From: Collinsella sp. An307
Lineage (GTDB): Bacteria > Actinomycetota > Coriobacteriia > Coriobacteriales > Coriobacteriaceae
Length of the DNA: 64,000 nt
NCBI RefSeq assembly: GCF_002161805.1
Contig: NZ_NFIP01000002.1
Span: 186,001 to 250,000 of the forward strand
Direction of reading: 5' to 3'
Positions 1 to 64,000 of this stretch are shown in pieces. Positions within the stretch are counted from its first letter, which is position 1. Each line of letters starts with the position of its first letter. The position numbers and the translations under genes were made by a program. The notes under the pieces are model-generated. The model worked only from the letters and a program-made list of their open reading frames with translations, was not told the DNA's origin and did no database searches.

Positions 1-61
1 CTGTCGCGCCGCAACCTCAGCCGGGATATAGCGCAGCTTCCCTCGAACGGGGGGTTAATCT

Positions 62-188
62 GACATAGTCACGGGAAATAGCGTGCCTTAGAATCACATC
101 AGTGAGGCTGCGTAGCGCTTACCTGTAATTCTTTGTCGATAAGCGAAGTGCTGAGGCGCATTTTTAAGTTATTTGCCGTGACTATGTC
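62..188. repeat. 127-bp element with 13-bp perfect inverted ends
   Basis: The 13 bases at 62-74 (GACATAGTCACGG) are the exact reverse complement of 176-188. After one mismatch the match continues for five more bases inward. The roughly 100 bases between the arms have no open frame. The arms could form a long stem in RNA or be the ends of a small MITE-like element. I see no clear target duplication and no second copy in the window, so its nature is open. It lies just downstream of the minus-strand gene ending at 210. Confidence 0.5.
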
Positions 189-209
189 TAAGTAACCTCC
201 TCTCGTTCG

Positions 210-1397
210 TTACCAACCGGGATCATTCTTCAGGGCTTTGCCGTGGATGCCGGGGATGGAGAACAGGTCCCTATGCAGACGTTCACGTGCATCGAGGAAC
301 GAAGCCGTCCGCGGGCAGTGCTTGAGCCCGAGCGGTTCGGCATAGCTTTCCAAAATGATATTGAGCTTATCCAGGTCTTCAATCTGCTCATAGTTTATTT
401 CTCGGACGACGTAGCCCATCGCCTCGAGCGAGACGCGTCGTCGAGAGGTCCGTGCAAATCCGGTGGGGTCTGCATGATGGCCCATGCTGTTTACCTCAAG
501 AATCGCCAGCCTGTTATGCCATTCTTGGTCTGCTACGAGATGGTCGCTGTCCTGAATGTTTCGCGCGTTTTCGTTCAGGAGGACCGTTCTGTTCAGATGG
601 GGAATCTCCCACTGCTCGCCGCCTCTATAGGCGGGCAGAAACTCCAATAGGCACATGGTTGTCTCAAGGGGAGAGCCGGAACCGTCCAGCACAAACGGAG
701 CCAAGCTTCGCGCCCTGACGATACCGTTGACCTCTTTGATTTCTCTGTACGCGTCCTTCAGCTGCTCATGGGTAGCAAGGGGAGGTCGCTTCCAGAGCGT
801 TCCCTTGCGAGGGTTCTTGCCCTCACAGTAGCTCCAGCGCTGCGAGCCGGTTTCGTCAAAGGTCAGGGGGATTCCAAATTCGTCGGAGTAGGCAGTAATG
901 GGGCTACCACTCAGTTGCTCTTGGGGTAGGGATGACAGGACGAGCTGCGCCCGCTTGGTGGGATAGAAGAGCGCATATATTCCGCACGCCTCATACATCA
1001 GGTGGAGAAGCGCCGCATCGGTCCGCCCTCTGGCGGCCTGCGCAATCGCGAGCTCGGGGGATGCCACGAATAGGTCGTTTCCCAAGTCCACGCAAAACGG
1101 CCTGATTGCCGGGGCATTGCCTCGACGAATGGAAACGATGGGGCTGTCGCCGACGCGCTGCATTTCATCGGTGATGATACGTATGGGAAGCGGTATACCC
1201 TTTAAGTCGGATAAAACCCGCCCTCTGATTTTGCGAATCGCCGCCCCGTCATTGGGGCGCTCTCGTGCCAGCCGCTGTGCAACCTTGGTGTCGGGCCGAT
1301 AGGCGTCTGGGAGGTTCGCGAGAGAGATTTCTACGTCGCGAACGCAGGGCGGTGTTCGCCAGTATGCAAGAGCCGATTCCCCAATGATGATGACCAT
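210..1397 (-). CDS. Hypothetical protein with DUF559/Vsr-like C-terminal region
   Basis: This 395-residue protein starts with MVIIIGESALAYWRTPP and has no signal peptide or membrane segment. From about residue 299 it contains ILEVNSMGHH, then spaced Arg residues and LEAMGYVVREI. That pattern resembles the Glu/Asp...Arg...Leu...Gly-Tyr layout of the DUF559/Vsr-like nuclease fold, seen in actinobacterial proteins that often carry an AbiEi-like N-terminal half. The N-terminal two thirds I do not recognise with certainty. It is a lone minus-strand gene separated by about 350 bases from its right neighbour. A nuclease or toxin-antitoxin-like role is an inference from the C-terminal pattern only; substrate and activity are unknown. 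Confidence 0.75.
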   Translation of the reverse strand: MVIIIGESALAYWRTPPCVRDVEISLANLPDAYRPDTKVAQRLARERPNDGAAIRKIRGRVLSDLKGIPLPIRIITDEMQRVGDSPIVSIRRGNAPAIRPFCVDLGNDLFVASPELAIAQAARGRTDAALLHLMYEACGIYALFYPTKRAQLVLSSLPQEQLSGSPITAYSDEFGIPLTFDETGSQRWSYCEGKNPRKGTLWKRPPLATHEQLKDAYREIKEVNGIVRARSLAPFVLDGSGSPLETTMCLLEFLPAYRGGEQWEIPHLNRTVLLNENARNIQDSDHLVADQEWHNRLAILEVNSMGHHADPTGFARTSRRRVSLEAMGYVVREINYEQIEDLDKLNIILESYAEPLGLKHCPRTASFLDARERLHRDLFSIPGIHGKALKNDPGW

Positions 1398-1659
1398 GTA
1401 ATCCCCCGATCGCTAGACGGAGCTGTCAGTGCTCCATAGAGATAAGAATCCCATGGACGTCTTACAGATATCCTCATGCCTCCAACAGATACCTGACAAT
1501 CGGTGAAACGTTATCTGCTCACTATCTGACAGGGTTGCAGAACGTAAGAAACAAGCAGGTAGAAGGCCTGATATTTCAATCTCTAGATACGTCTATTGAC
1601 CCGAAGGGGGAAAGAGGGCGCCTCTTTGACACCGCAATTGATTTCGAAATATCGGAAAA
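1398..1659. other. Intergenic region, no gene seen
   Basis: AT-richer spacer between the unknown protein at 210-1397 and the terminator of the argS-HD operon. No convincing frame or RNA gene. It should contain the promoter of the minus-strand gene ending at 210. Confidence 0.4.
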
Positions 1660-1703
1660 CAACACAAAACGCCGCCCCATCAGATTGCACTGATAGGGCG
1701 GCG
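1660..1703 (-). terminator. Rho-independent terminator of the argS-HD operon
   Basis: The arms at 1670-1683 and 1690-1703 form a GC-rich 14-bp stem with one G-T pair (CGCCGCCC... with ...GGGCGGCG) around a 6-base loop. On the minus strand it is followed by TTTTGTGTT. It lies about 40 bases past the stop of the HD-domain gene. Confidence 0.85.
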
Positions 1704-1745
1704 ATGGGTTGGACGAAGCTTTGGGCGTGCGGCGCGGGCGCGTGT

Positions 1746-2354
1746 CTAGGCGTCCTCTTTGCCGAAAGTGTCGCGGTCAGGCGCGAAGCTCTGCATCGCC
1801 TCGATGGTGCGGGCAAAGAGCTCGTCGAGCTCCCAGCCGAGCATCTCCGCGCCATGGCGAATCGTGTCGCGGTTCACGCCCGCGGCAAAGCGCTTGTCCT
1901 TGAACTTCTTCTTCAGCGATTTGACGTTGAAGTCCATGACGCTCTTGGAGGGGCGCATCACCACGGCAGCGCCGATGAGGCCGGTAAGCTCCTCGCAGGC
2001 GAAGAGAATCTTCTCCATTTCAAGCTCGGGGTGGGGGAGGTCCGGGTTGAAGTCCGAGCAGTGGCTCTGCACGGCCCGCACGAGTTCAGGCGTACCGCCC
2101 GCCTCCTCTATGAGCGGCGCCGCAAAGAGCGTATGGCGCTCGGGCTCGTCGGCATGCTCCTCCCAGTCGAGGTCGTGCAGGAGGCCGACGATGCCCCAGA
2201 ACTCGACGTTGTCCGGGTCGAGCTCACGGGCGAAGTAGCGCATGACGCCCTCCACCGTCTCGCCGTGCTCGAGGTGGAACGGATCGTGGTTGTGCGCGGC
2301 GAGCAGCTCATACGCCTGCTCGCGGGTCATACCGGCAGAAAGGGTTTCCGACAT
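1746..2354 (-). CDS. HD-domain protein (predicted metal-dependent phosphohydrolase)
   Basis: This 202-residue protein has the HD-superfamily signature. An early His cluster lies near residues 21-30 (HNHDPFHLEH), then the diagnostic GLLHDLDWE pair at His60-Asp61, then ERHTLFAAP and a later SHCSD. HD proteins bind divalent metal and usually cleave phosphate esters or nucleotides; this subgroup's substrate is not known. The start at 2354 has a strong GGGAGGAG site and lies 12 bases after the argS stop, so the two are co-transcribed. A terminator follows. The fold is confident, the reaction is not. Confidence 0.88.
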   Translation of the reverse strand: MSETLSAGMTREQAYELLAAHNHDPFHLEHGETVEGVMRYFARELDPDNVEFWGIVGLLHDLDWEEHADEPERHTLFAAPLIEEAGGTPELVRAVQSHCSDFNPDLPHPELEMEKILFACEELTGLIGAAVVMRPSKSVMDFNVKSLKKKFKDKRFAAGVNRDTIRHGAEMLGWELDELFARTIEAMQSFAPDRDTFGKEDA

Positions 2355-2366
2355 CGTTTCTCCTCC

Positions 2367-4208
2367 CTACATGACCTCGGGGGCGGAGACGCCCACGAGC
2401 GAAAGCACGAGCGCGAGCACGATGCGCACCGCATCGCAGACAGCAAGGCGGGCGCGCGAGAGCTCCTCGTCGACCGGGCGCCCCTCGCTCGGGAGCACCT
2501 GGCAGTCGTGGTAGAACGCGTGGTAGGCGCCGGCGAGCTCCTCGGCAAAGTGGGTGAGGCGGAACGGCGCGCGGTCGCGGGCGCAGCTCGCGATGAGCTC
2601 CTCGAGCTCAGAGATCTTGCGGGCGAGCGCGAGCTCGGTTGGGTCCGAGAGCACCGAGAGGTTCACATCCTCGCCAACAGCGCGGCGCGCGACCTCGTCC
2701 ATACCGATCTCCGCCGCCTCCTCGGGGCTCACGCCGGCGGCGCGGCGCAGAATCGAGCAGATGCGTGCGTGTGCGTACTGCACGTAATAGACCGGGTTGG
2801 CGTTGCTTTTCTCTTTGACGGCGTCGATATCGAAGTCGATCATCTGGTTGGATGAGCGGGAGATGAGCGTGTAGCGCGCGGCGTCGGCGCCGACCTCATC
2901 CAGCAGCTCGCGGAAGGTGACCATCGTGCCGCGGCGCTTGGACATGCGCACCGGCTTGCCTGAGCGCAACAGGTTCACGAGCTGGCCGAGCAGCACCTCA
3001 AAGCGCCCGGGGTAGCCAAGGGCGTCGCACACGCAGCGCACGCGCTCGATGTAGCCGTGGTGGTCGGCGCCCCAGATGTCGATGACGTGCTCGACGCGCT
3101 GGAACTTGTTCCAGTGGTACGCGACGTCGGAGGCAAAGTAGGTGTACTCGCCGTTGGCCTTTACAAGCACGCGGTCCTTGTCGTCGCCAAGGTCGGTCGA
3201 GCGGAACCAGAGCGCATCGTCCTTCTCGTAGAGGTAGCCCATCTCGCGGAGCTTGGCGAAGGCGCGGTCGACGGCGGTCTGGCCGTTGTCATCCTTCTCG
3301 TAGAGCGTGCGCTCGGAGAACCAGACGTCAAACGTGCAGTTAGCGTCCTCACAGGTGGTGCGGATGTCGTCGAGCATGCGGCGGTAGCCGTTCTCGCGGA
3401 AGGCGGCGATGCGCTCGTCGTCCGCGACCGCTGCCCAGCGGTCCCCATCCGCCTCCACAATGTGTGCGGCCTCGTCGATGATGTAGCCGCCACCGTAAGC
3501 GTTGCCGCCGAGGGCATCCATAAACGCGTTCTGGAAGGGATGGGACTCGGGGTGCGCGCCCTCCTCGTCGTCCACGAAGGCGACGCGGTCCGCCTCAAGG
3601 GCGTCGTGGGCGGCGCCAAGCGTGAGCCCGCGCTCGTTCATGAGCGTGAGAAGCTGCAGGTAGCGCACGGAGAGGGAGCTGCCAAAGACGTCCATCTGGC
3701 TGCCGTGGTCGTTGATGTAGTACTCGCGCTCAACGTCATAGCCTGCGTGCTCCATGACGCGGCAGAGCGAGTCGCCGATGGCGACCCAGCGGCCGTGGCC
3801 GACGTGCATGGGTCCAACCGGATTTGCGGAGACAAACTCAACCTGGACCTTTTGCCCCTCGCCAACGTTGGAGCGGGCAAAGCCTGCGCCCTGCTCGCGC
3901 ACCTCGGCAAAGACGGCGTTCTTTGCCGCAACGGAGAGATAGAAGTTGATGAAGCCGGGGCCCGCGACCTCGACCTTCTCAACGGCGCCGCCGAGGTCGA
4001 TATTGTTCGCGATTGCGTTGGCAATGTCGCGCGGCGCGCGGTGGGCGAGCTTTGCGGAGCGAAGCGCCACCGTGGAGGTCCACTCGCCGTGGCTGGTGTC
4101 CTGGGGGCGCTCGATGCCGCAGTCGGCAACGTCGAATGCGGGCAGCTCGCCCTTCTTTTGCGCGGCGGCGAGCGCTGCGCGCACCAGCTCCTCGATCTTG
4201 TCGGGCAT
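2367..4208 (-). CDS. argS: Arginyl-tRNA synthetase
   Basis: Class I aminoacyl-tRNA synthetase that charges tRNA-Arg in the cytoplasm. The 613 residues carry an N-terminal additional domain, then the HIGH-type motif as PVGPMHVGHGRW near residue 135. The KMSKS loop appears as RMSKRRGTM near residue 420, as in many ArgRS enzymes whose second Lys is altered. The C-terminal third is the helical DALR anticodon-binding domain, ending in LALVLSLVGVSAPEVM. The family runs about 550-600 residues, so this is full length. A GAGGAGG site precedes the start. It heads a two-gene operon with the HD protein and is divergent from carD. Confidence 0.98.
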   Translation of the reverse strand: MPDKIEELVRAALAAAQKKGELPAFDVADCGIERPQDTSHGEWTSTVALRSAKLAHRAPRDIANAIANNIDLGGAVEKVEVAGPGFINFYLSVAAKNAVFAEVREQGAGFARSNVGEGQKVQVEFVSANPVGPMHVGHGRWVAIGDSLCRVMEHAGYDVEREYYINDHGSQMDVFGSSLSVRYLQLLTLMNERGLTLGAAHDALEADRVAFVDDEEGAHPESHPFQNAFMDALGGNAYGGGYIIDEAAHIVEADGDRWAAVADDERIAAFRENGYRRMLDDIRTTCEDANCTFDVWFSERTLYEKDDNGQTAVDRAFAKLREMGYLYEKDDALWFRSTDLGDDKDRVLVKANGEYTYFASDVAYHWNKFQRVEHVIDIWGADHHGYIERVRCVCDALGYPGRFEVLLGQLVNLLRSGKPVRMSKRRGTMVTFRELLDEVGADAARYTLISRSSNQMIDFDIDAVKEKSNANPVYYVQYAHARICSILRRAAGVSPEEAAEIGMDEVARRAVGEDVNLSVLSDPTELALARKISELEELIASCARDRAPFRLTHFAEELAGAYHAFYHDCQVLPSEGRPVDEELSRARLAVCDAVRIVLALVLSLVGVSAPEVM

Positions 4209-4539
4209 GGATCCTCCTCATATGTCGCACCGCAGGCGGAATCGCGCAAGTCCGGGGCGCAGAATCCGCAGCTTACGGCCCATAACCGTACACGGAAGAA
4301 CACTCTAGCACATATCGCGTGCCCTCACGCAGGTTACAGAGGCAAAATCGCCCGTCAGACGGGCCGTCGCGCCGCTGCGGCGAGGGGGCACGGCGCCGCG
4401 AGCGTCCACCATGCGGTCTTGTGCGGACAATGCTGAAACGTTTGCGCAGGTAAATTGTGCTGAGTTTGTGTAGTGAATCAACAAAAGTGCACGTAAACAT
4501 GCTATTCTTATCTAACTGAGCTTATGAGACGGAGGAAGC
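4209..4539. other. Divergent intergenic region between argS and carD
   Basis: About 330 bases separate two outward-facing genes and must hold both promoters. No tRNA, small gene or clear riboswitch was seen. The segment just before carD is AT-rich (TGCTATTCTTATC around 4500-4512) and is a plausible promoter zone, though no canonical -35/-10 pair stands out. Confidence 0.4.
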
Positions 4540-5040
4540 ATGTTTCGAATCGGAGAGCACGTTATCCATCCCGGGCAGGGCGTCTGCACGGTGACGGGGT
4601 ATGACGAGGGCGGGGCGGCACCGATGCTCGTCCTCGAATCAAAGCAGGGGCATGCGCGGACCCGCATGCTCTATCCTGTTGCGCAATCCGACCGGCTGCA
4701 TGCAACCGTTTCTCGTGAGGAGGCCGAGCGCCTGATCGCAGGGTATCTCGATATGGAGTGCGACTCCTTTACGGAGCGCAACAGCTCGCTGGAGGAAACC
4801 CACTTCAAACAGCTTCTCAAGCGCGGCATGCCTGACACCATGCGGGTGGCCAAGACCATGCGGCACCGCATCCGGGAGGCGGAGCGCCTGTCTAAGAAGC
4901 CGAGCAGCTACTATGCGCGCGTCCTCAAGGAGGCGCATCGCCGCTCGGTGGAGGAGCTCGCCGTGGCGCTCGAATGCAGCGAGGACGATATCGAGGCGCG
5001 CTTTGAGCAGATGATGCAGGTGCAGCCGAGCGACAATTAA
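4540..5040 (+). CDS. carD: CarD-family transcriptional regulator
   Basis: 166 residues. The N-terminal 60 residues form the RNA-polymerase-interacting (RID/Tudor-like) domain, beginning FRIGEHVIHPGQGVCTV, the typical CarD/TRCF opening. The rest is a basic helical domain (KTMRHRIREAERLSKK...). In actinobacteria CarD binds the RNAP beta subunit and upstream fork DNA and stabilises the open complex at rRNA and other promoters. A GGAGG site lies 8 bases before the ATG. Length and layout fit the family. It is transcribed alone, divergent from argS and upstream of rho. Confidence 0.93.
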   Translation: MFRIGEHVIHPGQGVCTVTGYDEGGAAPMLVLESKQGHARTRMLYPVAQSDRLHATVSREEAERLIAGYLDMECDSFTERNSSLEETHFKQLLKRGMPDTMRVAKTMRHRIREAERLSKKPSSYYARVLKEAHRRSVEELAVALECSEDDIEARFEQMMQVQPSDN

Positions 5041-5350
5041 TGAGCGGCAACTAATCGCTCACCCATTGATTTGCCCATACTGACCCTATGCGGGCAGGGG
5101 GTTGTGCTACAATCACGTGCGTGTTTTAGTTACCCCCTTGTACAGTCGAATCTTTGCCGCTCGTTTTTCTCACCCAGTGCGTGTAGCCAAACCTTCAAGC
5201 GATATCAGATGGCATGACGCAGAGGCCTTGGCAATCGAGGCGACGGGGTACGAACACGCCAATCGGTCTGTATCGGCGCGATGCTTTGCCGCGCCGTGGT
5301 AGGTTCGTCGGTCACATCAGCACCGACCGAGAGAAAGTAGAGCAGCTAAC
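5041..5350 (+). promoter_or_regulatory. Probable promoter and long leader of rho
   Basis: 310 bases without a credible gene. TACAAT near 5108-5113, in the context TTGTGCTACAAT, is a good -10 box, although no clean -35 lies 17 bases upstream. That would give a leader of more than 200 bases. Just before the start, GTCGGT and ACCGAC can pair around 5308-5333. Long leaders are usual for autoregulated rho genes; regulation here is inferred. Confidence 0.4.
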
Positions 5351-7513
5351 GTGGCAGATGAAAATGCATCCGCAGAGATGAATGCCGAGGCCCCCGCGCA
5401 GGCGGCGCCCGTGCCCGCAGCTGAGAGCGCTTCTGCTCCCGAGGCGGCGGAGAAGCCCCGTCGCCGCCGTACGCGCAAGGCGCCCGCGGCGGAGGCCGCG
5501 CCCGCAGCAGAAGGTGCCGAGGACGCCCCCAAGCCCCGCCGCCGTACGCGCAAGACGGCTCCCGCTGAGGATGCCGCGGTTTCCCCTGAGGTCGCTCAGG
5601 CGCGCGCCCTGGCCCAGGTGTCTCAGGCATCGGTTGCGCGCCGCCAGCGCCGCGCTGCCGAGCAGGCCGCCGAGATGATTGGTGCCGGCGACGCAACCGC
5701 CTCGCAGCCGGCCGATGCCCCTGCGGCTCACGGCGCCGCAGAGAGCGCTGTCCCGCTTGTGGACCCGGCGCTCCGCCCGCATCGTCGTGGCCGCAAGCCC
5801 AAGGCCTATATCGAGGCGGAGAAGGCCGCCGCGGCAGCACTTGCCGCGCAGGCTGCCCAGTCGAGCTCCGAGGCCGTCGAGGCTGCCGCCCCTGCGGGCG
5901 ATGCCGAGGGCGCCTCTGACGTTCGTCCCGGCCGCAGCCGCCGCACCAAGGCAAAGGCCGAGCGTACCCGCGCCGCAAAGGACGCCCCGGCGCCTAAGGC
6001 CACCAAGGACGCTAAGGACGCGCCGGCGGACGCCGCCGACGCCCCCGCGCCCGAGGCCGAAGCCAAGGATGCCAAGCGCGAGGGCGACGACACCCCGTCG
6101 CGCACCCGTGGTGCTCGCCGCACGCACGCCGCCCAGGACGCGGCTCAGGGCGCGCAGGCACCCGCCCGCAACGACCGCCGCGATAAGCGCCAGCAGCGCA
6201 AGCAGCGCAACAACCGCTACAACGTTCCCACCGAGCCCACGCTCTCGCGCGATGACCTCGCAGCGATGAAGGTCGCCGAGCTCCGCGACAAGGCCCGCGA
6301 GCTCGATATCGACATCACCGGCAAGAAGAAGCCCGAGCTCGTGGAGGAGGTTTACACCGCCGCCGCCCGCGCCGAGGGCTTCCGCGACGTGGAGGGCGTG
6401 CTCGAGATCGCCAACGAGGGCTTTGGCCACCTGCGCGTCCACGGCTACATGGCGAGCCGTGACGACGCCTTTGTGCCGGCGAACCTCATTCGCGCGGCGC
6501 GTCTGCGCGCGGGCGATTACATCACCGGCTCGGTTCGCCCCTCGCGCGCGAACGACAAGTACCCGGCTCTCGCCAAAATCGTCACGGTGAACGGCCGCGA
6601 CCCCGAGGAGATCCTGAAGCGCCCCAAGTTCAGCGACCTCACGCCCATCTACCCCAACGAGCCCCTCAAGATGGAGCACGGCAAGGACTCCATCACCGGC
6701 CGCGCCATCGATATCGTGGCACCCGTCGGTAAGGGCCAGCGCGGCCTTATCGTCTCGCCGCCCAAGGCAGGCAAGACTACCATCTTGAAAAAAATCTGCC
6801 AGGCCATCTCGATCAACAACCCCGAGGTGCACGTTATCTGCCTGCTCGTGGACGAGCGTCCCGAGGAGGTCACCGACATGCAGCGCTCCATCAAGGGCGA
6901 GGTCGTTGCTTCGACCTTCGACATGCCGGCGGACAATCACACACGCGTGGCGGAGCTCGTGATCGAGCGCGCTAAGCGCATCGTCGAGCTCGGCGGCGAC
7001 GTGGTGGTCGTGCTCGACTCCATCACCCGTCTGGCGCGCGCCTACAATCTCGCGGCGCCCGCTTCGGGCCGCATCCTGTCGGGCGGCGTCGACTCCGCGG
7101 CGCTCTACCCGCCCAAGCGCTTCTTGGGTGCTGCGCGCAACATCGAGAACGGTGGCTCGCTCACCATTCTCGCGTCCGCCCTCATCGACACCGGCTCCAA
7201 GATGGACGAGGTCATCTTCGAGGAGTTCAAGGGCACGGGCAACATGGAACTCAAGCTCGACCGCGACCTTGCCGACCGCCGCATCTTCCCGGCGATCGAT
7301 CCGGTTGCCTCGGGCACGCGCAACGAGGACCTCTTGATCGACGAGCAGATGCGCCCCTTCGTGTGGGGCATCCGCCGCGTGCTTGCGTCCATGAGCAACA
7401 CCGAGCGCGCCGCGTCTGCCTTCATCAAGGGCCTGCGCGGTACGAACTCCAACAGCGAGTTCCTCATCCGCTCCGCCAAGCGCGCTCAGGAGCACGGCGA
7501 CCTGCTGCCCTAA
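5351..7513 (+). CDS. rho: Transcription termination factor Rho with long disordered N-terminus
   Basis: 720-residue Rho, the hexameric RNA helicase that ends untranslated transcripts. Residues 1 to about 295 are low-complexity Ala/Pro/Arg/Lys sequence with repeated RRRTRK-type basic patches. The Rho_N helical domain starts near 298 (LAAMKVAELRDKARELDI), followed by the RNA-binding cold-shock-like domain. The RecA-type ATPase has Walker A SPPKAGKTT and Walker B VVVVLDSITRLARAYN. E. coli Rho is about 420 residues, so the extra 300 are the high-GC Gram-positive type of extension. GTG at 5351 is the start given by the frame and is followed by MADENAS. The gene is monocistronic and ends at a strong terminator. 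Confidence 0.97.
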   Translation: MADENASAEMNAEAPAQAAPVPAAESASAPEAAEKPRRRRTRKAPAAEAAPAAEGAEDAPKPRRRTRKTAPAEDAAVSPEVAQARALAQVSQASVARRQRRAAEQAAEMIGAGDATASQPADAPAAHGAAESAVPLVDPALRPHRRGRKPKAYIEAEKAAAAALAAQAAQSSSEAVEAAAPAGDAEGASDVRPGRSRRTKAKAERTRAAKDAPAPKATKDAKDAPADAADAPAPEAEAKDAKREGDDTPSRTRGARRTHAAQDAAQGAQAPARNDRRDKRQQRKQRNNRYNVPTEPTLSRDDLAAMKVAELRDKARELDIDITGKKKPELVEEVYTAAARAEGFRDVEGVLEIANEGFGHLRVHGYMASRDDAFVPANLIRAARLRAGDYITGSVRPSRANDKYPALAKIVTVNGRDPEEILKRPKFSDLTPIYPNEPLKMEHGKDSITGRAIDIVAPVGKGQRGLIVSPPKAGKTTILKKICQAISINNPEVHVICLLVDERPEEVTDMQRSIKGEVVASTFDMPADNHTRVAELVIERAKRIVELGGDVVVVLDSITRLARAYNLAAPASGRILSGGVDSAALYPPKRFLGAARNIENGGSLTILASALIDTGSKMDEVIFEEFKGTGNMELKLDRDLADRRIFPAIDPVASGTRNEDLLIDEQMRPFVWGIRRVLASMSNTERAASAFIKGLRGTNSNSEFLIRSAKRAQEHGDLLP

Positions 7514-7534
7514 CCTTCCGGCTCCAAACAGCGG

Positions 7535-7597
7535 AAGCCCCCTCTCTGAGTTCAGCACCTTCGGTGCCGCGTTGCGAATCGCTCAGATAGGGGGCCT
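7535..7597. terminator. Bidirectional terminator between rho and the SDR gene
   Basis: Arms at 7535-7550 and 7582-7597 (AGCCCCCTCTCTGAG against CTCAGATAGGGGGCC) pair with one or two mismatches. An inner hairpin GCACC-TTC-GGTGC lies at 7555-7567. It sits between convergent rho and the minus-strand dehydrogenase, so it can serve both. Confidence 0.75.
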
Positions 7598-7619
7598 TCC
7601 TCTGTCCGGGATGGCCGTG

Positions 7620-8402
7620 TTAGGTGATGGTTCCTATCTTGCGCTGCAGGGCGATGAGCGCGCGGTAGGGCAAAACGTGGGCTGCCGCGTAGTAGGCGCG
7701 CATCTCGGGCGCGGGTATGCAGAGGTCTCGTCCGCGTGATGCCGCCTTGAGCGCTTTGCGTGCGACACGCTCGACCTTCTCAAAGCCCAGGGCGCGGGTG
7801 ATGCGCGCAGCGGTCTCGATATCGCCCGGCGCGTCGAAGAAGCCGGTGCGCATCGGCTTGGGGCAGACAGCGCAGACGGTGATGCCCGTCCCCTCGAGCT
7901 CGACGGCGAGCGCACGCGAGAAATCGAGAACGAAGCGCTTCGCCGCCGCGTAGACGGCCAGATCGGGCTGGGGCATGAAGGCGGCTACGCTCGAGATGTT
8001 GATGATGCTTGAACCAGGCACCAGATAGGGGAGCGCGCGGTAGGTGAGCTCCACGGGTGCGCGCACGAGGATGGCCGCCATGTCGGACGCTGAGGTGCTG
8101 CTCTGCTCGCCGAAGCGCCCAAAGCTGCCGCTTCCTGCGCAGTTGATGAGAAGCGTTACCTCGGCGCCTTCGGTCTTGGCGAGTGCCTCCTCTATCACAT
8201 CGAAGGAGTCGAGGACACCGAGGTCGAAGCAAAACGCCCTCACCGGCGTCTTGGCGATGCGCACAAGCGCCTCAAGGCGCTCGGCCCGACGTCCGATGCC
8301 CCAGATTTCATCCACCTGCCCCGCAACCCCTGAGTCTATGAGGCGGACGAACTCCCTGCCGAGACCTGACGAGGCACCGGTGACAATAGCGATACGCGGC
8401 AT
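7620..8402 (-). CDS. Short-chain dehydrogenase/reductase
   Basis: 260-residue Rossmann-fold oxidoreductase. It opens MPRIAIVTGASSGLGREFV, the TGxxxGxG cofactor loop, has an NCAG motif (LLINCAGSGSFG) and the SDR catalytic set: INISSVAA (Ser) and YAAAKRFVLDF (YxxxK). The likely cofactor is NAD(P)H; the substrate is unknown. An in-frame extension upstream is possible. I chose 8402 because AAAGGGG lies at the right distance and because the SDR fold starts there. It is convergent with rho and stands alone. Confidence 0.9.
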   Translation of the reverse strand: MPRIAIVTGASSGLGREFVRLIDSGVAGQVDEIWGIGRRAERLEALVRIAKTPVRAFCFDLGVLDSFDVIEEALAKTEGAEVTLLINCAGSGSFGRFGEQSSTSASDMAAILVRAPVELTYRALPYLVPGSSIINISSVAAFMPQPDLAVYAAAKRFVLDFSRALAVELEGTGITVCAVCPKPMRTGFFDAPGDIETAARITRALGFEKVERVARKALKAASRGRDLCIPAPEMRAYYAAAHVLPYRALIALQRKIGTIT

Positions 8403-8591
8403 GGGGACCCCTTTCGGCATGCGTTGCGGCGTGCAACGCAACAGTGGCCTATTGCTCATGTTGTTCCCCAAAGAACGACCGCGCATGCAGCAATTGGCGG
8501 GCGGAAGAGCTCGAGCAGGCATGTTCGCGTTACCCGGTCTTTGAACGGTCGTTGAATCGGTGCCGTTCGCGGCAAAAAGACGGCGCTGAGC
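8403..8591. other. Intergenic region, no gene seen
   Basis: Spacer between the divergent SDR gene and the membrane protein at 8774. The short frames here show no recognisable family or ribosome site. It should contain the minus-strand promoter of the SDR gene. Confidence 0.35.
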
Positions 8592-8620
8592 TTGCATTTT
8601 GTACAGAGCTCTCGCATAAT
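8592..8620 (+). promoter_or_regulatory. Sigma-70-type promoter for the gene at 8774
   Basis: TTGCAT at 8592-8597 and CATAAT at 8615-8620 are separated by exactly 17 bases. It points toward the membrane protein 150 bases downstream, whose leader has no other feature. Confidence 0.6.
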
Positions 8621-8773
8621 GGGACCATCGCGACGGAAAACGCAGATGAAATGTACCCTCATCCGTTGCCCGGGTCTTCCCGCAGCCTTCATCATCCGTT
8701 TCTAGAGCGATGCCGTATACGGTTCGTCCCGCATGCCCTTATGGCGGGTCGGATGGGTTGAAGGAGTATCCAG

Positions 8774-9883
8774 ATGGCTTCTCAATGCACTCGCGCGCGT
8801 GCCATCGCCGCCGGTCTGACCTGCGGCGCAGGTGTCGTGGTGCCCGCCGCTGCGTTCATCGCCACCATTCCGTTTGAAGAGGCCCATGCGGTCGTGTCCA
8901 CATGCGCGCTGCCGTTCGCCGCCGGTGCCCTTGCCGGTGCCGGTGTCAACGCGCTCGTCGGCTACATGGCGATGCGCGGCTCCGAGCGTACCGCCGCTGC
9001 CGAGGCCGAGTCGCACGACTACGCCGCCACCTCTACAAGCCTGTTCGGTGAGGCAGATGAGGCCGATGTCGAGCGCTTCTTCGGCGGCCGCCGCGCTCCC
9101 AAGGGCGTTCCCGTGATCGCGCGTGCCCAAGGTGCGCCCAGCGAGGCGGAGGCGTGGGCGGAGATCGATTCGATGCTCGACGAGTCGTCGCCCATCAGCT
9201 GTGACCCGCGCTACTCCAAGGATATCTACGAGATCGCGTTCGAGGAGCTCAAGCGCGAGAGCGAGCGTGCAGAGAGTGCTGCTGCTGCACCCGCGAGCGA
9301 GCCAGTGGCGGATTCCAGCGCTGTGTTCATGGCGCTCGCCGGCGTGGCGAGCGAGCCCGAGCCCGCGCAGACCTCCAAGATCGCCGCGGACGACGCCTAC
9401 GATACCGATTCCGCGCGCCTTGCCGCCATCGCTTCCCTCGACAGCATCGATGGCGAGGAGCTTGCCTCCAAGCGCATCTCGCGCGATCCCATCGAGGTCA
9501 TGCACCATGAGGAGACCGAGACCGTGCCCACGGTCGAGATGGCCGATTACTCGGGTCATGAGGACATGTGGGCGTCCGCCCTCGCCATCCTCGCGGAAGA
9601 GACTACACCCGAGGCAGAATCTACGGACAGCGTCTACATGGGCAAGCACATGCGTCCCGCTGCGGCACTCACGCAGCCCACAGCGGTTCCGCCGAGCCCC
9701 GAGCGCGCGGCCGCGGTAAACGAGGGGGCTCTTGCCACAGAGCGTCATATGCATGTCAACGAGCTCATCGAGGATGAGTTCGACCACGTGCCCTCCAAGA
9801 GCGTCCGTCGTACGAGCCGTGAGTACCTGAGCGTCATTCAGGGCGGTACTGCAGCGCTGCCTCGTCTGCGTGCGGAGGCTTAA
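8774..9883 (+). CDS. Hypothetical membrane-anchored acidic protein
   Basis: 369 residues with no recognised enzyme domain. The N-terminal 65 residues contain two hydrophobic stretches, about residues 10-33 and 43-65 (VVVPAAAFIATIPF and LPFAAGALAGAGVNALVGYM). The remaining 300 are acidic, rich in Ala/Glu/Asp/Ser and probably unstructured or partly helical. A strong GAAGGAG site precedes the ATG. The gene after it, a VanZ-like membrane protein, starts only 5 bases past its stop, so the two form an operon. This looks like a coriobacterial lineage-specific protein; I cannot assign a role. Confidence 0.85.
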   Translation: MASQCTRARAIAAGLTCGAGVVVPAAAFIATIPFEEAHAVVSTCALPFAAGALAGAGVNALVGYMAMRGSERTAAAEAESHDYAATSTSLFGEADEADVERFFGGRRAPKGVPVIARAQGAPSEAEAWAEIDSMLDESSPISCDPRYSKDIYEIAFEELKRESERAESAAAAPASEPVADSSAVFMALAGVASEPEPAQTSKIAADDAYDTDSARLAAIASLDSIDGEELASKRISRDPIEVMHHEETETVPTVEMADYSGHEDMWASALAILAEETTPEAESTDSVYMGKHMRPAAALTQPTAVPPSPERAAAVNEGALATERHMHVNELIEDEFDHVPSKSVRRTSREYLSVIQGGTAALPRLRAEA

Positions 9884-9888
9884 AGAGC

Positions 9889-10341
9889 GTGGGTGGAATT
9901 TCAAAGCCCTGGCTCGTCGCCGCGCTCGTCTTCTCACTCTTTATCTGGGGTAACTCGCTGGTCCCCGGGGAGGGGAGCGGCGGTCTCAGCCTGTTTGTGG
10001 TCGATACGATTCGCTCGGTTCTCGACGCGGTGGGCGCGCCGTCTGCATGGGTAACGAACTTCCTCGTGCGCAAGACCGCTCATTTCACCGAATACCTCGT
10101 GTTGGGGGTCCTCGCCGCGCGCGCGTTTTGCGTGACGAGGATTGCATGGCGGATTGATTTGCTTTACCTTGCAGTCTTTCTGGTCATGGTGCCGTCGATC
10201 GATGAGACGATTCAGCTTTTTGTTCCGGGGCGGTCCGGGTTGCTGACCGATGTTGCCATTGATTGCTGCGGTGCGCTGACGGGTGTTCTCCTGACGTGCG
10301 CGGTAAGCTGGATCGTCGATCACGTTCGCGCGGAAGCGTAG
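9889..10341 (+). CDS. VanZ-like family membrane protein
   Basis: 150 residues with about four membrane helices. It carries the VanZ-family landmarks: RKTAHFTEYLVLG (conserved His and Glu-Tyr after the first helix) and SIDETIQLFVPGRSGLLTDVAIDCCGA (Asp-Glu...Gln...PGR...Asp...Asp...Gly). VanZ itself gives low-level teicoplanin resistance, but most family members are uncharacterised. The GTG start lies 5 bases after the preceding gene's stop. No vancomycin-resistance genes are nearby, so a resistance role should not be assumed. Confidence 0.88.
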   Translation: MGGISKPWLVAALVFSLFIWGNSLVPGEGSGGLSLFVVDTIRSVLDAVGAPSAWVTNFLVRKTAHFTEYLVLGVLAARAFCVTRIAWRIDLLYLAVFLVMVPSIDETIQLFVPGRSGLLTDVAIDCCGALTGVLLTCAVSWIVDHVRAEA

Positions 10342-10420
10342 TCCTAGTACGTAAGAAATCGTTCCCTACCTGCGCATTTCACAAGAATCCTAAAGAGGGG
10401 ATTTTTCTTCAAATTGGGGC

Positions 10421-10449
10421 TTGCGCGCGCCTGCGAGGACTGTCATAAT
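10421..10449 (+). promoter_or_regulatory. Promoter of the tRNA-His/tRNA-Lys unit
   Basis: TTGCGC at 10421-10426 and CATAAT at 10444-10449 lie 17 bases apart, about 28 bases before the tRNA-His gene. Confidence 0.6.
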
Positions 10450-10476
10450 AGCTAAGCGCACTGCGCACGGAGACAT

Positions 10477-10554
10477 GGTGGGTGTAGCCCAGTTGGCTAG
10501 AGCGACGGGTTGTGGTCCCGTAGGTCCAGGGTTCGAGTCCCTGTACCCACCCCA
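10477..10554 (+). tRNA. tRNA-His (GTG)
   Basis: Cloverleaf with a 7-bp acceptor stem (GTGGGTG with TACCCAC), anticodon GTG within GGTTGTGGTCCC, T-loop GGTTCGAGTCC and encoded CCA. G at 10477 is the extra G-1 that pairs with discriminator C, diagnostic of tRNA-His. Confidence 0.95.
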
Positions 10555-10572
10555 TCAGTTTCCAGACATATT

Positions 10573-10649
10573 GGACCGTTAGCTCAGCTGGCTAGAGCAG
10601 GGGACTCTTAATCCCAAGGTCCAGGGTTCGAATCCCTGACGGTCCACCA
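10573..10649 (+). tRNA. tRNA-Lys (CTT)
   Basis: Cloverleaf with acceptor GGACCGT paired to ACGGTCC, anticodon CTT in the loop CTCTTAA, T-loop GGTTCGAATCC and encoded CCA. It is 18 bases after tRNA-His and shares its promoter and terminator. Confidence 0.95.
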
Positions 10650-10660
10650 CGATTTACCTG

Positions 10661-10694
10661 CGGAAACCATCAATTTGGTTTCCGTTTTTCTTTG
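10661..10694 (+). terminator. Terminator of the tRNA unit
   Basis: Perfect 8-bp stem CGGAAACC/GGTTTCCG (10661-10668 and 10677-10684) followed by TTTTTCTTT. Confidence 0.88.
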
Positions 10695-10947
10695 TCTCGG
10701 CAACGGACGCAAACGCAGCGAGGATCGCTTGCGCTGTGAGGGTTTGCTCTTTCTGTCTCAAAGTGACCTGGCGGGCGCGATTTCCGATTCACTCGACAGG
10801 AATATCAGTTATTCAACAACCTATGTCCTTCTGCCGGGATAGGGCGCTTTGCCATACGTTCGAATCCTTGGGAAATAGGGAGCGACGTGGGCGTTCTACT
10901 TTGGAAGAGCGTATAAGATTGTTGAATACTTGCATTTTTGTCGGGTA

Positions 10948-12690
10948 CTACCTTGGTGATGACAAGAGGATGATGTTTGGTTGGCTGTAATCCCGATTCT
11001 GTTCGGGACAGTCCGCCCGAAAGTGAGCTCCGCGACTTTCCGCGCGCGCAAGCATGGCGGTAAGCATTGCCCGCCCGAGAAGCAGTTGGGCACCCAACGT
11101 TGCGGCCTGCGCTTGGGTGCTGGCCGGCATCTCGCTTGAGGGCCCTGTAGCCCCGCTATGGCTATCTCGTGCCCGCACGCGCCTCTCTAGCTCCTCCAGT
11201 CTGCTCAGGGCGTCGGTAAGTCCCTCTGCGGTTCGCGGAAGCATTGCAGAGCGCTGCATCACGCGGTGAAGCTCATCAGTCATCGCGGCGGTGTCAACGC
11301 TCGTGGGCAGAGGGAGGCGGACCATCTCGGTAGAGGAACGATATCCGGCATCCTGTGGATATGAGACGGCGTGCGGCGCGCTTTCTGCTTTGTCGCCGTT
11401 AGCACTCAACGCATATGTGGCAGCAGCTCTGCCCGCTCGCCTGCCAAAGACGAGCCCGTTGGCGCTTGAGAGCCCGCCGATACGGTCGGCGCCGTGCATG
11501 CCTCCCGTGGCCTCACCTGCGGCATAGAGCCCTGCAGGTCCGCAGCGCCCGTCGCTATCAATGAGGATACCGCCGTTCGATGCATGGGCGTAAAGTGCGA
11601 TGGCGAGTTCCTCGTCCGCCCCAATGCCCTGTGCGTCGCTGAGCCAAGAGCTGAATGTGCGCACAAACTCGGGGACGTTCTGTTTGGGGAAGTGGTAGCG
11701 GACCTTCATGCCCCGCTCGCCGCAAGCGGCGATGGCAAGGTCGACCTCACGTGTTGCTAACCGCACGGTGAACGGTCCGTGGCTGCTCCGCTCGATGAGG
11801 AGCTCTCTGGCAAGAGCGGGGTCGGTATCAGCGTAGCGAAACGATTTCTCGTTGAAGACGAGATTGCGCTTAGGCGCGATGAGCCCAGGCATCATCTGCA
11901 TGAATTCGATATTGATGAGGGTACAGCCGTGCGCGAGCGCGATGCCCTGGACCGAGCTCGTGACGTCGCGCGCGGTAAGGCGTCGTGCAAAAAGACCGCT
12001 GGTGCCGCCGGTGGCGAGAACGGTTGCGCGCGAGGAGAGGGTGGCCATGCGTTGACGCGCGCAATCGAAAAAGATGCCGCCACGGATGCGTCTGTCACCG
12101 CGGGAGCCGTTCGCGTTCTGTTTCCAGGGGCTTGCGGTAAGGGGAGCGAAGGCACAAGTTCTAGAGGGGGAGAGCGGCGTATCCGCCTCGTCGATTAGAT
12201 CGATAAGCTCCCATCCGGCTCGAACATCGATGCCCAGGCGCTCGATCTCCCGGCCGAAGGCGCGCTCCATGCTCGTGCGTGTAAGGCCGCGCCACAGACG
12301 ATGTTTATGGTCAAAACAGGGGATGAAGGCGTCCTCTTGAGCGCTCGCAGCATCCGCGGGTTTCTCGAGAGCGACACCGAGCTCCTCGAGCCACGCTAAG
12401 GCAGGGCGTATTCCGTGTACGAAGGTGTCGGCAAGCTCAGGGACCACCATGTTGCAGCCGACCGCGTTGATGGTTGCGGCGAGGTCGCGCTCGTCTGCAT
12501 CGTCTGCTGGGGCGATAAGGCCAAGTCCCCACGTGCCGGGAAAGAAACTCGATCCGCCAAAGGGTTTCCCCTGGGTGGCGAGGCAAACGTGCGCGCCGGC
12601 ACGTGCGGCCTCTATGGCTGCCGATATGCCGGCGATGCCGGACCCCACGACGAGCACGTCGTAGCTACAGCCGGTGCCGTGTTGCGCCAT
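10948..12690 (-). CDS. FAD-dependent oxidoreductase, fumarate reductase/NadB-like flavoprotein
   Basis: 580 residues from the chosen start. It opens with an FAD Rossmann motif (VLVVGSGIAGISAAIEAARAGA). It also has the flavoprotein landmarks ATGGTSGLF and GLYAAGEATGGMHGADRIGG followed by NGLVFGRRAGRAA, shared by L-aspartate oxidase and succinate dehydrogenase/fumarate reductase flavoproteins. Length fits that superfamily. No iron-sulphur or membrane subunit is adjacent and nadA/nadC are absent, so which dicarboxylate or other substrate it uses is unknown. Start 12690 is preferred over 12714 because GAGAGGAA is correctly spaced. Confidence 0.85.
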   Translation of the reverse strand: MAQHGTGCSYDVLVVGSGIAGISAAIEAARAGAHVCLATQGKPFGGSSFFPGTWGLGLIAPADDADERDLAATINAVGCNMVVPELADTFVHGIRPALAWLEELGVALEKPADAASAQEDAFIPCFDHKHRLWRGLTRTSMERAFGREIERLGIDVRAGWELIDLIDEADTPLSPSRTCAFAPLTASPWKQNANGSRGDRRIRGGIFFDCARQRMATLSSRATVLATGGTSGLFARRLTARDVTSSVQGIALAHGCTLINIEFMQMMPGLIAPKRNLVFNEKSFRYADTDPALARELLIERSSHGPFTVRLATREVDLAIAACGERGMKVRYHFPKQNVPEFVRTFSSWLSDAQGIGADEELAIALYAHASNGGILIDSDGRCGPAGLYAAGEATGGMHGADRIGGLSSANGLVFGRRAGRAAATYALSANGDKAESAPHAVSYPQDAGYRSSTEMVRLPLPTSVDTAAMTDELHRVMQRSAMLPRTAEGLTDALSRLEELERRVRARDSHSGATGPSSEMPASTQAQAATLGAQLLLGRAMLTAMLARAESRGAHFRADCPEQNRDYSQPNIILLSSPR

Positions 12691-12710
12691 AGGTATTCCT
12701 CTCGATTCGG

Positions 12711-12748
12711 GCAAGTGAGTTTCTGTTAGGCGAGTGAGTTTCTGTTAG
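12711..12748. repeat. Two tandem 19-bp repeats
   Basis: A unit reading G-C-[A/G]-AGTGAGTTTCTGTTAG occurs twice back to back, with a third decayed start after it. It lies just upstream of the minus-strand flavoprotein gene, in its promoter region. Confidence 0.7.
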
Positions 12749-12871
12749 ACGAGCGAGCCCTCGCCTTGCCACTGTGGGTAGGCCACTGCCTCGTAGGCTG
12801 CCTACTGCCTTGTGGGCTGGCCGCAGCCCAAGGCGCGCCGGCATGCGTGCCCCGGGGGTCGCCCGGTAACG

Positions 12872-12909
12872 AAAAAGCGCCGCCGCTCGGAGTCCCAAGC
12901 GACGGCGCT
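12872..12909 (-). terminator. Terminator of the NifU-like/GGGtGRT operon
   Basis: On the minus strand, AGCGCCGTCGCT pairs with AGCGGCGGCGCT around a 10-base loop and is followed by TTTTC. It lies 45 bases past the GGGtGRT stop. Confidence 0.85.
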
Positions 12910-12954
12910 GCCGTTCAAGTTGCGTCTTGGACGAGCGTCAGATGCAACGTGTCC

Positions 12955-13959
12955 TTACGCGTTCAGCGCGGCGTTCACGGCGACGGCGCAGGCGACGGTC
13001 GCACCGACCATGGGGTTGTTGCCCATGCCGATGAGGCCCATCATGTCGACGTGCGCAGGCACCGAAGAGGAGCCGGCGAACTGGGCGCTGGAGTGCATAC
13101 GGCCCATGGTGTCGGTCATGCCGTAGGAGGCGGGGCCGGCAGCCATGTTGTCCGGGTGCAGGGTACGGCCGGTGCCGCCACCGGAGGCGACGGAGAAGTA
13201 CTTCTTACCGGCGAGCACGCGCTCCTTGAAGTAGGTGCCAGCAACGGGGTGCTGGAAGCGCGTGGGGTTGGTGGAGTTACCGGTGATCGAGATGTCGACG
13301 TTCTCCGCCCACATGATGGCGACGCCCTCGCGGACGTCGTCGGCGCCGTAGCAGTTGACCTCGGCGCGCGGACCATCGGAGTAGGCGATCTTCTCGACGA
13401 CCTTGAGCTCACTCGTGAAGTAGTCGAACTGGGTCTTCACGTAGGTGAAGCCGTTGATGCGGGCGATGATCTGAGCGGCGTCCTTGCCGAGGCCGTTCAG
13501 GATAACGCGCAGCGGCTTCTTGCGGGCCTTGTTGGCGTTCATAGCGATGCCGATGGCGCCCTCAGCGGCCGCGAAGGACTCGTGACCAGCGAGGAACGCG
13601 AAGCACTCGGTGTCGTCACCGAGGAGCATGGCGCCGAGGTTGCCGTGACCGAGGCCGACCTTGCGGTCCTCGGCGACGGAGCCGGGCACGCAGAAGGCCT
13701 GGAGGCCCTCGCCGATGATAGCGGCGGCCTCAGAGGCGTCCTTGGCACCCTTCTTGATGGCGAGAGCGCAGCCGAGGGTGTAGGCCCACTTGGCGTTCTC
13801 GAACGCGATGGACTGGACGCCCTCGACGATCTCGCGAGGATTGACGCCCTTGTCGAGGCAGATCTGCTCGGCCTCCTCGAGGGAGGAGATGCCGTTCTCA
13901 GCGAGGCACGCGTTGATCTTGTCGATGCGGCGCTCGTAACCTTCGAAGCTTACAGCCAT
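12955..13959 (-). CDS. GGGtGRT protein (conserved, function unknown)
   Basis: 334 residues of the family named for its GGGTGRT motif, seen here as SVASGGGTGRTLHPDNMAAGPASYGMTDTMGRMHSS near residue 260. Other conserved features are GLGHGNLGAML and GMGNNPMVGATVACAVAVNAALNA at the end. The sequence is soluble and has no classical nucleotide-binding loop. In anaerobes these genes usually sit beside a NifU-like Fe-S scaffold protein. Here that gene is directly upstream, 17 bases away, and a terminator follows, so the two are one operon. A role tied to Fe-S or metal cofactor handling is an inference; no biochemical function is known to me. Confidence 0.93.
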   Translation of the reverse strand: MAVSFEGYERRIDKINACLAENGISSLEEAEQICLDKGVNPREIVEGVQSIAFENAKWAYTLGCALAIKKGAKDASEAAAIIGEGLQAFCVPGSVAEDRKVGLGHGNLGAMLLGDDTECFAFLAGHESFAAAEGAIGIAMNANKARKKPLRVILNGLGKDAAQIIARINGFTYVKTQFDYFTSELKVVEKIAYSDGPRAEVNCYGADDVREGVAIMWAENVDISITGNSTNPTRFQHPVAGTYFKERVLAGKKYFSVASGGGTGRTLHPDNMAAGPASYGMTDTMGRMHSSAQFAGSSSVPAHVDMMGLIGMGNNPMVGATVACAVAVNAALNA

Positions 13960-13976
13960 GTGTCTTCCCTCCCTTT

Positions 13977-14711
13977 CTACTCGTGAACCGGGAACACGGA
14001 CTCAACGGTGTGGGTCTCCTCGTCGGTACGAGGATCGATGTACTTGGCAGCGGCCTCCCACTGACCATAGTGACCCATGGCGCCGGCGATGGCGTCTTCG
14101 GGGGAGACGCCCTTCTTGAGGGCATCGGTGAACTTGCCGAGGTTCAGGAACTCGAACGCGATGATCTCGTTCTTGTCGTTGAGCGCCATGCGGGTGACGT
14201 AGCCCTGGGCGAGCTCGAGGTAACGGGCGCCCTTGAGCTTGGTGCCGAACATGGTGCCGATCTGGCTGCGCAGGCCCTTGCCGAGGTCGTCGAGGGAGGA
14301 GCCGACGGGCAGGCCGTCCTCAGAGAAGGCGGTCTGGCTGCGGCCGTAGACGATCTGGAGGAACAGCTCGCGCATGGCCACGTTGATGGCGTCGCAGACG
14401 AGGTCGGTGTTCAGAGCCTCAAGGATGGTCTTGCCGGGAAGAATCTCGGAGGCCATGGCTGCGGAATGGGTCATGCCCGAGCAGCCGAGGGTCTCGACGA
14501 GGCACTCCTCGATGACGCCCTCCTTGATGTTGAGCGTGAGCTTGCAGGCACCCTGCTGGGGCGCGCACCAGCCCACACCGTGCGTGAGACCGGAGATGTC
14601 GGCGATCTCCTTGGCCTGAACCCACTTGCCCTCCTCGGGGATGGGCGCGGGGCCGTGGTATGCACCCTTGGCGACAGGGCACATGTTCTCCACTTCTGCT
14701 GTGTACTGCAT
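13977..14711 (-). CDS. NifU-like iron-sulphur scaffold protein
   Basis: 244 residues. The C-terminal half (GCSGMTHSAAMASEILPGKTILEALNTDLVCDAI) follows the NifU/IscU N-terminal-domain pattern. An earlier CAPQQGACKLTL carries two further Cys, so the scaffold Cys set is mostly visible. The family is longer than IscU/SufU and pairs with GGGtGRT. The chosen start MQYTAEV at 14711 follows a GAGGAGAGG site; an upstream in-frame extension lacks one. It is distinct from the SufU of the suf operon at 16319, so the genome has two U-type proteins. The client protein is unknown; the downstream GGGtGRT partner is the obvious candidate. Confidence 0.88.
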   Translation of the reverse strand: MQYTAEVENMCPVAKGAYHGPAPIPEEGKWVQAKEIADISGLTHGVGWCAPQQGACKLTLNIKEGVIEECLVETLGCSGMTHSAAMASEILPGKTILEALNTDLVCDAINVAMRELFLQIVYGRSQTAFSEDGLPVGSSLDDLGKGLRSQIGTMFGTKLKGARYLELAQGYVTRMALNDKNEIIAFEFLNLGKFTDALKKGVSPEDAIAGAMGHYGQWEAAAKYIDPRTDEETHTVESVFPVHE

Positions 14712-14902
14712 GCCTCTCCTCTCTTTCGGTTTCTCAGCGGCGGGCCATGGCAACATAGCCGGCCGAACCTGACATGCACAGTCATTGTACCGCGAATAGC
14801 CATCTTCGAGGATGCCCGATGGCATGAAAAACGAAGGAAACTATGGCCCCTTGCGCGTTCGTGCGGTCCTGGGGCGTCAGATAGGTGGGGATGGGCGACT
14901 TG

Positions 14903-16240
14903 CTAGTGCTTGTCGGTGGAGGATTTCGCTGCCAGGTCCTCGTCTTCTTTAGTGCGCTTGGGCCGATAGGTGATGCCCTGTGCACGCTTGAGACCGCTCC
15001 GATCATGCCGGGCGATGCGCCGTAGGTTTGTGTCCCAGCGCGTGAAGCGGTGATAGATGCTCTCGCCCGAGGCAGAGCGCATGCCCATGCAGGGGGCTGC
15101 GATGAGCACGGGCAGCAGGTACTCGATCCCGCGCCAGATCACGAGGCCGGCGGAGAGATGCCAACCGAACATCCCGCCAAAGAGATAGGTGAAGCCCACC
15201 TCGGCGCCTCCCGCGCCGCCGGGCAGCGGGATCGCGTTCACGAGCAGCTCGACCATGGAGCCCGAGGCGAGGCAGATGATGAGGTCCGCCTCGAGGCCAA
15301 AGGAGCGCAGCACGAAATAGGGGAGCGCGTACATGCACCCGAGCTGCACAAGGGTGATGAGCTCTGCTGCGAGCAAGACGCCCCCGTGCGCGGCGCCGTT
15401 GCGAAAGGCGCGGGCGAAGGTGTCGACCTGTGTGTCTACCAGCTCGTGGAAGCGGCGGTACCGCTTCTCGCTCACCACGTGCAGCGCCCGCCCTGCGCGC
15501 AGCGCCGCGTGGGCCAGCGCCATGATGGGGCGCGGCAGTAGGCAGATAAGAATCGCGACCGACACCTGGACGAACTTGACCGCGAACATGAAGATGCCGA
15601 TGAGGGTGATGTTGAGGCCCAAGATCTGCACGTCGGCGAAGGTCTCGAGGAAGTATCCGCCGCAGAGCACGAGCATGATGGCGGCGAAGATGCCCTCGCC
15701 CGCCTCGTAGAGGGTGAAGCGAACGGACTGCAGTGCGGTCGCCTCGGCGACGGGAAGGCCCGCACGCGTGAGACGGTAGATCTGGGAGGGGATGACGCCG
15801 GCGCCGCCGGGGGTGAGGCGCATGAAGAAGACGCCGGACGCCTCCACGCTCATGAGGTCGCGAAACCCGACCGGCGAGTCGTGGTCGAGGGCGGCGAGCA
15901 CCGCGAAGGCGAGCACGCCGAAGACGTAATAGAACAGAAAGCAGATGATTCCCGCGACGATCCAGGCGGGGTCGACGCCGGCGAGCGCACGGATGAAGTC
16001 GTCCGCCTGACCGCTCAGCACGAGGTAGGCGACGTAGGCCGCCGCCACGATGGCGAGGATGACAAAGGTGACGCGCACCTGCTTGAGCGAGGAGCGATCT
16101 GCGTTGCGGTCGCGTGTCGACCACGCATCGCCGACGTAGAGCTTCGGGGTGCCGGGTTTGCGCTGTCGCGGTGAGCCGTCGATGTTGGTGCTGCGATGTT
16201 CCTGGGAGCGCTTGTTGTCTCGGTCGGGTCGTTTGGCCAC
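14903..16240 (-). CDS. Lysylphosphatidylglycerol synthase/UPF0104-type flippase-like membrane protein
   Basis: 445 residues. After an 80-residue charged, cytoplasmic N-terminus come about eight membrane segments (VTFVILAIVAAAYVAYLVL..., AGIICFLFYYVFGVLAF...). The central signature FMRLTPGGAGVIPSQIYRLTRAG and the later NAIPLPGGAGGAEVGF are the two PGGxG loops of the LPG_synthase_TM (UPF0104) family. MprF proteins use this domain to flip lysyl-lipids, but here the lysyl-transferase domain is missing, as in many stand-alone members. The lipid moved is unknown. The gene is on the same strand as suf, downstream of sufU, with a 78-base gap. Confidence 0.88.
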   Translation of the reverse strand: MAKRPDRDNKRSQEHRSTNIDGSPRQRKPGTPKLYVGDAWSTRDRNADRSSLKQVRVTFVILAIVAAAYVAYLVLSGQADDFIRALAGVDPAWIVAGIICFLFYYVFGVLAFAVLAALDHDSPVGFRDLMSVEASGVFFMRLTPGGAGVIPSQIYRLTRAGLPVAEATALQSVRFTLYEAGEGIFAAIMLVLCGGYFLETFADVQILGLNITLIGIFMFAVKFVQVSVAILICLLPRPIMALAHAALRAGRALHVVSEKRYRRFHELVDTQVDTFARAFRNGAAHGGVLLAAELITLVQLGCMYALPYFVLRSFGLEADLIICLASGSMVELLVNAIPLPGGAGGAEVGFTYLFGGMFGWHLSAGLVIWRGIEYLLPVLIAAPCMGMRSASGESIYHRFTRWDTNLRRIARHDRSGLKRAQGITYRPKRTKEDEDLAAKSSTDKH

Positions 16241-16318
16241 GGTTGCATCCTGTCGCTGAGGGTACTCCCGCCAGTGTACCCAGAAACGGCGGCGGGGCGT
16301 CGCGCTGGTGGGAGAGGG

Positions 16319-16738
16319 CTAGGAGAGGATGCCGTCGAGCGTGCGCCAGGCGAGCTCGGCGCACTTCACGCGGGCGGGCATGTGCGAGATGTCCTTCAGC
16401 TGGGCAGCCTCGTCGAGGTCCTCGTAATCCTCTTCGGAAAGCTCCTCGCCGCGGATCATCTTGAGGAAGAGGGCTGAGAGTCGGCGTGCTTCCTCGATGG
16501 TCTCACCGGTGATGAGCTCGGCCATGATATCTGCCGAGGCTTGGGAGATGGCGCAGCCGTGACCGGTGAAACTCGCCTCCTCGATCACGCCGTCCTCCAC
16601 ACGCAGCTGGAGGGTGAGCTCGTCGCCGCAGCTGGGGTTGATGCCGTCGTGCGTGTGGGTGGGGGCGTCCATCTCGTACTTGTAGTCGGGGTGGGAGTTA
16701 TGCTCCATGAACGTGGTCGAGCTGTAGATGTTGGCCAT
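16319..16738 (-). CDS. sufU: SufU Fe-S assembly protein
   Basis: 139 residues. The three Cys of SufU are present in order: NPSCGDELTLQL (with the conserved Asp), GHGCAISQASADIM and RVKCAELAWRTL. SufU of Gram-positives is a zinc-dependent sulphur acceptor that frees sulphur from SufS. It is the last gene of sufCBDSU. The true start MANIYSS at 16738 follows AAGGAG; a longer frame runs back through a repeat and is not credible. It is separated from sufS by a 107-base repeat-bearing spacer, the only large gap in the operon. Confidence 0.95.
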   Translation of the reverse strand: MANIYSSTTFMEHNSHPDYKYEMDAPTHTHDGINPSCGDELTLQLRVEDGVIEEASFTGHGCAISQASADIMAELITGETIEEARRLSALFLKMIRGEELSEEDYEDLDEAAQLKDISHMPARVKCAELAWRTLDGILS

Positions 16739-16754
16739 GAAGGTGCTCCTTAGG

Positions 16755-16843
16755 TGCACATTTGGGGACGGGTTCAAAATAGGTGCATTTGGGGACGGGG
16801 CCGAAACGCGCCAGATTGCATACTTCGACCCCGTCCCCAAATG
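16755..16843. repeat. TTTGGGGACGGGG repeat cluster with hairpin between sufS and sufU
   Basis: Three copies of a CATTTGGGGACGGGG-like motif: direct at 16758-16772 and 16786-16800, and inverted at 16829-16843. The last two form a 15-bp perfect stem with a 28-base loop, starting 3 bases after the sufS stop codon. Motifs of this sequence recur near REP-associated tyrosine transposase (RAYT) elements in many genomes; no transposase is here. In RNA the stem could stabilise or separate the sufCBDS and sufU messages. Confidence 0.75.
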
Positions 16844-16845
16844 AA

Positions 16846-18186
16846 TCAGTGGAAGGTGTTCCAGACTGTGGTGAGACCGTCGATAAAGCGGTCGATATCC
16901 GCCTGGTCGTTGTAGAAGGCGAGGCTCGCGCGGCAGCAGGCGAGGTTCTCGCAGCCCATCCAGGCGAGCAGCGGCTGTGCGCAGTGGTGCCCGGCGCGGA
17001 TGCACACGCCCTGCATGTCGAGGATGCTCGCGACGTCGTGGGGGTGGATGCCGCGCACGTTGAAGCTGATGACACCCAGGTGACGGTCCCAGTAGATGGA
17101 CCCCAGGATGTCGATGAAGGGGAGCTCCACCATACGGGACATGGCGTAATGGACGAGCGCCTGCTCGCGCGCGTGTACGGCGTCGTAGCCCACCTGCTCG
17201 GTCAGGTAGGTGAGGGCGGCCCCCGTGGCGAAGATGCCCGCGGCGTCCTGCGTGCCCGCCTCGAACTTCTCGGGCACGGGTGCCCAGACGGCGGACTGCT
17301 CGGTCACCGAGTCGATCATCTCACCGCCGGTGAGGAAGGGCTCGGCCTGCTCTAGAAGCGCGCGGTGTCCCCACAGCACGCCCACGCCCATGGGCCCGAG
17401 CGCCTTGTGAGCGGAAAACGCGAGGAAGTCCGCACCGAGTGTGCGCACGTCCACGGGCATGTGGGGGACGGACTGCGCGGCGTCGACAACGAGGTAGCCG
17501 CCCTGCGCATGCACGGCGCGGGCGAGCTTTTCCACCGGTACGCGGCAGCCAAGGACATTTGAGACCTGCGTGGCGGCCACGATCTTGGTCTTGGGGCCGA
17601 TCTTGGCGGCGATCTCCTCATCGGTGAGCTCGCCGGTCTTGGTGGGGTAGAGGTAGACGAGCGTGGCTCCTGCCGCCCGGCACGCCTGCTGCCAGGGGAT
17701 GAGGTTGGAGTGATGCTCCATGATAGTGATGGCGACCTCATCGCCGGGCTCAAGCACCGTGGGCGCGAACGCCTTGGCAACAAGGTTCAGCGACTCGCTG
17801 GTGTTGCGGGTGAAGACGATCTCAGAGGCCTGCGCGCGCCCGCGCTCGTCCACGGCGCCGATGAGCGTTGCGATTTGAGCGCGCACCTTGGCGATGGCCT
17901 CGGTCGCCTCGACGGAGAGCGAGTAGAGACCGCGGAGCGGGTTGGCGTTCATGGTTTCATAGAACCGGCGCTGCGCGTCGAGGACCACGGCAGGGCGCTG
18001 CGCGGTGGCGGCGCTGTCGAGAAAAGCGATGTCCGAATGCCCCGTGAGCAGCGGAAAGTCTGCCTTGTAGGGGTTGGCGGCGATATCGAGCTTGGGCCAG
18101 GTGCGGGAGGCCTCGTCGCTCGCGTCGATGACGGGCGCCTCGGGCGCGGTGCAGCTCTCGCAGCGAACGTTCTCGGTGTCGATCAT
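16846..18186 (-). CDS. sufS: SufS cysteine desulfurase
   Basis: 446-residue PLP enzyme that takes sulphur from cysteine for Fe-S assembly. The start of the fold reads FLDSAATAQRPAVV. The PLP lysine lies in FSAHKALGPMGVGVLWG, and the active-site Cys in IRAGHHCAQPLL near the end, typical of group II (SufS/CsdA) enzymes. An N-terminal 40-residue extension carries an odd CESC pair. The ATG overlaps the sufD stop by 4 bases, so translation is coupled. The sulphur acceptor SufU is the next gene. A longer upstream frame on this strand is only a shadow of sufD. Confidence 0.97.
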   Translation of the reverse strand: MIDTENVRCESCTAPEAPVIDASDEASRTWPKLDIAANPYKADFPLLTGHSDIAFLDSAATAQRPAVVLDAQRRFYETMNANPLRGLYSLSVEATEAIAKVRAQIATLIGAVDERGRAQASEIVFTRNTSESLNLVAKAFAPTVLEPGDEVAITIMEHHSNLIPWQQACRAAGATLVYLYPTKTGELTDEEIAAKIGPKTKIVAATQVSNVLGCRVPVEKLARAVHAQGGYLVVDAAQSVPHMPVDVRTLGADFLAFSAHKALGPMGVGVLWGHRALLEQAEPFLTGGEMIDSVTEQSAVWAPVPEKFEAGTQDAAGIFATGAALTYLTEQVGYDAVHAREQALVHYAMSRMVELPFIDILGSIYWDRHLGVISFNVRGIHPHDVASILDMQGVCIRAGHHCAQPLLAWMGCENLACCRASLAFYNDQADIDRFIDGLTTVWNTFH

Positions 18187-19487
18187 GCTGCGTCCTCCTC
18201 GGTCTCGTCGATATCGAAATCCTCGACCAGACGCTCGGCCAGACGCGCGACCGCGGCGCGGGCGCCCTCGGTGGGGGCGGTGAGTGCGGCGTCCTCGAGC
18301 TTGGCGGTGAGGAAGAGCGCCTCTGCCGCCTCGGGCGAGATGCCGCGGCTCATCATGTAGAAGAGCTGGTCGGGGCGGACGTGCCCGATGGTTGCGCCGT
18401 GGTTGCCGGCGACGTCGTCCTCGTCGCAAAGGATGGTCGGGACGGTCTTGTTGTCCACGCCCTCGCTTGCGATGAGCACGGTCTCGCGCTCGGTGCCCTC
18501 GGAGCCCTTGCAGCCGTGGACGAGGTCGATGGTGCCGCGCAGGACTTTCTTAGAGGTGCCGGCGAGCACGCCGTTTGCGAGGATGTTGGAGACGGTCTTG
18601 CGCCCGCGGTGGCGGACGGTGTAGGCAAAGTCGCGGCTCTCGGCGCCGGTTGCAAGGTAGCTCGTGTCGATGTCGGCGCGGGCGCCGTCGGCGCGGAGGT
18701 CCGCCACAAGGCCGGTGTAGGTCGTGCCGCCGCCCAGCACCACGTGGCGCACGGTGAGCCGTGCGCCCTCGTCGAGCACGTAGCCCTCGTCGTCCAAAAC
18801 CACGGTTGCGGGCAGGGCGCACACGTAGACGGTAACGTTCACGCGCGAGCGCGCGCCAGCAAAGACGCGCAGCTCGGAGCCAATGAGGGCGGCAGCGTCC
18901 GCATCGCCAAAGTCATCGGTACCGTCGAGCTCGATCACAAGGTCGAGCTCGGAGTCGGGCGCGGCCACCACGTCGACGGCAACGGCCGCGGCTGCGCGCT
19001 CCTCGCCCTCTACGCGCACGACCGCGCGGGCGCGCTCACCCTCAGTTGTGCCGAGGGCCACCGGCTCGCCGGCGAGAAAGTTCAGGTAGGAGCGGGCGTC
19101 GTGGCCCATGCCCGTCTCAAAGGCACGGGCGATGTCGCCCTCGGCTTCCTCGCGGCAGGCGCGCTCCTGGTAGCGCGAGAGCGCCGGAATGTCGAGGTCG
19201 CCGAGGTCCCCGTCCGCATCGGCACGCGTGCCGCCCGTCTTGGCGGCGCGCAGGCAGGCACGGTCATCCGCCGTGTCGCCTCGTGCGGCGTCCACGCGCT
19301 CCTGCATCTCGGCCACCGCGACCTCAAAGGGCCGCGCGTTGTCAAAGAGCTCCTGCGGCGCGTCCACGTCAACGGCGCCGACGGGGGCAAGGCCGGCGGG
19401 AATGGCGACCTTGGCGTTGTTCATCTTGAGCCAGCCCCACGTGGGCGCGGGCATAGCGCTGGCGTTGCGTATGGTGAGAGCGTCCAT
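18183..19487 (-). CDS. sufD: SufD, Fe-S scaffold complex subunit
   Basis: 434-residue SufB/SufD-family protein with the right-handed beta-helix core and the conserved C-terminal block (SEGVDNKTVPTILCDEDDVAGNHGATIGHVRPDQLFYMMSRGISPEAAEALFL region). It pairs with SufB to form SufBC2D. It lies between sufB, whose ORF ends one base upstream, and sufS, which overlaps it. Sequence outside the C-terminal block is Ala/Asp/Val-rich and divergent, as is usual for SufD. The assignment rests on that block and on the operon order. Confidence 0.94.
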   Translation of the reverse strand: MDALTIRNASAMPAPTWGWLKMNNAKVAIPAGLAPVGAVDVDAPQELFDNARPFEVAVAEMQERVDAARGDTADDRACLRAAKTGGTRADADGDLGDLDIPALSRYQERACREEAEGDIARAFETGMGHDARSYLNFLAGEPVALGTTEGERARAVVRVEGEERAAAAVAVDVVAAPDSELDLVIELDGTDDFGDADAAALIGSELRVFAGARSRVNVTVYVCALPATVVLDDEGYVLDEGARLTVRHVVLGGGTTYTGLVADLRADGARADIDTSYLATGAESRDFAYTVRHRGRKTVSNILANGVLAGTSKKVLRGTIDLVHGCKGSEGTERETVLIASEGVDNKTVPTILCDEDDVAGNHGATIGHVRPDQLFYMMSRGISPEAAEALFLTAKLEDAALTAPTEGARAAVARLAERLVEDFDIDETEEDAA

Positions 19488-20900
19488 CTAGCCGATCGCC
19501 CCTTCCATCTCGAGCTTGATGAGGTTGTTCATCTCAACGGCGTATTCGAGTGGCAGCTCCTTGGCAACCGGGTTCGCAAAGCCGTTCACGATCATCGCGC
19601 GCGCCTCCTCCTCAGAGATGCCGCGGCTCATAAGGTAGAAGACCTTGTCGTCGCCGATGCGGCCGATCGTTGCTTCGTGACCAATGTCGACGTTTTTGGC
19701 GCGCACGTCCATCGCGGGGATGGTGTCCGAGCGGCTCTCGTCGTCGAGCATGAGCGACTGGCAGCTGACCGTTGCCTGCGCGCCCTCTGCCGCGGGCGTC
19801 ACCACAATGGAGGAGCGGAACGTCTGGATGCCGCCTCCCTTGGAGATACCCTTGGTCTCCACGGTCGCGCGGGTGTCGGGCGCGGCCATGACCACCTTGG
19901 TGCCGGTGTCGAGGTTCTGGCCCGCGCCCGCAAAGGTGATGCCGGTAAAGCTCGAGCGCGCGCGTCGCCCGGTGAGCACGCTCATGGGGTAGAGATAGCC
20001 CACGTGGCTGCCAAAGGAGCCGCTGATCCACTCGATCTCGCCGTCTTCCTCCACGCGTGCGCGCTTGGTGTTCAAGTTGTACATGTTTTTCGACCAGTTC
20101 TCGATGGTCGAGTAGCGCAGGTGCGCGCGGCGTCCCACAAAGAGCTCCACGGCGCCCGCGTGCAGGTTTGCCACGTTGTACTTAGGCGCCGAGCATCCCT
20201 CGATAAAGTGCAGGTCGGCGTCGTCCTCGACGATGATGAGCGTGTGCTCAAACTGACCGGCGCCCTTGGCGTTCAGGCGGAAGTAGCTCTGGAGCGGGAA
20301 GTCGAGCTTGGTGCCGGCGGGCACGTAGACAAACGAGCCGCCGCTCCACACCGCACCGTGGAGCGCGGCAAACTTGTGGTCCGTCGGCGGGATGAGCGTC
20401 ATGAACTTCTCGCGAATGAGCTCCTCCCAGCGCGGCTCGTGGAGCGCCTCCTCAATACCGGAGTAGACGATGCCCATCTTGGAGGCGGTGTCCTGCATGT
20501 TGTGGTAGACAAGCTCCGAGTCGTACTGAGCGCCCACGCCGGCGAGGTAGCTCCGCTCCGCCTCGGGGATGCCCAGACGCTCAAAGGTGTTCTTGATGTC
20601 GTCGGGCACGTCCTCCCAGGTGGCGGACTGGTCGGTGTTGGGCTTCACGTAGGTGGCGATGTGGTCCATGTCGAGACCCGCGATCGAAGGGCCCCACGTG
20701 GGGTCGGGGAAGCTGTTGTAGATCTCGAGCGACTTCAGACGAAACTCGAGCATCCACTGGGGCTCGTCCTTGCGGCGGGAGATCTCGGTCACGATCTCGG
20801 GCGTGAGGCCCTCGGCCAGGCGCTCAAAGCCCTCCTCGGAATCTTTGAAGTCGTAGAGGCTGCGGTCGATATCCGCGACCTCGGTGCGCTGCTTTGCCAT
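19488..20900 (-). CDS. sufB: SufB, Fe-S scaffold protein
   Basis: 470 residues, the normal SufB length. Family blocks are clear: YSGIEEALHEPRWEELIREKFMTL, GSFVYVPAGTKLDFPLQSYFR, the Cys-bearing IEGCSAPKYNVANLHAG, and the C-terminal HEATIGRIGDDKVFYLMSRGISEEEARAMIV. SufB is the site where clusters are built, working with SufC ATPase and SufD. It is second in the operon, 9 bases from sufC, and directly abuts sufD. Confidence 0.97.
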   Translation of the reverse strand: MAKQRTEVADIDRSLYDFKDSEEGFERLAEGLTPEIVTEISRRKDEPQWMLEFRLKSLEIYNSFPDPTWGPSIAGLDMDHIATYVKPNTDQSATWEDVPDDIKNTFERLGIPEAERSYLAGVGAQYDSELVYHNMQDTASKMGIVYSGIEEALHEPRWEELIREKFMTLIPPTDHKFAALHGAVWSGGSFVYVPAGTKLDFPLQSYFRLNAKGAGQFEHTLIIVEDDADLHFIEGCSAPKYNVANLHAGAVELFVGRRAHLRYSTIENWSKNMYNLNTKRARVEEDGEIEWISGSFGSHVGYLYPMSVLTGRRARSSFTGITFAGAGQNLDTGTKVVMAAPDTRATVETKGISKGGGIQTFRSSIVVTPAAEGAQATVSCQSLMLDDESRSDTIPAMDVRAKNVDIGHEATIGRIGDDKVFYLMSRGISEEEARAMIVNGFANPVAKELPLEYAVEMNNLIKLEMEGAIG

Positions 20901-20909
20901 CGCGCCTCC

Positions 20910-21755
20910 TTAGCGCTCGACGACGGCCGAGAGGTCGGCGGCGTCGATCCCGTCGAGTGCGCCCGTGCCGGACGCCTGACCGTCCGCGCCGACAGCGCCC
21001 TCGCCGGCCTGCTCAAAGGACTCAAAGCCGTTCTCGTCGATCCAAGGGATGAGGGAGGCGTCGTCCTCGCGCACCATGCGGCCCTGGACCATGACATGCA
21101 CGCGATCAACGTCCACGTGCTCCAGGATACGGGTGTTGTGCGTGATGATAATGAGCGAGCCGTCGCAGGTCTTGCGGTAGAGGTCCATGCCGCGACTCAC
21201 AACGCTGAGCGCGTCGACGTCGAGGCCGGAGTCAGTCTCGTCGAGGATGGCGAGCTTGGGCTGGAGGAGCAAAAGTTGGAGCATCTCGACCTTCTTCTTC
21301 TCGCCGCCCGAGAAGCCCACGCCAAGCTCACGGTTGAGGTAGCTCGGGTCCATGTCGAGCTCGGCGCAGAGCTCCTTCACGCGACGACGGAACTCCTTGC
21401 CCTTAAGCGCCCGGTCTGGGCGCGCGGCGAGCGTGGCGCGCAAAAAGCTCGAGAGTGGCACGCCGGGGATTTCGACCGGCGCCTGGAAGGAGAGGAAAAG
21501 TCCCGCACGGGAGCGCTTGTCGGGCGAAAGCTCGGTCACGTCCTCGCCGTCGAAGGTGATGGTGCCCGCGGTCTGGGTGTAGACGGGGTCGCCCATGATG
21601 ACGTGGCCCAAGGTGGACTTGCCGGCGCCGTTGGGGCCCATGAGGACGTGCGTCTCGCCGGCGTCGACGGCAAGGTCGATGCCGTGGAGGATCTCCTTCT
21701 CATCGACCGCGGCCGAGAGGCCCTGGACGCTGAGCAGCGGGGTGGAAGCGGGCAT
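20910..21755 (-). CDS. sufC: SufC, Fe-S assembly ATPase
   Basis: 281-residue ABC-type ATPase. Walker A is GPNGAGKST, the signature is FSGGEKKKVEM, and Walker B with the D-loop is LAILDETDSGLDVDAL, all characteristic of SufC. The protein is about 30 residues longer than usual because of an Ala/Gly/Asp-rich tail ending DAADLSAVVER. It is the first gene of the operon. The start MPASTPLL at 21755 follows AAGGAG; a longer frame extends back into the promoter and regulator and is rejected. Confidence 0.97.
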   Translation of the reverse strand: MPASTPLLSVQGLSAAVDEKEILHGIDLAVDAGETHVLMGPNGAGKSTLGHVIMGDPVYTQTAGTITFDGEDVTELSPDKRSRAGLFLSFQAPVEIPGVPLSSFLRATLAARPDRALKGKEFRRRVKELCAELDMDPSYLNRELGVGFSGGEKKKVEMLQLLLLQPKLAILDETDSGLDVDALSVVSRGMDLYRKTCDGSLIIITHNTRILEHVDVDRVHVMVQGRMVREDDASLIPWIDENGFESFEQAGEGAVGADGQASGTGALDGIDAADLSAVVER

Positions 21756-21774
21756 AGTGGCTCCTTGCTGTGCG

Positions 21775-21863
21775 TAGGATGAAAATCCTAGGAATAATCT
21801 CGGATTAACGATAAGATGAATGCCGGTGAAGTCAAGATGAAATCCGACTAATCCACTAGGATT
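21775..21863. promoter_or_regulatory. suf promoter with repeated AATCC/GGATT palindromes (probable Rrf2 operators)
   Basis: A minus-strand promoter is visible as TTGACT (complement of 21830-21835) and TATCGT (complement of 21808-21813), 16 bases apart. Three inverted repeats surround it: TAGGAT-GAAA-ATCCTA at 21775-21790, AATC-TCG-GATT at 21796-21806 and AATCC-ACTA-GGATT at 21850-21863, plus a lone AATCC at 21841-21845. The divergent regulator gene next door makes this the natural operator. Binding is inferred. Confidence 0.65.
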
Positions 21864-21992
21864 TCTTGTGCCATTTGGGTGCCGCATGTGGAGCGGGGCC
21901 GTAACGCGACATCTACCGCAGGGTGCCCCGATCCGGCCGCTTTGCCACCTTTGCGGGCCAAAGCTGAAGCCACCGCAGGAAGGAGCGAGCGC

Positions 21993-22433
21993 GTGCTTAT
22001 ATCGTCTAAAGGGCGCTACGCGCTGCGCCTCATGATCTATATCGCCGCCTTCGGTCGCGAGGACGGTCACAAGGTCGCCCTGCGCGAGGTGGCGGCGGGG
22101 GAGGACATCTCCCTAAAATACCTCGAGCAGCTCGTGCGCCCGCTCATGCAGGCCGGGCTGCTCAAGAGCGTGCGGGGCAAAGGCGGTGGCTACGTGCTGG
22201 CCCGTCCCGCGACCGATATTCGCGCGGGCGATATCCTGCGCGTCGCGGAGGGCACCACGGCGCCTGTGGCCTGCGAGGGTATCGAGGGGGCGTGCTACCG
22301 CGCCGGCCTTTGCTCGACGGTTAAGTTCTGGACCGGCCTCGACGAGGTGATAGAACGCTACGTGGACGGTGTGACGCTCGCCGACCTCGCCGCCGTGCCC
22401 GAGATCAACCTCGAGATTTCGACGGGAGAGTAG
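21993..22433 (+). CDS. Rrf2/IscR-family Fe-S responsive regulator
   Basis: 146 residues. A winged helix starts LISSKGRYALRLMIYIA and includes the recognition region ISLKYLEQLVRPLMQAGLLKSVRGKGGGYVLARP, the Rrf2 hallmark. Three Cys in CEGIEGACYRAGLC (spacing 6 and 5) match the cluster-ligand region of IscR-like members. It is divergent from sufCBDSU with palindromes between, so it probably senses Fe-S supply and represses or adjusts suf. GTG at 21993 follows AAGGAG and fits the family start; longer ATG starts add unrelated residues. Confidence 0.92.
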   Translation: MLISSKGRYALRLMIYIAAFGREDGHKVALREVAAGEDISLKYLEQLVRPLMQAGLLKSVRGKGGGYVLARPATDIRAGDILRVAEGTTAPVACEGIEGACYRAGLCSTVKFWTGLDEVIERYVDGVTLADLAAVPEINLEISTGE

Positions 22434-22473
22434 GACAGGCTCCACCCGAACCTTGGTTGTTATGTTCGAAATG

Positions 22474-22526
22474 GCAGAAAGCCACTCCTCAGCACGGTGC
22501 AGATATGCTGAGGAGTGGCTTTCTGC
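22474..22526. repeat. 21-bp perfect inverted repeat (long hairpin)
   Basis: Arms 22474-22494 and 22506-22526 are exact complements (GCAGAAAGCCACTC... and reverse), with an 11-base loop. The right arm runs into a palindrome TGCTGTACAGCA (22524-22535). There is no U-run on either strand, so it is not a standard terminator, although it lies 40 bases past the regulator stop. Confidence 0.85.
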
Positions 22527-22557
22527 TGTACAGCACCAAAATGTGATGTGAAAATAG

Positions 22558-22591
22558 CAGAAAACCACTCGTGAGTAAACAGAAGAGTGGT
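22558..22591. repeat. Degenerate second copy of the hairpin motif
   Basis: GCAGAAAACCACTC at 22558-22571 repeats the left arm of the 22474 hairpin with one change, and GAGTGGT at 22585-22591 pairs with its end. This gives a shorter 7-bp stem in the same arrangement. Confidence 0.65.
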
Positions 22592-22805
22592 GGATACGCA
22601 ACGGTCGCCCAAGGAGCACGGCCTGTCGAGACTCCGCCCGGTGCTACCCGTACGCTTCAAGCTGAACTTCAACCTTAATTGAATTGCGTGGGGGTGGCGT
22701 GATTTGCTTGACCCCCGCTTAAGACGCTTGCAATACTGGGCTTCTCATGGTCTGTGACCCGTACCATAACCGCGCTTGCTCTTTGGAGCCGCAGATTGGA
22801 GCGAC
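22592..22805. other. Leader region of the surface-protein gene
   Basis: No gene seen. It must hold the promoter of the gene at 22806; no clean box pair stands out. Confidence 0.3.
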
Positions 22806-24725
22806 ATGAAGCCCCGCCACCTCGCTGTTGCCGCAGGACTCGCCCTTACGCTTTCCTTTGGAGCCGCGCATGCGGCAACGCCCGTTTATGCTGAAGAGGC
22901 GTCTGTCGAGCACGATGCTAACGCCGCGGCGCAGCCGGAAGGTTCCTCGTCAGCCGGCGCGGATACGACTGGTACGGGGGATGTGGCAGCGGATGACGTT
23001 GCCGCGGAGCCTCTGCCTGCGCCGAGCGATTACGATAAGACCGACTTTTGCGAGGACGTCGCCCCCGCCTCTGCGCGGTCAGCACGCTCCTCGGCATCGA
23101 GCCTCTCATCCGTCTCGGTTTCCAGCGAGATGAAGTACTTCACCAAGTACGAGAGCCACAGCAACTACCGCCAGGGCTTCGGGCGAGGAGATGGCTACAA
23201 CGCGCTCGGCTACTATCAGTTTGACCGGCGGTACTCGCTCATCTCGTTCGTCACGGCGGTGTATAGTGCCAATCCCGCGAAGTACTCCATGCTCAAACCG
23301 GTGATCGACCGGGGGAGTGAGATCGCGGGCGCGTCGTCCATGTACGATTCTGAGGCGGGAACGCTGAACGAGCTCGGTCAGCTGGCGCAGAATGCGTGGT
23401 ACGCCGCCTATGACACCGACCCCGCGGAGTTCTCGGCGTTTCAGGATGCGTATGCGTACAACAGCTACTACGTTCCGACCGAGCGTTGGCTCAAGAGCGA
23501 GCTGGGCATCGATATGTTCGGCCGCGCCGATTGCGTCAAGGGCATGGTGTGGGGACTCTCCAACATGTGGGGTACGAACGGCGTGAAGAAGGTTATGTGC
23601 GGAGCGAGCCTCAGCAACGATATGACAGACCGTGAGTTTGTGACGGCCCTAGCGACCCAGATGACGGACAACATCGCGCAGTACAGCTCGCAGACGCGGT
23701 ACTACAAGGGTTGGGGGGACCGTTATCGCAACGAGCTGAATGACTGCCTGGCATATATCTCGCTGCATGAGGCAGAGCAGGACGTCGGGGGTGCGGTGGA
23801 TGATCCGTCTGCCGGTTCAGATGCGACGGGGCCCGGTGCGTCTGACTCCAATGGAGACGCGGCGGACGAGCCGACGCAGGGGGAAGGGATTGACGGTGCG
23901 GGATCGTCTTCTGGTGCCTCTGGCGAGGGCGGCGCGTCCGATGGTGCGGGCGCTGGATCCGATTCCGGTCAGACCGCGGGCGACTCGAGCGATGCCGCCG
24001 ATCCGGGGACTGCGGGCGGAGGCTCGGCCGATGAGCCCGATGGCGGCGCTTCGAGCGACGGTTCGGCCGACGCGGGTGCGGACGGTGCCGGGTCTGACGA
24101 CTCGGATGGCGCGGGGTCGGATACTTCGGCCGATGGATCGCAGGGCAGCGAGGATTCGACCGTCGATAGTGGCTCGGACGCCGGGAGCGGGTCGGATACG
24201 GAGGGTGGCACCGATTCCGACGGTGCGGATGCCGTCGATCCGGTGACGCCGCAGTCTGCTCCGAGCACGCCTGGAGGCAGCGTGGACTCCGGTCAGGCGG
24301 ACAACTCTAACGGCAGCGATGCCGAGAGCGACGCGACCGCTGATGGGTCTGCTGAGGGCGACTCATCCGAGGGAGACACCTCGAATGACGCCTCTGGGCA
24401 GGGGACCTCCGCTGCAGATGAAGACACGCAGGGCGATGGGGGCGGAAAGGCCCCAGGGGATGATGCGGCTAAGAAGACGGGTGCCGATGGCGAGCGGGAC
24501 GGTGCTGCCGACCCGGCGAACGCGAGCGACCCCTCTGGCTCAGACGGCGGCAACGGGTCGAGCAAAAGCAGTACCAACGGCGCCAAGCGCTTGCCGCAAA
24601 CCTCAGACCTTGCGCTTTTCGCAGGCCTGGCGGGCGCAAGCGCCGCAACATTCGGCGCGACGTTTGTCTTTGCCGGCAAGAGCGGCATCATCAAGCGCAA
24701 GGACGGTAGCGACAGCGCGGAGTAG
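22806..24725 (+). CDS. LPQTS-anchored surface protein with Ser/Asp/Gly-rich stalk
   Basis: 639 residues. A signal peptide (MKPRHLAVAAGLALTLSFGAAHAA) comes first. A folded region of about 210 residues starts near MKYFTKYESHSNYRQGF and includes DGYNALGYYQFDRRYSL and WGLSNMWGTNGVKKVM. It resembles domains in other coriobacterial surface proteins and, loosely, lysozyme-like folds, but I cannot name it. About 270 residues of Ser/Asp/Gly/Ala/Glu stalk follow. The end is a sortase signal: LPQTS, a hydrophobic span, then KSGIIKRKDG. The start MKPRHL is chosen for the signal peptide and a GGAG site; an upstream TTG is possible. No sortase gene is in the window. Confidence 0.88.
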   Translation: MKPRHLAVAAGLALTLSFGAAHAATPVYAEEASVEHDANAAAQPEGSSSAGADTTGTGDVAADDVAAEPLPAPSDYDKTDFCEDVAPASARSARSSASSLSSVSVSSEMKYFTKYESHSNYRQGFGRGDGYNALGYYQFDRRYSLISFVTAVYSANPAKYSMLKPVIDRGSEIAGASSMYDSEAGTLNELGQLAQNAWYAAYDTDPAEFSAFQDAYAYNSYYVPTERWLKSELGIDMFGRADCVKGMVWGLSNMWGTNGVKKVMCGASLSNDMTDREFVTALATQMTDNIAQYSSQTRYYKGWGDRYRNELNDCLAYISLHEAEQDVGGAVDDPSAGSDATGPGASDSNGDAADEPTQGEGIDGAGSSSGASGEGGASDGAGAGSDSGQTAGDSSDAADPGTAGGGSADEPDGGASSDGSADAGADGAGSDDSDGAGSDTSADGSQGSEDSTVDSGSDAGSGSDTEGGTDSDGADAVDPVTPQSAPSTPGGSVDSGQADNSNGSDAESDATADGSAEGDSSEGDTSNDASGQGTSAADEDTQGDGGGKAPGDDAAKKTGADGERDGAADPANASDPSGSDGGNGSSKSSTNGAKRLPQTSDLALFAGLAGASAATFGATFVFAGKSGIIKRKDGSDSAE

Positions 24726-24751
24726 CCGTTAGGTACATATCGGCTTGTAAG

Positions 24752-24787
24752 GGCCGCGCACGGGGTGACCGTGCGCGGCCTGTTTTA
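24752..24787 (+). terminator. Terminator of the surface-protein gene
   Basis: Perfect 12-bp GC stem (GGCCGCGCACGG with CCGTGCGCGGCC, loop GGTGA) followed by TGTTTTA, 26 bases after the stop. Confidence 0.92.
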
Positions 24788-24852
24788 GCTGCAGACCAAG
24801 GGCCCTGCACAAAGGTTTGCTCCGGTTATACTCTTATAAGAGATGAGGCCTC

Positions 24853-25044
24853 ATGGCGAGTCCGGAGATGCATGGAGCCTGTGTGCAAGATGCCGTGAAC
24901 GTGCTTTTGGCTGATGAGCTGGTACGCATCCGCAACGTATGTCGTATCCATCGGTTTGTGCGAAAGCTGCACCTGTTTGACTCTCGTGCCCGATGGTTGA
25001 CCTTATCTGCGGTGAGGTATGGACTGCGCGCGATGAGGGTCTAA
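24853..25044 (+). pseudogene. Decayed MntA-like nucleotidyltransferase (antitoxin) remnant
   Basis: A 63-codon frame reads IRNVCRIHRFVRKLHLFDSRARW. This closely matches the start of minimal nucleotidyltransferases (typically ...RKLYLFGSRARGD). The key Gly of the GS motif is Asp here, and the downstream Asp-x-Asp part is lost: the frame ends and another frame continues with VDLICGEVWTARDEGLKRES. MntA proteins are antitoxins that AMPylate HepT toxins, and a HepT remnant follows. The identification rests on this short motif and the context. Confidence 0.5.
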
Positions 25045-25107
25045 AGCGAGAGAGCGTCTACCGTTTACTCTAGGAGGCTAACGCACTGTCTTTCGAGGTA
25101 AAGTTAA

Positions 25108-25272
25108 CCCTGCCCTGAAGTTCCATGGGACGCCGTGCGCGGCTTGCGCAATCGCCTTGCTCACGATTGCTCGCATGTGGATCGCGCCATTGTATGGGAA
25201 ACGCTTTCGAACGGTATTGATGAGCTCAACCGCGTGGCTGAGGATTATATCGCGAAGCATGGACTCGAGTGA
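25108..25272 (+). pseudogene. Decayed HepT-like (DUF86) toxin, C-terminal fragment
   Basis: After an in-frame stop at 25105-25107 the frame reads PCPEVPWDAVRGLRNRLAHDC then VDRAIVWETLSNGIDELN to a stop at 25270-25272. PW...GLRNRLAHD...VD...VW is the signature of HepT ribonucleases; the active site is Arg-x4-6-His, here RNRLAH. The N-terminal half is gone, so it cannot be functional. It lies directly after the nucleotidyltransferase remnant, the normal MntA-HepT order. Confidence 0.6.
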
Positions 25273-25536
25273 TGTGGTGGTAGCCGGATATGTTGAAAAT
25301 GGATGTATTCGTTGGTTATTTCGCGCACTGTTTTTTTGCTTTCGCTTTAGCGTTTTGCTCTCCTTGGCCGAACCGATGCACAAAGGTTGACTGCGCTTAC
25401 ATCAATGCTATGACGAAGGAGCCAATCGAACTCATCTGAAGGTTGTCTATGTCTTTCCGGTGCGCGTTGTGCCAAATGCGTTCTCGCGTACAATATTCCG
25501 AGATGTAGGTGCAGAAGGGGAGATGCGACGCAAGCT
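25273..25536. other. Intergenic region, no gene seen
   Basis: AT-rich spacer before the glycosyltransferase at 25537. No frame with a recognised family; it probably contains that gene's promoter. Confidence 0.35.
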
Positions 25537-26217
25537 ATGAAGACACTGGTCATCATACCGGCCTATAACGAAGAAGATAGTATCGTCGGTACGGTCGAAG
25601 AGCTAATGCGGGTCGCCCCTCAGTATGATTACGTTGTAATCAACGATGGATCCAAGGACGGTACGCGCTGCATCTGTAGGGAGCACGGCTTCCGCATGCT
25701 AGACCTGCCGGCGAACGTTGGCCTCACCTATGGCTTCCAAGCGGGGATCAAATATGCTTTACGCATGGGCTATGATGCGGCGATTCAGTTTGATGCCGAC
25801 GGGCAACATCGTCCTGAGTACATCAAGACGCTCGTCGACGAGATGGAGCGCACCGAAGCTGACATTGTCATCGGCTCTCGTTTTGTGACCGAGAAGAAGT
25901 CGCACTCCGCGCGTATGATCGGTTCGTGCCTAATTTCGGCGATTACCCGATTTACCACGGGCGCCAAGATCAAGGATCCGACCTCGGGCATGCGCCTCTA
26001 TCGGTCGACGGTGTTTCAGTCGTTCTGCCGGTTCAACGATTTTGGTCCGGAGCCCGACTCCATCGCCTACCTCATTCATAAGGGTGCCAAGGTGGTTGAG
26101 TGCCAGGTGGAGATGCGTGACCGCATGGCGGGGGAGAGCTACCTCAACCTGACCCGCTCGATTGAGTACATGCTTCGTACGTGCGCGTCCATTCTGTTTG
26201 TCCAATGGTTTAGGTGA
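25537..26217 (+). CDS. Family 2 glycosyltransferase (polyprenyl-phosphate sugar transferase type)
   Basis: 226 residues. It opens MKTLVIIPAYNEEDSIVGTV, has the NDGSKDGT nucleotide loop and the DxD metal site in QFDADGQHRPEY near residue 89. GSRFV and SGMRLYRSTVF are typical of dolichol-phosphate-mannose-synthase-like GT2 enzymes. There is no C-terminal membrane helix. The next gene, a small DUF2304 membrane protein, overlaps it by 4 bases, and these two families are commonly paired. It probably moves a sugar from a nucleotide donor to a polyprenyl phosphate for cell-surface glycan; donor and acceptor are unknown. Confidence 0.92.
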   Translation: MKTLVIIPAYNEEDSIVGTVEELMRVAPQYDYVVINDGSKDGTRCICREHGFRMLDLPANVGLTYGFQAGIKYALRMGYDAAIQFDADGQHRPEYIKTLVDEMERTEADIVIGSRFVTEKKSHSARMIGSCLISAITRFTTGAKIKDPTSGMRLYRSTVFQSFCRFNDFGPEPDSIAYLIHKGAKVVECQVEMRDRMAGESYLNLTRSIEYMLRTCASILFVQWFR

Positions 26218-26567
26218 TTGTCATGTCGCTTGCCCTGCGTATCTTTCTACTGGTCTGCGCCGTTTTGGTGCTGATCTTTGTAATTCGAAAGATTAAGAAA
26301 TCCGAGTTTGAGACGATGGATGCCATCTTTTGGCTGCTATTCATTCTCGTGCTTGCACTGCTAGCCATCTTCCCGGGGATTGCCTATGCGCTCTCGGGTG
26401 TGTTGGGATTCGACTCTCCCTCCAACTTTGTTTTCCTGTGTGTAATCGCTATTTTGCTCATCCGTGTGTTTTCGCTTAACGCAAAAGTTGCTCATCTCCG
26501 TGCGAAGACGAACTCTCTTATTCAGGAGATTGCTCTGAGAGAGCGAGAGGAAAACAAGACTCACTAG
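26214..26567 (+). CDS. DUF2304 membrane protein
   Basis: 117 residues with three hydrophobic helices (LALRIFLLVCAVLVLIFVI, AIFWLLFILVLALLAIF, NFVFLCVIAILLIRVF) and a charged coiled C-terminus (AKVAHLRAKTNSLIQEIALREREE). This layout, with FETMDAIFWLLF and FPGIAYALS, is the DUF2304 family found next to GT2 genes. The frame's GTG overlaps the GT stop; an ATG at 26223 is the alternative. It probably acts as the membrane partner of the glycosyltransferase, by inference from pairing. Confidence 0.85.
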   Translation: MIVMSLALRIFLLVCAVLVLIFVIRKIKKSEFETMDAIFWLLFILVLALLAIFPGIAYALSGVLGFDSPSNFVFLCVIAILLIRVFSLNAKVAHLRAKTNSLIQEIALREREENKTH

Positions 26568-26678
26568 TCCCTGCTGCTTAACCTCCCTTTGCCGTTAAGG
26601 CAGTGGATTTGTCAAGTCAACATAGCGTCTTTTCCATCGCATGAAGAATTAGCGTCATAGCCTACGGGATATGCCGGC

Positions 26679-27947
26679 TCATCCTGCACTGTGTTTCGTG
26701 TTCTGATCGAGATTTGCCTTGGATGACATGGAATACGCCATGTATACACATCCCACGGAATAGGCAACGCAAATAGTCAGGCTTACGCCGTTCATATCAA
26801 AAGAGGCGACCAACGGAACCATTATCACAATAGAGGCGAGGAGTGAGAGATTATTTCCCACCAGATTCCCTTTCATGTCGCGCACCACAATTGTTAGGTC
26901 ACTAAAAAGAGCAATACAGGCAGTAGCCGCTGTTGCAAAAAAGGCGACAAGGAGCACATCGGAATAAGCTGCCATGGCATTCCCGAACACGACTTCGAGA
27001 AAAAGGGCCCCGAAGAATTCAGCAAAAGCTAGAGAGCCTATCGTCAGGATGCCTATGGCAGCCAAAGAGCGGAGCAGTAAGCTATAAAAGTGATTCCTTC
27101 TGCCAAAGTGATAGCTATCTGCGAAACTACTTAGTAGCGGGGCGTACACATATGATGCGCCAGCTTGAACAATTACAGCAGGAGCACATACTGACGCATA
27201 TACACCAAGTAGCTCGTTGCCTGCGATGAGTCCATAATACTGTCGCACGATGCTCGTCGTAGCTGAGCAGCAAACCATCCCAGCAACAGCTGGTAGACAC
27301 ATTTTTGCAAGGGAAACCATTTGGCGAGTTCGCCATTTTGGGCGTATATCGTCAAACCGGGAAGCCCATCTCATGTCTATGAGTATGAAAGGATAATTGG
27401 ATATACACATACAAACTATAGAAAATAATAAATTATCGGTCAATTCCATTGAGACAATAAATGCAACTAGAAACAGAATGCCTCTGGAAAGCATTGACTT
27501 CCCACAATAATCCATCCTTTCGTTTTTCTGGTCAATTCCATGCAAAACGTCGGTAAATACTTCACTTACTCTGAAGAGCATGTACGCTACAGTAATAATT
27601 AAATCGGATGGAGAACACGTGAATGCTGCGTAGACTGTCGATACTAATAGGCCTACGGAAATTGTAAACAGGCGGAAGGCGACATAGTCAGAACTAGAGT
27701 ACTCATTCTGGATATCAGATACTTGAAACGAGCGAATCTTATATAACGCAATGGGAACAAATATGTTTGAAACGGCCATTGCTACTGCTAGGCTGCCGGC
27801 AGCTGAATAGCCCGATGAAAGGCGGGCCACAAAAACCGTAACCAGCCATTGACATCCCAGAAAAACTAGTGAGCCGCAAGCGTTCCACAGGAGATTGCTT
27901 TTTAACGATTTGGGCCGAGGAGCCCCTCCTGTGCCATAACCACTCAT
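26679..27947 (-). CDS. Wzx-like polysaccharide flippase
   Basis: 422 residues with about 12 membrane segments, no signal peptide and the general layout of MATE/polysaccharide-transport (Wzx) proteins: LLWNACGSLVFLGCQWLVTVFVARLS at the start, then YKIRSFQVSDIQNEYSSSDY, a recognisable post-helix-3 motif. It should flip lipid-linked repeat units across the membrane. MSGYGTGG at 27947 is chosen because AGGAGAAC precedes it. The gene is markedly AT-rich compared with the housekeeping part of the window, a sign of transfer. It is convergent with the DUF2304 gene. Confidence 0.88.
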   Translation of the reverse strand: MSGYGTGGAPRPKSLKSNLLWNACGSLVFLGCQWLVTVFVARLSSGYSAAGSLAVAMAVSNIFVPIALYKIRSFQVSDIQNEYSSSDYVAFRLFTISVGLLVSTVYAAFTCSPSDLIITVAYMLFRVSEVFTDVLHGIDQKNERMDYCGKSMLSRGILFLVAFIVSMELTDNLLFSIVCMCISNYPFILIDMRWASRFDDIRPKWRTRQMVSLAKMCLPAVAGMVCCSATTSIVRQYYGLIAGNELLGVYASVCAPAVIVQAGASYVYAPLLSSFADSYHFGRRNHFYSLLLRSLAAIGILTIGSLAFAEFFGALFLEVVFGNAMAAYSDVLLVAFFATAATACIALFSDLTIVVRDMKGNLVGNNLSLLASIVIMVPLVASFDMNGVSLTICVAYSVGCVYMAYSMSSKANLDQNTKHSAG

Positions 27948-28018
27948 TTGTTCTCCTATATAGCCTAAGCGATTGAGTAAGTTTACTATTATTTGAGCCA
28001 ATTCGTACGGAGGAGCCT

Positions 28019-29074
28019 ATGTTCACCAATTATCAGCCAGCGGTTTCTGTCATTATTCCAGTGTATAATGCTTTGCCATATTTGACTGAGGCTCTGGAGA
28101 GCGTAAAGAACCAATCGCTGACCAATATAGAAATAGTGTGTCTAAATGACGGTTCCACCGATGGCTCTCTTGAGGTTCTAAATAAATATGCGGAGATGGA
28201 TCAAAGATTTGTTGTCATAGACAAGCCAAACGAAGGCTATGGCATGACTATGAACAGAGGAATTGAGGTTGCGAGGGGGCGATACGTCGCAATCTTGGAG
28301 CCGGATGACTATGTTGACACACGGATGTACGAAGTGCTTCTGGGCGTTGCCGATGCTCTTAATGTTGATATAGTGCGTTCGCAGGCTACGTTGTTTTATG
28401 GGGATAAAGACTTCAGGAAGTTTAGCGCGCCATCTCCTATTGGGGGTGAGCCGGGTGCTCGTTTATCGTTAAAAAACGACTCTATTCCGACTGGTCCTCT
28501 GTTCCAAACATGGACGGCTTTATATAAACGTGAGTTGATCGGAAGTCTCCGGCCTGCTTATCATACAACTCCGGGTGCGATGTTTCAGGACTCTGGTTTC
28601 TGGTTTAAGGCGTACGCTTCAGCTGAATCATATGCCTATGTTAATCAGCCGTTCTATTACTACCGCCGCGACAACGCATCTTCTTCTACGAGCGTCTTAA
28701 AACAAAGCTCCAAAAAAGCGCGCGGCATTATAGACGAGTTTCGTTTAACTTTTTCTGATCTTCTCAGAATCGAGCCGGAGGTTCCTCGTGCAGTGGCGAA
28801 CATATACTGGCTGCAATTCTGCCAAGCGTGTTACTCTGCGATGTGGCTTGCTGAGGACAATGATTCGAGAAGGGATTTGTTGCGGCTGGCAAAGACGGTA
28901 ATAAGTGAGAGCTTGAATTCCAAGCTGAGCTTTAGGACCGCTGCCACTCCAGCGAGGGTTTTGTGTAATATGATTGTGTTGGCTCCTCGAGCGTTCATAT
29001 CCTTAAGCAGGATAATCTCTACTCTACGTAACTCAAAGGAGAGGATGAAGGTTGGAAATGCTAAACGGAACTGA
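28019..29074 (+). CDS. Family 2 glycosyltransferase
   Basis: 351 residues. The N-terminal GT-A fold reads VSVIIPVYNALPYLTEALESVKNQSL, then NDGSTDGS and the acidic metal motif LEPDDYVDTRMY near residue 98. The C-terminal 150 residues hold the acceptor-side region with PFYYYRRDNASSST, typical of wbbD/EpsJ-like enzymes. A cytoplasmic transferase adding one sugar of a surface glycan is likely; specificity cannot be read. GGAGGAG precedes the ATG. It is divergent from the flippase across a 71-base gap, and AT-rich like it. Confidence 0.92.
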   Translation: MFTNYQPAVSVIIPVYNALPYLTEALESVKNQSLTNIEIVCLNDGSTDGSLEVLNKYAEMDQRFVVIDKPNEGYGMTMNRGIEVARGRYVAILEPDDYVDTRMYEVLLGVADALNVDIVRSQATLFYGDKDFRKFSAPSPIGGEPGARLSLKNDSIPTGPLFQTWTALYKRELIGSLRPAYHTTPGAMFQDSGFWFKAYASAESYAYVNQPFYYYRRDNASSSTSVLKQSSKKARGIIDEFRLTFSDLLRIEPEVPRAVANIYWLQFCQACYSAMWLAEDNDSRRDLLRLAKTVISESLNSKLSFRTAATPARVLCNMIVLAPRAFISLSRIISTLRNSKERMKVGNAKRN

Positions 29075-29077
29075 CTG

Positions 29078-30223
29078 TTAGGCGAGTTTGTTCCTTATTA
29101 GTGCGGATGTAAGTAGTTCGCAGCTGCGTTCCCAGCTATATTCGTCTTCTACACGATTGCGGATTCGGGCACCCATTTCTGCGTCATTGGCAACCGTTGT
29201 AAGCGCTTCGGTTATGCCTTTGGCTATCGAGTTTGCACTTGCATCTTTTAGCAGGAATCCATACCTTTCATCCGGAATTAGCTCATCGCAGCCACCGACA
29301 TTGGTGGTTAGGGTCGGCGTGCCGCTTGCAGCGGCCTCTAAAAGTGAGGTGGCAAATCCTTCCGAACGAGAGGGAAGGCAGTACAAGCTACTCTGAAGCA
29401 ATAATGCCGCGACATCAGGTTTTGATAGACTACCAAGCAGTTTTGCATTGTTCGGTAGGTTGTTCTTAAGCTGGTTGAAAAGAGTTCCGCTACCTGCAAC
29501 TAGAAGCATGCACGTTTTACGCCCCTCCTCGAGTTGCCTCATTGCTTCGATGAGTTGAAGTATGCCCTTTTCGGGAACTAGGCGCCCGACAAACGAGACG
29601 ATTGGAGTACTGGGGCGGATGCTTTGCTCTTGCCTAAAATCGCGTGGCGAAGCCTGTTTCCTCCAGGCCGGGGCATCGATGGCATTAGGGATAATGCCAT
29701 CCGCCTTAATGCCGAAGTGCGTTAGCCATTCTGCGCTTTTTTTTGATACTGCATAAAAAGAAGGTTTGTAGTGCTTAAGCAACAAAGTGATTGAATGCTC
29801 ATACAGGCGAACTATAATATCTACAATAGGTTGGTTGAACGTTAGGTGCGCGGAGCCGTGTTCAAGTACAATCGGGCGGATTCCTTTCTGCTTTGCGAAT
29901 TTTGCCGCCAGTATTGACAGTGGGTAAAACCTCGTATTAATAACAATTCCGTCAGTTTCTAGTTCCTTCAGATTCTTCCAAAGTCTACGATTCAGCTTAG
30001 AACACCTAGGCAGGGGAAGCCTGCCGTTCATTAGTGGATGACATGGAAGCCGAATGATATTGCCTTCAGGCAGGCTTTCGAATGATGGATTGGTAGAAAT
30101 ATCGTAGGTGATAATTGAGACATGATGGCCATCCGCTTGCAACGTGCGCGCCATTTGTTCCGTGTAGTTCTCGACTCCTCCGATGCTTGGTTTATAGAGC
30201 GCGGAGAATAAAACAATGTTCAT
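29078..30223 (-). CDS. Family 4 glycosyltransferase
   Basis: 381 residues, GT-B fold. The N-terminal half opens NIVLFSALYKPSIGGVENYTEQMARTL, a very typical GT4 start. The C-terminal half has VSFVGRLVPEKGILQLIEAM and the EX7E motif in SRSEGFATSLLEAAASGTPTLTTNVGG. It should transfer a sugar from a nucleotide donor to a lipid-linked glycan. It is convergent with the GT2 gene at 28019 (4 bases between stops) and AT-rich. Linkage and sugar are not predictable. Confidence 0.93.
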   Translation of the reverse strand: MNIVLFSALYKPSIGGVENYTEQMARTLQADGHHVSIITYDISTNPSFESLPEGNIIRLPCHPLMNGRLPLPRCSKLNRRLWKNLKELETDGIVINTRFYPLSILAAKFAKQKGIRPIVLEHGSAHLTFNQPIVDIIVRLYEHSITLLLKHYKPSFYAVSKKSAEWLTHFGIKADGIIPNAIDAPAWRKQASPRDFRQEQSIRPSTPIVSFVGRLVPEKGILQLIEAMRQLEEGRKTCMLLVAGSGTLFNQLKNNLPNNAKLLGSLSKPDVAALLLQSSLYCLPSRSEGFATSLLEAAASGTPTLTTNVGGCDELIPDERYGFLLKDASANSIAKGITEALTTVANDAEMGARIRNRVEDEYSWERSCELLTSALIRNKLA

Positions 30224-30961
30224 ATAACCTCACTCTCGAAAAGACCTATCGAGCATTCCAATAGAGATATTCACATTAATATGCTTCCGTTTTACATAAA
30301 GACACGAATACTTTGATGGTAATAAGCTTACTGTTACATCTTTACAGGCTACCTTATAGCGTACCTCATATTACAAGAGTCGAAGTCCGATTTGCAGAGT
30401 ATTCAGTGGATGGTGTTGATGTGTTTGCGATTCTTGAGAAGTAGGTCCGAATCATTGTGCGAGATTGGGTTTTCGGGTATTTGAATGTGAAAATGTAGGG
30501 GAAGAAGACGTCTATTTCCGATTAGATTTGCAAAGACTCTTATGGCCGGCAATCAGCCGAGTAGACGTTTGCGCTATCAGCGTGGACCAAGGAAACGCGG
30601 GTGGGTCAGCAGCATACGGTGGATTATCCCAGAGATTTTCGACAGCCTTTTGCCTCTATGCTTCACCGTGAGTGTGCGGAGGTCGTAGAGATTGAGACCG
30701 AGAGGGCTGCAGGTGGTAGGGCCATGACAGTGAAGCACTGCGGGTAGTGCTTCTTCCACGAGCGCAGGTTGTTCACGAACGACATGGATCTGTGGTGGAT
30801 GGGGTCACGGGCGTCTGTTTTGTTGGACTCGTTTGCGAGTCCAAGTACGCATGCAGACGCGTTGCGTGTACGCTCCCATCGCGAGCGGCCGCTGAGCCCT
30901 TCGTGACGTGCCTCTTCATTGTCCGTGTTTGATAACCTCTGATTTGCGAATTTGAGCATAT
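30224..30961. other. 740-base region of decayed or noncoding DNA
   Basis: The first 200 bases are AT-rich and should hold the promoter of the minus-strand GT4. From 30660 to 31010 a 116-codon minus-strand frame includes SFVNNLRSWKKHYP, and neighbouring frames look like broken coding sequence. It has no ribosome site and no family I can name. Because it directly abuts an IS21 element it may be remains of a gene or an older transposon. Confidence 0.35.
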
Positions 30962-31079
30962 TGTTTTTTCGGTAATGAGTACGAAAAACTTTCGGGTCTG
31001 AGCATGGGCGCACCGACCATCCCGTTCGGCCTAACGTTGTCGTTGCATCGGTTTCGACAAGGGAGGGCCGGGAAAGGAA

Positions 31080-32575
31080 ATGATCGGCGTGGACAAGATC
31101 GACGATATCAGAAGGTTGGGCAGGAGCGGGGAGAACGTCGCCTCGATAGTCCGGGACACCGGGGTCTCGGAGCCGACGGTGAGGAAGTACCTTAGAAAGG
31201 CAGACTTCTCCGAAAAGCCTCCCAGGGTCGGCAAAACCCCTGGATCGCCCCTGCTCGCACCCTATGCGGACCTGATCGATTCATGGCTCAGCGAGGACAG
31301 GCGCTGCTGGTTCAAGCAGCGCCACTCGGCCAAGAAGGTCTACGACAGGCTCGTCGAGGAGCGGGGTTTCGAGGGGTCGTACTCGACCGTGCGGAGATAT
31401 GTGAAATGCAGGCGCACCGAGCTGGCGGCGGGGCTCGACTCCCGTGAGGCGCAGGGGTTCCTGCTGCTCGACTGGCTGCCCGGCGAGTGCCAGGTCGACT
31501 TCGGGCAAGCCGACTTCCGCGTGCGGGGCGTGCTCATCCGCGGGCACTTCCTGGTCGTGATGTTCCCGCACTCCAACGTCGGGCTCGCACAGGTGTTCTG
31601 GGGGGGGGCGGCCGAATGCGTCTGCCAGGGGCTCGGGGACGTGTTCGAGTTCCTGGGAGGCGTGCCGCTGCGCGCCGTGTTCGACAGTGCCACCGAGGTC
31701 GGGCGCCGCATCAGCGCGCAGGTGGTCACCTCGGAACTCTTCCGCCGCTTCGCTGCGCACTACGGCCTGGACTACAGCTTCGCCAAACCCTGCTTCGGCA
31801 ACGAGAAGGGCTCGGTGGAGAACAAGGTCGGGGCGCTTCGGCGCAACCTGTTCGTGCTGATACCGCAGTTCTTCGACGCAAGGGGTTACAACAAAAGCCT
31901 CCTCGAGGCGTGCCTGAAGGCGTCTGACGGCAAGCCCCACTACAGAAAGGGCGCGACCGAGCCCGAGCTATTCGAGGACGACCGCGCGGCGCTCTCGCCC
32001 TTGCCCGCATCGCCCTTCGCGTGCGTCACGTGGCTCACCAGGAAGTGCGACAAGCAGGGTGGCTTCAGGGCCGGCGGGAACCACCCCTACTCCGCCGGCC
32101 CGGAGATGGCCTCCCGCGAGGTCGCCGTCGCCATGGGCGCCTTCGACGTCGCGGTCGTGGGGCTCGGCGGCGAGGTCGTCACCGAGTACCCGCGCGAGTG
32201 GGGCGACGCGCCGACGGACTCCGCGGACCCCGCGCTCCAGCTGAGGCTGCTCTGCGCACGTCCCGGCGGGTAGCGCGACAGTGTGGTGAGGAGGTCGCTA
32301 CCCGTCGAGCTCGTGGAGTTCCTCGACTCGGAGGAGCCAGCGGACCTCAGCGCGGACCTCAGGGCGCTGCGCGACGTGAGCGCCCGCCGCGGCTGGGCCG
32401 CGGCGGTGGAGGGGGCGATGCGCTCGCTCGAAGCGACGGGCGGCGTGGACGTCGCCACGCTCGAGCTGTCGGCTGTCAGGGCGGCGGCGGGCGACGCACT
32501 GGTCGAGTACGACGAACCGGTGGACCTCGCGGGGTACGATCGCGCGTTCGAGCTGCTGGAAGGGGACGCTTCCGA
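31080..32575 (+). pseudogene. istA: IS21 transposase IstA, interrupted by in-frame TAG
   Basis: The first 397 codons give an N-terminal helix-turn-helix (VASIVRDTGVSEPTVRKYLRK) and the DDE integrase core (ECQVDFGQADF, AVFDSATEVG, NEKGSVENKVG). The frame then meets TAG at 32271-32273. Past it the same frame continues with RDSVVRRSLPVELVEFLDSEE to about 32575, which is the missing IstA C-terminus, so a TGG Trp codon has probably become TAG. No frameshift is needed here. Without readthrough the protein lacks about 100 residues. Confidence 0.85.
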
Positions 32576-33322
32576 TGTCGAGGCTGTCTGGCGCCGAGCA
32601 CTCCGAGTTCGCCTCGCGCGCTCTTCATCTCGAAAGCCACGGCGGTGTGGTTCCCCGAGACCGCCATCCCCGGCCAGCTCTCCGCGTGCTCGTCGATGCT
32701 CGCCCGCGAGCTGGAGTCGCGCGAGCGCTCGAAGCGGGCGAGGCTGCTCAGGCAGGCCAGGTTCCCCGTGCCCAAGGCTGCCGAGGGGTTCGACGGGTCC
32801 CTCGTCCGGTTCCCGGAGGGCTGGGGCCGCGAGGAGATGCTCTCGCTCGACTTCGTCGGGCATGCGGAGGACCTCGTCTTCCACGGCCCGACCGGCCGCG
32901 GTAAGACCCACATGGTCACCGCGCTCGGCGTCGAGGCAACCCGTCGCGGCATCCCGGTCAGGTTCTACCAGACCGCCTCGCTCGTCCTCCAGCTCGGCAA
33001 GGCGAAGCGGGAGGGGCCCTGGACAGGCTGGTGGCGGACATCGGGCGCGCATCGCTGGTCGTACCGGACGAGTTCGGCTACGTTTCCTTCGACGTCGACG
33101 GGCCCGCCTGCTCTATACCAGGTCATATCGGATTCGTACGAGAGGAGGAACGTCGTGTTCACGACCAACGTGGAGTTCTCGAAGTGGGGGACGGTCTTCG
33201 CCAACGACAAGCTCGCCGCCGCGATCGTGGATCGCGTCGTCCACCACGGCAGGCTCGTGGGGTTCGGCGGCCCCAGCCGCAGGCTGGAGCAATCGCTCAT
33301 GCTGGGCAAGTCAGGAAGTTAG
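32575..33322 (+). pseudogene. istB: IS21 helper ATPase IstB, frameshifted
   Basis: It begins MSRLSGAEHSEFASRAL, then the reading moves to the frame giving ISKATAVWFPETAIP and the Walker A FHGPTGRGKTHM. Near 33015 it shifts again (VADIGRASLVVPDEFGYVSFDVDG, the Walker B region), and near 33105 it shifts back for YQVISDSYERRNVVFTTN to the end. At least three indels are needed, so it is inactive. It overlaps the istA end, as is normal in IS21. Confidence 0.82.
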
Positions 33323-33404
33323 CGGCGAGCCCGTGCCGGAACCCGAAAAAGTTTCGCGACCGAACCCGAAAGAAGCGCATGCCCTTTTCCAAAAAGAAGA
33401 CTTG

Positions 33405-34104
33405 ACCAAACACAGACGTACGAGACGTCCTCGAGGAAGTCTGCCCAGAACCCGCACCACTGCAGGTAGCGCTCGGTCCACCAGCTCGCCTGGCGGAGGG
33501 TGTCGAGGTGCATGAGCTCGACGGCGAGGGCGTAGAGCTCACGTCTTGCCTGGAGCCTCGGTCACGAGGTCGTGTACCTCTTCACCTGCGAGAACGCGTG
33601 GAAGAGGCACCTCTGCACCCGCGTGCCCGGCCACACCCGGCGCCTTGCCCTCTCGAAGCCCATCCCGCCGTCGCACACCACCACGTCCGGCGCCGGGACG
33701 GGCGCCATCAGCGCCTCCCAGGCCCTCGAGGTCTCCGACTGCGCCATGTACCACGACACTACGTGCTCCCCGTCGTGCGCGATGAGCACCACGAGGCCGC
33801 GCGCGAGCCAGATCCCGTCGACGAAGAGCACCCGGTGGACCTCGCCCGTCGGCTCGGGCATGAGCCAGACGCGCCAGAACCCGGCGATCCTCCTCCTGAA
33901 CGTACGTCCTTGTCCGGGCAGCGAGAGCTGGGTGTCCTTCGACGTCAGCCACGCCAGGAACTCCCCGAGCCTCGCGGCCGTATCGTCGTAGGAGACGGTC
34001 GAGGAGGTCCCGCAGGAGGGGCACCTCCACCTCTGAGACCCGGCTTTGGTCTTCCCGTTCCTCTTCATCGTCGCCCCGCAGGAGGGGCATCTGACCGCCT
34101 TCAT
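33405..34104 (-). pseudogene. IS1249-type (IS256-superfamily) transposase, truncated
   Basis: It starts MKAVRCPSCGATMKRNGK after an AGGGGG site, with a zinc ribbon (CPSC...CPSC). The core contains HRVLFVDGIWLARGLVVLI, DVVVCDGGMGF and QRCLFHAFSQVKRYTTS. A TGA at 33562-33564 interrupts the frame, which then continues PRLQARRELYALAVELMHL...FWADFLED in the same phase; an Arg codon CGA has likely mutated. Near 33405 the sequence is cut by the IS21 end, losing the last quarter of the protein. It is dead on both counts. Confidence 0.85.
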
Positions 34105-34176
34105 CTCGATCCCCCTGGATATTCGGATTTTAACGGCCCGATTTCCGCCATCCACCTGCAGGGCCGGGATGAAACC

Positions 34177-34280
34177 GGACACACCTTCTGTCCGAGCGGT
34201 TAAAACCACCGCGTAGATTTAAACGAACAAAAAAGCATCGACCCGCATCGATGCCCCTGAAGCGGACACACTTTTTGTCC
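34177..34280. repeat. Two near-identical 17-bp palindrome-like repeats at the transposon edge
   Basis: GGACACACCTTCTGTCC at 34177-34193 and GGACACACTTTTTGTCC at 34264-34280 differ at two positions. They sit just upstream of the IS1249-type gene and could mark the end of that element or a recognition site of its transposase. Confidence 0.5.
34225..34254 (-). terminator. Terminator facing into the IS1249 remnant
   Basis: GCATCGA (34235-34241) pairs with TCGATGC (34248-34254), and on the minus strand the stem is followed by TTTTTTGTT. It would stop transcripts entering the transposase gene from outside. Confidence 0.7.
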
Positions 34281-34694
34281 TATAAGCCGCTATTCCTCTA
34301 TCGAAGCGCGCAAGAATCTTGATGACGCTAGATTGATTAGTACTTCGTTTTGTGGGCAGCGAGAGCCTTAGGTTTATAGCGTCACACCGCGGTGTGGGCC
34401 TTTCTTTCGGTCGAGAGCCTTGGGCCGGGGTGGCGAATGGGCATATTGTTGTTCACGTACTGAAGGCCAGTCTTGGAACGTTTACTTCTGGCCCTTGGGA
34501 GGAGGGTATCATTCTACATATTTGAGCATTTTGGACCGCAGACTTTAAATGCTGCGGGTCAGTACTGAGTCGTCAACTGAGTGGAAAATGCTGGCACGTT
34601 GCGCGTAACCCATGAAGCTTCGGGTCTTATGAGATGCCTGTGCCATAATTGCATACGGCATATGCTACGAGCTTTGAGATGGGTTGGAGGGTTT
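34281..34694. other. Intergenic region with a promoter-proximal hairpin
   Basis: No gene seen in 414 bases. GACCGCAG (34534-34541) and CTGCGGGTC (34552-34560) pair around ACTTTAAATG. TTGAGC at 34522-34527, then 17 bases and TTAAAT, could be a weak promoter for the lysozyme gene, placing the hairpin over the -10 box. Confidence 0.4.
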
Positions 34695-36218
34695 ATGAGG
34701 AACATCTCTAGACCGATTATTGCGGGGGCTGTCGGCGTCTTGTTGCTTACTGCGGTAACAGTGCCTGTTTGCGCATTTGCCGAGGGGCAGAACGACGCCG
34801 TGACTTCACAGCAAGATGAAGCTGCGGCCGTTTTCGATGACGTTGCTGTCACTGCTGACGATGACATAATGGCTGTTCAAGGTGATTCTTCCGCTGCAGA
34901 TGAAGGCACCCAGCAGGAACCAGAGCAAGATGCTTCGGGCGCCTTTGCGAACAGCTTCCGCTTCGTTGACGGTTATCTCATCGACGGAGCAAGCACTGAG
35001 ACTTCGCCCGAGGATGTCGGCATTTCCACTGCTGCTATCGATTTCAGCAAAGGCGGTAATACGTGGTCGAATGCTGGTGGCGGAACGTATGTGGCTACGG
35101 GTACTGACGGTTCCACTGGTATGACCGTGACGGGTGCCAAGGGTTTTGGCATCGACGTTTCGTCGTGGCAAGGTACGATTGATTGGGCCATGGTAAAGGC
35201 ATCGGGCATTGTCGATTACGCGATTATCCGATGCGGTTGGGGAGACAACTTTCGTTCTCAGGATGACCGAGAGTTTCTTAACAATGTGCGTGGTTGCCTG
35301 AACAACGGAATACCCTTTGGTATTTATATTTATTCGTATGCATATAATACTTCTATGGCGCAAAGCGAGGCGTCTCATGTAATGCGCCTGTTAAGCGAAG
35401 CGGGTCTCTCTCCTTCAAAAGTTGCCTACCCCATTTATCTTGACCTTGAGCAGCAGGATTCTTCTGGTCGTCCTTCGGGTATGGATGACGGGGTTTTTCA
35501 TACTGTCAGCAACCAGATGCTTGAGCAGATTGCCATCACATTCTGTTCATCTATCGAGAATGCCGGCTATAACGCTGGCGTGTATGCAAACAAGAATTGG
35601 TGGACTAACTATTTAACGGAAAGTTCCTTTGGTGAGTGGAGCAAGTGGGTTGCGCAATACAACACAAGTTGCACCTATTCTGGTTCGTATGATATGTGGC
35701 AGTGCATGAGCAACGGACGCATCCCGGGCATTGATGGCAACGTGGATATAAACTTTGACTTTGTCGATTTGGAGAACCTGGCACCCGAGGATCCGTCAAA
35801 TGGCGGGACGGCTGCAATGTACCGTCTTTACAATCCAAATACAGGCGAACATCTATATACTTCCGATAGAAATGAGAGAAATACTCTTGTACGTATAGGC
35901 TGGATATACGAGCAAATTGGCTGGCATGCGCCGTCCTCTTCGTCTACCCCAGTTTACCGTTTGTATAATCCGAATAATGGTGATCATCATTACACAACAG
36001 ATTCACATGAGCGAGATGTCCTAAGGTCAATTGGATGGAACTATGAGAATATTTGCTGGTATTCTGACGATTCAAAAGAAGTGGTTTTGTACCGTCTCTT
36101 CAACCCCAACCAGCTTGGACCGGGAGCTCATCACTACACTAGGGATGCCAATGAACGCGATACGCTGGTGCGCCTTGGTTGGAGGAGCGAAGGCATTGCT
36201 TGGTACGGATTGAAATAG
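34695..36218 (+). CDS. Secreted GH25 lysozyme with three DUF5648 repeats
   Basis: 507 residues. The signal peptide starts MRNISRPIIAGAVGVLLLTAVTVPVCAFA. The GH25 muramidase domain runs from about residue 155 (GFGIDVSSWQGTIDW) and holds the catalytic DxE in YPIYLDLEQQD. From about residue 375 come three copies of a 45-residue unit, YRLYNPNxGxHHYTxDxxERDxLxxIGWxYE, which is DUF5648, probably a wall- or glycan-binding module. GGAGGG precedes the chosen ATG at 34695; longer starts add a poor leader. It should cleave peptidoglycan outside the cell. A second protein with the same repeats is encoded at 40930. Confidence 0.93.
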   Translation: MRNISRPIIAGAVGVLLLTAVTVPVCAFAEGQNDAVTSQQDEAAAVFDDVAVTADDDIMAVQGDSSAADEGTQQEPEQDASGAFANSFRFVDGYLIDGASTETSPEDVGISTAAIDFSKGGNTWSNAGGGTYVATGTDGSTGMTVTGAKGFGIDVSSWQGTIDWAMVKASGIVDYAIIRCGWGDNFRSQDDREFLNNVRGCLNNGIPFGIYIYSYAYNTSMAQSEASHVMRLLSEAGLSPSKVAYPIYLDLEQQDSSGRPSGMDDGVFHTVSNQMLEQIAITFCSSIENAGYNAGVYANKNWWTNYLTESSFGEWSKWVAQYNTSCTYSGSYDMWQCMSNGRIPGIDGNVDINFDFVDLENLAPEDPSNGGTAAMYRLYNPNTGEHLYTSDRNERNTLVRIGWIYEQIGWHAPSSSSTPVYRLYNPNNGDHHYTTDSHERDVLRSIGWNYENICWYSDDSKEVVLYRLFNPNQLGPGAHHYTRDANERDTLVRLGWRSEGIAWYGLK

Positions 36219-36298
36219 TTTTTTGATATTGCCGCTACGGTCGCCGTTGCTCTTTTTTTGCAACGGCGACTCTCTTGTAGACGATTTGAAGGGAATAT

Positions 36299-38380
36299 AT
36301 GATTAAGCAGTCCTGCTGCCATTCGCTGTCTTGGTTGAGTTTATCTTCACTGACCTTACTAGAGAAGCTAGCCTGTGGTGTCTGTGCCACTGTGCTTGCA
36401 GTGGGCGGCCTTATCTTTTCAACAACACATCACGGTAGTGCAATTGCTTCGTATCTGATTCTCTCCATTTGGGTTATTGTTGCAGTTATTTCAACAATGA
36501 GGCTGTACGGAGCCTGTTCCAAAGAATCGAAAACTGCCCAAGGTAAGCGTGGAGCGTTTATTTCGCACGTCGTGATTGCCTTGATTCTTTCCCTTTTGAT
36601 TGAATGCGGGACCCTCGTCGGTTCTTTGTCTTCGAGTCCATTGCTATTTCCAGACTGGAACGTCAAGCGATTGGTGGTCTATTTTGGAATCGCTTATTCC
36701 TTCATTCTTGTAGTGCGGATTGGTGCAAGTCCTGTATCGCTTAGGAAGATATCTGAAAGCCTTCGTAAGAATCTTGACGATATTGTAAATCGCCTGCATA
36801 GTCTTTCGATCCAACTCAAAACAATCATTTTCGCGTCGGCCGCAGCTTCCGTGATCCTTGCAGGTCTATCTGTAACGGTATTTGATCTTTCCCCTTATAT
36901 TACGGTGCCTTTTTTTGCCGCGGTTTTTCTTGCAATTGCATTCCTGTGCGTGGAATGCTCGCTCCCATCCTTTCGTATTGAAAACGTCTTTCTTGCGATT
37001 GCAGTACCTGCCGGGATTATCGTTGCTATTGCTTTTCCGGCTGGTAATCTATACTCATGGGATGATGAAGTGCATTATATCCGCGCGCTACAGCTGTCTT
37101 ACATCGCTGATGTTGAGCAGACCGCCTCTGATCGCATGGTGGGCGAGCTGTTTCGTGTTGAGCCTGGATTTAGCGAAGATGTTTCCAATAAGAGGTATCC
37201 AATCAATTTAGATCAGACTTGGAAGAAAGAGCAAATCGATAAGACTACTGCCGAGCTTGACCGTAACAATACACTTGATTCGATCACTACGAGTAGCGGA
37301 ATAAATGCCTTTGTTGCGTCGGTAACGAGTGTTGGTTATATTCCATCTGCAATCGGATTATGGCTCGGTAGATTGTTGGGTCTGTCGTTTACCGCAACGT
37401 TCTTGATGGGGAGAATCGCAAATCTTCTCTCTTACTCACTGGTTTCATACGCTGCGATTCGGATTATCCCTGTAAAAAGACGACTTTTGCTGGTTTTGTC
37501 GCTTATGCCAACAACGCTGTTCATGGCGGCAAACTATTCGTATGATCCGTGGGTTATCTCGTTTACACACCTCGCGCTTGCTATGTTTTTGCGGGAATAC
37601 CTTAAAGCCGGCTCTATTGATTACGGCAGGGTTCTTGTTTCTATCGGGGTGTTCTTTATAGCGTTTTGCCCCAAAGCTGTCTACTTCCCAATCATGGGTA
37701 TAGTTTGCATCTTGTTATGGACCCGTTGTGATAAGAGTGATGCTAAGAAATGCATCATCTTCGCTCTGTTTATGGCGTTTCTTCTCATCGTCTCGTTTAT
37801 GCTTCCCATCATATTGCCGGTTCCCGGTGATGTCGGAGATCTTCGTGGCGGAACTGAGGTTAATTCTTCCGGGCAGCTGTCATTTGTGATGCAAAGCCCC
37901 CTTGGCTATCTCTCTATTTTGATTCGCTTCTTATTGGGTAACTACCTAACCGTTGGAACAATCGAAGATGGCTTTACCAATCTTTCGTATATGGGTTCGT
38001 TAAACAGTATGTATCCATTTTTGACCGGTTTTGTCTTTATTGCGGTCATAGTGGTTTCGATACTCGATTCTGATAGTTTGTCCGCCCGGATGCTCTCGGC
38101 AAAGAATAGGCTCTGGGCCAGTTTCATAATCGTTTGTACTTTGGCCCTAGTCTGCTCCGCCTTATATATTTCTTTTACCGCTGTAGGTTCCTCAACTATT
38201 GCCGGTGTGCAAGCACGATACATGGCCCCTTTGTGGCTACTTGTGTTTTGCTTTGTCTTCTCGTTTCGAGTTGAAGCTCATTTCTCTAGTAGAGCTTTTT
38301 CGTGCGTTGTAGGAATTGGCACAGGATTGTTACTATATGGGACTCTTTGGTTGCTAGTGGTTTCGCGCATATTTGCATAG
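36299..38380 (+). CDS. DUF2142 multi-pass membrane protein
   Basis: 693 residues with about 12-13 membrane segments. One large outside loop around residues 250-340 contains YSWDDEVHYIRALQLSYIADVE, the Asp-Asp-Glu-x-His motif of DUF2142 proteins, which resemble GT-C transferases and polymerases. The later KRRLLLVLSLMPTTLFMAANYSYD is also family-like. It may transfer or polymerise sugars from lipid carriers outside the membrane; this is inferred from fold type and the glycan neighbours. It lies between the lysozyme and a two-domain glycosyltransferase, all on the same strand. Confidence 0.87.
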   Translation: MIKQSCCHSLSWLSLSSLTLLEKLACGVCATVLAVGGLIFSTTHHGSAIASYLILSIWVIVAVISTMRLYGACSKESKTAQGKRGAFISHVVIALILSLLIECGTLVGSLSSSPLLFPDWNVKRLVVYFGIAYSFILVVRIGASPVSLRKISESLRKNLDDIVNRLHSLSIQLKTIIFASAAASVILAGLSVTVFDLSPYITVPFFAAVFLAIAFLCVECSLPSFRIENVFLAIAVPAGIIVAIAFPAGNLYSWDDEVHYIRALQLSYIADVEQTASDRMVGELFRVEPGFSEDVSNKRYPINLDQTWKKEQIDKTTAELDRNNTLDSITTSSGINAFVASVTSVGYIPSAIGLWLGRLLGLSFTATFLMGRIANLLSYSLVSYAAIRIIPVKRRLLLVLSLMPTTLFMAANYSYDPWVISFTHLALAMFLREYLKAGSIDYGRVLVSIGVFFIAFCPKAVYFPIMGIVCILLWTRCDKSDAKKCIIFALFMAFLLIVSFMLPIILPVPGDVGDLRGGTEVNSSGQLSFVMQSPLGYLSILIRFLLGNYLTVGTIEDGFTNLSYMGSLNSMYPFLTGFVFIAVIVVSILDSDSLSARMLSAKNRLWASFIIVCTLALVCSALYISFTAVGSSTIAGVQARYMAPLWLLVFCFVFSFRVEAHFSSRAFSCVVGIGTGLLLYGTLWLLVVSRIFA

Positions 38381-38403
38381 AGGCTGTTTTCGGCTGTTAG
38401 GAT

Positions 38404-40830
38404 GTGATTTGGTTGAAGGTTAAGTTCGGCAAGGTATGTCGTGGCGGAGGCGTAATCTACATCGACGCGCAAATTACCGTATTGCCGGGTACCACAGAGA
38501 TGAGGGTTTCCGCCAAATCGGAGTGTGGGGTGGATTTGCCGGTCGAAGTCTACTATCTAAATCGGCATCAAAGCAACTCAGTGTCAAGTGGGGGTGCTAT
38601 GCGGAATTGCGTCCTCGCAACACCGATGTTGAACACGAGCAAGATTATTTTCACGTTTGAGGCCATTGGCGCGGGCAGGGATGTTATTGATTCAAAGGTA
38701 AAGCGTGTTCGACGCACCCTTACAAAATGGCTTTCTCGCCTGAACTATAAACTCAACTATGGTGAGGTCTCTCATCTGCGCGACATTGATCGTTTTACAT
38801 ATTCCGACCAGATCCATATCAAGCCAATGTACTGTTCGGTGGCCGAGAAGCGACATCAGTTAGTGGTGAAGGGAATCATCTGCACCCCTTCTGAAACTGG
38901 CAGACCACAGCTACAGCTGCTTGCATCTGACGGTAATCAAGTTGATGAATTCTCACCTTACCTGCTGCCGACACAACAAGTTGTCTATGATGGCGTTCCG
39001 AGAGCTGAAACAAGCTTTACGGCTCGAATTCCGGACGACGGAAATGCATATTGCCTTGTGGCCAAAGGCGGGGGCGATGTTCGCTCGGGTTTTATGAGCC
39101 TGTACAAGGGGCGCACGACTCCTGCCTTTACCAATCATTTTATGTTCTACTACCGTGCCGTCCGGGCGTGGATTTGGCCTAACCTGGCTCGTGACCATGC
39201 GCGCAAGTACGAGCTTGCAAATCCACGGGATTACGTTGTCGCAAATGGCCCAAAAATAAGTATCGTTGTGCCCTTGTATAACACTCCAGTTGCCTTTCTT
39301 CGCGAGATGGTTCAATCTGTTTTGGACCAACTTTATACTGACTGGGAGCTCGTTCTGGTTAATTCCACTCCGGATAATCAACAGCTGTGTCACGAGCTCG
39401 ACTCGATTTCCGACGATAGAGTTAAGATTCTCACACTATCGGAGAACTTGGGGATTTCTGAGAACACTAACGCCGGTATTCAAGCGTGCACCGGTGAATA
39501 TATCGCGTTCTTCGACCATGACGACGTGCTCGATAAACTTGTCTTGTTCCGCTATGCCAAGGAGATATCCGAACACCCTGAAATAGATGCCCTGTATTGC
39601 GACGAGGACATTCTTTCGGAAAACGGCGAATACTCTGCCCCACATTTCAAGTCAGATTTTAACTTGGATTTGCTTCGGGCTCATAACTATGTAACTCATT
39701 TGCTTACCGTGCGGGCTGATTACGTGCGTGACCTGATGCTTCGCAAAGAGTACGACGGAGCACAGGACTATGATTTTGTGTTGCGTTTGGCAGAGCGTAC
39801 GGACAGATTCGCTCATATTCCAGAGGTGCTGTATCACTGGCGCGCAAGCGCTACATCCACCGCCAGTAATTCTCAGAGCAAGCCTTATGCTCAACTTGCT
39901 GGCTTGCGCGCTCTTGACGAACATCTCTCTCGCTGCTCCCTTTCTGCTCGAGCAGCAGAATCGGATGTCATGTTTTTCTATAAGACCTCCTACCGGGTAG
40001 AGGGGAGTCCGCTTGTCAGCATAATCATTCCAAACAAAGATAGTGTTGAGGTGCTTTCGCGCTGCGTGGATTCTTTGGAGCAGATTACTTCCTACAAGTA
40101 TTTTGAAGTGGTAATCGTTGAAAACAACAGCGTGTGCACCGATACGTTTAAATTCTATGACGAAGTCCAGACAAGGTACGACAACGTGCGCGTTATCACG
40201 TGGTCTGATGAGTTTAACTACTCGAATATAAATAACTATGGTGCCGAGCACGCCCGCGGCGACTACCTTTTGCTCTTGAATAATGATACTGAGATCATTG
40301 AGCCAAACTGGCTTGATTCTATGCTGGGGTTCTGTCAGCGCAAGGATGTTGCTGTCGTAGGTGCAAAATTACTCTATCCCGACGATACTATTCAGCATGC
40401 GGGGGTTGCCATGTTAAGTTGCAAAACCCTTGCAGAAGTTGGCGGCCCGGTTCACGTGTTCTGTCATCTGGATAAAGACGATTGCGGTTATATGAATCGC
40501 GCAGCTTTTTCGCAAGATGTTTCTGTTGTTACCGGTGCGTGCCTTCTTACCAAAAGGTCCGTATTCGACCAGTTGGGTGGCCTTTCTGGGCGATACGCGG
40601 TTGCATATAACGATGTTGATTATTGTCTGAGGGCTCGAGAGGCAGGATATTTGGTAGTTTATGATGCAGACGCCGTACTCTACCATTACGAGTCGTTTAG
40701 CCGCGGTAGCGACGAAGTCGGAGAACGTGCAGTACGCTTTGTTACCGAGCAAGGTAAGCTTAGAGAAGATTGGCCTGAGTACTTCACTGGAGCAGATCCG
40801 TATTACGGAAAATATCTAAATCTTGTCTAG
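38404..40830 (+). CDS. Two-domain family 2 glycosyltransferase
   Basis: 808 residues. An N-terminal 280-residue region of unclear fold is followed by a first GT-A domain near 284 (ISIVVPLYNTPVAFLREMVQSVL, metal site FFDHDDVLDK, then YCDEDILSENGEY). A second starts near 536 (VSIIIPNKDSVEVLSRCVDSLE, metal site LLLNNDTEII). Both domains keep their acidic motifs, so both may be active, as in bifunctional enzymes of rhamnan and O-antigen synthesis. A GTG start is used. It is homologous to the 596-residue protein at 47622. The order with DUF2142 suggests one transcription unit. Confidence 0.9.
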   Translation: MIWLKVKFGKVCRGGGVIYIDAQITVLPGTTEMRVSAKSECGVDLPVEVYYLNRHQSNSVSSGGAMRNCVLATPMLNTSKIIFTFEAIGAGRDVIDSKVKRVRRTLTKWLSRLNYKLNYGEVSHLRDIDRFTYSDQIHIKPMYCSVAEKRHQLVVKGIICTPSETGRPQLQLLASDGNQVDEFSPYLLPTQQVVYDGVPRAETSFTARIPDDGNAYCLVAKGGGDVRSGFMSLYKGRTTPAFTNHFMFYYRAVRAWIWPNLARDHARKYELANPRDYVVANGPKISIVVPLYNTPVAFLREMVQSVLDQLYTDWELVLVNSTPDNQQLCHELDSISDDRVKILTLSENLGISENTNAGIQACTGEYIAFFDHDDVLDKLVLFRYAKEISEHPEIDALYCDEDILSENGEYSAPHFKSDFNLDLLRAHNYVTHLLTVRADYVRDLMLRKEYDGAQDYDFVLRLAERTDRFAHIPEVLYHWRASATSTASNSQSKPYAQLAGLRALDEHLSRCSLSARAAESDVMFFYKTSYRVEGSPLVSIIIPNKDSVEVLSRCVDSLEQITSYKYFEVVIVENNSVCTDTFKFYDEVQTRYDNVRVITWSDEFNYSNINNYGAEHARGDYLLLLNNDTEIIEPNWLDSMLGFCQRKDVAVVGAKLLYPDDTIQHAGVAMLSCKTLAEVGGPVHVFCHLDKDDCGYMNRAAFSQDVSVVTGACLLTKRSVFDQLGGLSGRYAVAYNDVDYCLRAREAGYLVVYDADAVLYHYESFSRGSDEVGERAVRFVTEQGKLREDWPEYFTGADPYYGKYLNLV

Positions 40831-40854
40831 AATTACTTGTTGTCGAGATGCTCC

Positions 40855-40890
40855 ATGGGGCGGATGCGGCCTACTCAATATCCGCCCCAT
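40855..40890. terminator. Hairpin between convergent genes (probable terminator)
   Basis: ATGGGGCGGAT (40855-40865) and ATCCGCCCCAT (40880-40890) form a perfect 11-bp stem between the glycosyltransferase and the minus-strand DUF5648 gene. The U-tract is weak on both sides. Confidence 0.6.
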
Positions 40891-40929
40891 ACGGTTTCAT
40901 CGTTCGGGCCAATGTCCGTAAGTGTGTCG

Positions 40930-41664
40930 TTAATGACAATCCTTGCAAGGGGCATCTTTGCCGGCAGCCTGCGCCTGTTGAACTGTGCCACTTAAGATGG
41001 TGTGCGAGCGCCCGAGTGCTGGGCAGTCTTTGGTCGAATGCCATTTGGTGCCGCCGGGTGTCCAGTAAACGACGCATTCTTGCGGTGTCGAAGGTTGGAA
41101 GGGGGCGCTGGCTCCTGATCCACCTTGGGATTGGCTTCCATTGCTTGGAGTGGTGGGCGGAAGTTGGACGGCGTACCAAGCCACATCTTCCTTCCTCCAG
41201 CCAATGTTTCCAAGCGTGTTGTACTCATTCAGGCTCGTGGTGTAGTGATGCGTTCCAATTACCTCATTGGGGTTAAAAAGTCTGTAGACTTTAACTGTCT
41301 TGGCTTCGTCGGAATACCAACCTATATTCTCGTATGTCCAGCCAATACGAACCAGCGCGTCTCTTTCGTTGGCGTCCATAGTGTAGTGGTGGTCCCCACT
41401 ATTGGGGTTGTACAGGCGATAGACGGGAGACTGAGATTGGGTGGGCGCAATCCAAGCGCAACCTTCCTGGACCCAGCCGATTCTTCCAAGTGTTGCGTAT
41501 TCGTTTGCATCGTGAGTGTAATGGTGTTCGCCCGTGCTGCTGTTATAAAGCCTGTAGATGGTTGTTGTTTCGGCTGCCTGCGCAGCGGTTGGAGTAATTG
41601 CCAAGGCGGCAATTAGTACGAAGAGCGAGGCAAATAGCCTCCTAGTGAGCGTGCGTACTTTCAT
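40930..41664 (-). CDS. Secreted DUF5648 repeat protein with Cys-rich C-terminus
   Basis: 244 residues. The signal peptide is MKVRTLTRRLFASLFVLIAALAITPTAAQA. Three DUF5648 units follow (IYRLYNSSTGEHHYTHDANEYATLGRIGW and so on), very like those of the lysozyme at 34695. After a Pro/Ser/Gly linker the last 50 residues read VVYWTPGGTKWHSTKDCPALG and end CKDCH, a small Cys/His domain found at the end of many secreted proteins, probably metal-binding or disulphide-bonded. There is no enzyme domain, so it may be a wall-bound adhesin or a decoy of the lysozyme. The role is inferred. Confidence 0.88.
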   Translation of the reverse strand: MKVRTLTRRLFASLFVLIAALAITPTAAQAAETTTIYRLYNSSTGEHHYTHDANEYATLGRIGWVQEGCAWIAPTQSQSPVYRLYNPNSGDHHYTMDANERDALVRIGWTYENIGWYSDEAKTVKVYRLFNPNEVIGTHHYTTSLNEYNTLGNIGWRKEDVAWYAVQLPPTTPSNGSQSQGGSGASAPFQPSTPQECVVYWTPGGTKWHSTKDCPALGRSHTILSGTVQQAQAAGKDAPCKDCH

Positions 41665-41889
41665 AGACTCTTCCTTCCCAACAAATACGCGTCGCTATCC
41701 GCATTATCAATGATGCTAGCATTCCCTTATGTGTTTAATTGGTTCAATCGGCGGGTGGTTGGTGCTGAATGAATAACAGTGTTCGTCGCGCTTAAAGTTT
41801 TGGCTCTGCAAAACCACCGCTAACATCCCTGAGTGCTCAGCGAATGGGTGCGGGCGTCCCATAGTGTGTGCCTCGTAATCGAGTAGGAG
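41665..41889. other. Intergenic region, no gene seen
   Basis: Upstream region of the minus-strand DUF5648 gene; no gene or clear promoter pair seen. Confidence 0.3.
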
Positions 41890-41973
41890 TCCCTCGCACT
41901 CACTCGCGAAGAGGGGCCGGCCAATGTTGTCGGCACCGACGGAGGTCTGGACCGTTCGGGCGACCCGCCACAG

Positions 41974-42604
41974 CTATTGCCACAGGCGGCGCGAGGGCAC
42001 GCCGCGGAGGGGCGCGAGGAATGACTTGAGACTCGAGTGCAGGGAGTTCACGAACGCCGGGCGCCGGTTCGTTTCGGGCGCGCCTGACCTGAACGCCTCG
42101 CGGCGTGCGCCCATCCTGGGAAGGAGCCTGCGGTAGGCGCCGTGCAGGCCGGTGGCGACCAGGGTCCCGACGAGACCTTGCTCTCGAGCGCGCGGCCGAC
42201 CTGCTCGTCGGTGCAACGACCGCAGCTGGAGAGTTCCGGGAGGACACCCCCGCGGTCATTGGCTCCGCAGACGGCGTAGGGATGCTCGCTGGAGACGTCC
42301 CATATGGAGACTTGGCCGTTGTGCCTCATGGCCTTGCGCGGCTTTGAGAAGGACTGCCTGCGGTTTCTACCCGCGAGTGACTCGGCGACTAGCGTGCCGT
42401 CGACCTGAACCTGAATCTTCACCTTGACGGGGCGAGCACGCCACCGGTCGAGGCTGTGAACGAGAGTCCGTAGCCGCGACAGAGCCAGCGCTGGGCGCCG
42501 GAGGCGGCTAGGCTGCGGCGCACGGGGCCCGTCGCGCCGCATATCGGGCTCCCCTTTGCGGGAGAATGATCTATGCGATGCGTATAAAAAGCTATCGGAC
42601 GCAA
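41974..42604 (-). pseudogene. IS1595/ISXO2-type transposase remnant
   Basis: Three minus-strand frames carry consecutive pieces. First is a zinc-ribbon N-terminus (GAQRWLCRGYGLSFTASTG, 42419-42604, with some Cys lost). Then a core piece, KVKIQVQVDGTLVAESLAG..., in the frame 42048-42542. Last is the C-terminus FVNSLHSSLKSFLAPLRGVPSRRLW (41974-42216). Two frameshifts and an internal deletion are required. The pattern zinc ribbon, VDxTxV, VNSLHSxLKxFLAPxRGV is that of IS1595-family transposases. No intact terminal repeats are seen. Confidence 0.72.
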
Positions 42605-42954
42605 TTCAGAACCGAGATAGTCGGGCGGATAGGAGTTTTCTGCATCGCGTCGGGAAATGCCTGTATTCTAAAATTGAAATGCTGACAGAACGGTACTAAG
42701 ATGTGACGCTCCGTCAGCGTAAAGAATAATACCGTCGAATCTTTAGTCCTCAATGGCAGTCTCCGCATGTTTCATTTCCCCTGTGGCTTGGGTCTCATAA
42801 AGAGTGCCGTTTGAGATTCCAAGACTTTCGCATTCCGTCTCGGCGCTGTCAATCGCAGTGAAGCCGTCGAACGTCACCTTTCACTCGTGCGGTGTCCTCA
42901 CGCGCTTTTCAAGACTTGGAATCTCGGTGATGAGTGCTTGTGGGTTAATACGCC
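42605..42954. other. Intergenic region with a short inverted repeat
   Basis: GAGATTCCAAG near 42810 and CTTGGAATCTC near 42916 are inverted copies. A minus-strand stretch at 42742-42880 could be read as 46 codons (VTFDGFTAIDSAE...) but has no start or known family. It looks like gene debris. Confidence 0.35.
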
Positions 42955-42988
42955 ATGTACGTAATATCCCCGTACATTTGGTTATACT
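42955..42988 (+). promoter_or_regulatory. Promoter and operator of the DUF1778/GNAT module
   Basis: Perfect inverted repeat ATGTACG-9-CGTACAT at 42955-42977 ends 5 bases before a -10 box TATACT (42983-42988). The repeat would cover the -35 position, a standard site for autorepression by a ribbon-helix-helix antitoxin. Confidence 0.6.
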
Positions 42989-43033
42989 GCTAAAATGTCG
43001 TATTGCGAGTGAGTTATGTGAGGAGGATTCCCC

Positions 43034-43306
43034 ATGGCAACGGTTTCGATGCAGAAACGAGCTCGTCTGGACATGCGTATGACGGAAGCGCAGCGCAGGG
43101 AGATTGAGCATGCAGCTGCAATCAAAGGCATGAGCCTGACCCAGTGGGCTCTCGAGAACCTGCTTTCCGCAGCTCGTCGGGATGTTTCAGAGGAGTCCAC
43201 AACCCGTCTTTCGATAGACGCCTTCAATGAGTTCAAGAACGCTCTCGATGCCGGTATGCCCGAAGAGGCGCGTCGGCTTTTGCAACGTGAGCCGGTATGG
43301 AAATGA
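43034..43306 (+). CDS. DUF1778 antitoxin (TacA-like)
   Basis: 90 residues. The N-terminal ribbon-helix-helix reads KRARLDMRMTEAQRREIEHAAAIKGMSLTQWALENLL, the DUF1778 pattern. The C-terminal tail (STTRLSIDAFNEFKNALDAGMPEEARRLL) is the toxin-binding half. Such proteins repress their own operon and block the acetyltransferase toxin. A strong GAGGAGG precedes the ATG. The toxin gene overlaps its end by 10 bases. An inverted repeat at the promoter fits autoregulation. Confidence 0.92.
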   Translation: MATVSMQKRARLDMRMTEAQRREIEHAAAIKGMSLTQWALENLLSAARRDVSEESTTRLSIDAFNEFKNALDAGMPEEARRLLQREPVWK

Positions 43307-43779
43307 GCTGCTTCTCGGCGCCTCGTAAGCTCTTGGAGTCAGACGACGTGAGAGATTTTATCTCTGGTGTTGATGTGGTGGATGCATGGGTGCATTGCCG
43401 TGCGCACCGGAGCATGAGGCAAGGGACTGCGATCGTTTACGTTGTCTACAGCGGGCGAATCATCGCGGGGCTCTACGCGTTGAGCGCGCATTCCGTATTG
43501 CGCACCGATGTCGAGGGTGGCTGGCTGAAGCGCAATACCCCAGAGCACATACCTGCGATACTTCTGGGGATGCTGGGCGTAGATGTTCATTTTCAGGGCC
43601 AGGGGCTGGGAGCCTCCCTTTTAAGGGACGCTATACTGCGTTCCGTCGAGGTGTCTGGTCAGATAGGAGCCCGAGCGCTTCTGGTCGATCCGGCAAACAG
43701 CGAGGCTTCTGCCTTTTATCGCCATTTTGGGTTTAAGGAACTGGGGGGAACAACCAGGCTCTTCCTGCCGCTCTGCTAG
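43297..43779 (+). CDS. GNAT-family acetyltransferase toxin (TacT-like)
   Basis: 160 residues with the GNAT fold: VYVVYSGRIIAGLYALSAHSVLR, the acetyl-CoA loop region LLGMLGVDVHFQGQGLGASLLRDAI (QGxGxG) and the C-terminal AFYRHFGFKEL. Paired with DUF1778 antitoxins, these enzymes acetylate aminoacyl-tRNAs and stop translation. Both a catalytic-type Tyr near the C-terminus (FYRHFGF) and the CoA loop are intact, so it may be active. The start at 43297 overlaps the antitoxin; a second Met lies two codons on. Confidence 0.92.
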   Translation: MEMSCFSAPRKLLESDDVRDFISGVDVVDAWVHCRAHRSMRQGTAIVYVVYSGRIIAGLYALSAHSVLRTDVEGGWLKRNTPEHIPAILLGMLGVDVHFQGQGLGASLLRDAILRSVEVSGQIGARALLVDPANSEASAFYRHFGFKELGGTTRLFLPLC

Positions 43780-43946
43780 CTGATTTGTCTGGCGTATCGA
43801 AGCGGTTCTTCAATTCGATGGAGAGTGGGGTGACGCGCGTGGCGCCGCCCTGTGCGCTTTGCCTAGAGACACCCCATCCGGCTCGCTCGCGCCCGCATGA
43901 CGCGCTAGAATCATCTCCAGCATAGGTGACTCAAGAAAGGGCGCTC

Positions 43947-45900
<1,954 letters not shown>

Positions 45901-46028
45901 GGCAGACGGGGCGCCCGCCGCGCGGCGCCCCCGCGGGCGCCATGGGGATGATCGCCCGGCGGGGGCTCCGCGCGGCGGGCGCCCTTGCGACACGATCCGA
46001 TTCCAGCACCGACATAAGGGGTGACCGC

Positions 46029-47516
46029 ATGGCGGACATCGCATACGAGAAGGAGCTCGGCCTGACCGAGACCGGCATCCCCGGGCTCGTCGTCGTGGAC
46101 CTCGCCGTCCACGGGGACAACCGCGGCTGGTTCAAGGAGAACTGGCAGCGCGCCAAGATGGCGCTCGGCCTCGGCCTCCCGGACCGCCGCTGGGTCCAGA
46201 ACAACATCAGCTTCAACACGCAGCGCGGCGCCACGCGCGGCATACACGCCGAGCCGTGGGACAAGTTCATCTCCGTCGCCACCGGCTCGGTCTTCGGCGC
46301 GTGGGTGGACCTCCGCGCCGGCAGCCCCGCCTACGGCCGCGTCTTCACCTGCACGCTCGACCCCTCCCGCGCGATCTACGTCCCGCGCGGCGTGGGCAAC
46401 TCCTACCAGGCGCTCGAGGACGGCACCGCCTACACCTACCTCGTCGACGCCCACTGGTCCGCCGAGCTCAAGGGCACCTACACGTTCGTGAACCTCGCGG
46501 ACCCCGAGCTCGCCATCGACTGGCCCATCCCGCTCGCCGAGGCGGAGCTCTCCGACGCCGACAGGGCGCACCCCCTCCTCAGGGACGTCCGCCCGATGGA
46601 GCCCAGGCGCACGCTCGTGACGGGCGCGAACGGCCAGCTCGGCCGCGCGGTGCGCGCGCTCGCCGAGGAGCGCGGCCTCATGGCCTTCGACTACTGCGAC
46701 ATCGACACCTTCGACATGTCCGACCCCGCTGCGTACGGCACCGTCGACTGGGACCTCTACGGCACCGTCATCAACTGCGGCGCGTACACGGCCGTCGACG
46801 CCGCCGAGACGCCCGAGGGGCGCGTGACGTGCTGGAAGGCCAACGCGACGGGGCCGGCGCTCCTCGCCCGCACCTGCGCGGAGAGGGGCATCTCCCTCGT
46901 GCACGTGAGCTCGGACTACGTCTTCGACGGGACGAGGGAGCTCCACACAGAGGACGAGCCGCTCTCGCCGCTCGGGGTCTACGGCCAGAGCAAGGCGGCG
47001 GGCGACCTCGCCGTCGCGGGGTGCCCCGCGCACTGGATCGTGCGCTCGAGCTGGGTCATCGGCGACGGGAGGAACTTCGTCAAGACCATGTGCGCGCTCT
47101 CGGACCGCGTGGCGGACGCGGGCGACGCGCTCTTGGAGGTCACGGTCGTCGACGACCAGGTGGGCCGCCTCACCTTCACGCGCGACATGGCGGAGGGCAT
47201 CCTCTGGCTCCTCGGCTACCGCGAGGGCTCGGTGCTTCCTGCCGCCTCCGCGCCCTGCGGCACGTACAACCTCACCGGCGAGGGCCGCGCCGCCAGCTGG
47301 GCCGACATCGCGCGCGAGGTGTTCGAGCTCGCCAACGGCAACGGCGGCGCCGTGCGGCCCGTCACGACCGCGGAGTACTACGCCAAGGCGACCGGCCCCG
47401 TGTCGCCGCGCCCGGAGCACTCGGCGCTCGACCTCGCCAAGATCGAGGCCGCCGGCTTCACCCCGCGCGACTGGGAGGAAGAGCTCTGCGACTACGTGAG
47501 GGCACTGCGCGCGTAG
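46029..47516 (+). CDS. rmlCD: Fused dTDP-4-keto-rhamnose 3,5-epimerase and reductase
   Basis: 495 residues holding two enzymes. Residues 1-190 are RmlC-like cupin sequence: NRGWFKENW, NISFNTQRGATRGIHAEPWDKF and IYVPRGVGNSYQAL. From residue 193 comes an RmlD-like SDR reductase: LVTGANGQLGRAV, INCGAYTAVDAAE, HVSSDYVFDGTRELHTEDE and PLGVYGQSKAAGD. In most bacteria these are separate genes. The fusion would channel the 4-keto intermediate into dTDP-L-rhamnose. The RmlC part has the GIHAEPW substitution where classical RmlC has GLH[FY]Q, so substrate details could differ. AAGGGGTG lies before the ATG; a longer upstream frame is a shadow of rmlB. Confidence 0.94.
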   Translation: MADIAYEKELGLTETGIPGLVVVDLAVHGDNRGWFKENWQRAKMALGLGLPDRRWVQNNISFNTQRGATRGIHAEPWDKFISVATGSVFGAWVDLRAGSPAYGRVFTCTLDPSRAIYVPRGVGNSYQALEDGTAYTYLVDAHWSAELKGTYTFVNLADPELAIDWPIPLAEAELSDADRAHPLLRDVRPMEPRRTLVTGANGQLGRAVRALAEERGLMAFDYCDIDTFDMSDPAAYGTVDWDLYGTVINCGAYTAVDAAETPEGRVTCWKANATGPALLARTCAERGISLVHVSSDYVFDGTRELHTEDEPLSPLGVYGQSKAAGDLAVAGCPAHWIVRSSWVIGDGRNFVKTMCALSDRVADAGDALLEVTVVDDQVGRLTFTRDMAEGILWLLGYREGSVLPAASAPCGTYNLTGEGRAASWADIAREVFELANGNGGAVRPVTTAEYYAKATGPVSPRPEHSALDLAKIEAAGFTPRDWEEELCDYVRALRA

Positions 47517-47543
47517 GCTTCTCGACGATGCGTTATGGTATCC

Positions 47544-47579
47544 AAGGGGCGGAGGCTCGACCTTCGCCCCTTCCCTTTG
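47544..47579 (+). terminator. Terminator of the rml operon
   Basis: AAGGGGCG (47544-47551) pairs with CGCCCCTT (47565-47572), followed by CCCTTTGT, 28 bases after the rmlCD stop. Confidence 0.6.
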
Positions 47580-47621
47580 TCTGATAGAATGCCATCAGTT
47601 GAATTGTTGCGGGGAGCGTAA

Positions 47622-49412
47622 ATGGCAGCTGTTATCGACTTCACCAAGCGGTGCGTGCGCTTTGTGTGCCGCCACCTCGATCCGCCACCTAAAGACGATT
47701 TTCCCATCGATGCCTGGACTCAGAGCAAGGAGTACGCCGCTTGGTTCGAGGCGCATCGTGTGGGCGAATCGGAGCTTGTCCGCCAACGCGCCGAGGTTGC
47801 GACGTGGCAGGACCGCCCCCTCTTCAGCTTCATAGTCCCGCTATACAAGACCCCTTCCGAGTACCTGCACACCATGGTGGACTCCGTGTTGGCGCAAAGC
47901 TACGGTGAGTTGGAACTTGTGCTGGTCAACGCCTCGCCCGAGATGACAGATCTTGCGCGCGAGGTGGAGGGGTACGTCAGCGCGGACACGCGCGTCAAGC
48001 ACGTGATGCTTGATGGCAACTACGGTATTACCGAGAACACTAATCGCGGGCTCGCTGCGGCAACGGGGGAGTTCTGCTGCTTCCTCGATCACGATGACTA
48101 TCTCGAGCCGGACCTGCTCTATCGCTACGTGCTTGCCCTGCGCGCCCGCCCCGAGATTGGCGTGCTCTACTGTGACGAGGACCTCGTTGTTCGCGAGGAC
48201 GACGGCTTTGTGCCCCTGCACCCGCTCTTCAAGCCCGACTATGCGCCCGAGCTCTTGCTCTGCAAGAACTACATCGTGCACCTCATGACCGTCCGTCGCT
48301 CTATCATCGATCAGATGCCGCGGCCCGATGAACGCTATGACGGTGCACAGGACTACAACATGGTTCTGTTCGCCACCTTGCATGCCCGCGCCGTGCACCA
48401 TGAGCCGCGCGTTCTGTATCACTGGCGCATCAGTGCGGCGTCGACTGCGGCTAACCCCGACGCAAAGCCCTACAGCCAAAAGGCGTACCGACTCTCTGCC
48501 TCAAACCGCTTTCGTGCCTGCGCCCCGGGTGGACACATTGTGGGGTCGGGCATCGTGAACATCCACAACCTGTGGTTCACGTGCTCGCGCCAGGAGCGCG
48601 TCTCGGTCGTGGTCGATTGCGCGGACGAGTCCTCGCCCGACTCCTTCCTAGAATACTTCTTGCAGACGAACAGCTACGATGCGTGCGAGGTAATCCTAGT
48701 AGGTTCTGCGCTCGACGCCGAGCCTCATGAGCGCTATCCAAATCTTGACCTGACCTTAGTCGAGGCGGAGGCATCCGCTGGCCTTTTCACACGCTTCAAC
48801 CGGGGGGCCGCGGTGGCGCGTGGCACGTACCTGCTGTTTGCCGACAGCACGTGTTTCTTCACCACGCCCGAGCCTCTTGAGCAGCTGGTCTCGCTGTGCC
48901 AGATTGAGGGCGTTGTTGCCGCTGCGCCTAAGCTCCTGTATACGGATGGCACCAACCGGATGTATGGCATCGCCATCACGCCCGAGCGCATCATGCCGCT
49001 CTACCGAGGATATCCCGACGACTTCCCGGGCTACCAGTGCAACCTGCGCGCGTTCCAGAACGCGAGCGCTGCGAGCGTATTGGGTCTCTGCGTGGCGCGC
49101 GAGCGCTTTGAGGCTGCGGGTGGCTTTGATGAGGCGTATCAGGGCGAGGTGGGGAGCGCCGAGCTCTGCTGGCGCCTTGCGCGCAACGGCGGCCGCATTG
49201 CCCTCACGCCCACGGTCAAGCTCCAGACGGGCGTCGTGTGCCCGAAGGAGCGTTACAACCTTGCCGTCAACGCGCCGGAGTTCTCATCAGAGGATATTGC
49301 GCAGTTTGACGCGGAGCATCCCGGAGTCCGCGCCGGAGGCGACCCCTACTTCAATAAGAATCTCGACCAGGCCTCGGGCTACTTCCAAGTACCCGTTGTG
49401 CCCGAAGCATAA
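47622..49412 (+). CDS. Family 2 glycosyltransferase with a degenerate second domain
   Basis: 596 residues. The first GT-A domain begins near 68 (FSFIVPLYKTPSEYLHTMVDSVL) with metal site CFLDHDDYLEPDLLYRY and YCDEDLVVREDDG. The second begins near 326 (VSVVVDCADESSPDSFLEYFLQ). Its expected acidic DxD position reads LLFADSTCFF, so it may have lost catalysis. The C-terminal GGFDEAYQGEVGSAELCWRLARNGG is typical. It is homologous to the 808-residue protein at 38404 and is followed 16 bases later by a GlfT2-like gene, probably co-transcribed. It likely adds rhamnose or another sugar of the wall glycan. Confidence 0.9.
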   Translation: MAAVIDFTKRCVRFVCRHLDPPPKDDFPIDAWTQSKEYAAWFEAHRVGESELVRQRAEVATWQDRPLFSFIVPLYKTPSEYLHTMVDSVLAQSYGELELVLVNASPEMTDLAREVEGYVSADTRVKHVMLDGNYGITENTNRGLAAATGEFCCFLDHDDYLEPDLLYRYVLALRARPEIGVLYCDEDLVVREDDGFVPLHPLFKPDYAPELLLCKNYIVHLMTVRRSIIDQMPRPDERYDGAQDYNMVLFATLHARAVHHEPRVLYHWRISAASTAANPDAKPYSQKAYRLSASNRFRACAPGGHIVGSGIVNIHNLWFTCSRQERVSVVVDCADESSPDSFLEYFLQTNSYDACEVILVGSALDAEPHERYPNLDLTLVEAEASAGLFTRFNRGAAVARGTYLLFADSTCFFTTPEPLEQLVSLCQIEGVVAAAPKLLYTDGTNRMYGIAITPERIMPLYRGYPDDFPGYQCNLRAFQNASAASVLGLCVARERFEAAGGFDEAYQGEVGSAELCWRLARNGGRIALTPTVKLQTGVVCPKERYNLAVNAPEFSSEDIAQFDAEHPGVRAGGDPYFNKNLDQASGYFQVPVVPEA

Positions 49413-49428
49413 GCGATACGGAGAGAGC

Positions 49429-51279
49429 ATGGTCACAGACATCAAACTCGCCAACGTTGTCCTGCACGTGGACGATCACGCCGCAGAGCACCCCGAGCTG
49501 TACTATCGCTGTGCGCCGAGCGACGCGCGCTACGATGCGGAGGCCGGCGCTCTTTGCGTGACGGGCGCAGTGGATTTCCTCACCTATATCAACGGCCTCT
49601 CGGCTATCAAATGGCGCAAGTACACGGGTATTGAGCAAGTCGCGCTTCATGTTGCCTACGCGGGTTCTGGCACGCTTACGGTGACAGGCGTGAGGACCGA
49701 CGCCTCATCGGTGGAGCAAATCGCCCGCTATGACCTTGCATCCGAGGAAACTCTCGAGCTCGTTGTTCAGATCGACACGTCGGGTTTTGACCTGGTCGGT
49801 TTCTCGGTTGCGCCCACTGAGGGTAGCACGGTAAGCATTTGCCGTGCGTTCTATACGGCGAGCGTCGAGGAGGGGAGCGTCAACAGCGTCTCTCTTGCTA
49901 TCGCCACGACCACGTTCCAGAACGAGCGCTACATTCTTCCCAACATCGAGCTCGTAAAGAAGGGTATCGCCGCTGAGGGCGGAGCCCTCGCGCGCAGTTT
50001 CCACATGTTTGTGGTCGATAACGGGCGCACGCTTGATGTGGAGGCCCTCTCAGACGAGGTGGTCACGGTGCTGCCCAACCCCAATGCGGGTGGTTCCGGC
50101 GGCTTTGCGCGCGGCATGATGGCGGCGAGTGAGGTGCCGGGCGCCTACACCCACGTTATCGTTATGGATGACGACGTGCGTATCATGCCGGAGAGTTTTG
50201 TCCGCGTGTTTGCCCTGCTGTCGCTTGCCCGCGGTGCGTATCGCCACGCGTTCATCAACGGCGCTATGCTCTCGCTCGAGGAGCCTACGCGCCAGTTTGA
50301 GGATGTTGCCTACGTGGTGGACAACGGTGCGTACCGCCGCATCAAGCGCGATGCCGACGCCGGCACGCTCGAGGGTATGCTCTACAACGAGCGGACGAGC
50401 GTCGAGGTTCCCAATGCTTACGGCGCCTGGTGGTTTAGTTGCATCCCGGTCGAGAACATCCGCCAGAACGGCCTTCCCATGCCGTTTTTCATCCGCTGCG
50501 ATGACGTGGAGTTTGGTGTGCGTAACAACCCCACGTATATGACCATGGATGGCATCTGCGTGTGGCATGCGAGCTTTGAGGGCCGCTACCGCGCCTCAGT
50601 GGACTGCTATCAGTACACGCGGAACTTTCTCGCTACGGTTGCGGTGGACGATTGCGCCTCCGAGTTCTGGACCATCCAGCGCCTTACGCGCAGCATCCGC
50701 CTGCACCTGCGCGACTTGGATTACATCAGCGCCGAGCGCCTGCTTGACGGCTTTGAGGATTACCTGAAGGGCCCTGAGTTCCTCGCCCAGGCAGACGGCT
50801 CTGCCATCATGAAGAAGCTCGGTGCGCTTAACGAGAAACACCTCGATGTGGCCGAGCTCGACCAGGCGGTTCTGCGCGAGGCAGGGGTCACGCCCGAGGT
50901 CCTCGCCCGCACAGATCTTGTCTACCGGCCGTCTAAGGTCCGCCGTCTTTTGCGAAGCATTCCGTATGACCGCCACTATCTGCCCGATTTCCTGTTGAAG
51001 AAGAAGCCGGGGTATGTGGTCAAAAACGTATCCGTTGCGCTCGAGAGCAATTCCTCGCGTTGCAAGACGGTGGTATTTTTGGACGCCACGCGCCAACACG
51101 GGGCGATCCGCCACATGGATCGGGCGCGCTTTAAGGCAATCCGCCGCCGCGAACACGCGCTCATGGCGCGGTATCGCCGGGAGGGCAAGAAGGTGCGCGC
51201 CGCATGGAAGAAGGCGCGACCCTATCTCACCTCACGTGAGTTCTGGACCCAGTATCTCGGCATCGCGTCTAAGGCATAA
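49429..51279 (+). CDS. GlfT2-like galactofuranosyltransferase family protein
   Basis: 616 residues laid out as in GlfT2-type polymerases: an N-terminal beta domain (to about residue 155), then a GT-A core starting IATTTFQNERYILPNIELVKKG. The nucleotide site NPNAGGSGGFARGMMAA and metal motif HVIVMDDDVRIMPES lie near residue 244, and IRCDDVEFGVRN is the catalytic acidic block. A helical C-terminus follows. Mycobacterial GlfT2 builds the galactan of the cell wall from UDP-galactofuranose. No UDP-galactopyranose mutase is in the window, so donor identity is inferred. GGAGAGAG precedes the ATG at 49429. Confidence 0.9.
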   Translation: MVTDIKLANVVLHVDDHAAEHPELYYRCAPSDARYDAEAGALCVTGAVDFLTYINGLSAIKWRKYTGIEQVALHVAYAGSGTLTVTGVRTDASSVEQIARYDLASEETLELVVQIDTSGFDLVGFSVAPTEGSTVSICRAFYTASVEEGSVNSVSLAIATTTFQNERYILPNIELVKKGIAAEGGALARSFHMFVVDNGRTLDVEALSDEVVTVLPNPNAGGSGGFARGMMAASEVPGAYTHVIVMDDDVRIMPESFVRVFALLSLARGAYRHAFINGAMLSLEEPTRQFEDVAYVVDNGAYRRIKRDADAGTLEGMLYNERTSVEVPNAYGAWWFSCIPVENIRQNGLPMPFFIRCDDVEFGVRNNPTYMTMDGICVWHASFEGRYRASVDCYQYTRNFLATVAVDDCASEFWTIQRLTRSIRLHLRDLDYISAERLLDGFEDYLKGPEFLAQADGSAIMKKLGALNEKHLDVAELDQAVLREAGVTPEVLARTDLVYRPSKVRRLLRSIPYDRHYLPDFLLKKKPGYVVKNVSVALESNSSRCKTVVFLDATRQHGAIRHMDRARFKAIRRREHALMARYRREGKKVRAAWKKARPYLTSREFWTQYLGIASKA

Positions 51280-51282
51280 AGC

Positions 51283-51460
51283 TCAGGCTAAGATTACGCG
51301 CAATCGTCGTTGGATTCCCTGATGATGTAGGGCGGGCGATGCTTGGCCTCGAGATAGGTCTTTGCAAGGTACTGTCCCATGATGCCAAGGTAGAGCAGCT
51401 GGATGCCGCCGAGCATTGTGATAAGGCAGGCAAGAGACGGCCATCCCTCCACTGGATCGC
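51283..51460 (-). pseudogene. GtrB-like glycosyltransferase, C-terminal fragment
   Basis: A minus-strand frame reads LSDPVEGWPSLACLITMLGG then LLYLGIMGQYLAKTYLEAKHRPPYIIRES and stops near 51300. This is the last membrane helix and tail of a GtrB/DPM-type GT2 enzyme. The rest of the gene is at 55517-56248, on the other side of the IS21 element. The first of the two C-terminal membrane helices is absent from both fragments. Confidence 0.8.
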
Positions 51461-51555
51461 TGAGTACTGCACCTAGTTAGTACCGGCGCTCTACAAGAGC
51501 GGTACCGCCCCTCTACGAAAGGCGGCACCGGCTTTCCACTATACGGATACCGAAG

Positions 51556-51786
51556 TCAGTCCCAGTATCCCTTTTCCATCTCTGCCTTGAGGCCGGCGGT
51601 GTACTCCCGCATGTTCGGCCCCTTGATGTCGAGGACCCTGGCGTGCTCCACGGCCCGGTTCAGTATCGAGTCGGCGCACAGCTCCGAGTTGATCCTCAGG
51701 TACCACTGGTCGGGCTCGAGCTGCGAGGCGAACATCGTCGAGCCGCGGCCTTCGCGCGACTCCAATATCTCGAAGAGGTCGACCGC
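51556..51786 (-). pseudogene. istB: IstB, C-terminal fragment
   Basis: The frame continues the split istB: VDLFEILESREGRGSTMFASQLEPDQWYLRINSE to GYWD and TGA. Joined to the right fragment at 53269-53807 through the duplicated CGACCGCG it restores NAVDLFEI without a frameshift, so the break is due only to the IS256-family insertion. Confidence 0.88.
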
Positions 51787-51787
51787 G
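51780..51787. repeat. Target site duplication, left copy
   Basis: CGACCGCG, repeated at 53261-53268 on the far side of the IS256-family element. Eight bases is the usual length for this family. Confidence 0.9.
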
Positions 51788-53260
51788 GATCACGTCGGAA
51801 ATGTTGGTGTAAGAGAGCGCTTTCTGTAAGCGAAACGGCCATTGCCTAGAATCTGAAATCGCGACATTACAGGTTCTAGAGAAAGGCAACGACCGCAATG
51901 AACAGCATACCAGAGGCGGCGGCCATCCCGCCCGCGCTCCCCCGCTTCGAGGACGGCTTCATCAACATGCAGGAGCTCCTGAGAGCGCTAGCCGAGTCCG
52001 TGGTCAACGAGATCATGTCCGCAGAGGCGGACCAGCTCTGCGACGCCACGGGCAACAGCAGGAACGGGTACAGGGAGCGACGCCTCGTCACGTGCGTCGG
52101 CACGCTCACGCTGCGCATCCCCAAGCTGCGCGTCGGCAGCTTCTTCCCCGACGACGTGATCGAGCGCTACCAGAGGGTCGACAGGGCGATCGTGGCGGCG
52201 GTCAGCGAGATGTACGCGACCGGCACGAGCACGAGGAAGGTGCAGAAGGTCGCCGCGGCGATGGGCGTCGAGCGCCTCTCCAAAGACCAGGTCAGCGCGA
52301 TCTGCGAGCACCTGGACGCCGAGGTGGAGGAGCTCGTCTCGCGGCCGCTGGGCGCGCTCAGGATGCCGTACCTGTGGGTGGACGCCACCTACGTCAAGTG
52401 CCGCAGGGACCGCCGCGTCGCCTCGACGGCCGTGGTCACCGCCATCGGCTGCGACGAGGACGGCTGGAGACGCGTGCTGGGCGTCTCCGTCGTGGACACC
52501 GAGAGCTACGACTCCTGGGTCGGCTTCCTCAGGAGGATCAGGGCGCGCGGCGTGACAGGGGTCCAGCTCGTCACCTCCGACGCGCACGAGGGCCTGAGGA
52601 GGGCCGTCGAGGAGGTTTTCCAGGGGTCGGCGTGGCAGCGCTGCGTCGTGCATCTCATGCGCGACTGCGCCAGGGCCGCGTCGGGGTCGAGGGGCCTCGC
52701 CAGGCGCGTGTGCAGGATAGTGGCCCCGGTCTTCCGGCTCAAGGAGGCGGGGGCGGCGAGGGCCGCCTACCACCTGGCGATCGAGATGCTCGAGGCGTGC
52801 TGCCGCGAGGCGGCCCGCATCTTGGAGGAAGCCGAGCCCGACGCCCTTGCCTACCTCGACTTCCCGCCGAGCCACTGGAAGCGCCTCAGGACCAACAACG
52901 TGCAGGAGCGCGCCAACAGGGAGATAAAGCGCAGGGCGCGCGTGGTGCAGGTGTTCCCGAGCACGGCGTCGCTGGAGCGGCTGGCGGGAGCGGTCATGTG
53001 CGACCAGGACGAGGCGTGGTCGGATGCGCGCTACTTCTCCACAAGGGCGATGTCCGAGCTCTACGAGGAGCCGAGGGTGGCGAAGACGACATCGCCGGAG
53101 AGACGAGAGGAGTGGATCGTCGTGGCGAGAAAGGCGATCGAGGCCAGCCTCGAGCTTGCGGACGAGCTGGAGGCGGCATAGGATTGGCTTGGTTGAAGAT
53201 TCAGGGTGATGGCCGCCCGCTTGCCGGATCGCACCATACACCAACTTTCTCGACACTACC
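51788..53260. mobile_element. IS256-family insertion sequence (1473 bp, apparently intact)
   Basis: The ends GATCACGTCGGAAATGTTGG (left) and the complement of CCAACTTTCTCGACACTACC (right) match at 13 of 20 positions. It is flanked by an 8-bp direct repeat CGACCGCG and holds one full-length transposase on the plus strand. It inserted in the istB of the surrounding IS21 element and is therefore the youngest insertion here. Confidence 0.92.
51898..53181 (+). CDS. IS256-family transposase, intact
   Basis: 427 residues. The N-terminus (EDGFINMQELLRALAESVVNEIMSAEADQLC) and NGYRERRLVTCVGTLTLRIPKLR are typical. The DDE domain has LWVDATYVKCRR, LVTSDAHEGLRRAVEEVF and the late Glu in NNVQERANREIKRR. 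The conserved region AWQRCVVHLMRDC is present. No stop or shift is seen, so it may be active. Length matches the family (about 400-430). Element ends and a clean 8-bp duplication surround it. Confidence 0.96.
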   Translation: MNSIPEAAAIPPALPRFEDGFINMQELLRALAESVVNEIMSAEADQLCDATGNSRNGYRERRLVTCVGTLTLRIPKLRVGSFFPDDVIERYQRVDRAIVAAVSEMYATGTSTRKVQKVAAAMGVERLSKDQVSAICEHLDAEVEELVSRPLGALRMPYLWVDATYVKCRRDRRVASTAVVTAIGCDEDGWRRVLGVSVVDTESYDSWVGFLRRIRARGVTGVQLVTSDAHEGLRRAVEEVFQGSAWQRCVVHLMRDCARAASGSRGLARRVCRIVAPVFRLKEAGAARAAYHLAIEMLEACCREAARILEEAEPDALAYLDFPPSHWKRLRTNNVQERANREIKRRARVVQVFPSTASLERLAGAVMCDQDEAWSDARYFSTRAMSELYEEPRVAKTTSPERREEWIVVARKAIEASLELADELEAA

Positions 53261-53268
53261 CGACCGCG
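53261..53268. repeat. Target site duplication, right copy
   Basis: CGACCGCG, identical to 51780-51787. Confidence 0.9.
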
Positions 53269-53807
53269 TTGAGCGGGTTCTCGATCGGCGTGGTGAAGAA
53301 GTCGTCGAGGATGAGCAGGTCCGGTTTCGAGAACCGGTCGAGCGCGTCGTAGACCCGGCCCTCTCCTCTCGCCACGTTGATCTCGCGGAACATGTCGTTG
53401 AGCCTCGCGTAGCGCACCGACATGAGGCTCCGGCATGCCGCGACGCCCAGCGCCTGCGCGATGCAGCTCTTGCCGCCCCCGCTCTCGGATATGATCACAA
53501 GGTTCTCGCGCGCCTCGACCCACGCGCAGGACGCGAGCCCTGCGATCCGGTCGCGCGTCAGGTTGCGGTCGGGCAGGTAGTAGATGTCCTCGACGCATGC
53601 GCCCTTGATCTTGAAGCGGGCCGCCCTCACCGCCTTGTCGATCTTCCTGCTGTCGCGGGCCTCGAGCTCGGCGTCGATGCACGCCCCGATCTTGTCCTCG
53701 AAGGTCATGTCGTCGAACGCCTCGTCCTCGCAGATCTCGCGCAGCTTGCGTCCGAAGGCGCCCACGCGCCATCTCGTGAACAGGGCGAAGTCCTCCTCAC
53801 TGAGCAT
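53269..53807 (-). pseudogene. istB: IstB, N-terminal fragment cut by IS256-family element
   Basis: It starts MLSEEDFALFTRWRVGAFG and continues through ARENLVIISESGGGKSCIAQALG (Walker A, with Ser where GKT/S-type loops have Gly) and LLILDDFFTTPIENPLNAV (Walker B) to the insertion point. IstB is the AAA+ helper that guides IS21 transposition. The start overlaps the istA stop by 11 bases. The remaining C-terminal part is at 51556-51786. Confidence 0.9.
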
Positions 53808-55374
53808 CTGCGTCACCCCGCCTCCTGCGGTAGTACTCGGCGCCGCGGACCCTGCCGGCATGCGCGGCGCGGTCGACGACCTGCACCGTCGGGGCCGCCG
53901 GTCGCGCGGCGGCCTCCGACCTCGCCGCCGCCATCGTGTTCTTCACGCGCGTGTAGGTCGCGGTGCCGCCCATCTCGTTGACGCGCGCGCAGGCCGCCTC
54001 GAGCTCGGCCGCCCGTCCGCGCCCGGAGAGCGACAGTATGTTGGAGCACGGGACGTAGCCCTGCGCCTCGACGGGGTGCGCATCGAGCACGGCCGCTATC
54101 AGCCTCCTGGTCTCGGGTCCGATCTCGCCGGCGCGGCGCTCGAACCACCCGCGCGTCCACAGCGACTGAGCCTCGAGGTGCTCCGGCGGCATGTGGGCGG
54201 GATCGGTCGAGTACTGGCCCCTGCGGCCGCGCAGCCTCCCGTGCTCGGCGACGGTCTCGCCGCCGTCCAGGATCGCGACGGAGGCCGCGCCGAGCCTCAC
54301 GTCGACGGTCCTGCCGACGAGACGGTGGGGCACCGAGTAGCGCATGTGGTCGCACTGGACGTGGTAGTCGGGCGACACCTTGCACCGGCGCCACTCGTAC
54401 AGCTCGAAGGGCTCTGCCGGCAGCGGATTCAGCGCGGCCCTCTCCTCGCCGAAGAAGGCGTCGTCCCGGCAGCCCTCGCGCCTGGAGAAGGGGCGGGCGT
54501 TGAGTGCGTCGACGAGGCGGCGCACCTCGGCGTTCAGCTCATCGAAGGACGTGAACCTCTCCTCGGCCAGCGGCGCGAGCACCCACGTCTCGCAAAGGTC
54601 GACCGCTTTCTCGGCGGCCGCCTTGTCCCTGGGCCTCCGGACGCGCGCCGGAACCACCGCGCAGCCGTAGTGCTCGGCCATCTCGAGGTAGGCGTCGTTG
54701 ACCTTGATCGGCTCCGACTTACGGCGCCTGTCGGTGGCGGTGGCGCAGTTGTCGGGCACGAGGATGTCGGGCACGCCGCCGGCCGCCTGGAACGCGTGCA
54801 CGTGGGCCGATATCCAGGACCGGCTGCGCATGTCGGGGAAGCACTCCGCGTGCACCCATGCCGACCAGGGGAACGACGCGACGAACAGGTACGCCGGCGA
54901 CCGTTTCCCCGTCACGGGGTCGAAGACCGAGGCGGTGAGCCCGGCCCAGTCCACGAGCATCGTCCTGCCGGGCTCGTGCGCGATGCGCGCGACGAGGTCG
55001 TGCGCGCGGGCGTGCTCGCCGACCCTCCTGCAGAAGCCCGAGTAGCCGTAGAGCCTCTTGCCGCCGGGGTTACAATCGCAGTAGCGCGCCCACTGCAGCG
55101 CGAGGGTCATCTTCGGAACCCTCGCGAGCTGGTCGCAGACGCGCGCGTAGTCGGGCTCGAGGTACTCTTCGCCGCGCTTCCCACGGCCGTCGGCGAAGAG
55201 GCCCGATACCTCGGCGTCGGTCATCGACTCCAGCCTCTCCGGGCCGATCTGCTCCTCCGCCATCTTGGCCGCGCACTTCGCGACCGTCGCCTTGCTGCAC
55301 CTCAGGGCGCGGGCGGCCTCGTTCCAGCTCACCCCCTTCAGCAGCTGGCGCATGATCTCCTTCTTAGTGGCCAT
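53797..55374 (-). CDS. istA: IS21-family transposase IstA
   Basis: 525 residues, full length. The N-terminal HTH reads MRQLLKGVSWNEAARALRCSKATVAKCAAKM. The DDE core has TMLVDWAGLTASVFD, ILVPDNCATATDRR and the Glu in KAAAEKAVDLCETWVL. The C-terminal beta and Arg-rich parts are also present. The start MATKKEI at 55374 has a very good AAGGAGG. It is intact, but its IstB partner is disrupted. It differs strongly from the degenerate IstA at 31080, so these are two separate IS21 groups. Confidence 0.95.
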   Translation of the reverse strand: MATKKEIMRQLLKGVSWNEAARALRCSKATVAKCAAKMAEEQIGPERLESMTDAEVSGLFADGRGKRGEEYLEPDYARVCDQLARVPKMTLALQWARYCDCNPGGKRLYGYSGFCRRVGEHARAHDLVARIAHEPGRTMLVDWAGLTASVFDPVTGKRSPAYLFVASFPWSAWVHAECFPDMRSRSWISAHVHAFQAAGGVPDILVPDNCATATDRRRKSEPIKVNDAYLEMAEHYGCAVVPARVRRPRDKAAAEKAVDLCETWVLAPLAEERFTSFDELNAEVRRLVDALNARPFSRREGCRDDAFFGEERAALNPLPAEPFELYEWRRCKVSPDYHVQCDHMRYSVPHRLVGRTVDVRLGAASVAILDGGETVAEHGRLRGRRGQYSTDPAHMPPEHLEAQSLWTRGWFERRAGEIGPETRRLIAAVLDAHPVEAQGYVPCSNILSLSGRGRAAELEAACARVNEMGGTATYTRVKNTMAAARSEAAARPAAPTVQVVDRAAHAGRVRGAEYYRRRRGDADAQ

Positions 55375-55516
55375 ACGGGCCTCCTTCCAACGGGCGAGGG
55401 CGCCCGGATGGCGCCCTCCTCGCTGAAAGGTTATCGGGTTCGCCGGCCGGTACCGCATATGCGGAACGGCGGTACCGCTCTTGTAGAGCGCCGGTACTAA
55501 CTAGGTGCAGTACTCA

Positions 55517-56248
55517 ACAGAGGCGATGGACAGCGGAACGGTGGGGAAATCGACGATACCGTCGATGGAATAGAGCATAAGCGAGAAGAAGCTCCACTTG
55601 GTCTCACCGGCAACGCGTTCGACGTTGACGTAGGGGAGCCACTTGGTCTTGAAGCCCACCCAGCCGAAGATGCCTTTGGAGAAGCGGTTGTACTCTCGCA
55701 TGGAGAGAATGGCATCCACCATAGGGCGTTTCATGAGGCGGAAATCACGCGCGCCGTCGGCGATATCTGCCTTGGAGATATGCCTGATGAGCTTATAGAA
55801 CATCCGGGCGAAAAAACGAGCGGATGGGTGGCTCTCCATCGCGGTTGACGCGTCGTGCAGCGACGTTGTCATAATCCTCGGTGAGCGGGATGTTATACAT
55901 CTGGGGGAGAAGACTTGGCGAGTCTTGCATGTCGGCATCCATGACGGCGACGTAATCGCCGCGCGCGTGTTCGAGCCCTGCGAGGATGCCCGCCTCTTTA
56001 CCGAAGTTCCGCGAGAACGTGATCCAGCGGATTGTCAGAGGTGCGTATACTTCGGCGGTTTGGGGTGCGGAGGCGCTTTTCATCAGGGCGAGCGTTTCGT
56101 CGCGAGAGCCGTCGTCCACCAGAATGGTTTCGATATGAGCGTCGTGCTCGGCTTGCAAGGCGCAGGCGACATCGGTAAGCGCGGAAAGGAAGAACGGCAG
56201 GCTCTCCTGCTCGTTATAGCAGGGAACAACAACGGAGATAAGGCTCAT
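55517..56248 (-). pseudogene. GtrB-like glycosyltransferase, N-terminal part, frameshifted
   Basis: It begins MSLISVVVPCYNEQESLPFFLSAL and includes the ILVDDGSRDET loop, SRNFGKEAGILAGLEHARGD and the metal site VMDADMQDSP. This is a GT2 enzyme of the GtrB/DPM type with C-terminal membrane helices. A run of six A (55811-55816; six T in the coding strand) shifts the frame: five T would join RSF to FARMFYKLIRH. The second frame then runs to VPLSIASV and meets the IS21 end. The tail lies at 51283-51460. It is inactive now; it probably charged undecaprenyl phosphate with a sugar. Confidence 0.88.
55811..55816. other. Homopolymer run causing the frameshift
   Basis: Six A (six T in the gene) in the GtrB-like gene; one base fewer restores the frame. 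Slippage or a sequencing error are the two simple explanations. Confidence 0.7.
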
Positions 56249-56385
56249 AGTGTTATGAATCCCCCCGGCGAAACGACATTCAATAGTAGAAGTCTAGCGC
56301 TTTAGGTTTTGGTGATGGTCACCGCCATAATTCTCTGAGCCTGCTATCCTTTACATGCTCATTACATTTCTATTTGGGGGAACGC

Positions 56386-58488
56386 TTGGACGCACAACAG
56401 CTGTATTCGATTATTCCGTTGCTGGGCATAGTTCTCATCGCGGCTTCCTGCTGGGGCAGGACTCTCGTCAAGAAGGACGAGGCGCTGCGCGAGCGGCTTG
56501 TCGCCTTCAGCGGCATCATCCCCTTTGTTGCTCTCCTGGGGTTTACCGGTATCTGGTATGGACTCGACAAGATGGCATGCGATCAGATTTTCCTTTTTGG
56601 GATGACCGGTGTCTTTACGCTGCTGGGCGCGCTCTCGGTGTTTCGCGATGTGCTGATTAAGCGGTCTTCCGGTGTTTCGGGCGTTCTTCTAGCGGAGGCG
56701 CGCGACGCGCTGCTTCTTGTCGTTGCCAGTGTTTACTCGTTCTTCGTTCTCGACATTTTGTGGAACGAGACGCTTTTCTCGCTCCAGATCATCTTCGCCC
56801 TTATCGCTATCGTCTCCCTGTTTGCAATTTATCTCTTCCTGTATTTTCTCGGCCAGCGGACGGGAATTGCCGTATCCCTCGGTGTGGTCGTTTTCACGCT
56901 GGTCGGCGTCGCCCAAAACTTCGTGGTCCTCTTTAAAAGCTCGCCTATCTTGCCGAGTGACATCTACGCCTTTGGAACGGCTGCCGCGGTGAACTCGGGC
57001 TATGATCTTACGCTAACGAAAGAGGCGCTTTGGCTGCTGGTCGCTTGTGCTGTAATCCTCTTCTTGCTTGAGTTCATGGTGCCCAGCATAGGGGAGGACA
57101 AAAAGAAGATCGGTATCTTCGTTGCAATAAACACGGCGTGCGCCCTTGCGGTTGGAGGAGCCGCCCTTGCCTGCTTCAACACGGTTGACCTTGCCGATAC
57201 GTTTGCAACCGACAAAGCCGCCTGGCAGCCGCTCCCTGCGTACAAGACCCAGAGCTTCATGCCGTCGTTTCTTACCCTAGCGCAGCAGATGCGCGTAGAG
57301 GCGCCCGACGGCTACACGCAAGGGGAAGCGGAGCAGTTGGAGTCCACATACGCGGCGACGTACGATTCCGTAGCCGATCCGAATATCACCGCCAGTGCGA
57401 CTGACCAGTTTGCCGAAGTGAAGCCGACGGTTATTGCCATCATGAACGAGTCGTTCTCTGACCTCTCCTTTATGGATGGGCTGGGGGTTGGTTACCAAGG
57501 GCCCACGTATATGAACACGATTGCGGATGCCGCCCTCACGGGGAGCCTTTCCGTCTCGGTTCACGGCGGCGGTACGGCAAACTCCGAGTTCGAGTTCCTC
57601 ACGGGTAACAGTATGGCGCATCTTGGCGTCGCGTTTTACCCCTACAGCACCTTCAACCTCTCTGGTGTGAGCAGCCTACCCAAACAGTTCTCAGAGCTCG
57701 GGTACAAAACGACAGCTATCCATCCCAACCTCGCCAGCAACTGGAGCCGCGACAAGGCGTACGCGGAACTTGGCTTCGACGAGTTCATCGACATTAGCGG
57801 GTTCGAGGGCGCTGAGACGTACCATGCCGGCGTGACCGACGCGGCGACCTACGATAAGGTCCTGGAGCTCCTCCGCGAGGACGATTCTCCGCAGTTCATC
57901 TTCGATCTCACTATGCAGAACCACGGCGGTTACACGGTGGGCAATGTCGCTCAGAATCTGCCGTGGTTTGATTTTCCCGCTGGCGATGATTCTCTTGATG
58001 CGCAGATGAACGAGTATCTTGCCTGCATCGAGCAGTCCGACTGGGCGCTTGCGGACTTCATCGAGGGGTTGCGCATCCTCGACCGTCCTGTAGTGGTTGT
58101 GTTCTTCGGTGACCACCAGCCGGGCATCAGTTCCAATTTCAACGATGCTATGTATCCCGGCGAGGACGAGGTAACCCATGCGGAGCGCATCTATACCACG
58201 CAATACTTCATCTGGGCAAACTACGATCTTGCGGGCAACGATCAGATCTCTGCGCATGACGACCTAAGCACGAGCACGCTCGGCGCCAAGCTGATGGAGA
58301 TCATCGGCGCTCCTATGACGAAGTACCAGAAAGCGTTGCTCGCGGCACGCGCCGAGGTTCCTGCCATCAACTCGGTTGGCTATCGCGGGGCAGATGGGCT
58401 CTGGTACGACCTTACGGCAGAGGACCGCTCAAAGACCGTCGATGACCTCGAGTGGCTTCAGTACCTCAATTTGGGGAGCAAGGTGTAG
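56386..58488 (+). CDS. LTA synthase-like phosphoglycerol transferase (membrane sulfatase family)
   Basis: About 700 residues. Five or more N-terminal membrane helices (YSIIPLLGIVLIAASCWG... to about residue 275) precede an extracellular sulfatase-fold domain. The metal/nucleophile sites are visible: IAIMNESFSDL, the Thr nucleophile in HGGGTANSEFEFLTG, LTMQNHGGY and VVFFGDHQPGI. Such enzymes move glycerol-phosphate from phosphatidylglycerol to a wall polymer or glycan. TTG at 56386 follows GGGGG; a TTG 12 bases earlier is possible. It is at the end of the surface-polysaccharide region, suggesting phosphoglycerol decoration of that glycan. Confidence 0.92.
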   Translation: MDAQQLYSIIPLLGIVLIAASCWGRTLVKKDEALRERLVAFSGIIPFVALLGFTGIWYGLDKMACDQIFLFGMTGVFTLLGALSVFRDVLIKRSSGVSGVLLAEARDALLLVVASVYSFFVLDILWNETLFSLQIIFALIAIVSLFAIYLFLYFLGQRTGIAVSLGVVVFTLVGVAQNFVVLFKSSPILPSDIYAFGTAAAVNSGYDLTLTKEALWLLVACAVILFLLEFMVPSIGEDKKKIGIFVAINTACALAVGGAALACFNTVDLADTFATDKAAWQPLPAYKTQSFMPSFLTLAQQMRVEAPDGYTQGEAEQLESTYAATYDSVADPNITASATDQFAEVKPTVIAIMNESFSDLSFMDGLGVGYQGPTYMNTIADAALTGSLSVSVHGGGTANSEFEFLTGNSMAHLGVAFYPYSTFNLSGVSSLPKQFSELGYKTTAIHPNLASNWSRDKAYAELGFDEFIDISGFEGAETYHAGVTDAATYDKVLELLREDDSPQFIFDLTMQNHGGYTVGNVAQNLPWFDFPAGDDSLDAQMNEYLACIEQSDWALADFIEGLRILDRPVVVVFFGDHQPGISSNFNDAMYPGEDEVTHAERIYTTQYFIWANYDLAGNDQISAHDDLSTSTLGAKLMEIIGAPMTKYQKALLAARAEVPAINSVGYRGADGLWYDLTAEDRSKTVDDLEWLQYLNLGSKV

Positions 58489-58702
58489 CAGAACGGAGTG
58501 CTACATCTAGGGCTGTTCATGCTCGAAAAAAACGGATTAATTAATTGTGAAGAGATACGCTTGTATGGGGATTATCTCGGGCAAGATGCGATATTAGGCG
58601 ACGATTTCTTATGGAATTACCCATTACCAAGGACTGATAGATACGACGAAATAATCGTCAAATATGCTATCCTGAAGAGGCGCTCGAAAAGAAAGGGGTG
58701 CT
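58489..58702. other. Spacer before the ATPase/RloB module
   Basis: 214 AT-rich bases; no gene with a ribosome site. It probably holds the promoter of the downstream two-gene operon (AT-rich TATGCTATCCT near 58664). Confidence 0.35.
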
Positions 58703-60109
58703 GTGATCATGTTGTTGAAGTTCTCTCTAAAGTCTTTTCGTTCATTTAAGGATGCCGTCACGCTCGATCTGGTCTCTTCTTCCAAGATTAAAGCTCTGCC
58801 AGGGCATGTGTCGCGTTTTGGTCGTATGAAGGTCCTGAAGAATGCCGCCATCTATGGTGCTAATGCAGCCGGTAAATCGAACTTGCATGCTGCCCTGTCG
58901 CTCATTCAATTTACGCTCGTTAATGGGAAGTTGCCTCTAAACGTTACTTCGTCGTTCTGTAAATTGAAATCGGACGGGGCTGCATCTGAAAGCTCCTTTG
59001 ACCTGCTGTTTGAAGTTGATGGCAAGTTCTTCGACTATGGATTTACCGCGCGTCTGGCGGAGCGAAACGTTGTCTCAGAATGGCTGTATGCGTTGGAGCT
59101 CGGCTCTGGCAGTTCTTGGAAAACAACGAGCCTATACAGCCGGGAAGGAACGGCAGCGCCCCAGCTTGGATCCGATGTGGCGGTGAATGATGTTGATAGG
59201 AGCCGCTTCGAGCTTTATGCCTCTGACTTCGCCCCATCAACGGAGGGCTTGTTTTTGGCAGAGCTCAATAGAGGCAAGCGCTTTGCAACAGATTCGGCTT
59301 TCCATCAGTTTCATATTGCATATAACTATCTTTGTTCCCGCGTGCGTATCATCGGGGCGGGTGATGTTGTTCCGTTTGATATCTCGTATTTGAGTAGGGA
59401 AAAACTCGATAACATCTCCTCAATAATGGCCGGGTTCGACACTGGCATCGATAAGGTTGCTAGGATCCCTGTCGATGCTTCGAAGCTCAACGAGCTTGTT
59501 CCCCAGAAGGTTGTAGATGAGGTGAAGGAACGTCTTAACGACATTGCGGGGCGCAAAGTTGAGGCGGCGGGAATGATTATCAGAACTGGTGCGTCTTTTG
59601 TGGTGATTGAGTATCGCAAGAATACCGATCCTGACGTCTCTAAGATCTGCACCAAGCATGCCGGCTCGTTTTACGATTTCGATTTCGGTGAGGAATCCGA
59701 GGGTACAAAGCGTCTTTTTGATTTTCTTGATCTGCTGTTCGCAGGGGATCAGGATGCCGTGTTCTTTGTTGATGAAATTGACCGCAGCCTACATCCCATG
59801 CTCACTAAGCATCTGATCGAGCTTGTGAATGCTGTCCATGCAGATGATAAGGTCCAGCTGATTTTTACTACCCATGAGGATTCCCTTATGGACCATAGAG
59901 TTCTTAGAAATGATGAGATATGGTTCATCGACCGCAGCGTCGAAGGTGGGTCACGTCTATACCCGCTCGATCAGTTTAGAGAGCGCGGAGATAAGAAAGT
60001 TGCCAAGGCGTATTGGGACGGGAGGTATGGAGGAGTCCCTGTTCTTTCGTCGTTGGAAAACCTTTCCGAGATTCAGAGTGGCGAGGAGGTTGAGAATGCC
60101 TCCGCTTAA
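58703..60109 (+). CDS. AAA-family ATP-binding protein (AAA_15, RloA/OLD-like)
   Basis: 468 residues. It opens LLKFSLKSFRSFKDAVTLDLV, the SMC/OLD-type strand pair. Walker A is AIYGANAAGKSNLHAAL near residue 50, and late Walker B and D-loop are DAVFFVDEIDRSLHPMLT near 353, followed by QLIFTTHEDSLMD. This architecture is that of AAA_15 ATPases used in anti-phage pairs. The next gene is RloB-family and overlaps it by 14 bases, so the two are translationally coupled. GTG at 58703 follows AAAGGGG; an ATG lies two codons on. GC is lower than the flanking core genes, consistent with transfer. Defence role is inferred. Confidence 0.9.
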   Translation: MIMLLKFSLKSFRSFKDAVTLDLVSSSKIKALPGHVSRFGRMKVLKNAAIYGANAAGKSNLHAALSLIQFTLVNGKLPLNVTSSFCKLKSDGAASESSFDLLFEVDGKFFDYGFTARLAERNVVSEWLYALELGSGSSWKTTSLYSREGTAAPQLGSDVAVNDVDRSRFELYASDFAPSTEGLFLAELNRGKRFATDSAFHQFHIAYNYLCSRVRIIGAGDVVPFDISYLSREKLDNISSIMAGFDTGIDKVARIPVDASKLNELVPQKVVDEVKERLNDIAGRKVEAAGMIIRTGASFVVIEYRKNTDPDVSKICTKHAGSFYDFDFGEESEGTKRLFDFLDLLFAGDQDAVFFVDEIDRSLHPMLTKHLIELVNAVHADDKVQLIFTTHEDSLMDHRVLRNDEIWFIDRSVEGGSRLYPLDQFRERGDKKVAKAYWDGRYGGVPVLSSLENLSEIQSGEEVENASA

Positions 60110-60827
60110 CTGCCTTGATACGTGGGGACGTGAGACAGAGAGCGGCGTTCCCGTAGAGCCCAAGCGAAGAATCTTCCTGCTTTTCGAGGGTGAAAACTCT
60201 GAGTTCGATTACTTTGATGCGCTGATCAATCTTCTTAACCGCAGGAAGCTGCCAAAATATCTTGCTGTCATACCCACCAAGCGCGAGGGCAAGGATAAGG
60301 GGGCGTCAAATCCAAAGAGGCTTCTTGCGTTTGCGCAAGATATTCGTAATGCCGCAAGAGGAGATGCTGAAGCTGAGGAACGCGTGTGCGGCGAGGTGAG
60401 CTATGAGGAGGGCGATGAGATAGTCGCCATCTTCGATGCTGACATCTATAAGAATTCGCCTGATGCTTATGTCGCTCTATTAGATGACTTCTCTAAAGAA
60501 GACGTTGCGACATATGTGACGTATCCGAGCTTCGAGTTGTTCCTGTTCCTTCACATTGAAAACGGCCTAGATGACTGGGTGCTCCCCCACCGGACGGAGA
60601 TCATCGAGAATCAGAAAATGCCGGGCAGTAAGCGTCGATTTATCGAGCGGTTATTTTCTGATGCTGTCCAATGCAACCCGAAGAAGGAAGGTGCTTGTGC
60701 GCGATTTGCGAACGGGTATGCAAGGGCGTGTCACGAGGAGGGCAGAATCAATCAAGAGACACGTTCGGCGATTCGTGTTCTCACCTCGAACATCGGCCTT
60801 CTGATCGGTCGCTTGGAATCAAGTTAA
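60096..60827 (+). CDS. RloB-family protein (predicted Toprim-like nuclease)
   Basis: 243 residues. It has the RloB layout: FLLFEGENSEFDYFDALINLL near residue 27, an acidic Glu site, then VAIFDADIY near residue 112 (DxD) and YPSFELFLFLHIENG. A late SNIGLLIGRLE closes it. RloB proteins pair with AAA ATPases in defence loci (RloA/RloB and AbiL-type gene pairs); the Glu and DxD could form a metal site like that of Toprim nucleases. Start 60096 has GAGGAGG. It ends about 120 bases before tRNA-Arg. Confidence 0.88.
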   Translation: MPPLNCLDTWGRETESGVPVEPKRRIFLLFEGENSEFDYFDALINLLNRRKLPKYLAVIPTKREGKDKGASNPKRLLAFAQDIRNAARGDAEAEERVCGEVSYEEGDEIVAIFDADIYKNSPDAYVALLDDFSKEDVATYVTYPSFELFLFLHIENGLDDWVLPHRTEIIENQKMPGSKRRFIERLFSDAVQCNPKKEGACARFANGYARACHEEGRINQETRSAIRVLTSNIGLLIGRLESS

Positions 60828-60930
60828 GGAGCGGTAGTGGGATGAATAAAGATTAGCATTGAGTTCTGGAGTGCGAAAGCTGCGCGGCGTGTGGTTTACG
60901 TTTACAGGAGTTTCGCAATCCTGCTTCATC

Positions 60931-60936
60931 TATAAT
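60931..60936 (+). promoter_or_regulatory. -10 box of tRNA-Arg
   Basis: TATAAT, 13 bases before the tRNA. No good -35 is seen 17 bases upstream, so the promoter may be of extended or weak type. Confidence 0.5.
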
Positions 60937-60948
60937 CGGTTGAGCTAA

Positions 60949-61025
60949 GCGCCCTTAGCTCAGTTGGATAGAGCAGGAGACTTCTAATCTCAAGGTCGTG
61001 GGTTCGAATCCCCCAGGGCGCACCA
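60949..61025 (+). tRNA. tRNA-Arg (TCT)
   Basis: Cloverleaf with acceptor GCGCCCT paired to AGGGCGC, anticodon loop CTTCTAA (TCT), T-loop GGTTCGAATCC and encoded CCA. Confidence 0.95.
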
Positions 61026-61283
61026 TTGTATTTGAGCGCCCGCCGCAACCGGTGGGCGCTGCTCGTTTGCAGCGGGGGAGCGCGGCGCATGGGGCTAGAA
61101 CGCGGCGCGTCAAGTCGAGCGCGACGGGTGTCTCGTTGAGCCTTGCGGCTACCGCTCACCGGCAAACGGACGCGCAAGTAGCATTTCTCGCAACAAAATC
61201 GGATGTATGGGGTAAACTAGACCCGTCGTTGTAACGTGTCCTGTCGCGCGGCGCGCGGCTGGCATGGTCAAAAGGAGTCAAAC

Positions 61284-61547
61284 ATGGTTTCTGAGAAGGT
61301 TACGCTCGTTAACCCGCAGGGTCTTCACATGCGTCCCGCCGGCCTCTTCGCCTCCACCATGGGCAAGTTCGCCTGCGACGTGACCGTTGTCACCCCCGAG
61401 AAGGAGGTCAACGGCAAGAGCCCCATGGCCCTTATGGCTGCTGGCATCCCCTGCGGCACCGAGGTTGAGATCCGCTGCGACGGCGCTGACGAGGCCGACG
61501 CTCTCACCGCTGCTGTCGAGCTCATCAAGAGCGGTCTCGGCGAGTAG
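61284..61547 (+). CDS. ptsH: HPr phosphocarrier protein
   Basis: 87 residues. The phosphorylated His is in NPQGLHMRPAGLFAS and the regulatory Ser in NGKSPMALMAAGI (Ser46), so HPr kinase control is possible. It carries phosphate from EI to sugar-specific EIIA domains. AAAGGAG precedes the ATG; the upstream frame is a shadow. It is followed by ptsI after 95 bases, where it normally sits. Confidence 0.97.
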   Translation: MVSEKVTLVNPQGLHMRPAGLFASTMGKFACDVTVVTPEKEVNGKSPMALMAAGIPCGTEVEIRCDGADEADALTAAVELIKSGLGE

Positions 61548-61642
61548 TTTTAGAGCGTGGCTTCGCTGCGTTAAACCAGGTGTTGGTTCGGGCGTCCGCG
61601 CATGCGCGTGGGCGCCTGTTTGGTTTAAAGGAGAGAACCAAG

Positions 61643-63355
61643 ATGTACAGCATGTTTGAGGGCGTCAACGCCTCCGAGGGCATCGGTATCGGCAAGGTTG
61701 TTCTGGCTGTTGAGCCCGACCTGAGCTTTGAGCCGCACGAGGTTGAGGACGCCGCCGCCGAGAAGGCGCGTTACCAGCAGGCGCTCGAGGTCTTCTGCCA
61801 GAAGACCGAGGCCCAGGCCGAGCGCATGAAGGTCACCGTGGGCGAGAACGAGGCCGAGATCATGAGCGGCCACATCATGCTCGCCCAGGACCCGGGCCTG
61901 GTCGACGGCATCAACACCGCTATCGACGGTGGCGCTTGCGCCGAGAAGGCGCTCGTGGACACGAGCACCATGTTCGAGAACATGTTCCTCGCCATGGATG
62001 ACGAGATGTTCCGCCTGCGCGCGGCCGACATCGCCGACATCCGCACCGGCATTCTCGCCGAGCTCCTCGGCAAGGACGTTGTTGACCTGTCCGTCCTGCC
62101 TGCCGGCTCGATCGTGGTCGTGCACGACCTCACCCCGTCCATGACGGCCACCATCGACAAGGAGAACGTCGCTGGCGTGGTCACCGAGGTCGGCGGCCGC
62201 ACCTCGCACTCCGCCATCATCGCCCGCGCGCTCGAGATTCCCGCGGTCCTTTCGGTCCCCAACGCCTGCGGTGCGCTCCTTAACGGCACCACCGTCATCG
62301 TCGACGGCATCAACGGCCACGTGATCAACGACCCCGATGAGCAGATGCTCGAGGATTACCAGAAGCGCGCTGACGCCTTCGCCGAGGAGAAGCACGCGCT
62401 TGAGGCCTTCCGCGGCAAGCCCACGGTCACGGCCGACGGCGACAAGAAGGTGCTCGCCTGCAACATCGGCAACCCCGAGGACGCCAAGGGCGCTGTCGAC
62501 CACGACGCCGAGGCCATCGGCCTGTTCCGCTCTGAGTTCCTGTTCATGGACGCCAAGGAGCTCCCCTCCGAGGACGAGCAGTTTGAGGCCTACCGCAAGG
62601 TGGCTGTCACCCTTAAGGGCGCGCCGGTCATCATTCGTACGCTTGACGTGGGCGGCGACAAGGAGATTCCGTACCTCAAGCTCCAGAAGGAAGACAACCC
62701 CTTCATGGGCTACCGCGCCGTGCGCTACTGCCTCGACAACGCCGACGAGTACAAGGTCCAGCTCCGCGCCCTGCTGCGCGCCAGCGCCTTTGGTGACATC
62801 AAGATCATGGTCCCGCTCGTTACCTGCGTTGAGGAGCTCCGTCAGGTTAAGGCGCTCGTTGAGGAGTGCAAGACCGAGCTCGCGACCGAGGGCTACAAGT
62901 ACAACGAGAACATCGAGGTCGGCATCATGATGGAGACGGCTGCTGCCGCCAACATCGCCGACATCCTTGCCGAGGAGGCCGCGTTCTTCTCAATCGGCAC
63001 CAACGACCTTACCGGTTACACCATGGCATCCGACCGCGGCAACGACAAGGTCTCCTACCTCTACAGCTGGTACTACCCGGCGGTCCTGCGCGCCATCAAG
63101 AACATCATCGTCAATGGCGTCAAGGCCGGCATCATGGTTGGTATGTGCGGCGAGGCCGCGGCAGATCCTCTGCTCACGCCGCTGCTTATCAGCTGGGGTA
63201 TGGAGGAGTTCTCCGTTTCCGCGCCGAGCGTGCTCAAGACCCGCAAGGCCATCAGCCAGTGGACCAAGTCTGACGCCGACGCTCTTGAGGCAAAGGTCAT
63301 GCAGCTCAAGACCGCCGACGAGGTCAAGGCTGCCCTTGAGGAGGCCGCTCGCTAG
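61643..63355 (+). CDS. ptsI: PTS enzyme I (phosphoenolpyruvate-protein phosphotransferase)
   Basis: 570 residues. The phospho-His lies in GGRTSHSAIIARALEIPAV near residue 190. The C-terminal PEP-binding domain has EAIGLFRSEFLFMD, IRTLDVGGDKEIPYL, GIMMETAAAANIAD, FFSIGTNDLTGYTMASDR and GMCGEAAADP with the active Cys. It passes phosphate from PEP to HPr. The start MYSMFEG at 61643 follows AAAGGAGAG. Full family length. Confidence 0.98.
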   Translation: MYSMFEGVNASEGIGIGKVVLAVEPDLSFEPHEVEDAAAEKARYQQALEVFCQKTEAQAERMKVTVGENEAEIMSGHIMLAQDPGLVDGINTAIDGGACAEKALVDTSTMFENMFLAMDDEMFRLRAADIADIRTGILAELLGKDVVDLSVLPAGSIVVVHDLTPSMTATIDKENVAGVVTEVGGRTSHSAIIARALEIPAVLSVPNACGALLNGTTVIVDGINGHVINDPDEQMLEDYQKRADAFAEEKHALEAFRGKPTVTADGDKKVLACNIGNPEDAKGAVDHDAEAIGLFRSEFLFMDAKELPSEDEQFEAYRKVAVTLKGAPVIIRTLDVGGDKEIPYLKLQKEDNPFMGYRAVRYCLDNADEYKVQLRALLRASAFGDIKIMVPLVTCVEELRQVKALVEECKTELATEGYKYNENIEVGIMMETAAAANIADILAEEAAFFSIGTNDLTGYTMASDRGNDKVSYLYSWYYPAVLRAIKNIIVNGVKAGIMVGMCGEAAADPLLTPLLISWGMEEFSVSAPSVLKTRKAISQWTKSDADALEAKVMQLKTADEVKAALEEAAR

Positions 63356-63378
63356 GCGATTCGATTAACGGAATGTAA

Positions 63379-63424
63379 GTCCGCCGCGGAAGTGGCTGTC
63401 ACATGCGCGGCGGACGCGTATAAT
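63379..63424 (+). promoter_or_regulatory. Promoter with overlapping 10-bp inverted repeat
   Basis: CTGTCA (63396-63401) and TATAAT (63419-63424) lie 17 bases apart. GTCCGCCGCG (63379-63388) and CGCGGCGGAC (63406-63415) are perfect inverted arms spanning the -35/-10 interval. They could be an operator or an end-of-ptsI hairpin. It drives the kinase at 63490. Confidence 0.65.
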
Positions 63425-63489
63425 CATTCCGGTCGCATGCTGCATGGTGCCTGTGCGCCATGCAGTTTTCCCGAAGAAAGGAAGGGCAC

Positions 63490-64000
63490 ATGTTCTATAC
63501 GCTTACGGCGAACCCCGCGGTCGATATGACCGTTCAGTCCACTCCGCTTATCCCGAACGAGAATGTTCGCACGGGCGGCGCGAGCTATACCCCCAACGGT
63601 AAGGGCCTCGACGTCTCGTTCGCTCTCAAGAAGTTTGGCCAGGACTCCTGTGCCCTCGGCTTCTTCGGTGGCTTCACCGGCAAGTTCATTGTCGAGGAGA
63701 CCATGAACATGGGCGTGTTCTGCCAGCCGGTTTGGATCGACGGCATCACCCGCATCTGCGCCTACATCAACGACGGCGAGAACGAGTACGGCATCCTGAA
63801 CCCGGGCGCTCCGCTCACCCCGCAGTACGAGCAGGAGCTCTTCAACATCATCGACGGCGCCTCCGAGATGGAGTGCCTCGTGATCTCTGGCTCGGTGCCT
63901 CCGCGCGCCTCTGCCGACTTCCTCGACAAGGTCGTCGCACACGCCAAGGCCAAGGGCGCCGACGTGGTGCTCGACCTCTCGAGCGACAAGCTCAAGACGC
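63490..64000 (+). CDS. PfkB-family sugar-phosphate kinase, 5' part (1-phosphofructokinase-like)
   Basis: The first 170 residues are in the window; the gene runs off the end. It opens MFYTLTANPAVDMTV, has PNGKGLDVSFALKKFGQDSCALGFFGG and LVISGSVPP, which fit the FruK/LacC branch of PfkB kinases. They phosphorylate fructose-1-phosphate or tagatose-6-phosphate. AGAAAGGAAGGG precedes the ATG. Lying after ptsHI makes 1-phosphofructokinase likely, but the C-terminal ATP site is not seen and no fructose EII is in view. Confidence 0.88.
   Translation, partial: MFYTLTANPAVDMTVQSTPLIPNENVRTGGASYTPNGKGLDVSFALKKFGQDSCALGFFGGFTGKFIVEETMNMGVFCQPVWIDGITRICAYINDGENEYGILNPGAPLTPQYEQELFNIIDGASEMECLVISGSVPPRASADFLDKVVAHAKAKGADVVLDLSSDKLKT

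Follow-up and report, generated by a model that had tools for sequence, protein, structure and literature searches.

Two conserved palindromes bracket the suf promoter of Collinsella and are candidate operators of a divergent Rrf2 regulator

How iron–sulfur cluster assembly is regulated in Gram-positive bacteria without SufR is named as a gap in PMC8593673, and the suf locus of Collinsella sp. An307 raises this question in a compact form. A preliminary description of this DNA drew attention to clustered AATCC/GGATT repeats in the region that separates sufC from the divergent gene of an Rrf2 regulator and suggested that they might be a coriobacterial code for an Fe-S regulator. Control of Fe-S operons by Rrf2 proteins is already known, with six groups and several independent recruitments reported in PMC9973013. 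SufR, the dedicated suf regulator of cyanobacteria and some actinobacteria (PMC8593673), corresponds to a different protein model (TIGR02702), which had 0 matches at E ≤0.001 in the genome analyzed here. Which protein acts at this promoter, through which sites and in response to which signal are the questions considered below.

Two palindromes around the suf promoter

We refer to the whole 64,000-nucleotide stretch of DNA that was analyzed as the window. Its suf genes are encoded on the minus strand in the order sufC (20910..21755; TIGR01978, 293 bits, above cut-off), sufB (19488..20900; TIGR01980, 649 bits, above cut-off), sufD (18183..19487; SUFBD_core above cut-off, TIGR01981 149.5 bits and thus under its cut-off of 222), sufS (16846..18189, predicted start; TIGR01979, 488 bits, above cut-off) and sufU (16319..16738, predicted start; TIGR01994, 146.6 bits, above cut-off, for the longer frame 16319-16918). 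Genome-wide, the iscU model found the suf-linked SufU and one weak match elsewhere, neither above cut-off, and the IscS model found three matches, none above cut-off. Divergent from sufC on the plus strand lies the gene for a 146-aa Rrf2 regulator with a Cys-x6-Cys-x5-Cys arrangement (21993..22433; its GTG start was placed by alignment with orthologues).

Two palindromes with the common core AATCC-N13-GGATT lie between the two genes. Candidate operator A, TAATCCGAGATTATTCCTAGGATTT in the suf sense, occupies 21783..21807 on the minus strand (core 21784-21806), and candidate operator B, AAATCCTAGTGGATTAGTCGGATTT in the suf sense, occupies 21840..21864 on the same strand (core 21841-21863). As the preliminary description had noted for this intergenic region, the repeats flank a -35/-10 pair: on the minus strand, between A and B, are a -35 hexamer TTGACT (21830..21835), of which TTGAC is kept in relatives, and, after a 16-bp spacer, a -10 hexamer TATCGT (21808..21813). 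From the hexamer positions we infer a transcription start at 21801, 7 nt after the -10. Counted from this start, A extends from about -6 to +19, adjoining the -10 and overlaying the start itself, while B extends from about -63 to -39 (centre -51) and ends 4 bases before the -35. The two sites bracket the predicted sigma-70-type promoter of sufCBDSU, and their centres are 57 bp or about 5.4 turns apart, a distance that does not favour direct contact between A and B.

The exact pattern AATCC-N13-GGATT is rare. It occurs twice in the window against 0.03 expected matches, and 0 of 100 shuffles contained two; in the whole 2.2-Mb genome (G000, 99.47% complete) it is found only at A and B, with 0 matches for a reversed-pattern control. 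When two mismatches were allowed, the window held 13 matches vs 19.4 expected and hence no excess, and a longer consensus with three mismatches matched 9 places in the genome (2 of them at suf) vs 7 in the control. Since these counts are at background level, loose matching is uninformative, and the signal is carried by exact or profile matches, by position and by conservation.

All three perfect inverted repeats that had been described initially are present, but only two of them appear to be operators. The third, AATCC-N4-GGATT at 21850-21863 (0.02 expected), has its right half in common with site B, and its inner AATCC word (21850..21854, plus strand) is exact in 12 of 30 alignable Coriobacteriaceae rows and in 0 of 6 from a second family. 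Because this inner half-site is not conserved, it looks incidental, and we rejected the third palindrome as an operator.

Two further features were observed beyond the regulator gene. Downstream of it, at 22471-22529, is a hairpin with 24 outer pairs (-45.3 kcal/mol, z -8.3), one arm of which is partly copied at 22557-22570; it resembles either a bidirectional terminator or a small repeat element. The gene at 22806-24725 encodes a protein that is probably secreted and that combines a long acidic stretch rich in Ser, Gly and Asp with, as read by eye, an LPQTS-like C-terminal sorting signal. Residues 191-310 of this protein match the Pfam family T6SS_VgrG3-like_C (30.6 bits vs a cut-off of 27).

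Conservation of the pair and of its linked regulator

We compared 60 sufC upstream regions of at most 420 bases each, after 11 duplicates had been dropped: 33 from Coriobacteriaceae (f1, window included), 8 from family f3 and 19 from family f2. A pair was counted where two sites, each matching at least 7 of 10 positions, stood at a spacing of 55, 56, 57 or 67, these spacings having been picked after the data were viewed. By this rule the pair is present at 29 of the 33 f1 loci, which include close relatives, at 6/8 f3 loci and at 1/19 f2 loci, against dinucleotide-shuffle expectations of 0.53, 0.11 and 0.25, respectively. A lack of conservation at orthologous suf operons, which the preliminary description had named as grounds for abandoning its proposal, is clearly not what these loci display. 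Within orthologous pairs each site scores 7-10 out of 10, and exact AATCC/GGATT halves are lost even within the genus, with 0 sites in G066 and G204 among the matches listed. The pair is missing by this rule from L011, L020, L029 and L049 in f1 and from L058 and L059 in f3; L029 contains neither A nor B in the 376 bases examined.

The promoter is kept together with the sites. TTGAC stands at the -35 position of 30/33 f1 loci, the exceptions being L020, L029 and L049, and of each of the 6 f3 loci examined (of 8). For the distance from the -35 to A, values from 26 to 35 were allowed; it came to 29 nt at 30/33 f1 loci and to 28 nt at these 6 f3 loci. Thinning of the f1 rows to at most 90% identity left 25, and among the 16 of these with B at the 57 position mean pairwise identity is 0.86 for A, 0.76 for B and 0.83 for approximately the -10 region, compared to 0.26 for both flanks; in the promoter spacer it is 0.46, peaking beside the -10. 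The 29 f1 pairs have a spacing of 57 in 21 cases, 56 in 4, 55 in 1 and 67 in 3 (L023, L026 and L027). The last class exceeds 57 by 10 bases, roughly one turn of the helix, which are inserted between B and the -35, while a spacing of 73, out of phase, is seen at L020, where TTGAC is missing. This pattern suggests, from few independent events, that the face of B relative to polymerase matters.

It is scarcely credible that the palindromes arose by chance or act as an RNA hairpin instead of as DNA operators. Site A would indeed be transcribed, but B is located upstream of the promoter and thus outside its transcript, and no Rfam family reached its gathering score, the two listed matches having E values of 0.51 and 0.86. 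Both the conservation and the shuffle tests speak against this explanation, and conservation refutes a chance origin.

The linked regulator belongs to the Rrf2 superfamily according to both Pfam Rrf2 (PF02082, 115.4 bits, cut-off 30) and NCBIfam rrf2_super (TIGR00738, 110.9 bits, cut-off 73.3), and its closest named relatives are from Collinsella and other Coriobacteriaceae. Its gene is divergent from sufC at 28 of 33 f1 loci and at the 6 f3 loci with the pair. It sits after sufU in L026-L029 and 5.8 kb past the operon end in L051; since the pair remains at sufC in L026-L028 and L051 although rrf2 has moved, the pair belongs to the suf promoter. In a tree built by a quick method, with long branches flagged, the suf-linked regulators of f1 and f3 (16 + 6 rows) form one clade (SH-aLRT 98) with the row L084, whose genome gave no match to sufB, and 12 f2 rows form another (SH-aLRT 99). 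In f2 suf operons rrf2 lies downstream of sufU, and the suf-linked Rrf2 of this family is apparently a separate recruitment.

Other palindromes were seen at several of these loci. L058 and L059 each have one related palindrome near sufC, ATATCC-N13-GGATAT, with no linked rrf2 found; away from suf, their genomes encode a relative of the Rrf2 regulator with 56 and 59% identity. Some f2 suf loci (within L060-L078) have different palindromes upstream of sufC, such as AATTCCCCACTCATTACTATGAATT.

The operators could be real and yet belong to another protein, either the second Rrf2 protein of this genome (C16) or some other factor. Two Rrf2 genes of G000 exceed the Pfam cut-off, and the suf loci L058 and L059 combine a related palindrome with the absence of a detected linked rrf2. 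However, C16, the one further Rrf2 match that a protein search of G000 found, is 30% identical to the linked regulator and sits on a long branch, the L058 and L059 genomes do encode the unlinked relative, and it is the linked clade that accompanies the site pair. We consider such an assignment very improbable. Whatever the sign of regulation, the linked Rrf2 protein very probably binds both sites.

Relation to IscR, RisR and CymR

The claim that the half-sites depart from the textbook IscR sequence gained no support from comparison with published motifs. The type-2 consensus of E. coli IscR has a CC-N13-GG frame with W-rich (AT-rich) outer flanks (PMC4055776), and A and B each match 12 of the 16 defined letters of WWWWCCxYAx7TRxGGWWWW: the 12 outer letters agree, whereas the 4 inner ones (YA/TR) are missing. 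Scored against the E. coli type-1 consensus given in PMC6599224 (frame YYGAC-N7-GTCRR), B reaches 18/25 (p 0.0026, or 0.26%, on shuffling of the inner 13 positions), a value reached by only 3 of the 63,976 25-mers of the window, B included, and A reaches 14/25 (p 0.19, or 18.7%). Two published P. aeruginosa IscR sites score 17 and 20 when counted alike; PMC6599224 gives them 68% and 76% (17 and 19), so that the second differs by one from our count. Based on these scores B looks type-1-like and A looks like a hybrid. Across other species B scores 12 to 19 where placed correctly (our script misplaced it in L044, L046, L047 and L050) and the A sites of f3 score 11-12, and type-1 likeness is therefore not uniform.

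Several characterized systems resemble the window in part. E. coli IscR is likewise an Rrf2 protein with three Cys and 25-bp dyad sites, and shares the type-2 frame. It differs in that the window regulator has Cys-x6-Cys-x5-Cys without His107, adjoins suf instead of being part of an isc operon, and has two sites bracketing one promoter. At the isc promoter of P. aeruginosa, IscR also has two sites at one promoter, the first of which (site A in PMC6599224) begins AATCCTGAG; these adjoin each other (-67 to -43 and -42 to -18), whereas those of the window lie on either side of the promoter. M. xanthus RisR, another Rrf2 protein, recognizes GAC-N7-GTC in the same frame (PMC9973013). Its core letters are different, B having one triplet of the two (TAG-N7-GTC) and A neither (GAG-N7-CTA), as is its cysteine spacing (Cys92, 102, 108; PMC9973013).

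The regulator itself falls between characterized families. The IscR equivalog model (TIGR02010) scores 99.1 bits against a cut-off of 207.55 and the CymR equivalog (NF047409) 99.0 bits against a cut-off of 195. The closest solved sequence is that of Thermincola potens IscR (PDB 4cic, 83 bits); CymR of B. subtilis and S. aureus ranks second and third, followed by E. coli IscR. All three cysteines are kept in 61/61 aligned rows, window included. In an alignment to 4hf1, His107 of E. coli IscR is paired with Val, and within the three residues after the third Cys His is absent from 61/61 aligned rows.

The different likeness of A and B to type-1 sites is one reason to consider a two-way switch at a single promoter, in which a cluster-bound dimer would repress from A and a dimer on B, cluster-free or cluster-bound, would activate. 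With its centre near -51, B would lie on the same side of the helix as classical activator sites do, the 67 spacing class seems to keep the phase, and E. coli IscR sets a precedent, its holo-form repressing isc and its apo-form activating suf (PMC8593673). On the other hand, the spacing of 73 at L020 is out of phase (though TTGAC is absent there), the allowed spacings were chosen with the data in view, the transcription start is a predicted one, and with a good -35 such as TTGACT activation is not obviously needed. We regard this switch as possible, though rather unlikely. Unlikely, too, is its extension, by which one SUF promoter would join both outputs that E. coli IscR splits, the cluster-bound regulator repressing from A and a dimer at B, kept in helical phase with polymerase, activating upon cluster loss, through a sensor whose fourth ligand is not the IscR histidine.

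We also searched 12 f1 genomes with a 25-position site profile, built from 32 sites each entered in both orientations (64 rows). Of 162 first-look candidates in G000, 150 were scored, and the two suf sites alone came in at E ≤5; since both sit in the profile, they are recovered by construction, and it is the lack of further sites that carries information. Suf has the best match in 11 of these 12 genomes; the exception is G018, where a non-suf site is slightly better. Recovery elsewhere is mostly not independent either, because of the five suf site strings from G042, G064, G066 and G108, genomes that contributed no locus to the profile, four duplicate one of its rows and only that of G064 differs. 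The idea of a broad regulon in G000 was dropped, as exact, loose and profile searches gave it no support.

Similar sites were observed elsewhere in relatives, next to genes whose names (cysK, serC and serA) we assigned by eye. In G078 (L090, 5405-5635) a PLP enzyme gene reading as cysK and the gene of an Rrf2 paralogue (51% identical) are divergent, and a perfect AATCC-N13-GGATT stands between them; in G094 (C12; L114, ~1644) a site with E 0.13 is flanked by another Rrf2 paralogue gene and another PLP enzyme gene reading as cysK. The site in these two genomes is AATCCTAGTTTGTCAATAGGATT or similar. The paralogue is probably a CymR-like cysteine regulator sharing the half-site, and in these relatives a CymR-like branch of the family thus seems to work with almost identical half-sites. 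A common site, ATAATCCGAGTGnAAAACTATGATTAAC, occurs in G018 (L113, 2001-2025; E 0.14) and G027 (L115, 2001-2025; E 0.77) upstream of a class-V aminotransferase gene reading as serC, followed by one reading as serA, which might tie the supply of serine to a regulator of this type. Exact AATCC-N13-GGATT is found in at least 75 of 149 genomes of the order. We looked at six such places (L097-L102): L099 and L102 are suf loci, L101 has its site directly upstream of an Rrf2 gene, and the remaining three have no evident link as judged from open reading frames read by eye.

A lineage-wide coriobacterial code, as envisaged in the preliminary description, is thus too strong a term, both because f2 has another Rrf2 clade and the pair at a single locus, and because similar sites accompany pairs of an Rrf2 paralogue and a cysK-like gene in two relatives.

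The paralogues also bear on the nature of the signal, since the linked regulator could, like CymR, sense cysteine in place of clusters and tune suf to sulfur supply. The nearly equal IscR and CymR model scores, both under cut-off, the missing His107, the similarity of IscR and CymR motifs described in PMC3828012 and the sites beside cysK-like genes would all fit this explanation. CymR itself regulates cysteine genes. In G000, however, sites were found at suf only. In addition, the regulator has three invariant Cys, whereas the CymR of B. subtilis binds no cluster according to PMC9338935. Cysteine sensing is, in our estimation, decidedly improbable here.

A candidate feedback loop for iron–sulfur assembly

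We favour holo-repression as the probable mode of control, in which A and B are predicted dimer operators of the divergent Rrf2 regulator and form a local negative-feedback loop for iron–sulfur assembly. The observations behind it are the two palindromes of 23-25 bp, which are conserved and hold a nearly constant position around a single promoter, a linked protein with three invariant Cys from Rrf2, a family suited to DNA binding, and the lack of any further profile match in G000 among the candidates scored. In the proposed mechanism these cysteines would hold an Fe-S cluster. While clusters are plentiful, the cluster-bound dimer would occupy A, at the edge of the -10 and the start, and B, against the -35, shutting out polymerase and repressing suf. 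When clusters become scarce under iron limitation or oxygen or NO stress, the regulator would lose its cluster and leave the operators empty, and suf would be made until clusters recover. A precedent is RisR of M. xanthus, an Rrf2 protein whose holo-form represses isc and suf (PMC9973013).

Some evidence is at odds with holo-repression. A is not type-1-like, and 4/33 f1 and 2/8 f3 loci miss the pair. His107 is a cluster ligand in E. coli IscR (PMC8593673), and its replacement by Val in the alignment means that cluster type or cluster dependence may differ from IscR. As the H107A variant of P. aeruginosa IscR loses promoter binding (PMC6599224), the same cluster chemistry should not be assumed here.

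What is new in this work is an Rrf2/suf case in which two sites bracket the promoter and the putative cluster ligands form an unusual set. The open-access literature on Coriobacteria, Collinsella and Eggerthella, surveyed partly by title, yielded no account of this Rrf2-suf control. The locus represents a conserved and compact gut-bacterial module in which the candidate operators have exact coordinates, a single protein is the candidate regulator and the predicted target set is one operon, so that the question of how iron–sulfur assembly is controlled can be put to the test with this protein and a DNA fragment of about 90 bp.

What the first reader, a model, noticed from the sequence alone, without database searches (positions are those of the whole stretch)
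58703..60827. AAA ATPase plus RloB two-gene module beside tRNA-Arg, probable anti-phage system
The sequence shows overlapping genes for an AAA_15 ATPase and an RloB-family protein with Glu and DxD acidic sites, lower in GC than the flanking core genes and ending 120 bases before a tRNA. ATPase+RloB pairs of this order are known from abortive-infection-type defence; this version and its target are not described here. It lies between a conserved wall gene and the pts genes, a likely insertion hotspot.
Basis: partly seen in the sequence, partly recalled or inferred. Interest (0 to 1): 0.65.

Follow-up and report, generated by a model that had tools for sequence, protein, structure and literature searches.

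The report
AbiL-type two-gene phage-defence cassette
A gut actinobacterium carries, next to a tRNA gene, a two-gene cassette that looks like the known AbiL phage-defence/toxin-antitoxin system (an ATP-driven sensor plus a nuclease-like toxin); sister species lack it at this spot, so it is a genuine but ordinary example of a known kind.

Summary
Two intact overlapping genes lie at 58703-60827: an ABC/AAA_21-AAA_15 ATPase (58709/58703-60109) and an RloB-family protein (true start most likely ATG 60096, not 59874). They are lower in GC than their flanks, and RloB ends 121 bp before tRNA-Arg(TCT). PADLOC assigns them to AbiLi (E 2.9e-77) and AbiLii (E 3.6e-11), so this is an AbiL-type system: a known kind, not an undescribed one. 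The ATPase-RloB pairing recurs in 60 of 71 relatives found across many phyla. RloB keeps the acidic E...DxD set, which aligns with OLD-type Toprim nucleases by profile; the structural match to OLD is only modest. The pair is accessory: two congeners have about 185 bp between the same sulfatase gene and the tRNA, and a third has an acyltransferase-like gene there. A second, 41%-identical pair lies elsewhere in the genome. tRNA adjacency is not a family feature and no integrase is seen, so the tRNA is probably incidental. Most likely mechanism (inferred from PARIS and tested AbiL/RloB homologues): the ATPase restrains the Toprim effector and senses infection; the released effector stops growth by nucleic-acid cleavage. 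Trigger and target are unknown.

The parts
56374..58488 (+). left flank: LtaS-like sulfatase-fold membrane protein, present at the same place in sister species
   Evidence: PF00884 9.3e-41; 81/71/69% identical copies beside the same tRNA and HPr gene in G007/G005/G006
58489..60923 (.). accessory stretch with no counterpart in sister species (about 2.4 kb in place of about 185 bp)
   Evidence: nucleotide homology to G005/G006 stops at the sulfatase stop codon and resumes at the tRNA; to G007 it resumes at about 60924
58709..60109 (+). AbiLi-type ABC/AAA ATPase, 466 aa (alternative GTG start 58703)
   Evidence: PADLOC AbiLi 2.9e-77; AAA_21 2.1e-28; model pLDDT 89.7
58856..58882 (+). Walker A GANAAGKSN (residues 50-58)
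   Evidence: G50, N52, G55, K56 invariant in 41 homologues
59693..59707 (+). ABC signature-like ESEGT (residues 329-333)
   Evidence: E329, S330, G332, T333 invariant
59759..59776 (+). Walker B VFFVDE (residues 351-356)
   Evidence: D355 invariant, E356 at least 90%
60080..60089 (+). ribosome-binding-site-like GGCGAGGAGG in front of RloB ATG 60096
   Evidence: sequence
60096..60827 (+). AbiLii/RloB-family Toprim-like effector, 243 aa, overlapping the ATPase gene by 14 bp
   Evidence: PF13707 8e-16; PADLOC AbiLii 3.6e-11; model pLDDT 88.4
60186..60203 (+). EG..SE motif (E31, E36) of RloB
   Evidence: E31 77%, E36 97% conserved; aligned to the Toprim EG motif of OLD proteins
60435..60443 (+). 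DxD (D114-A-D116) of RloB
   Evidence: 100% and 90% conserved; aligned to the OLD Toprim DxD
60534..60536 (+). E147 of the PSFE motif of RloB
   Evidence: 100% conserved in 71 distinct homologues
60949..61025 (+). tRNA-Arg (TCT), right edge of the variable site
   Evidence: ARAGORN; alignment to G005 identical over window 60949-61028

Best explanation
The pair is a horizontally acquired AbiL-type (ATPase + RloB) defence/toxin-antitoxin cassette. The first gene encodes an ABC-type ATPase with intact Walker A, signature and Walker B motifs. The second, overlapping and probably translationally coupled, encodes an RloB protein whose E/DxD/E residues make a Toprim-like metal-dependent nuclease site. 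The likely mechanism is that the ATPase oligomer holds the Toprim effector inactive and senses an infection cue, whereupon the freed or activated effector cleaves nucleic acid, perhaps tRNA as AriB of PARIS does, and stops growth before phage release. Shown here: gene structure, family assignment, conserved pairing, intact catalytic motifs, accessory status at a variable site. Inferred: complex formation, sensing, nuclease substrate, protection.
For: PADLOC AbiLi 2.9e-77 and AbiLii 3.6e-11; Pfam AAA_21/AAA_15 and RloB over cut-off. In 71 named genome loci fetched with the ATPase profile, 60 carry RloB directly downstream. Catalytic residues kept. hhalign of RloB with OLD-like Toprim domains aligns EG and DxD: score 30-33, P 3e-4 to 5e-4, against a maximum of 17 in 100 gap-filtered column shuffles and 12 reversed. 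VIA-align ranks OLD nuclease Toprim domains first to fourth, Z 8.4 to 6.6. The ATPase profile matches PtuA, retron ATPases, OLD and AriA in the PDB. Sister genomes have an empty or differently filled site. RloB is in only 14 of 65 family genomes. Literature: a C. algidicarnis AAA/TOPRIM_OLD (RloB-like cluster D44) pair was validated as a toxin with its neutraliser (PMC10440598); F. nucleatum AbiLii is toxic in E. coli (PMC3985639); AriA-AriB release and tRNA cleavage (PMC12409363).
Against: No activity was tested. RloB is only distantly Toprim-like: Foldseek gave no hit with E under 0.001, there is no solved relative by sequence, and the OLD Z-scores stand only modestly above unrelated Rossmann folds. 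L. lactis AbiLii itself was not toxic in E. coli, and F. nucleatum AbiLi did not neutralise AbiLii (PMC3985639), so the simple antitoxin role is not uniform. Genes next to 60 homologous pairs show no strong enrichment in other defence genes (no background rate was measured).
Confidence: 0.68

Rival explanations
1. The same biochemistry but not defence: a chromosomal toxin-antitoxin or addiction cassette that keeps itself in the genome without protecting against phage.
For: Compact stand-alone two-gene cassette; scattered presence (14 of 65); neighbours are mostly ordinary genes; the AAA-neutralised A. guerrae pair, which has a different toxin, gave no protection in a coliphage screen (PMC10440598).
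Against: Best model match is AbiL, defined by phage abortive infection; the ATPase belongs with defence ATPases PtuA, OLD, AriA and retron ATPases.
Confidence: 0.17
2. RloB cuts DNA rather than tRNA or other RNA, as OLD and Gabija Toprim nucleases do, so the system destroys phage or host DNA rather than blocking translation. (A variant of the best explanation, not exclusive of it.)
For: The nearest solved folds are OLD DNA nucleases, and the profile match is to OLD-like Toprim.
Against: The closest two-gene architecture with a known substrate, PARIS, cleaves tRNA (PMC12409363). Toprim fold alone does not fix the substrate.
Confidence: 0.4
3. Inactive relic of an inserted element.
For: Low GC; the region has several transposases, and the nearby GT2 gene is broken.
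Against: Both frames open, starts and ribosome-binding sites present, all conserved motif residues kept.
Confidence: 0.08
4. An integrase-borne element that uses the tRNA-Arg as its attachment site.
For: The insert ends next to a tRNA and sister species lack it.
Against: The insert is 5' of the tRNA, no duplicated tRNA end was found in the window, no integrase-sized ORF lies in the 2.4 kb besides the pair, and other unrelated single genes occupy the same place in relatives.
Confidence: 0.05

Closest known systems
AbiL (AbiLi/AbiLii), abortive infection system of Lactococcus lactis
   Same: Two-gene ATPase-then-RloB order; PADLOC models AbiLi 2.9e-77 and AbiLii 3.6e-11; overlapping genes here.
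   Different: Chromosomal, in an actinobacterium; sequence divergent, and the AbiLii model is covered only partly (positions 25-85 of 170 in the best stretch). The lactococcal proteins themselves were not aligned here.
AAA(D29)-TOPRIM_OLD(D44, RloB-like) toxin-antitoxin pair of Clostridium algidicarnis (NetFlax, PMC10440598)
   Same: AAA ATPase paired with an RloB-homologous toxin; the ATPase neutralises toxicity in E. coli.
   Different: Sequence not compared here; phage protection was not shown for it.
PARIS (AriA/AriB)
   Same: Separate ABC ATPase and Toprim effector genes; weak ATPase profile similarity to AriA (PADLOC AriA 8.3e-29).
   Different: Effector matches PF13707 RloB and AbiLii; no AriB model appeared among PADLOC hits of the effector. 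Trigger and tRNA target not shown.
OLD family nucleases / Gabija GajA
   Same: ABC ATPase plus Toprim nuclease combination; profile and fold similarity of RloB to the OLD Toprim domain.
   Different: Here the two domains are separate genes, and there is no GajB helicase.

Membership tests
AbiL (AbiLi + AbiLii) | ATPase matching the AbiLi model | tested here: met
   PADLOC PDLC02335 E 2.9e-77, best of 44 families
AbiL (AbiLi + AbiLii) | adjacent downstream RloB-type protein matching the AbiLii model | tested here: met
   PADLOC PDLC02337 E 3.6e-11; PF13707 8e-16; 14-bp gene overlap
AbiL (AbiLi + AbiLii) | abortive infection of phage needing both genes | not testable with these tools
   needs phage challenge
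RloB (PF13707) | Pfam gathering score | tested here: met
   59.2 bits against 31.5
Toprim nuclease superfamily | Glu of the EG motif and the DxD pair in register with known Toprim domains | tested here: met
   hhalign with OLD-like Toprim aligns EG and DxD, P 3e-4 to 5e-4, far above shuffles
Toprim nuclease superfamily | Toprim fold | tested here: inconclusive
   OLD Toprim domains rank first to fourth, Z 8.4 to 6.6, but unrelated Rossmann folds reach 6.5 and Foldseek has no E under 0.01
PARIS (AriA/AriB) | AriA-type ATPase | tested here: inconclusive
   AriA model hit 8.3e-29, but AbiLi is far better
PARIS (AriA/AriB) | AriB-type effector | tested here: not met
   the effector's only PADLOC hit is AbiLii; it is RloB in Pfam

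The most novel reading that the evidence does not exclude
The coriobacterial/Firmicutes AbiL branch (window, its genomic paralogue, L033, L034, L035) has an RloB with PxFELFL in place of the common SNPCFExWL motif and may cut a substrate, or answer a trigger, not seen in PARIS, OLD or Gabija.
Probability: 0.12. Interest if true: 0.5.

Novelty: new member of a known kind. Interest (0 to 1): 0.25.

Why it matters
It adds AbiL-type cassettes, two of them in one genome, to gut Coriobacteriaceae, and gives a clean empty-site comparison between sister species. RloB effectors still have no close solved relative in the PDB copy searched, and I found no reported substrate in the papers I read. A small intact pair with a defined empty site is a convenient subject for finding the substrate, but the kind itself is known.

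Tried and rejected
Integrase/tRNA attachment: rejected (insert 5' of the tRNA, no integrase-like gene, no second tRNA-Arg copy in the window). Association of the family with tRNA genes: rejected, 2 of 58 loci hold any tRNA. Membership in PARIS: rejected for the effector. Defence islands: genes next to 60 homologous pairs gave only scattered PADLOC hits, not used as support. Solved homologue of RloB by sequence: none. Foldseek for the RloB model: nothing significant. Promoter/terminator scan: no promoter-like site in 58400-61300, where shuffles give about 2; uninformative. The first shuffle control of hhalign gave one freak score (133), which I put down to gap-rich columns without proving it; repeated on dense columns the maximum was 17. 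RloB protein search in plasmids: no match. Viral contigs: one distant ATPase relative.

Full report
What is there. The window (G000:C10:186001-250000) holds two co-directional overlapping genes at 58703-60827. The ATPase ORF opens at GTG 58703; ATG 58709 fits the conserved MLxxF start of its homologues. It ends at 60109. RloB most likely starts at ATG 60096, preceded by GGCGAGGAGG, so the genes overlap by 14 bp and RloB is 243 aa; the 59874 start in the ORF list is mechanical. RloB stops at 60827 and tRNA-Arg(TCT) begins at 60949. GC is 0.49 and 0.51 for the pair against 0.57-0.64 for the flanking genes, and third-position GC 0.53-0.56 against 0.72-0.88.

Family. Pfam gives AAA_21 and AAA_15 for the first protein and RloB for the second, all over cut-off. 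PADLOC gives AbiLi (E 2.9e-77, best of 44 families) and AbiLii (E 3.6e-11, the only hit). A scan of 84,980 species genomes with a three-sequence ATPase profile brought 71 loci. In 60 of them RloB lies directly downstream, and at least three of the 11 others lie at or close to a contig end. The phyla include Actinomycetota, Bacillota, Bacteroidota, Cyanobacteriota, Pseudomonadota and others, by record titles. In a FastTree tree of 41 ATPases the window sequence groups with L033 (uncultured Coriobacteriaceae, about 50% identical), with its own genomic paralogue, and with two Bacillota sequences (L034, L035), support about 0.99 or more. RloB pairs of other Coriobacteriaceae (L105, L109, L112-L114) fall elsewhere, so the family entered these bacteria more than once (inference from the tree).

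Catalytic sites. In the ATPase the Walker A GxNxxGK, signature ESxGT and Walker B Asp are invariant or nearly so in 41 homologues. In RloB, D114 and E147 are conserved in all 71 distinct homologues, E36 in 97%, D116 in 90%, E31 in 77%, and all are present here. Profile-profile comparison of 40 RloB proteins with 14 OLD-like Toprim domains from the same bacterial family aligns the EG and DxD motifs (P 3.4e-4; 5.4e-4 on dense columns; best of 100 shuffles scores 17 against 30). The AlphaFold2 model of RloB (pLDDT 88) has no significant Foldseek match. In the VIA second look OLD nuclease Toprim domains take the first four places (Z 8.4 to 6.6), though unrelated Rossmann folds reach 6.5. I take Toprim kinship as likely, in line with the HHpred statement in PMC10440598. 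The ATPase model and profile resemble PtuA, retron ATPases, OLD, AriA and Rad50/SMC heads.

The site. The order sulfatase - tRNA-Arg - ptsH is kept in congeners. G005 and G006 have about 185 bp between sulfatase stop and tRNA; G007, the nearest relative (81% identical sulfatase), has about 1.1 kb with an acyltransferase-like gene on the other strand (my reading of its sequence); G025 of another genus has a glycosyltransferase-like gene there. Nucleotide homology ends at the sulfatase stop (58488) and resumes at the tRNA (60949; 60924 with G007). So about 2.4 kb is specific to this genome, in a place with changing contents. RloB occurs in 14 of 65 genomes of the bacterial family. A second AbiL-type pair, 41% (ATPase) and 36-39% (RloB) identical, lies at C1:205665-207735 and also matches AbiLii. 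Only 2 of 58 homologous loci contain any tRNA, so the tRNA neighbourhood is not a family feature.

How it probably works. From published work on relatives: a C. algidicarnis AAA/TOPRIM_OLD pair of the RloB-like cluster acts as neutraliser and toxin in E. coli (PMC10440598). F. nucleatum AbiLii is toxic in E. coli, although its AbiLi did not neutralise it and L. lactis AbiLii was not toxic there (PMC3985639). In PARIS the AriA ATPase hexamer holds AriB, a Toprim tRNase, until a phage protein binds (PMC12409363). By analogy, the ATPase here senses infection and controls RloB, which cleaves nucleic acid and stops growth. Which nucleic acid, and which trigger, is not known.

Verdict. The cassette is a new member of the known AbiL kind, and the finding is of modest interest.

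Noticed in passing
51461-55516: IS21-family element with exact 49-bp inverted ends, istA 53797-55458 (-); its istB is interrupted by another transposase ORF (51898-53181, +), a nested insertion.
   Followed up: partly
55501-56248: A GT2 glycosyltransferase gene (-) abuts the IS21 end and also carries a frameshift (ORFs 55793-56248 and 55501-55938); probably a pseudogene.
   Followed up: partly
L029:6666-8730 (G000:C1:205665-207735): Second AbiL-type ATPase+RloB pair in the same genome, about 40% identical, downstream of an istB-like ORF.
   Followed up: partly
25000-44000: Low-GC stretches with GT2 and GT4 glycosyltransferases, a DUF2142 membrane protein, a GH25 lysozyme-like protein with DUF5648 and a Mu-type transposase: a surface-polysaccharide region of mixed origin.
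   Followed up: partly
L036:6001-7425: A coriobacterial ATPase, 41% identical, has no detectable RloB downstream; G024 (L031/L063) likewise: possible orphan ATPases or other partners.
   Followed up: no
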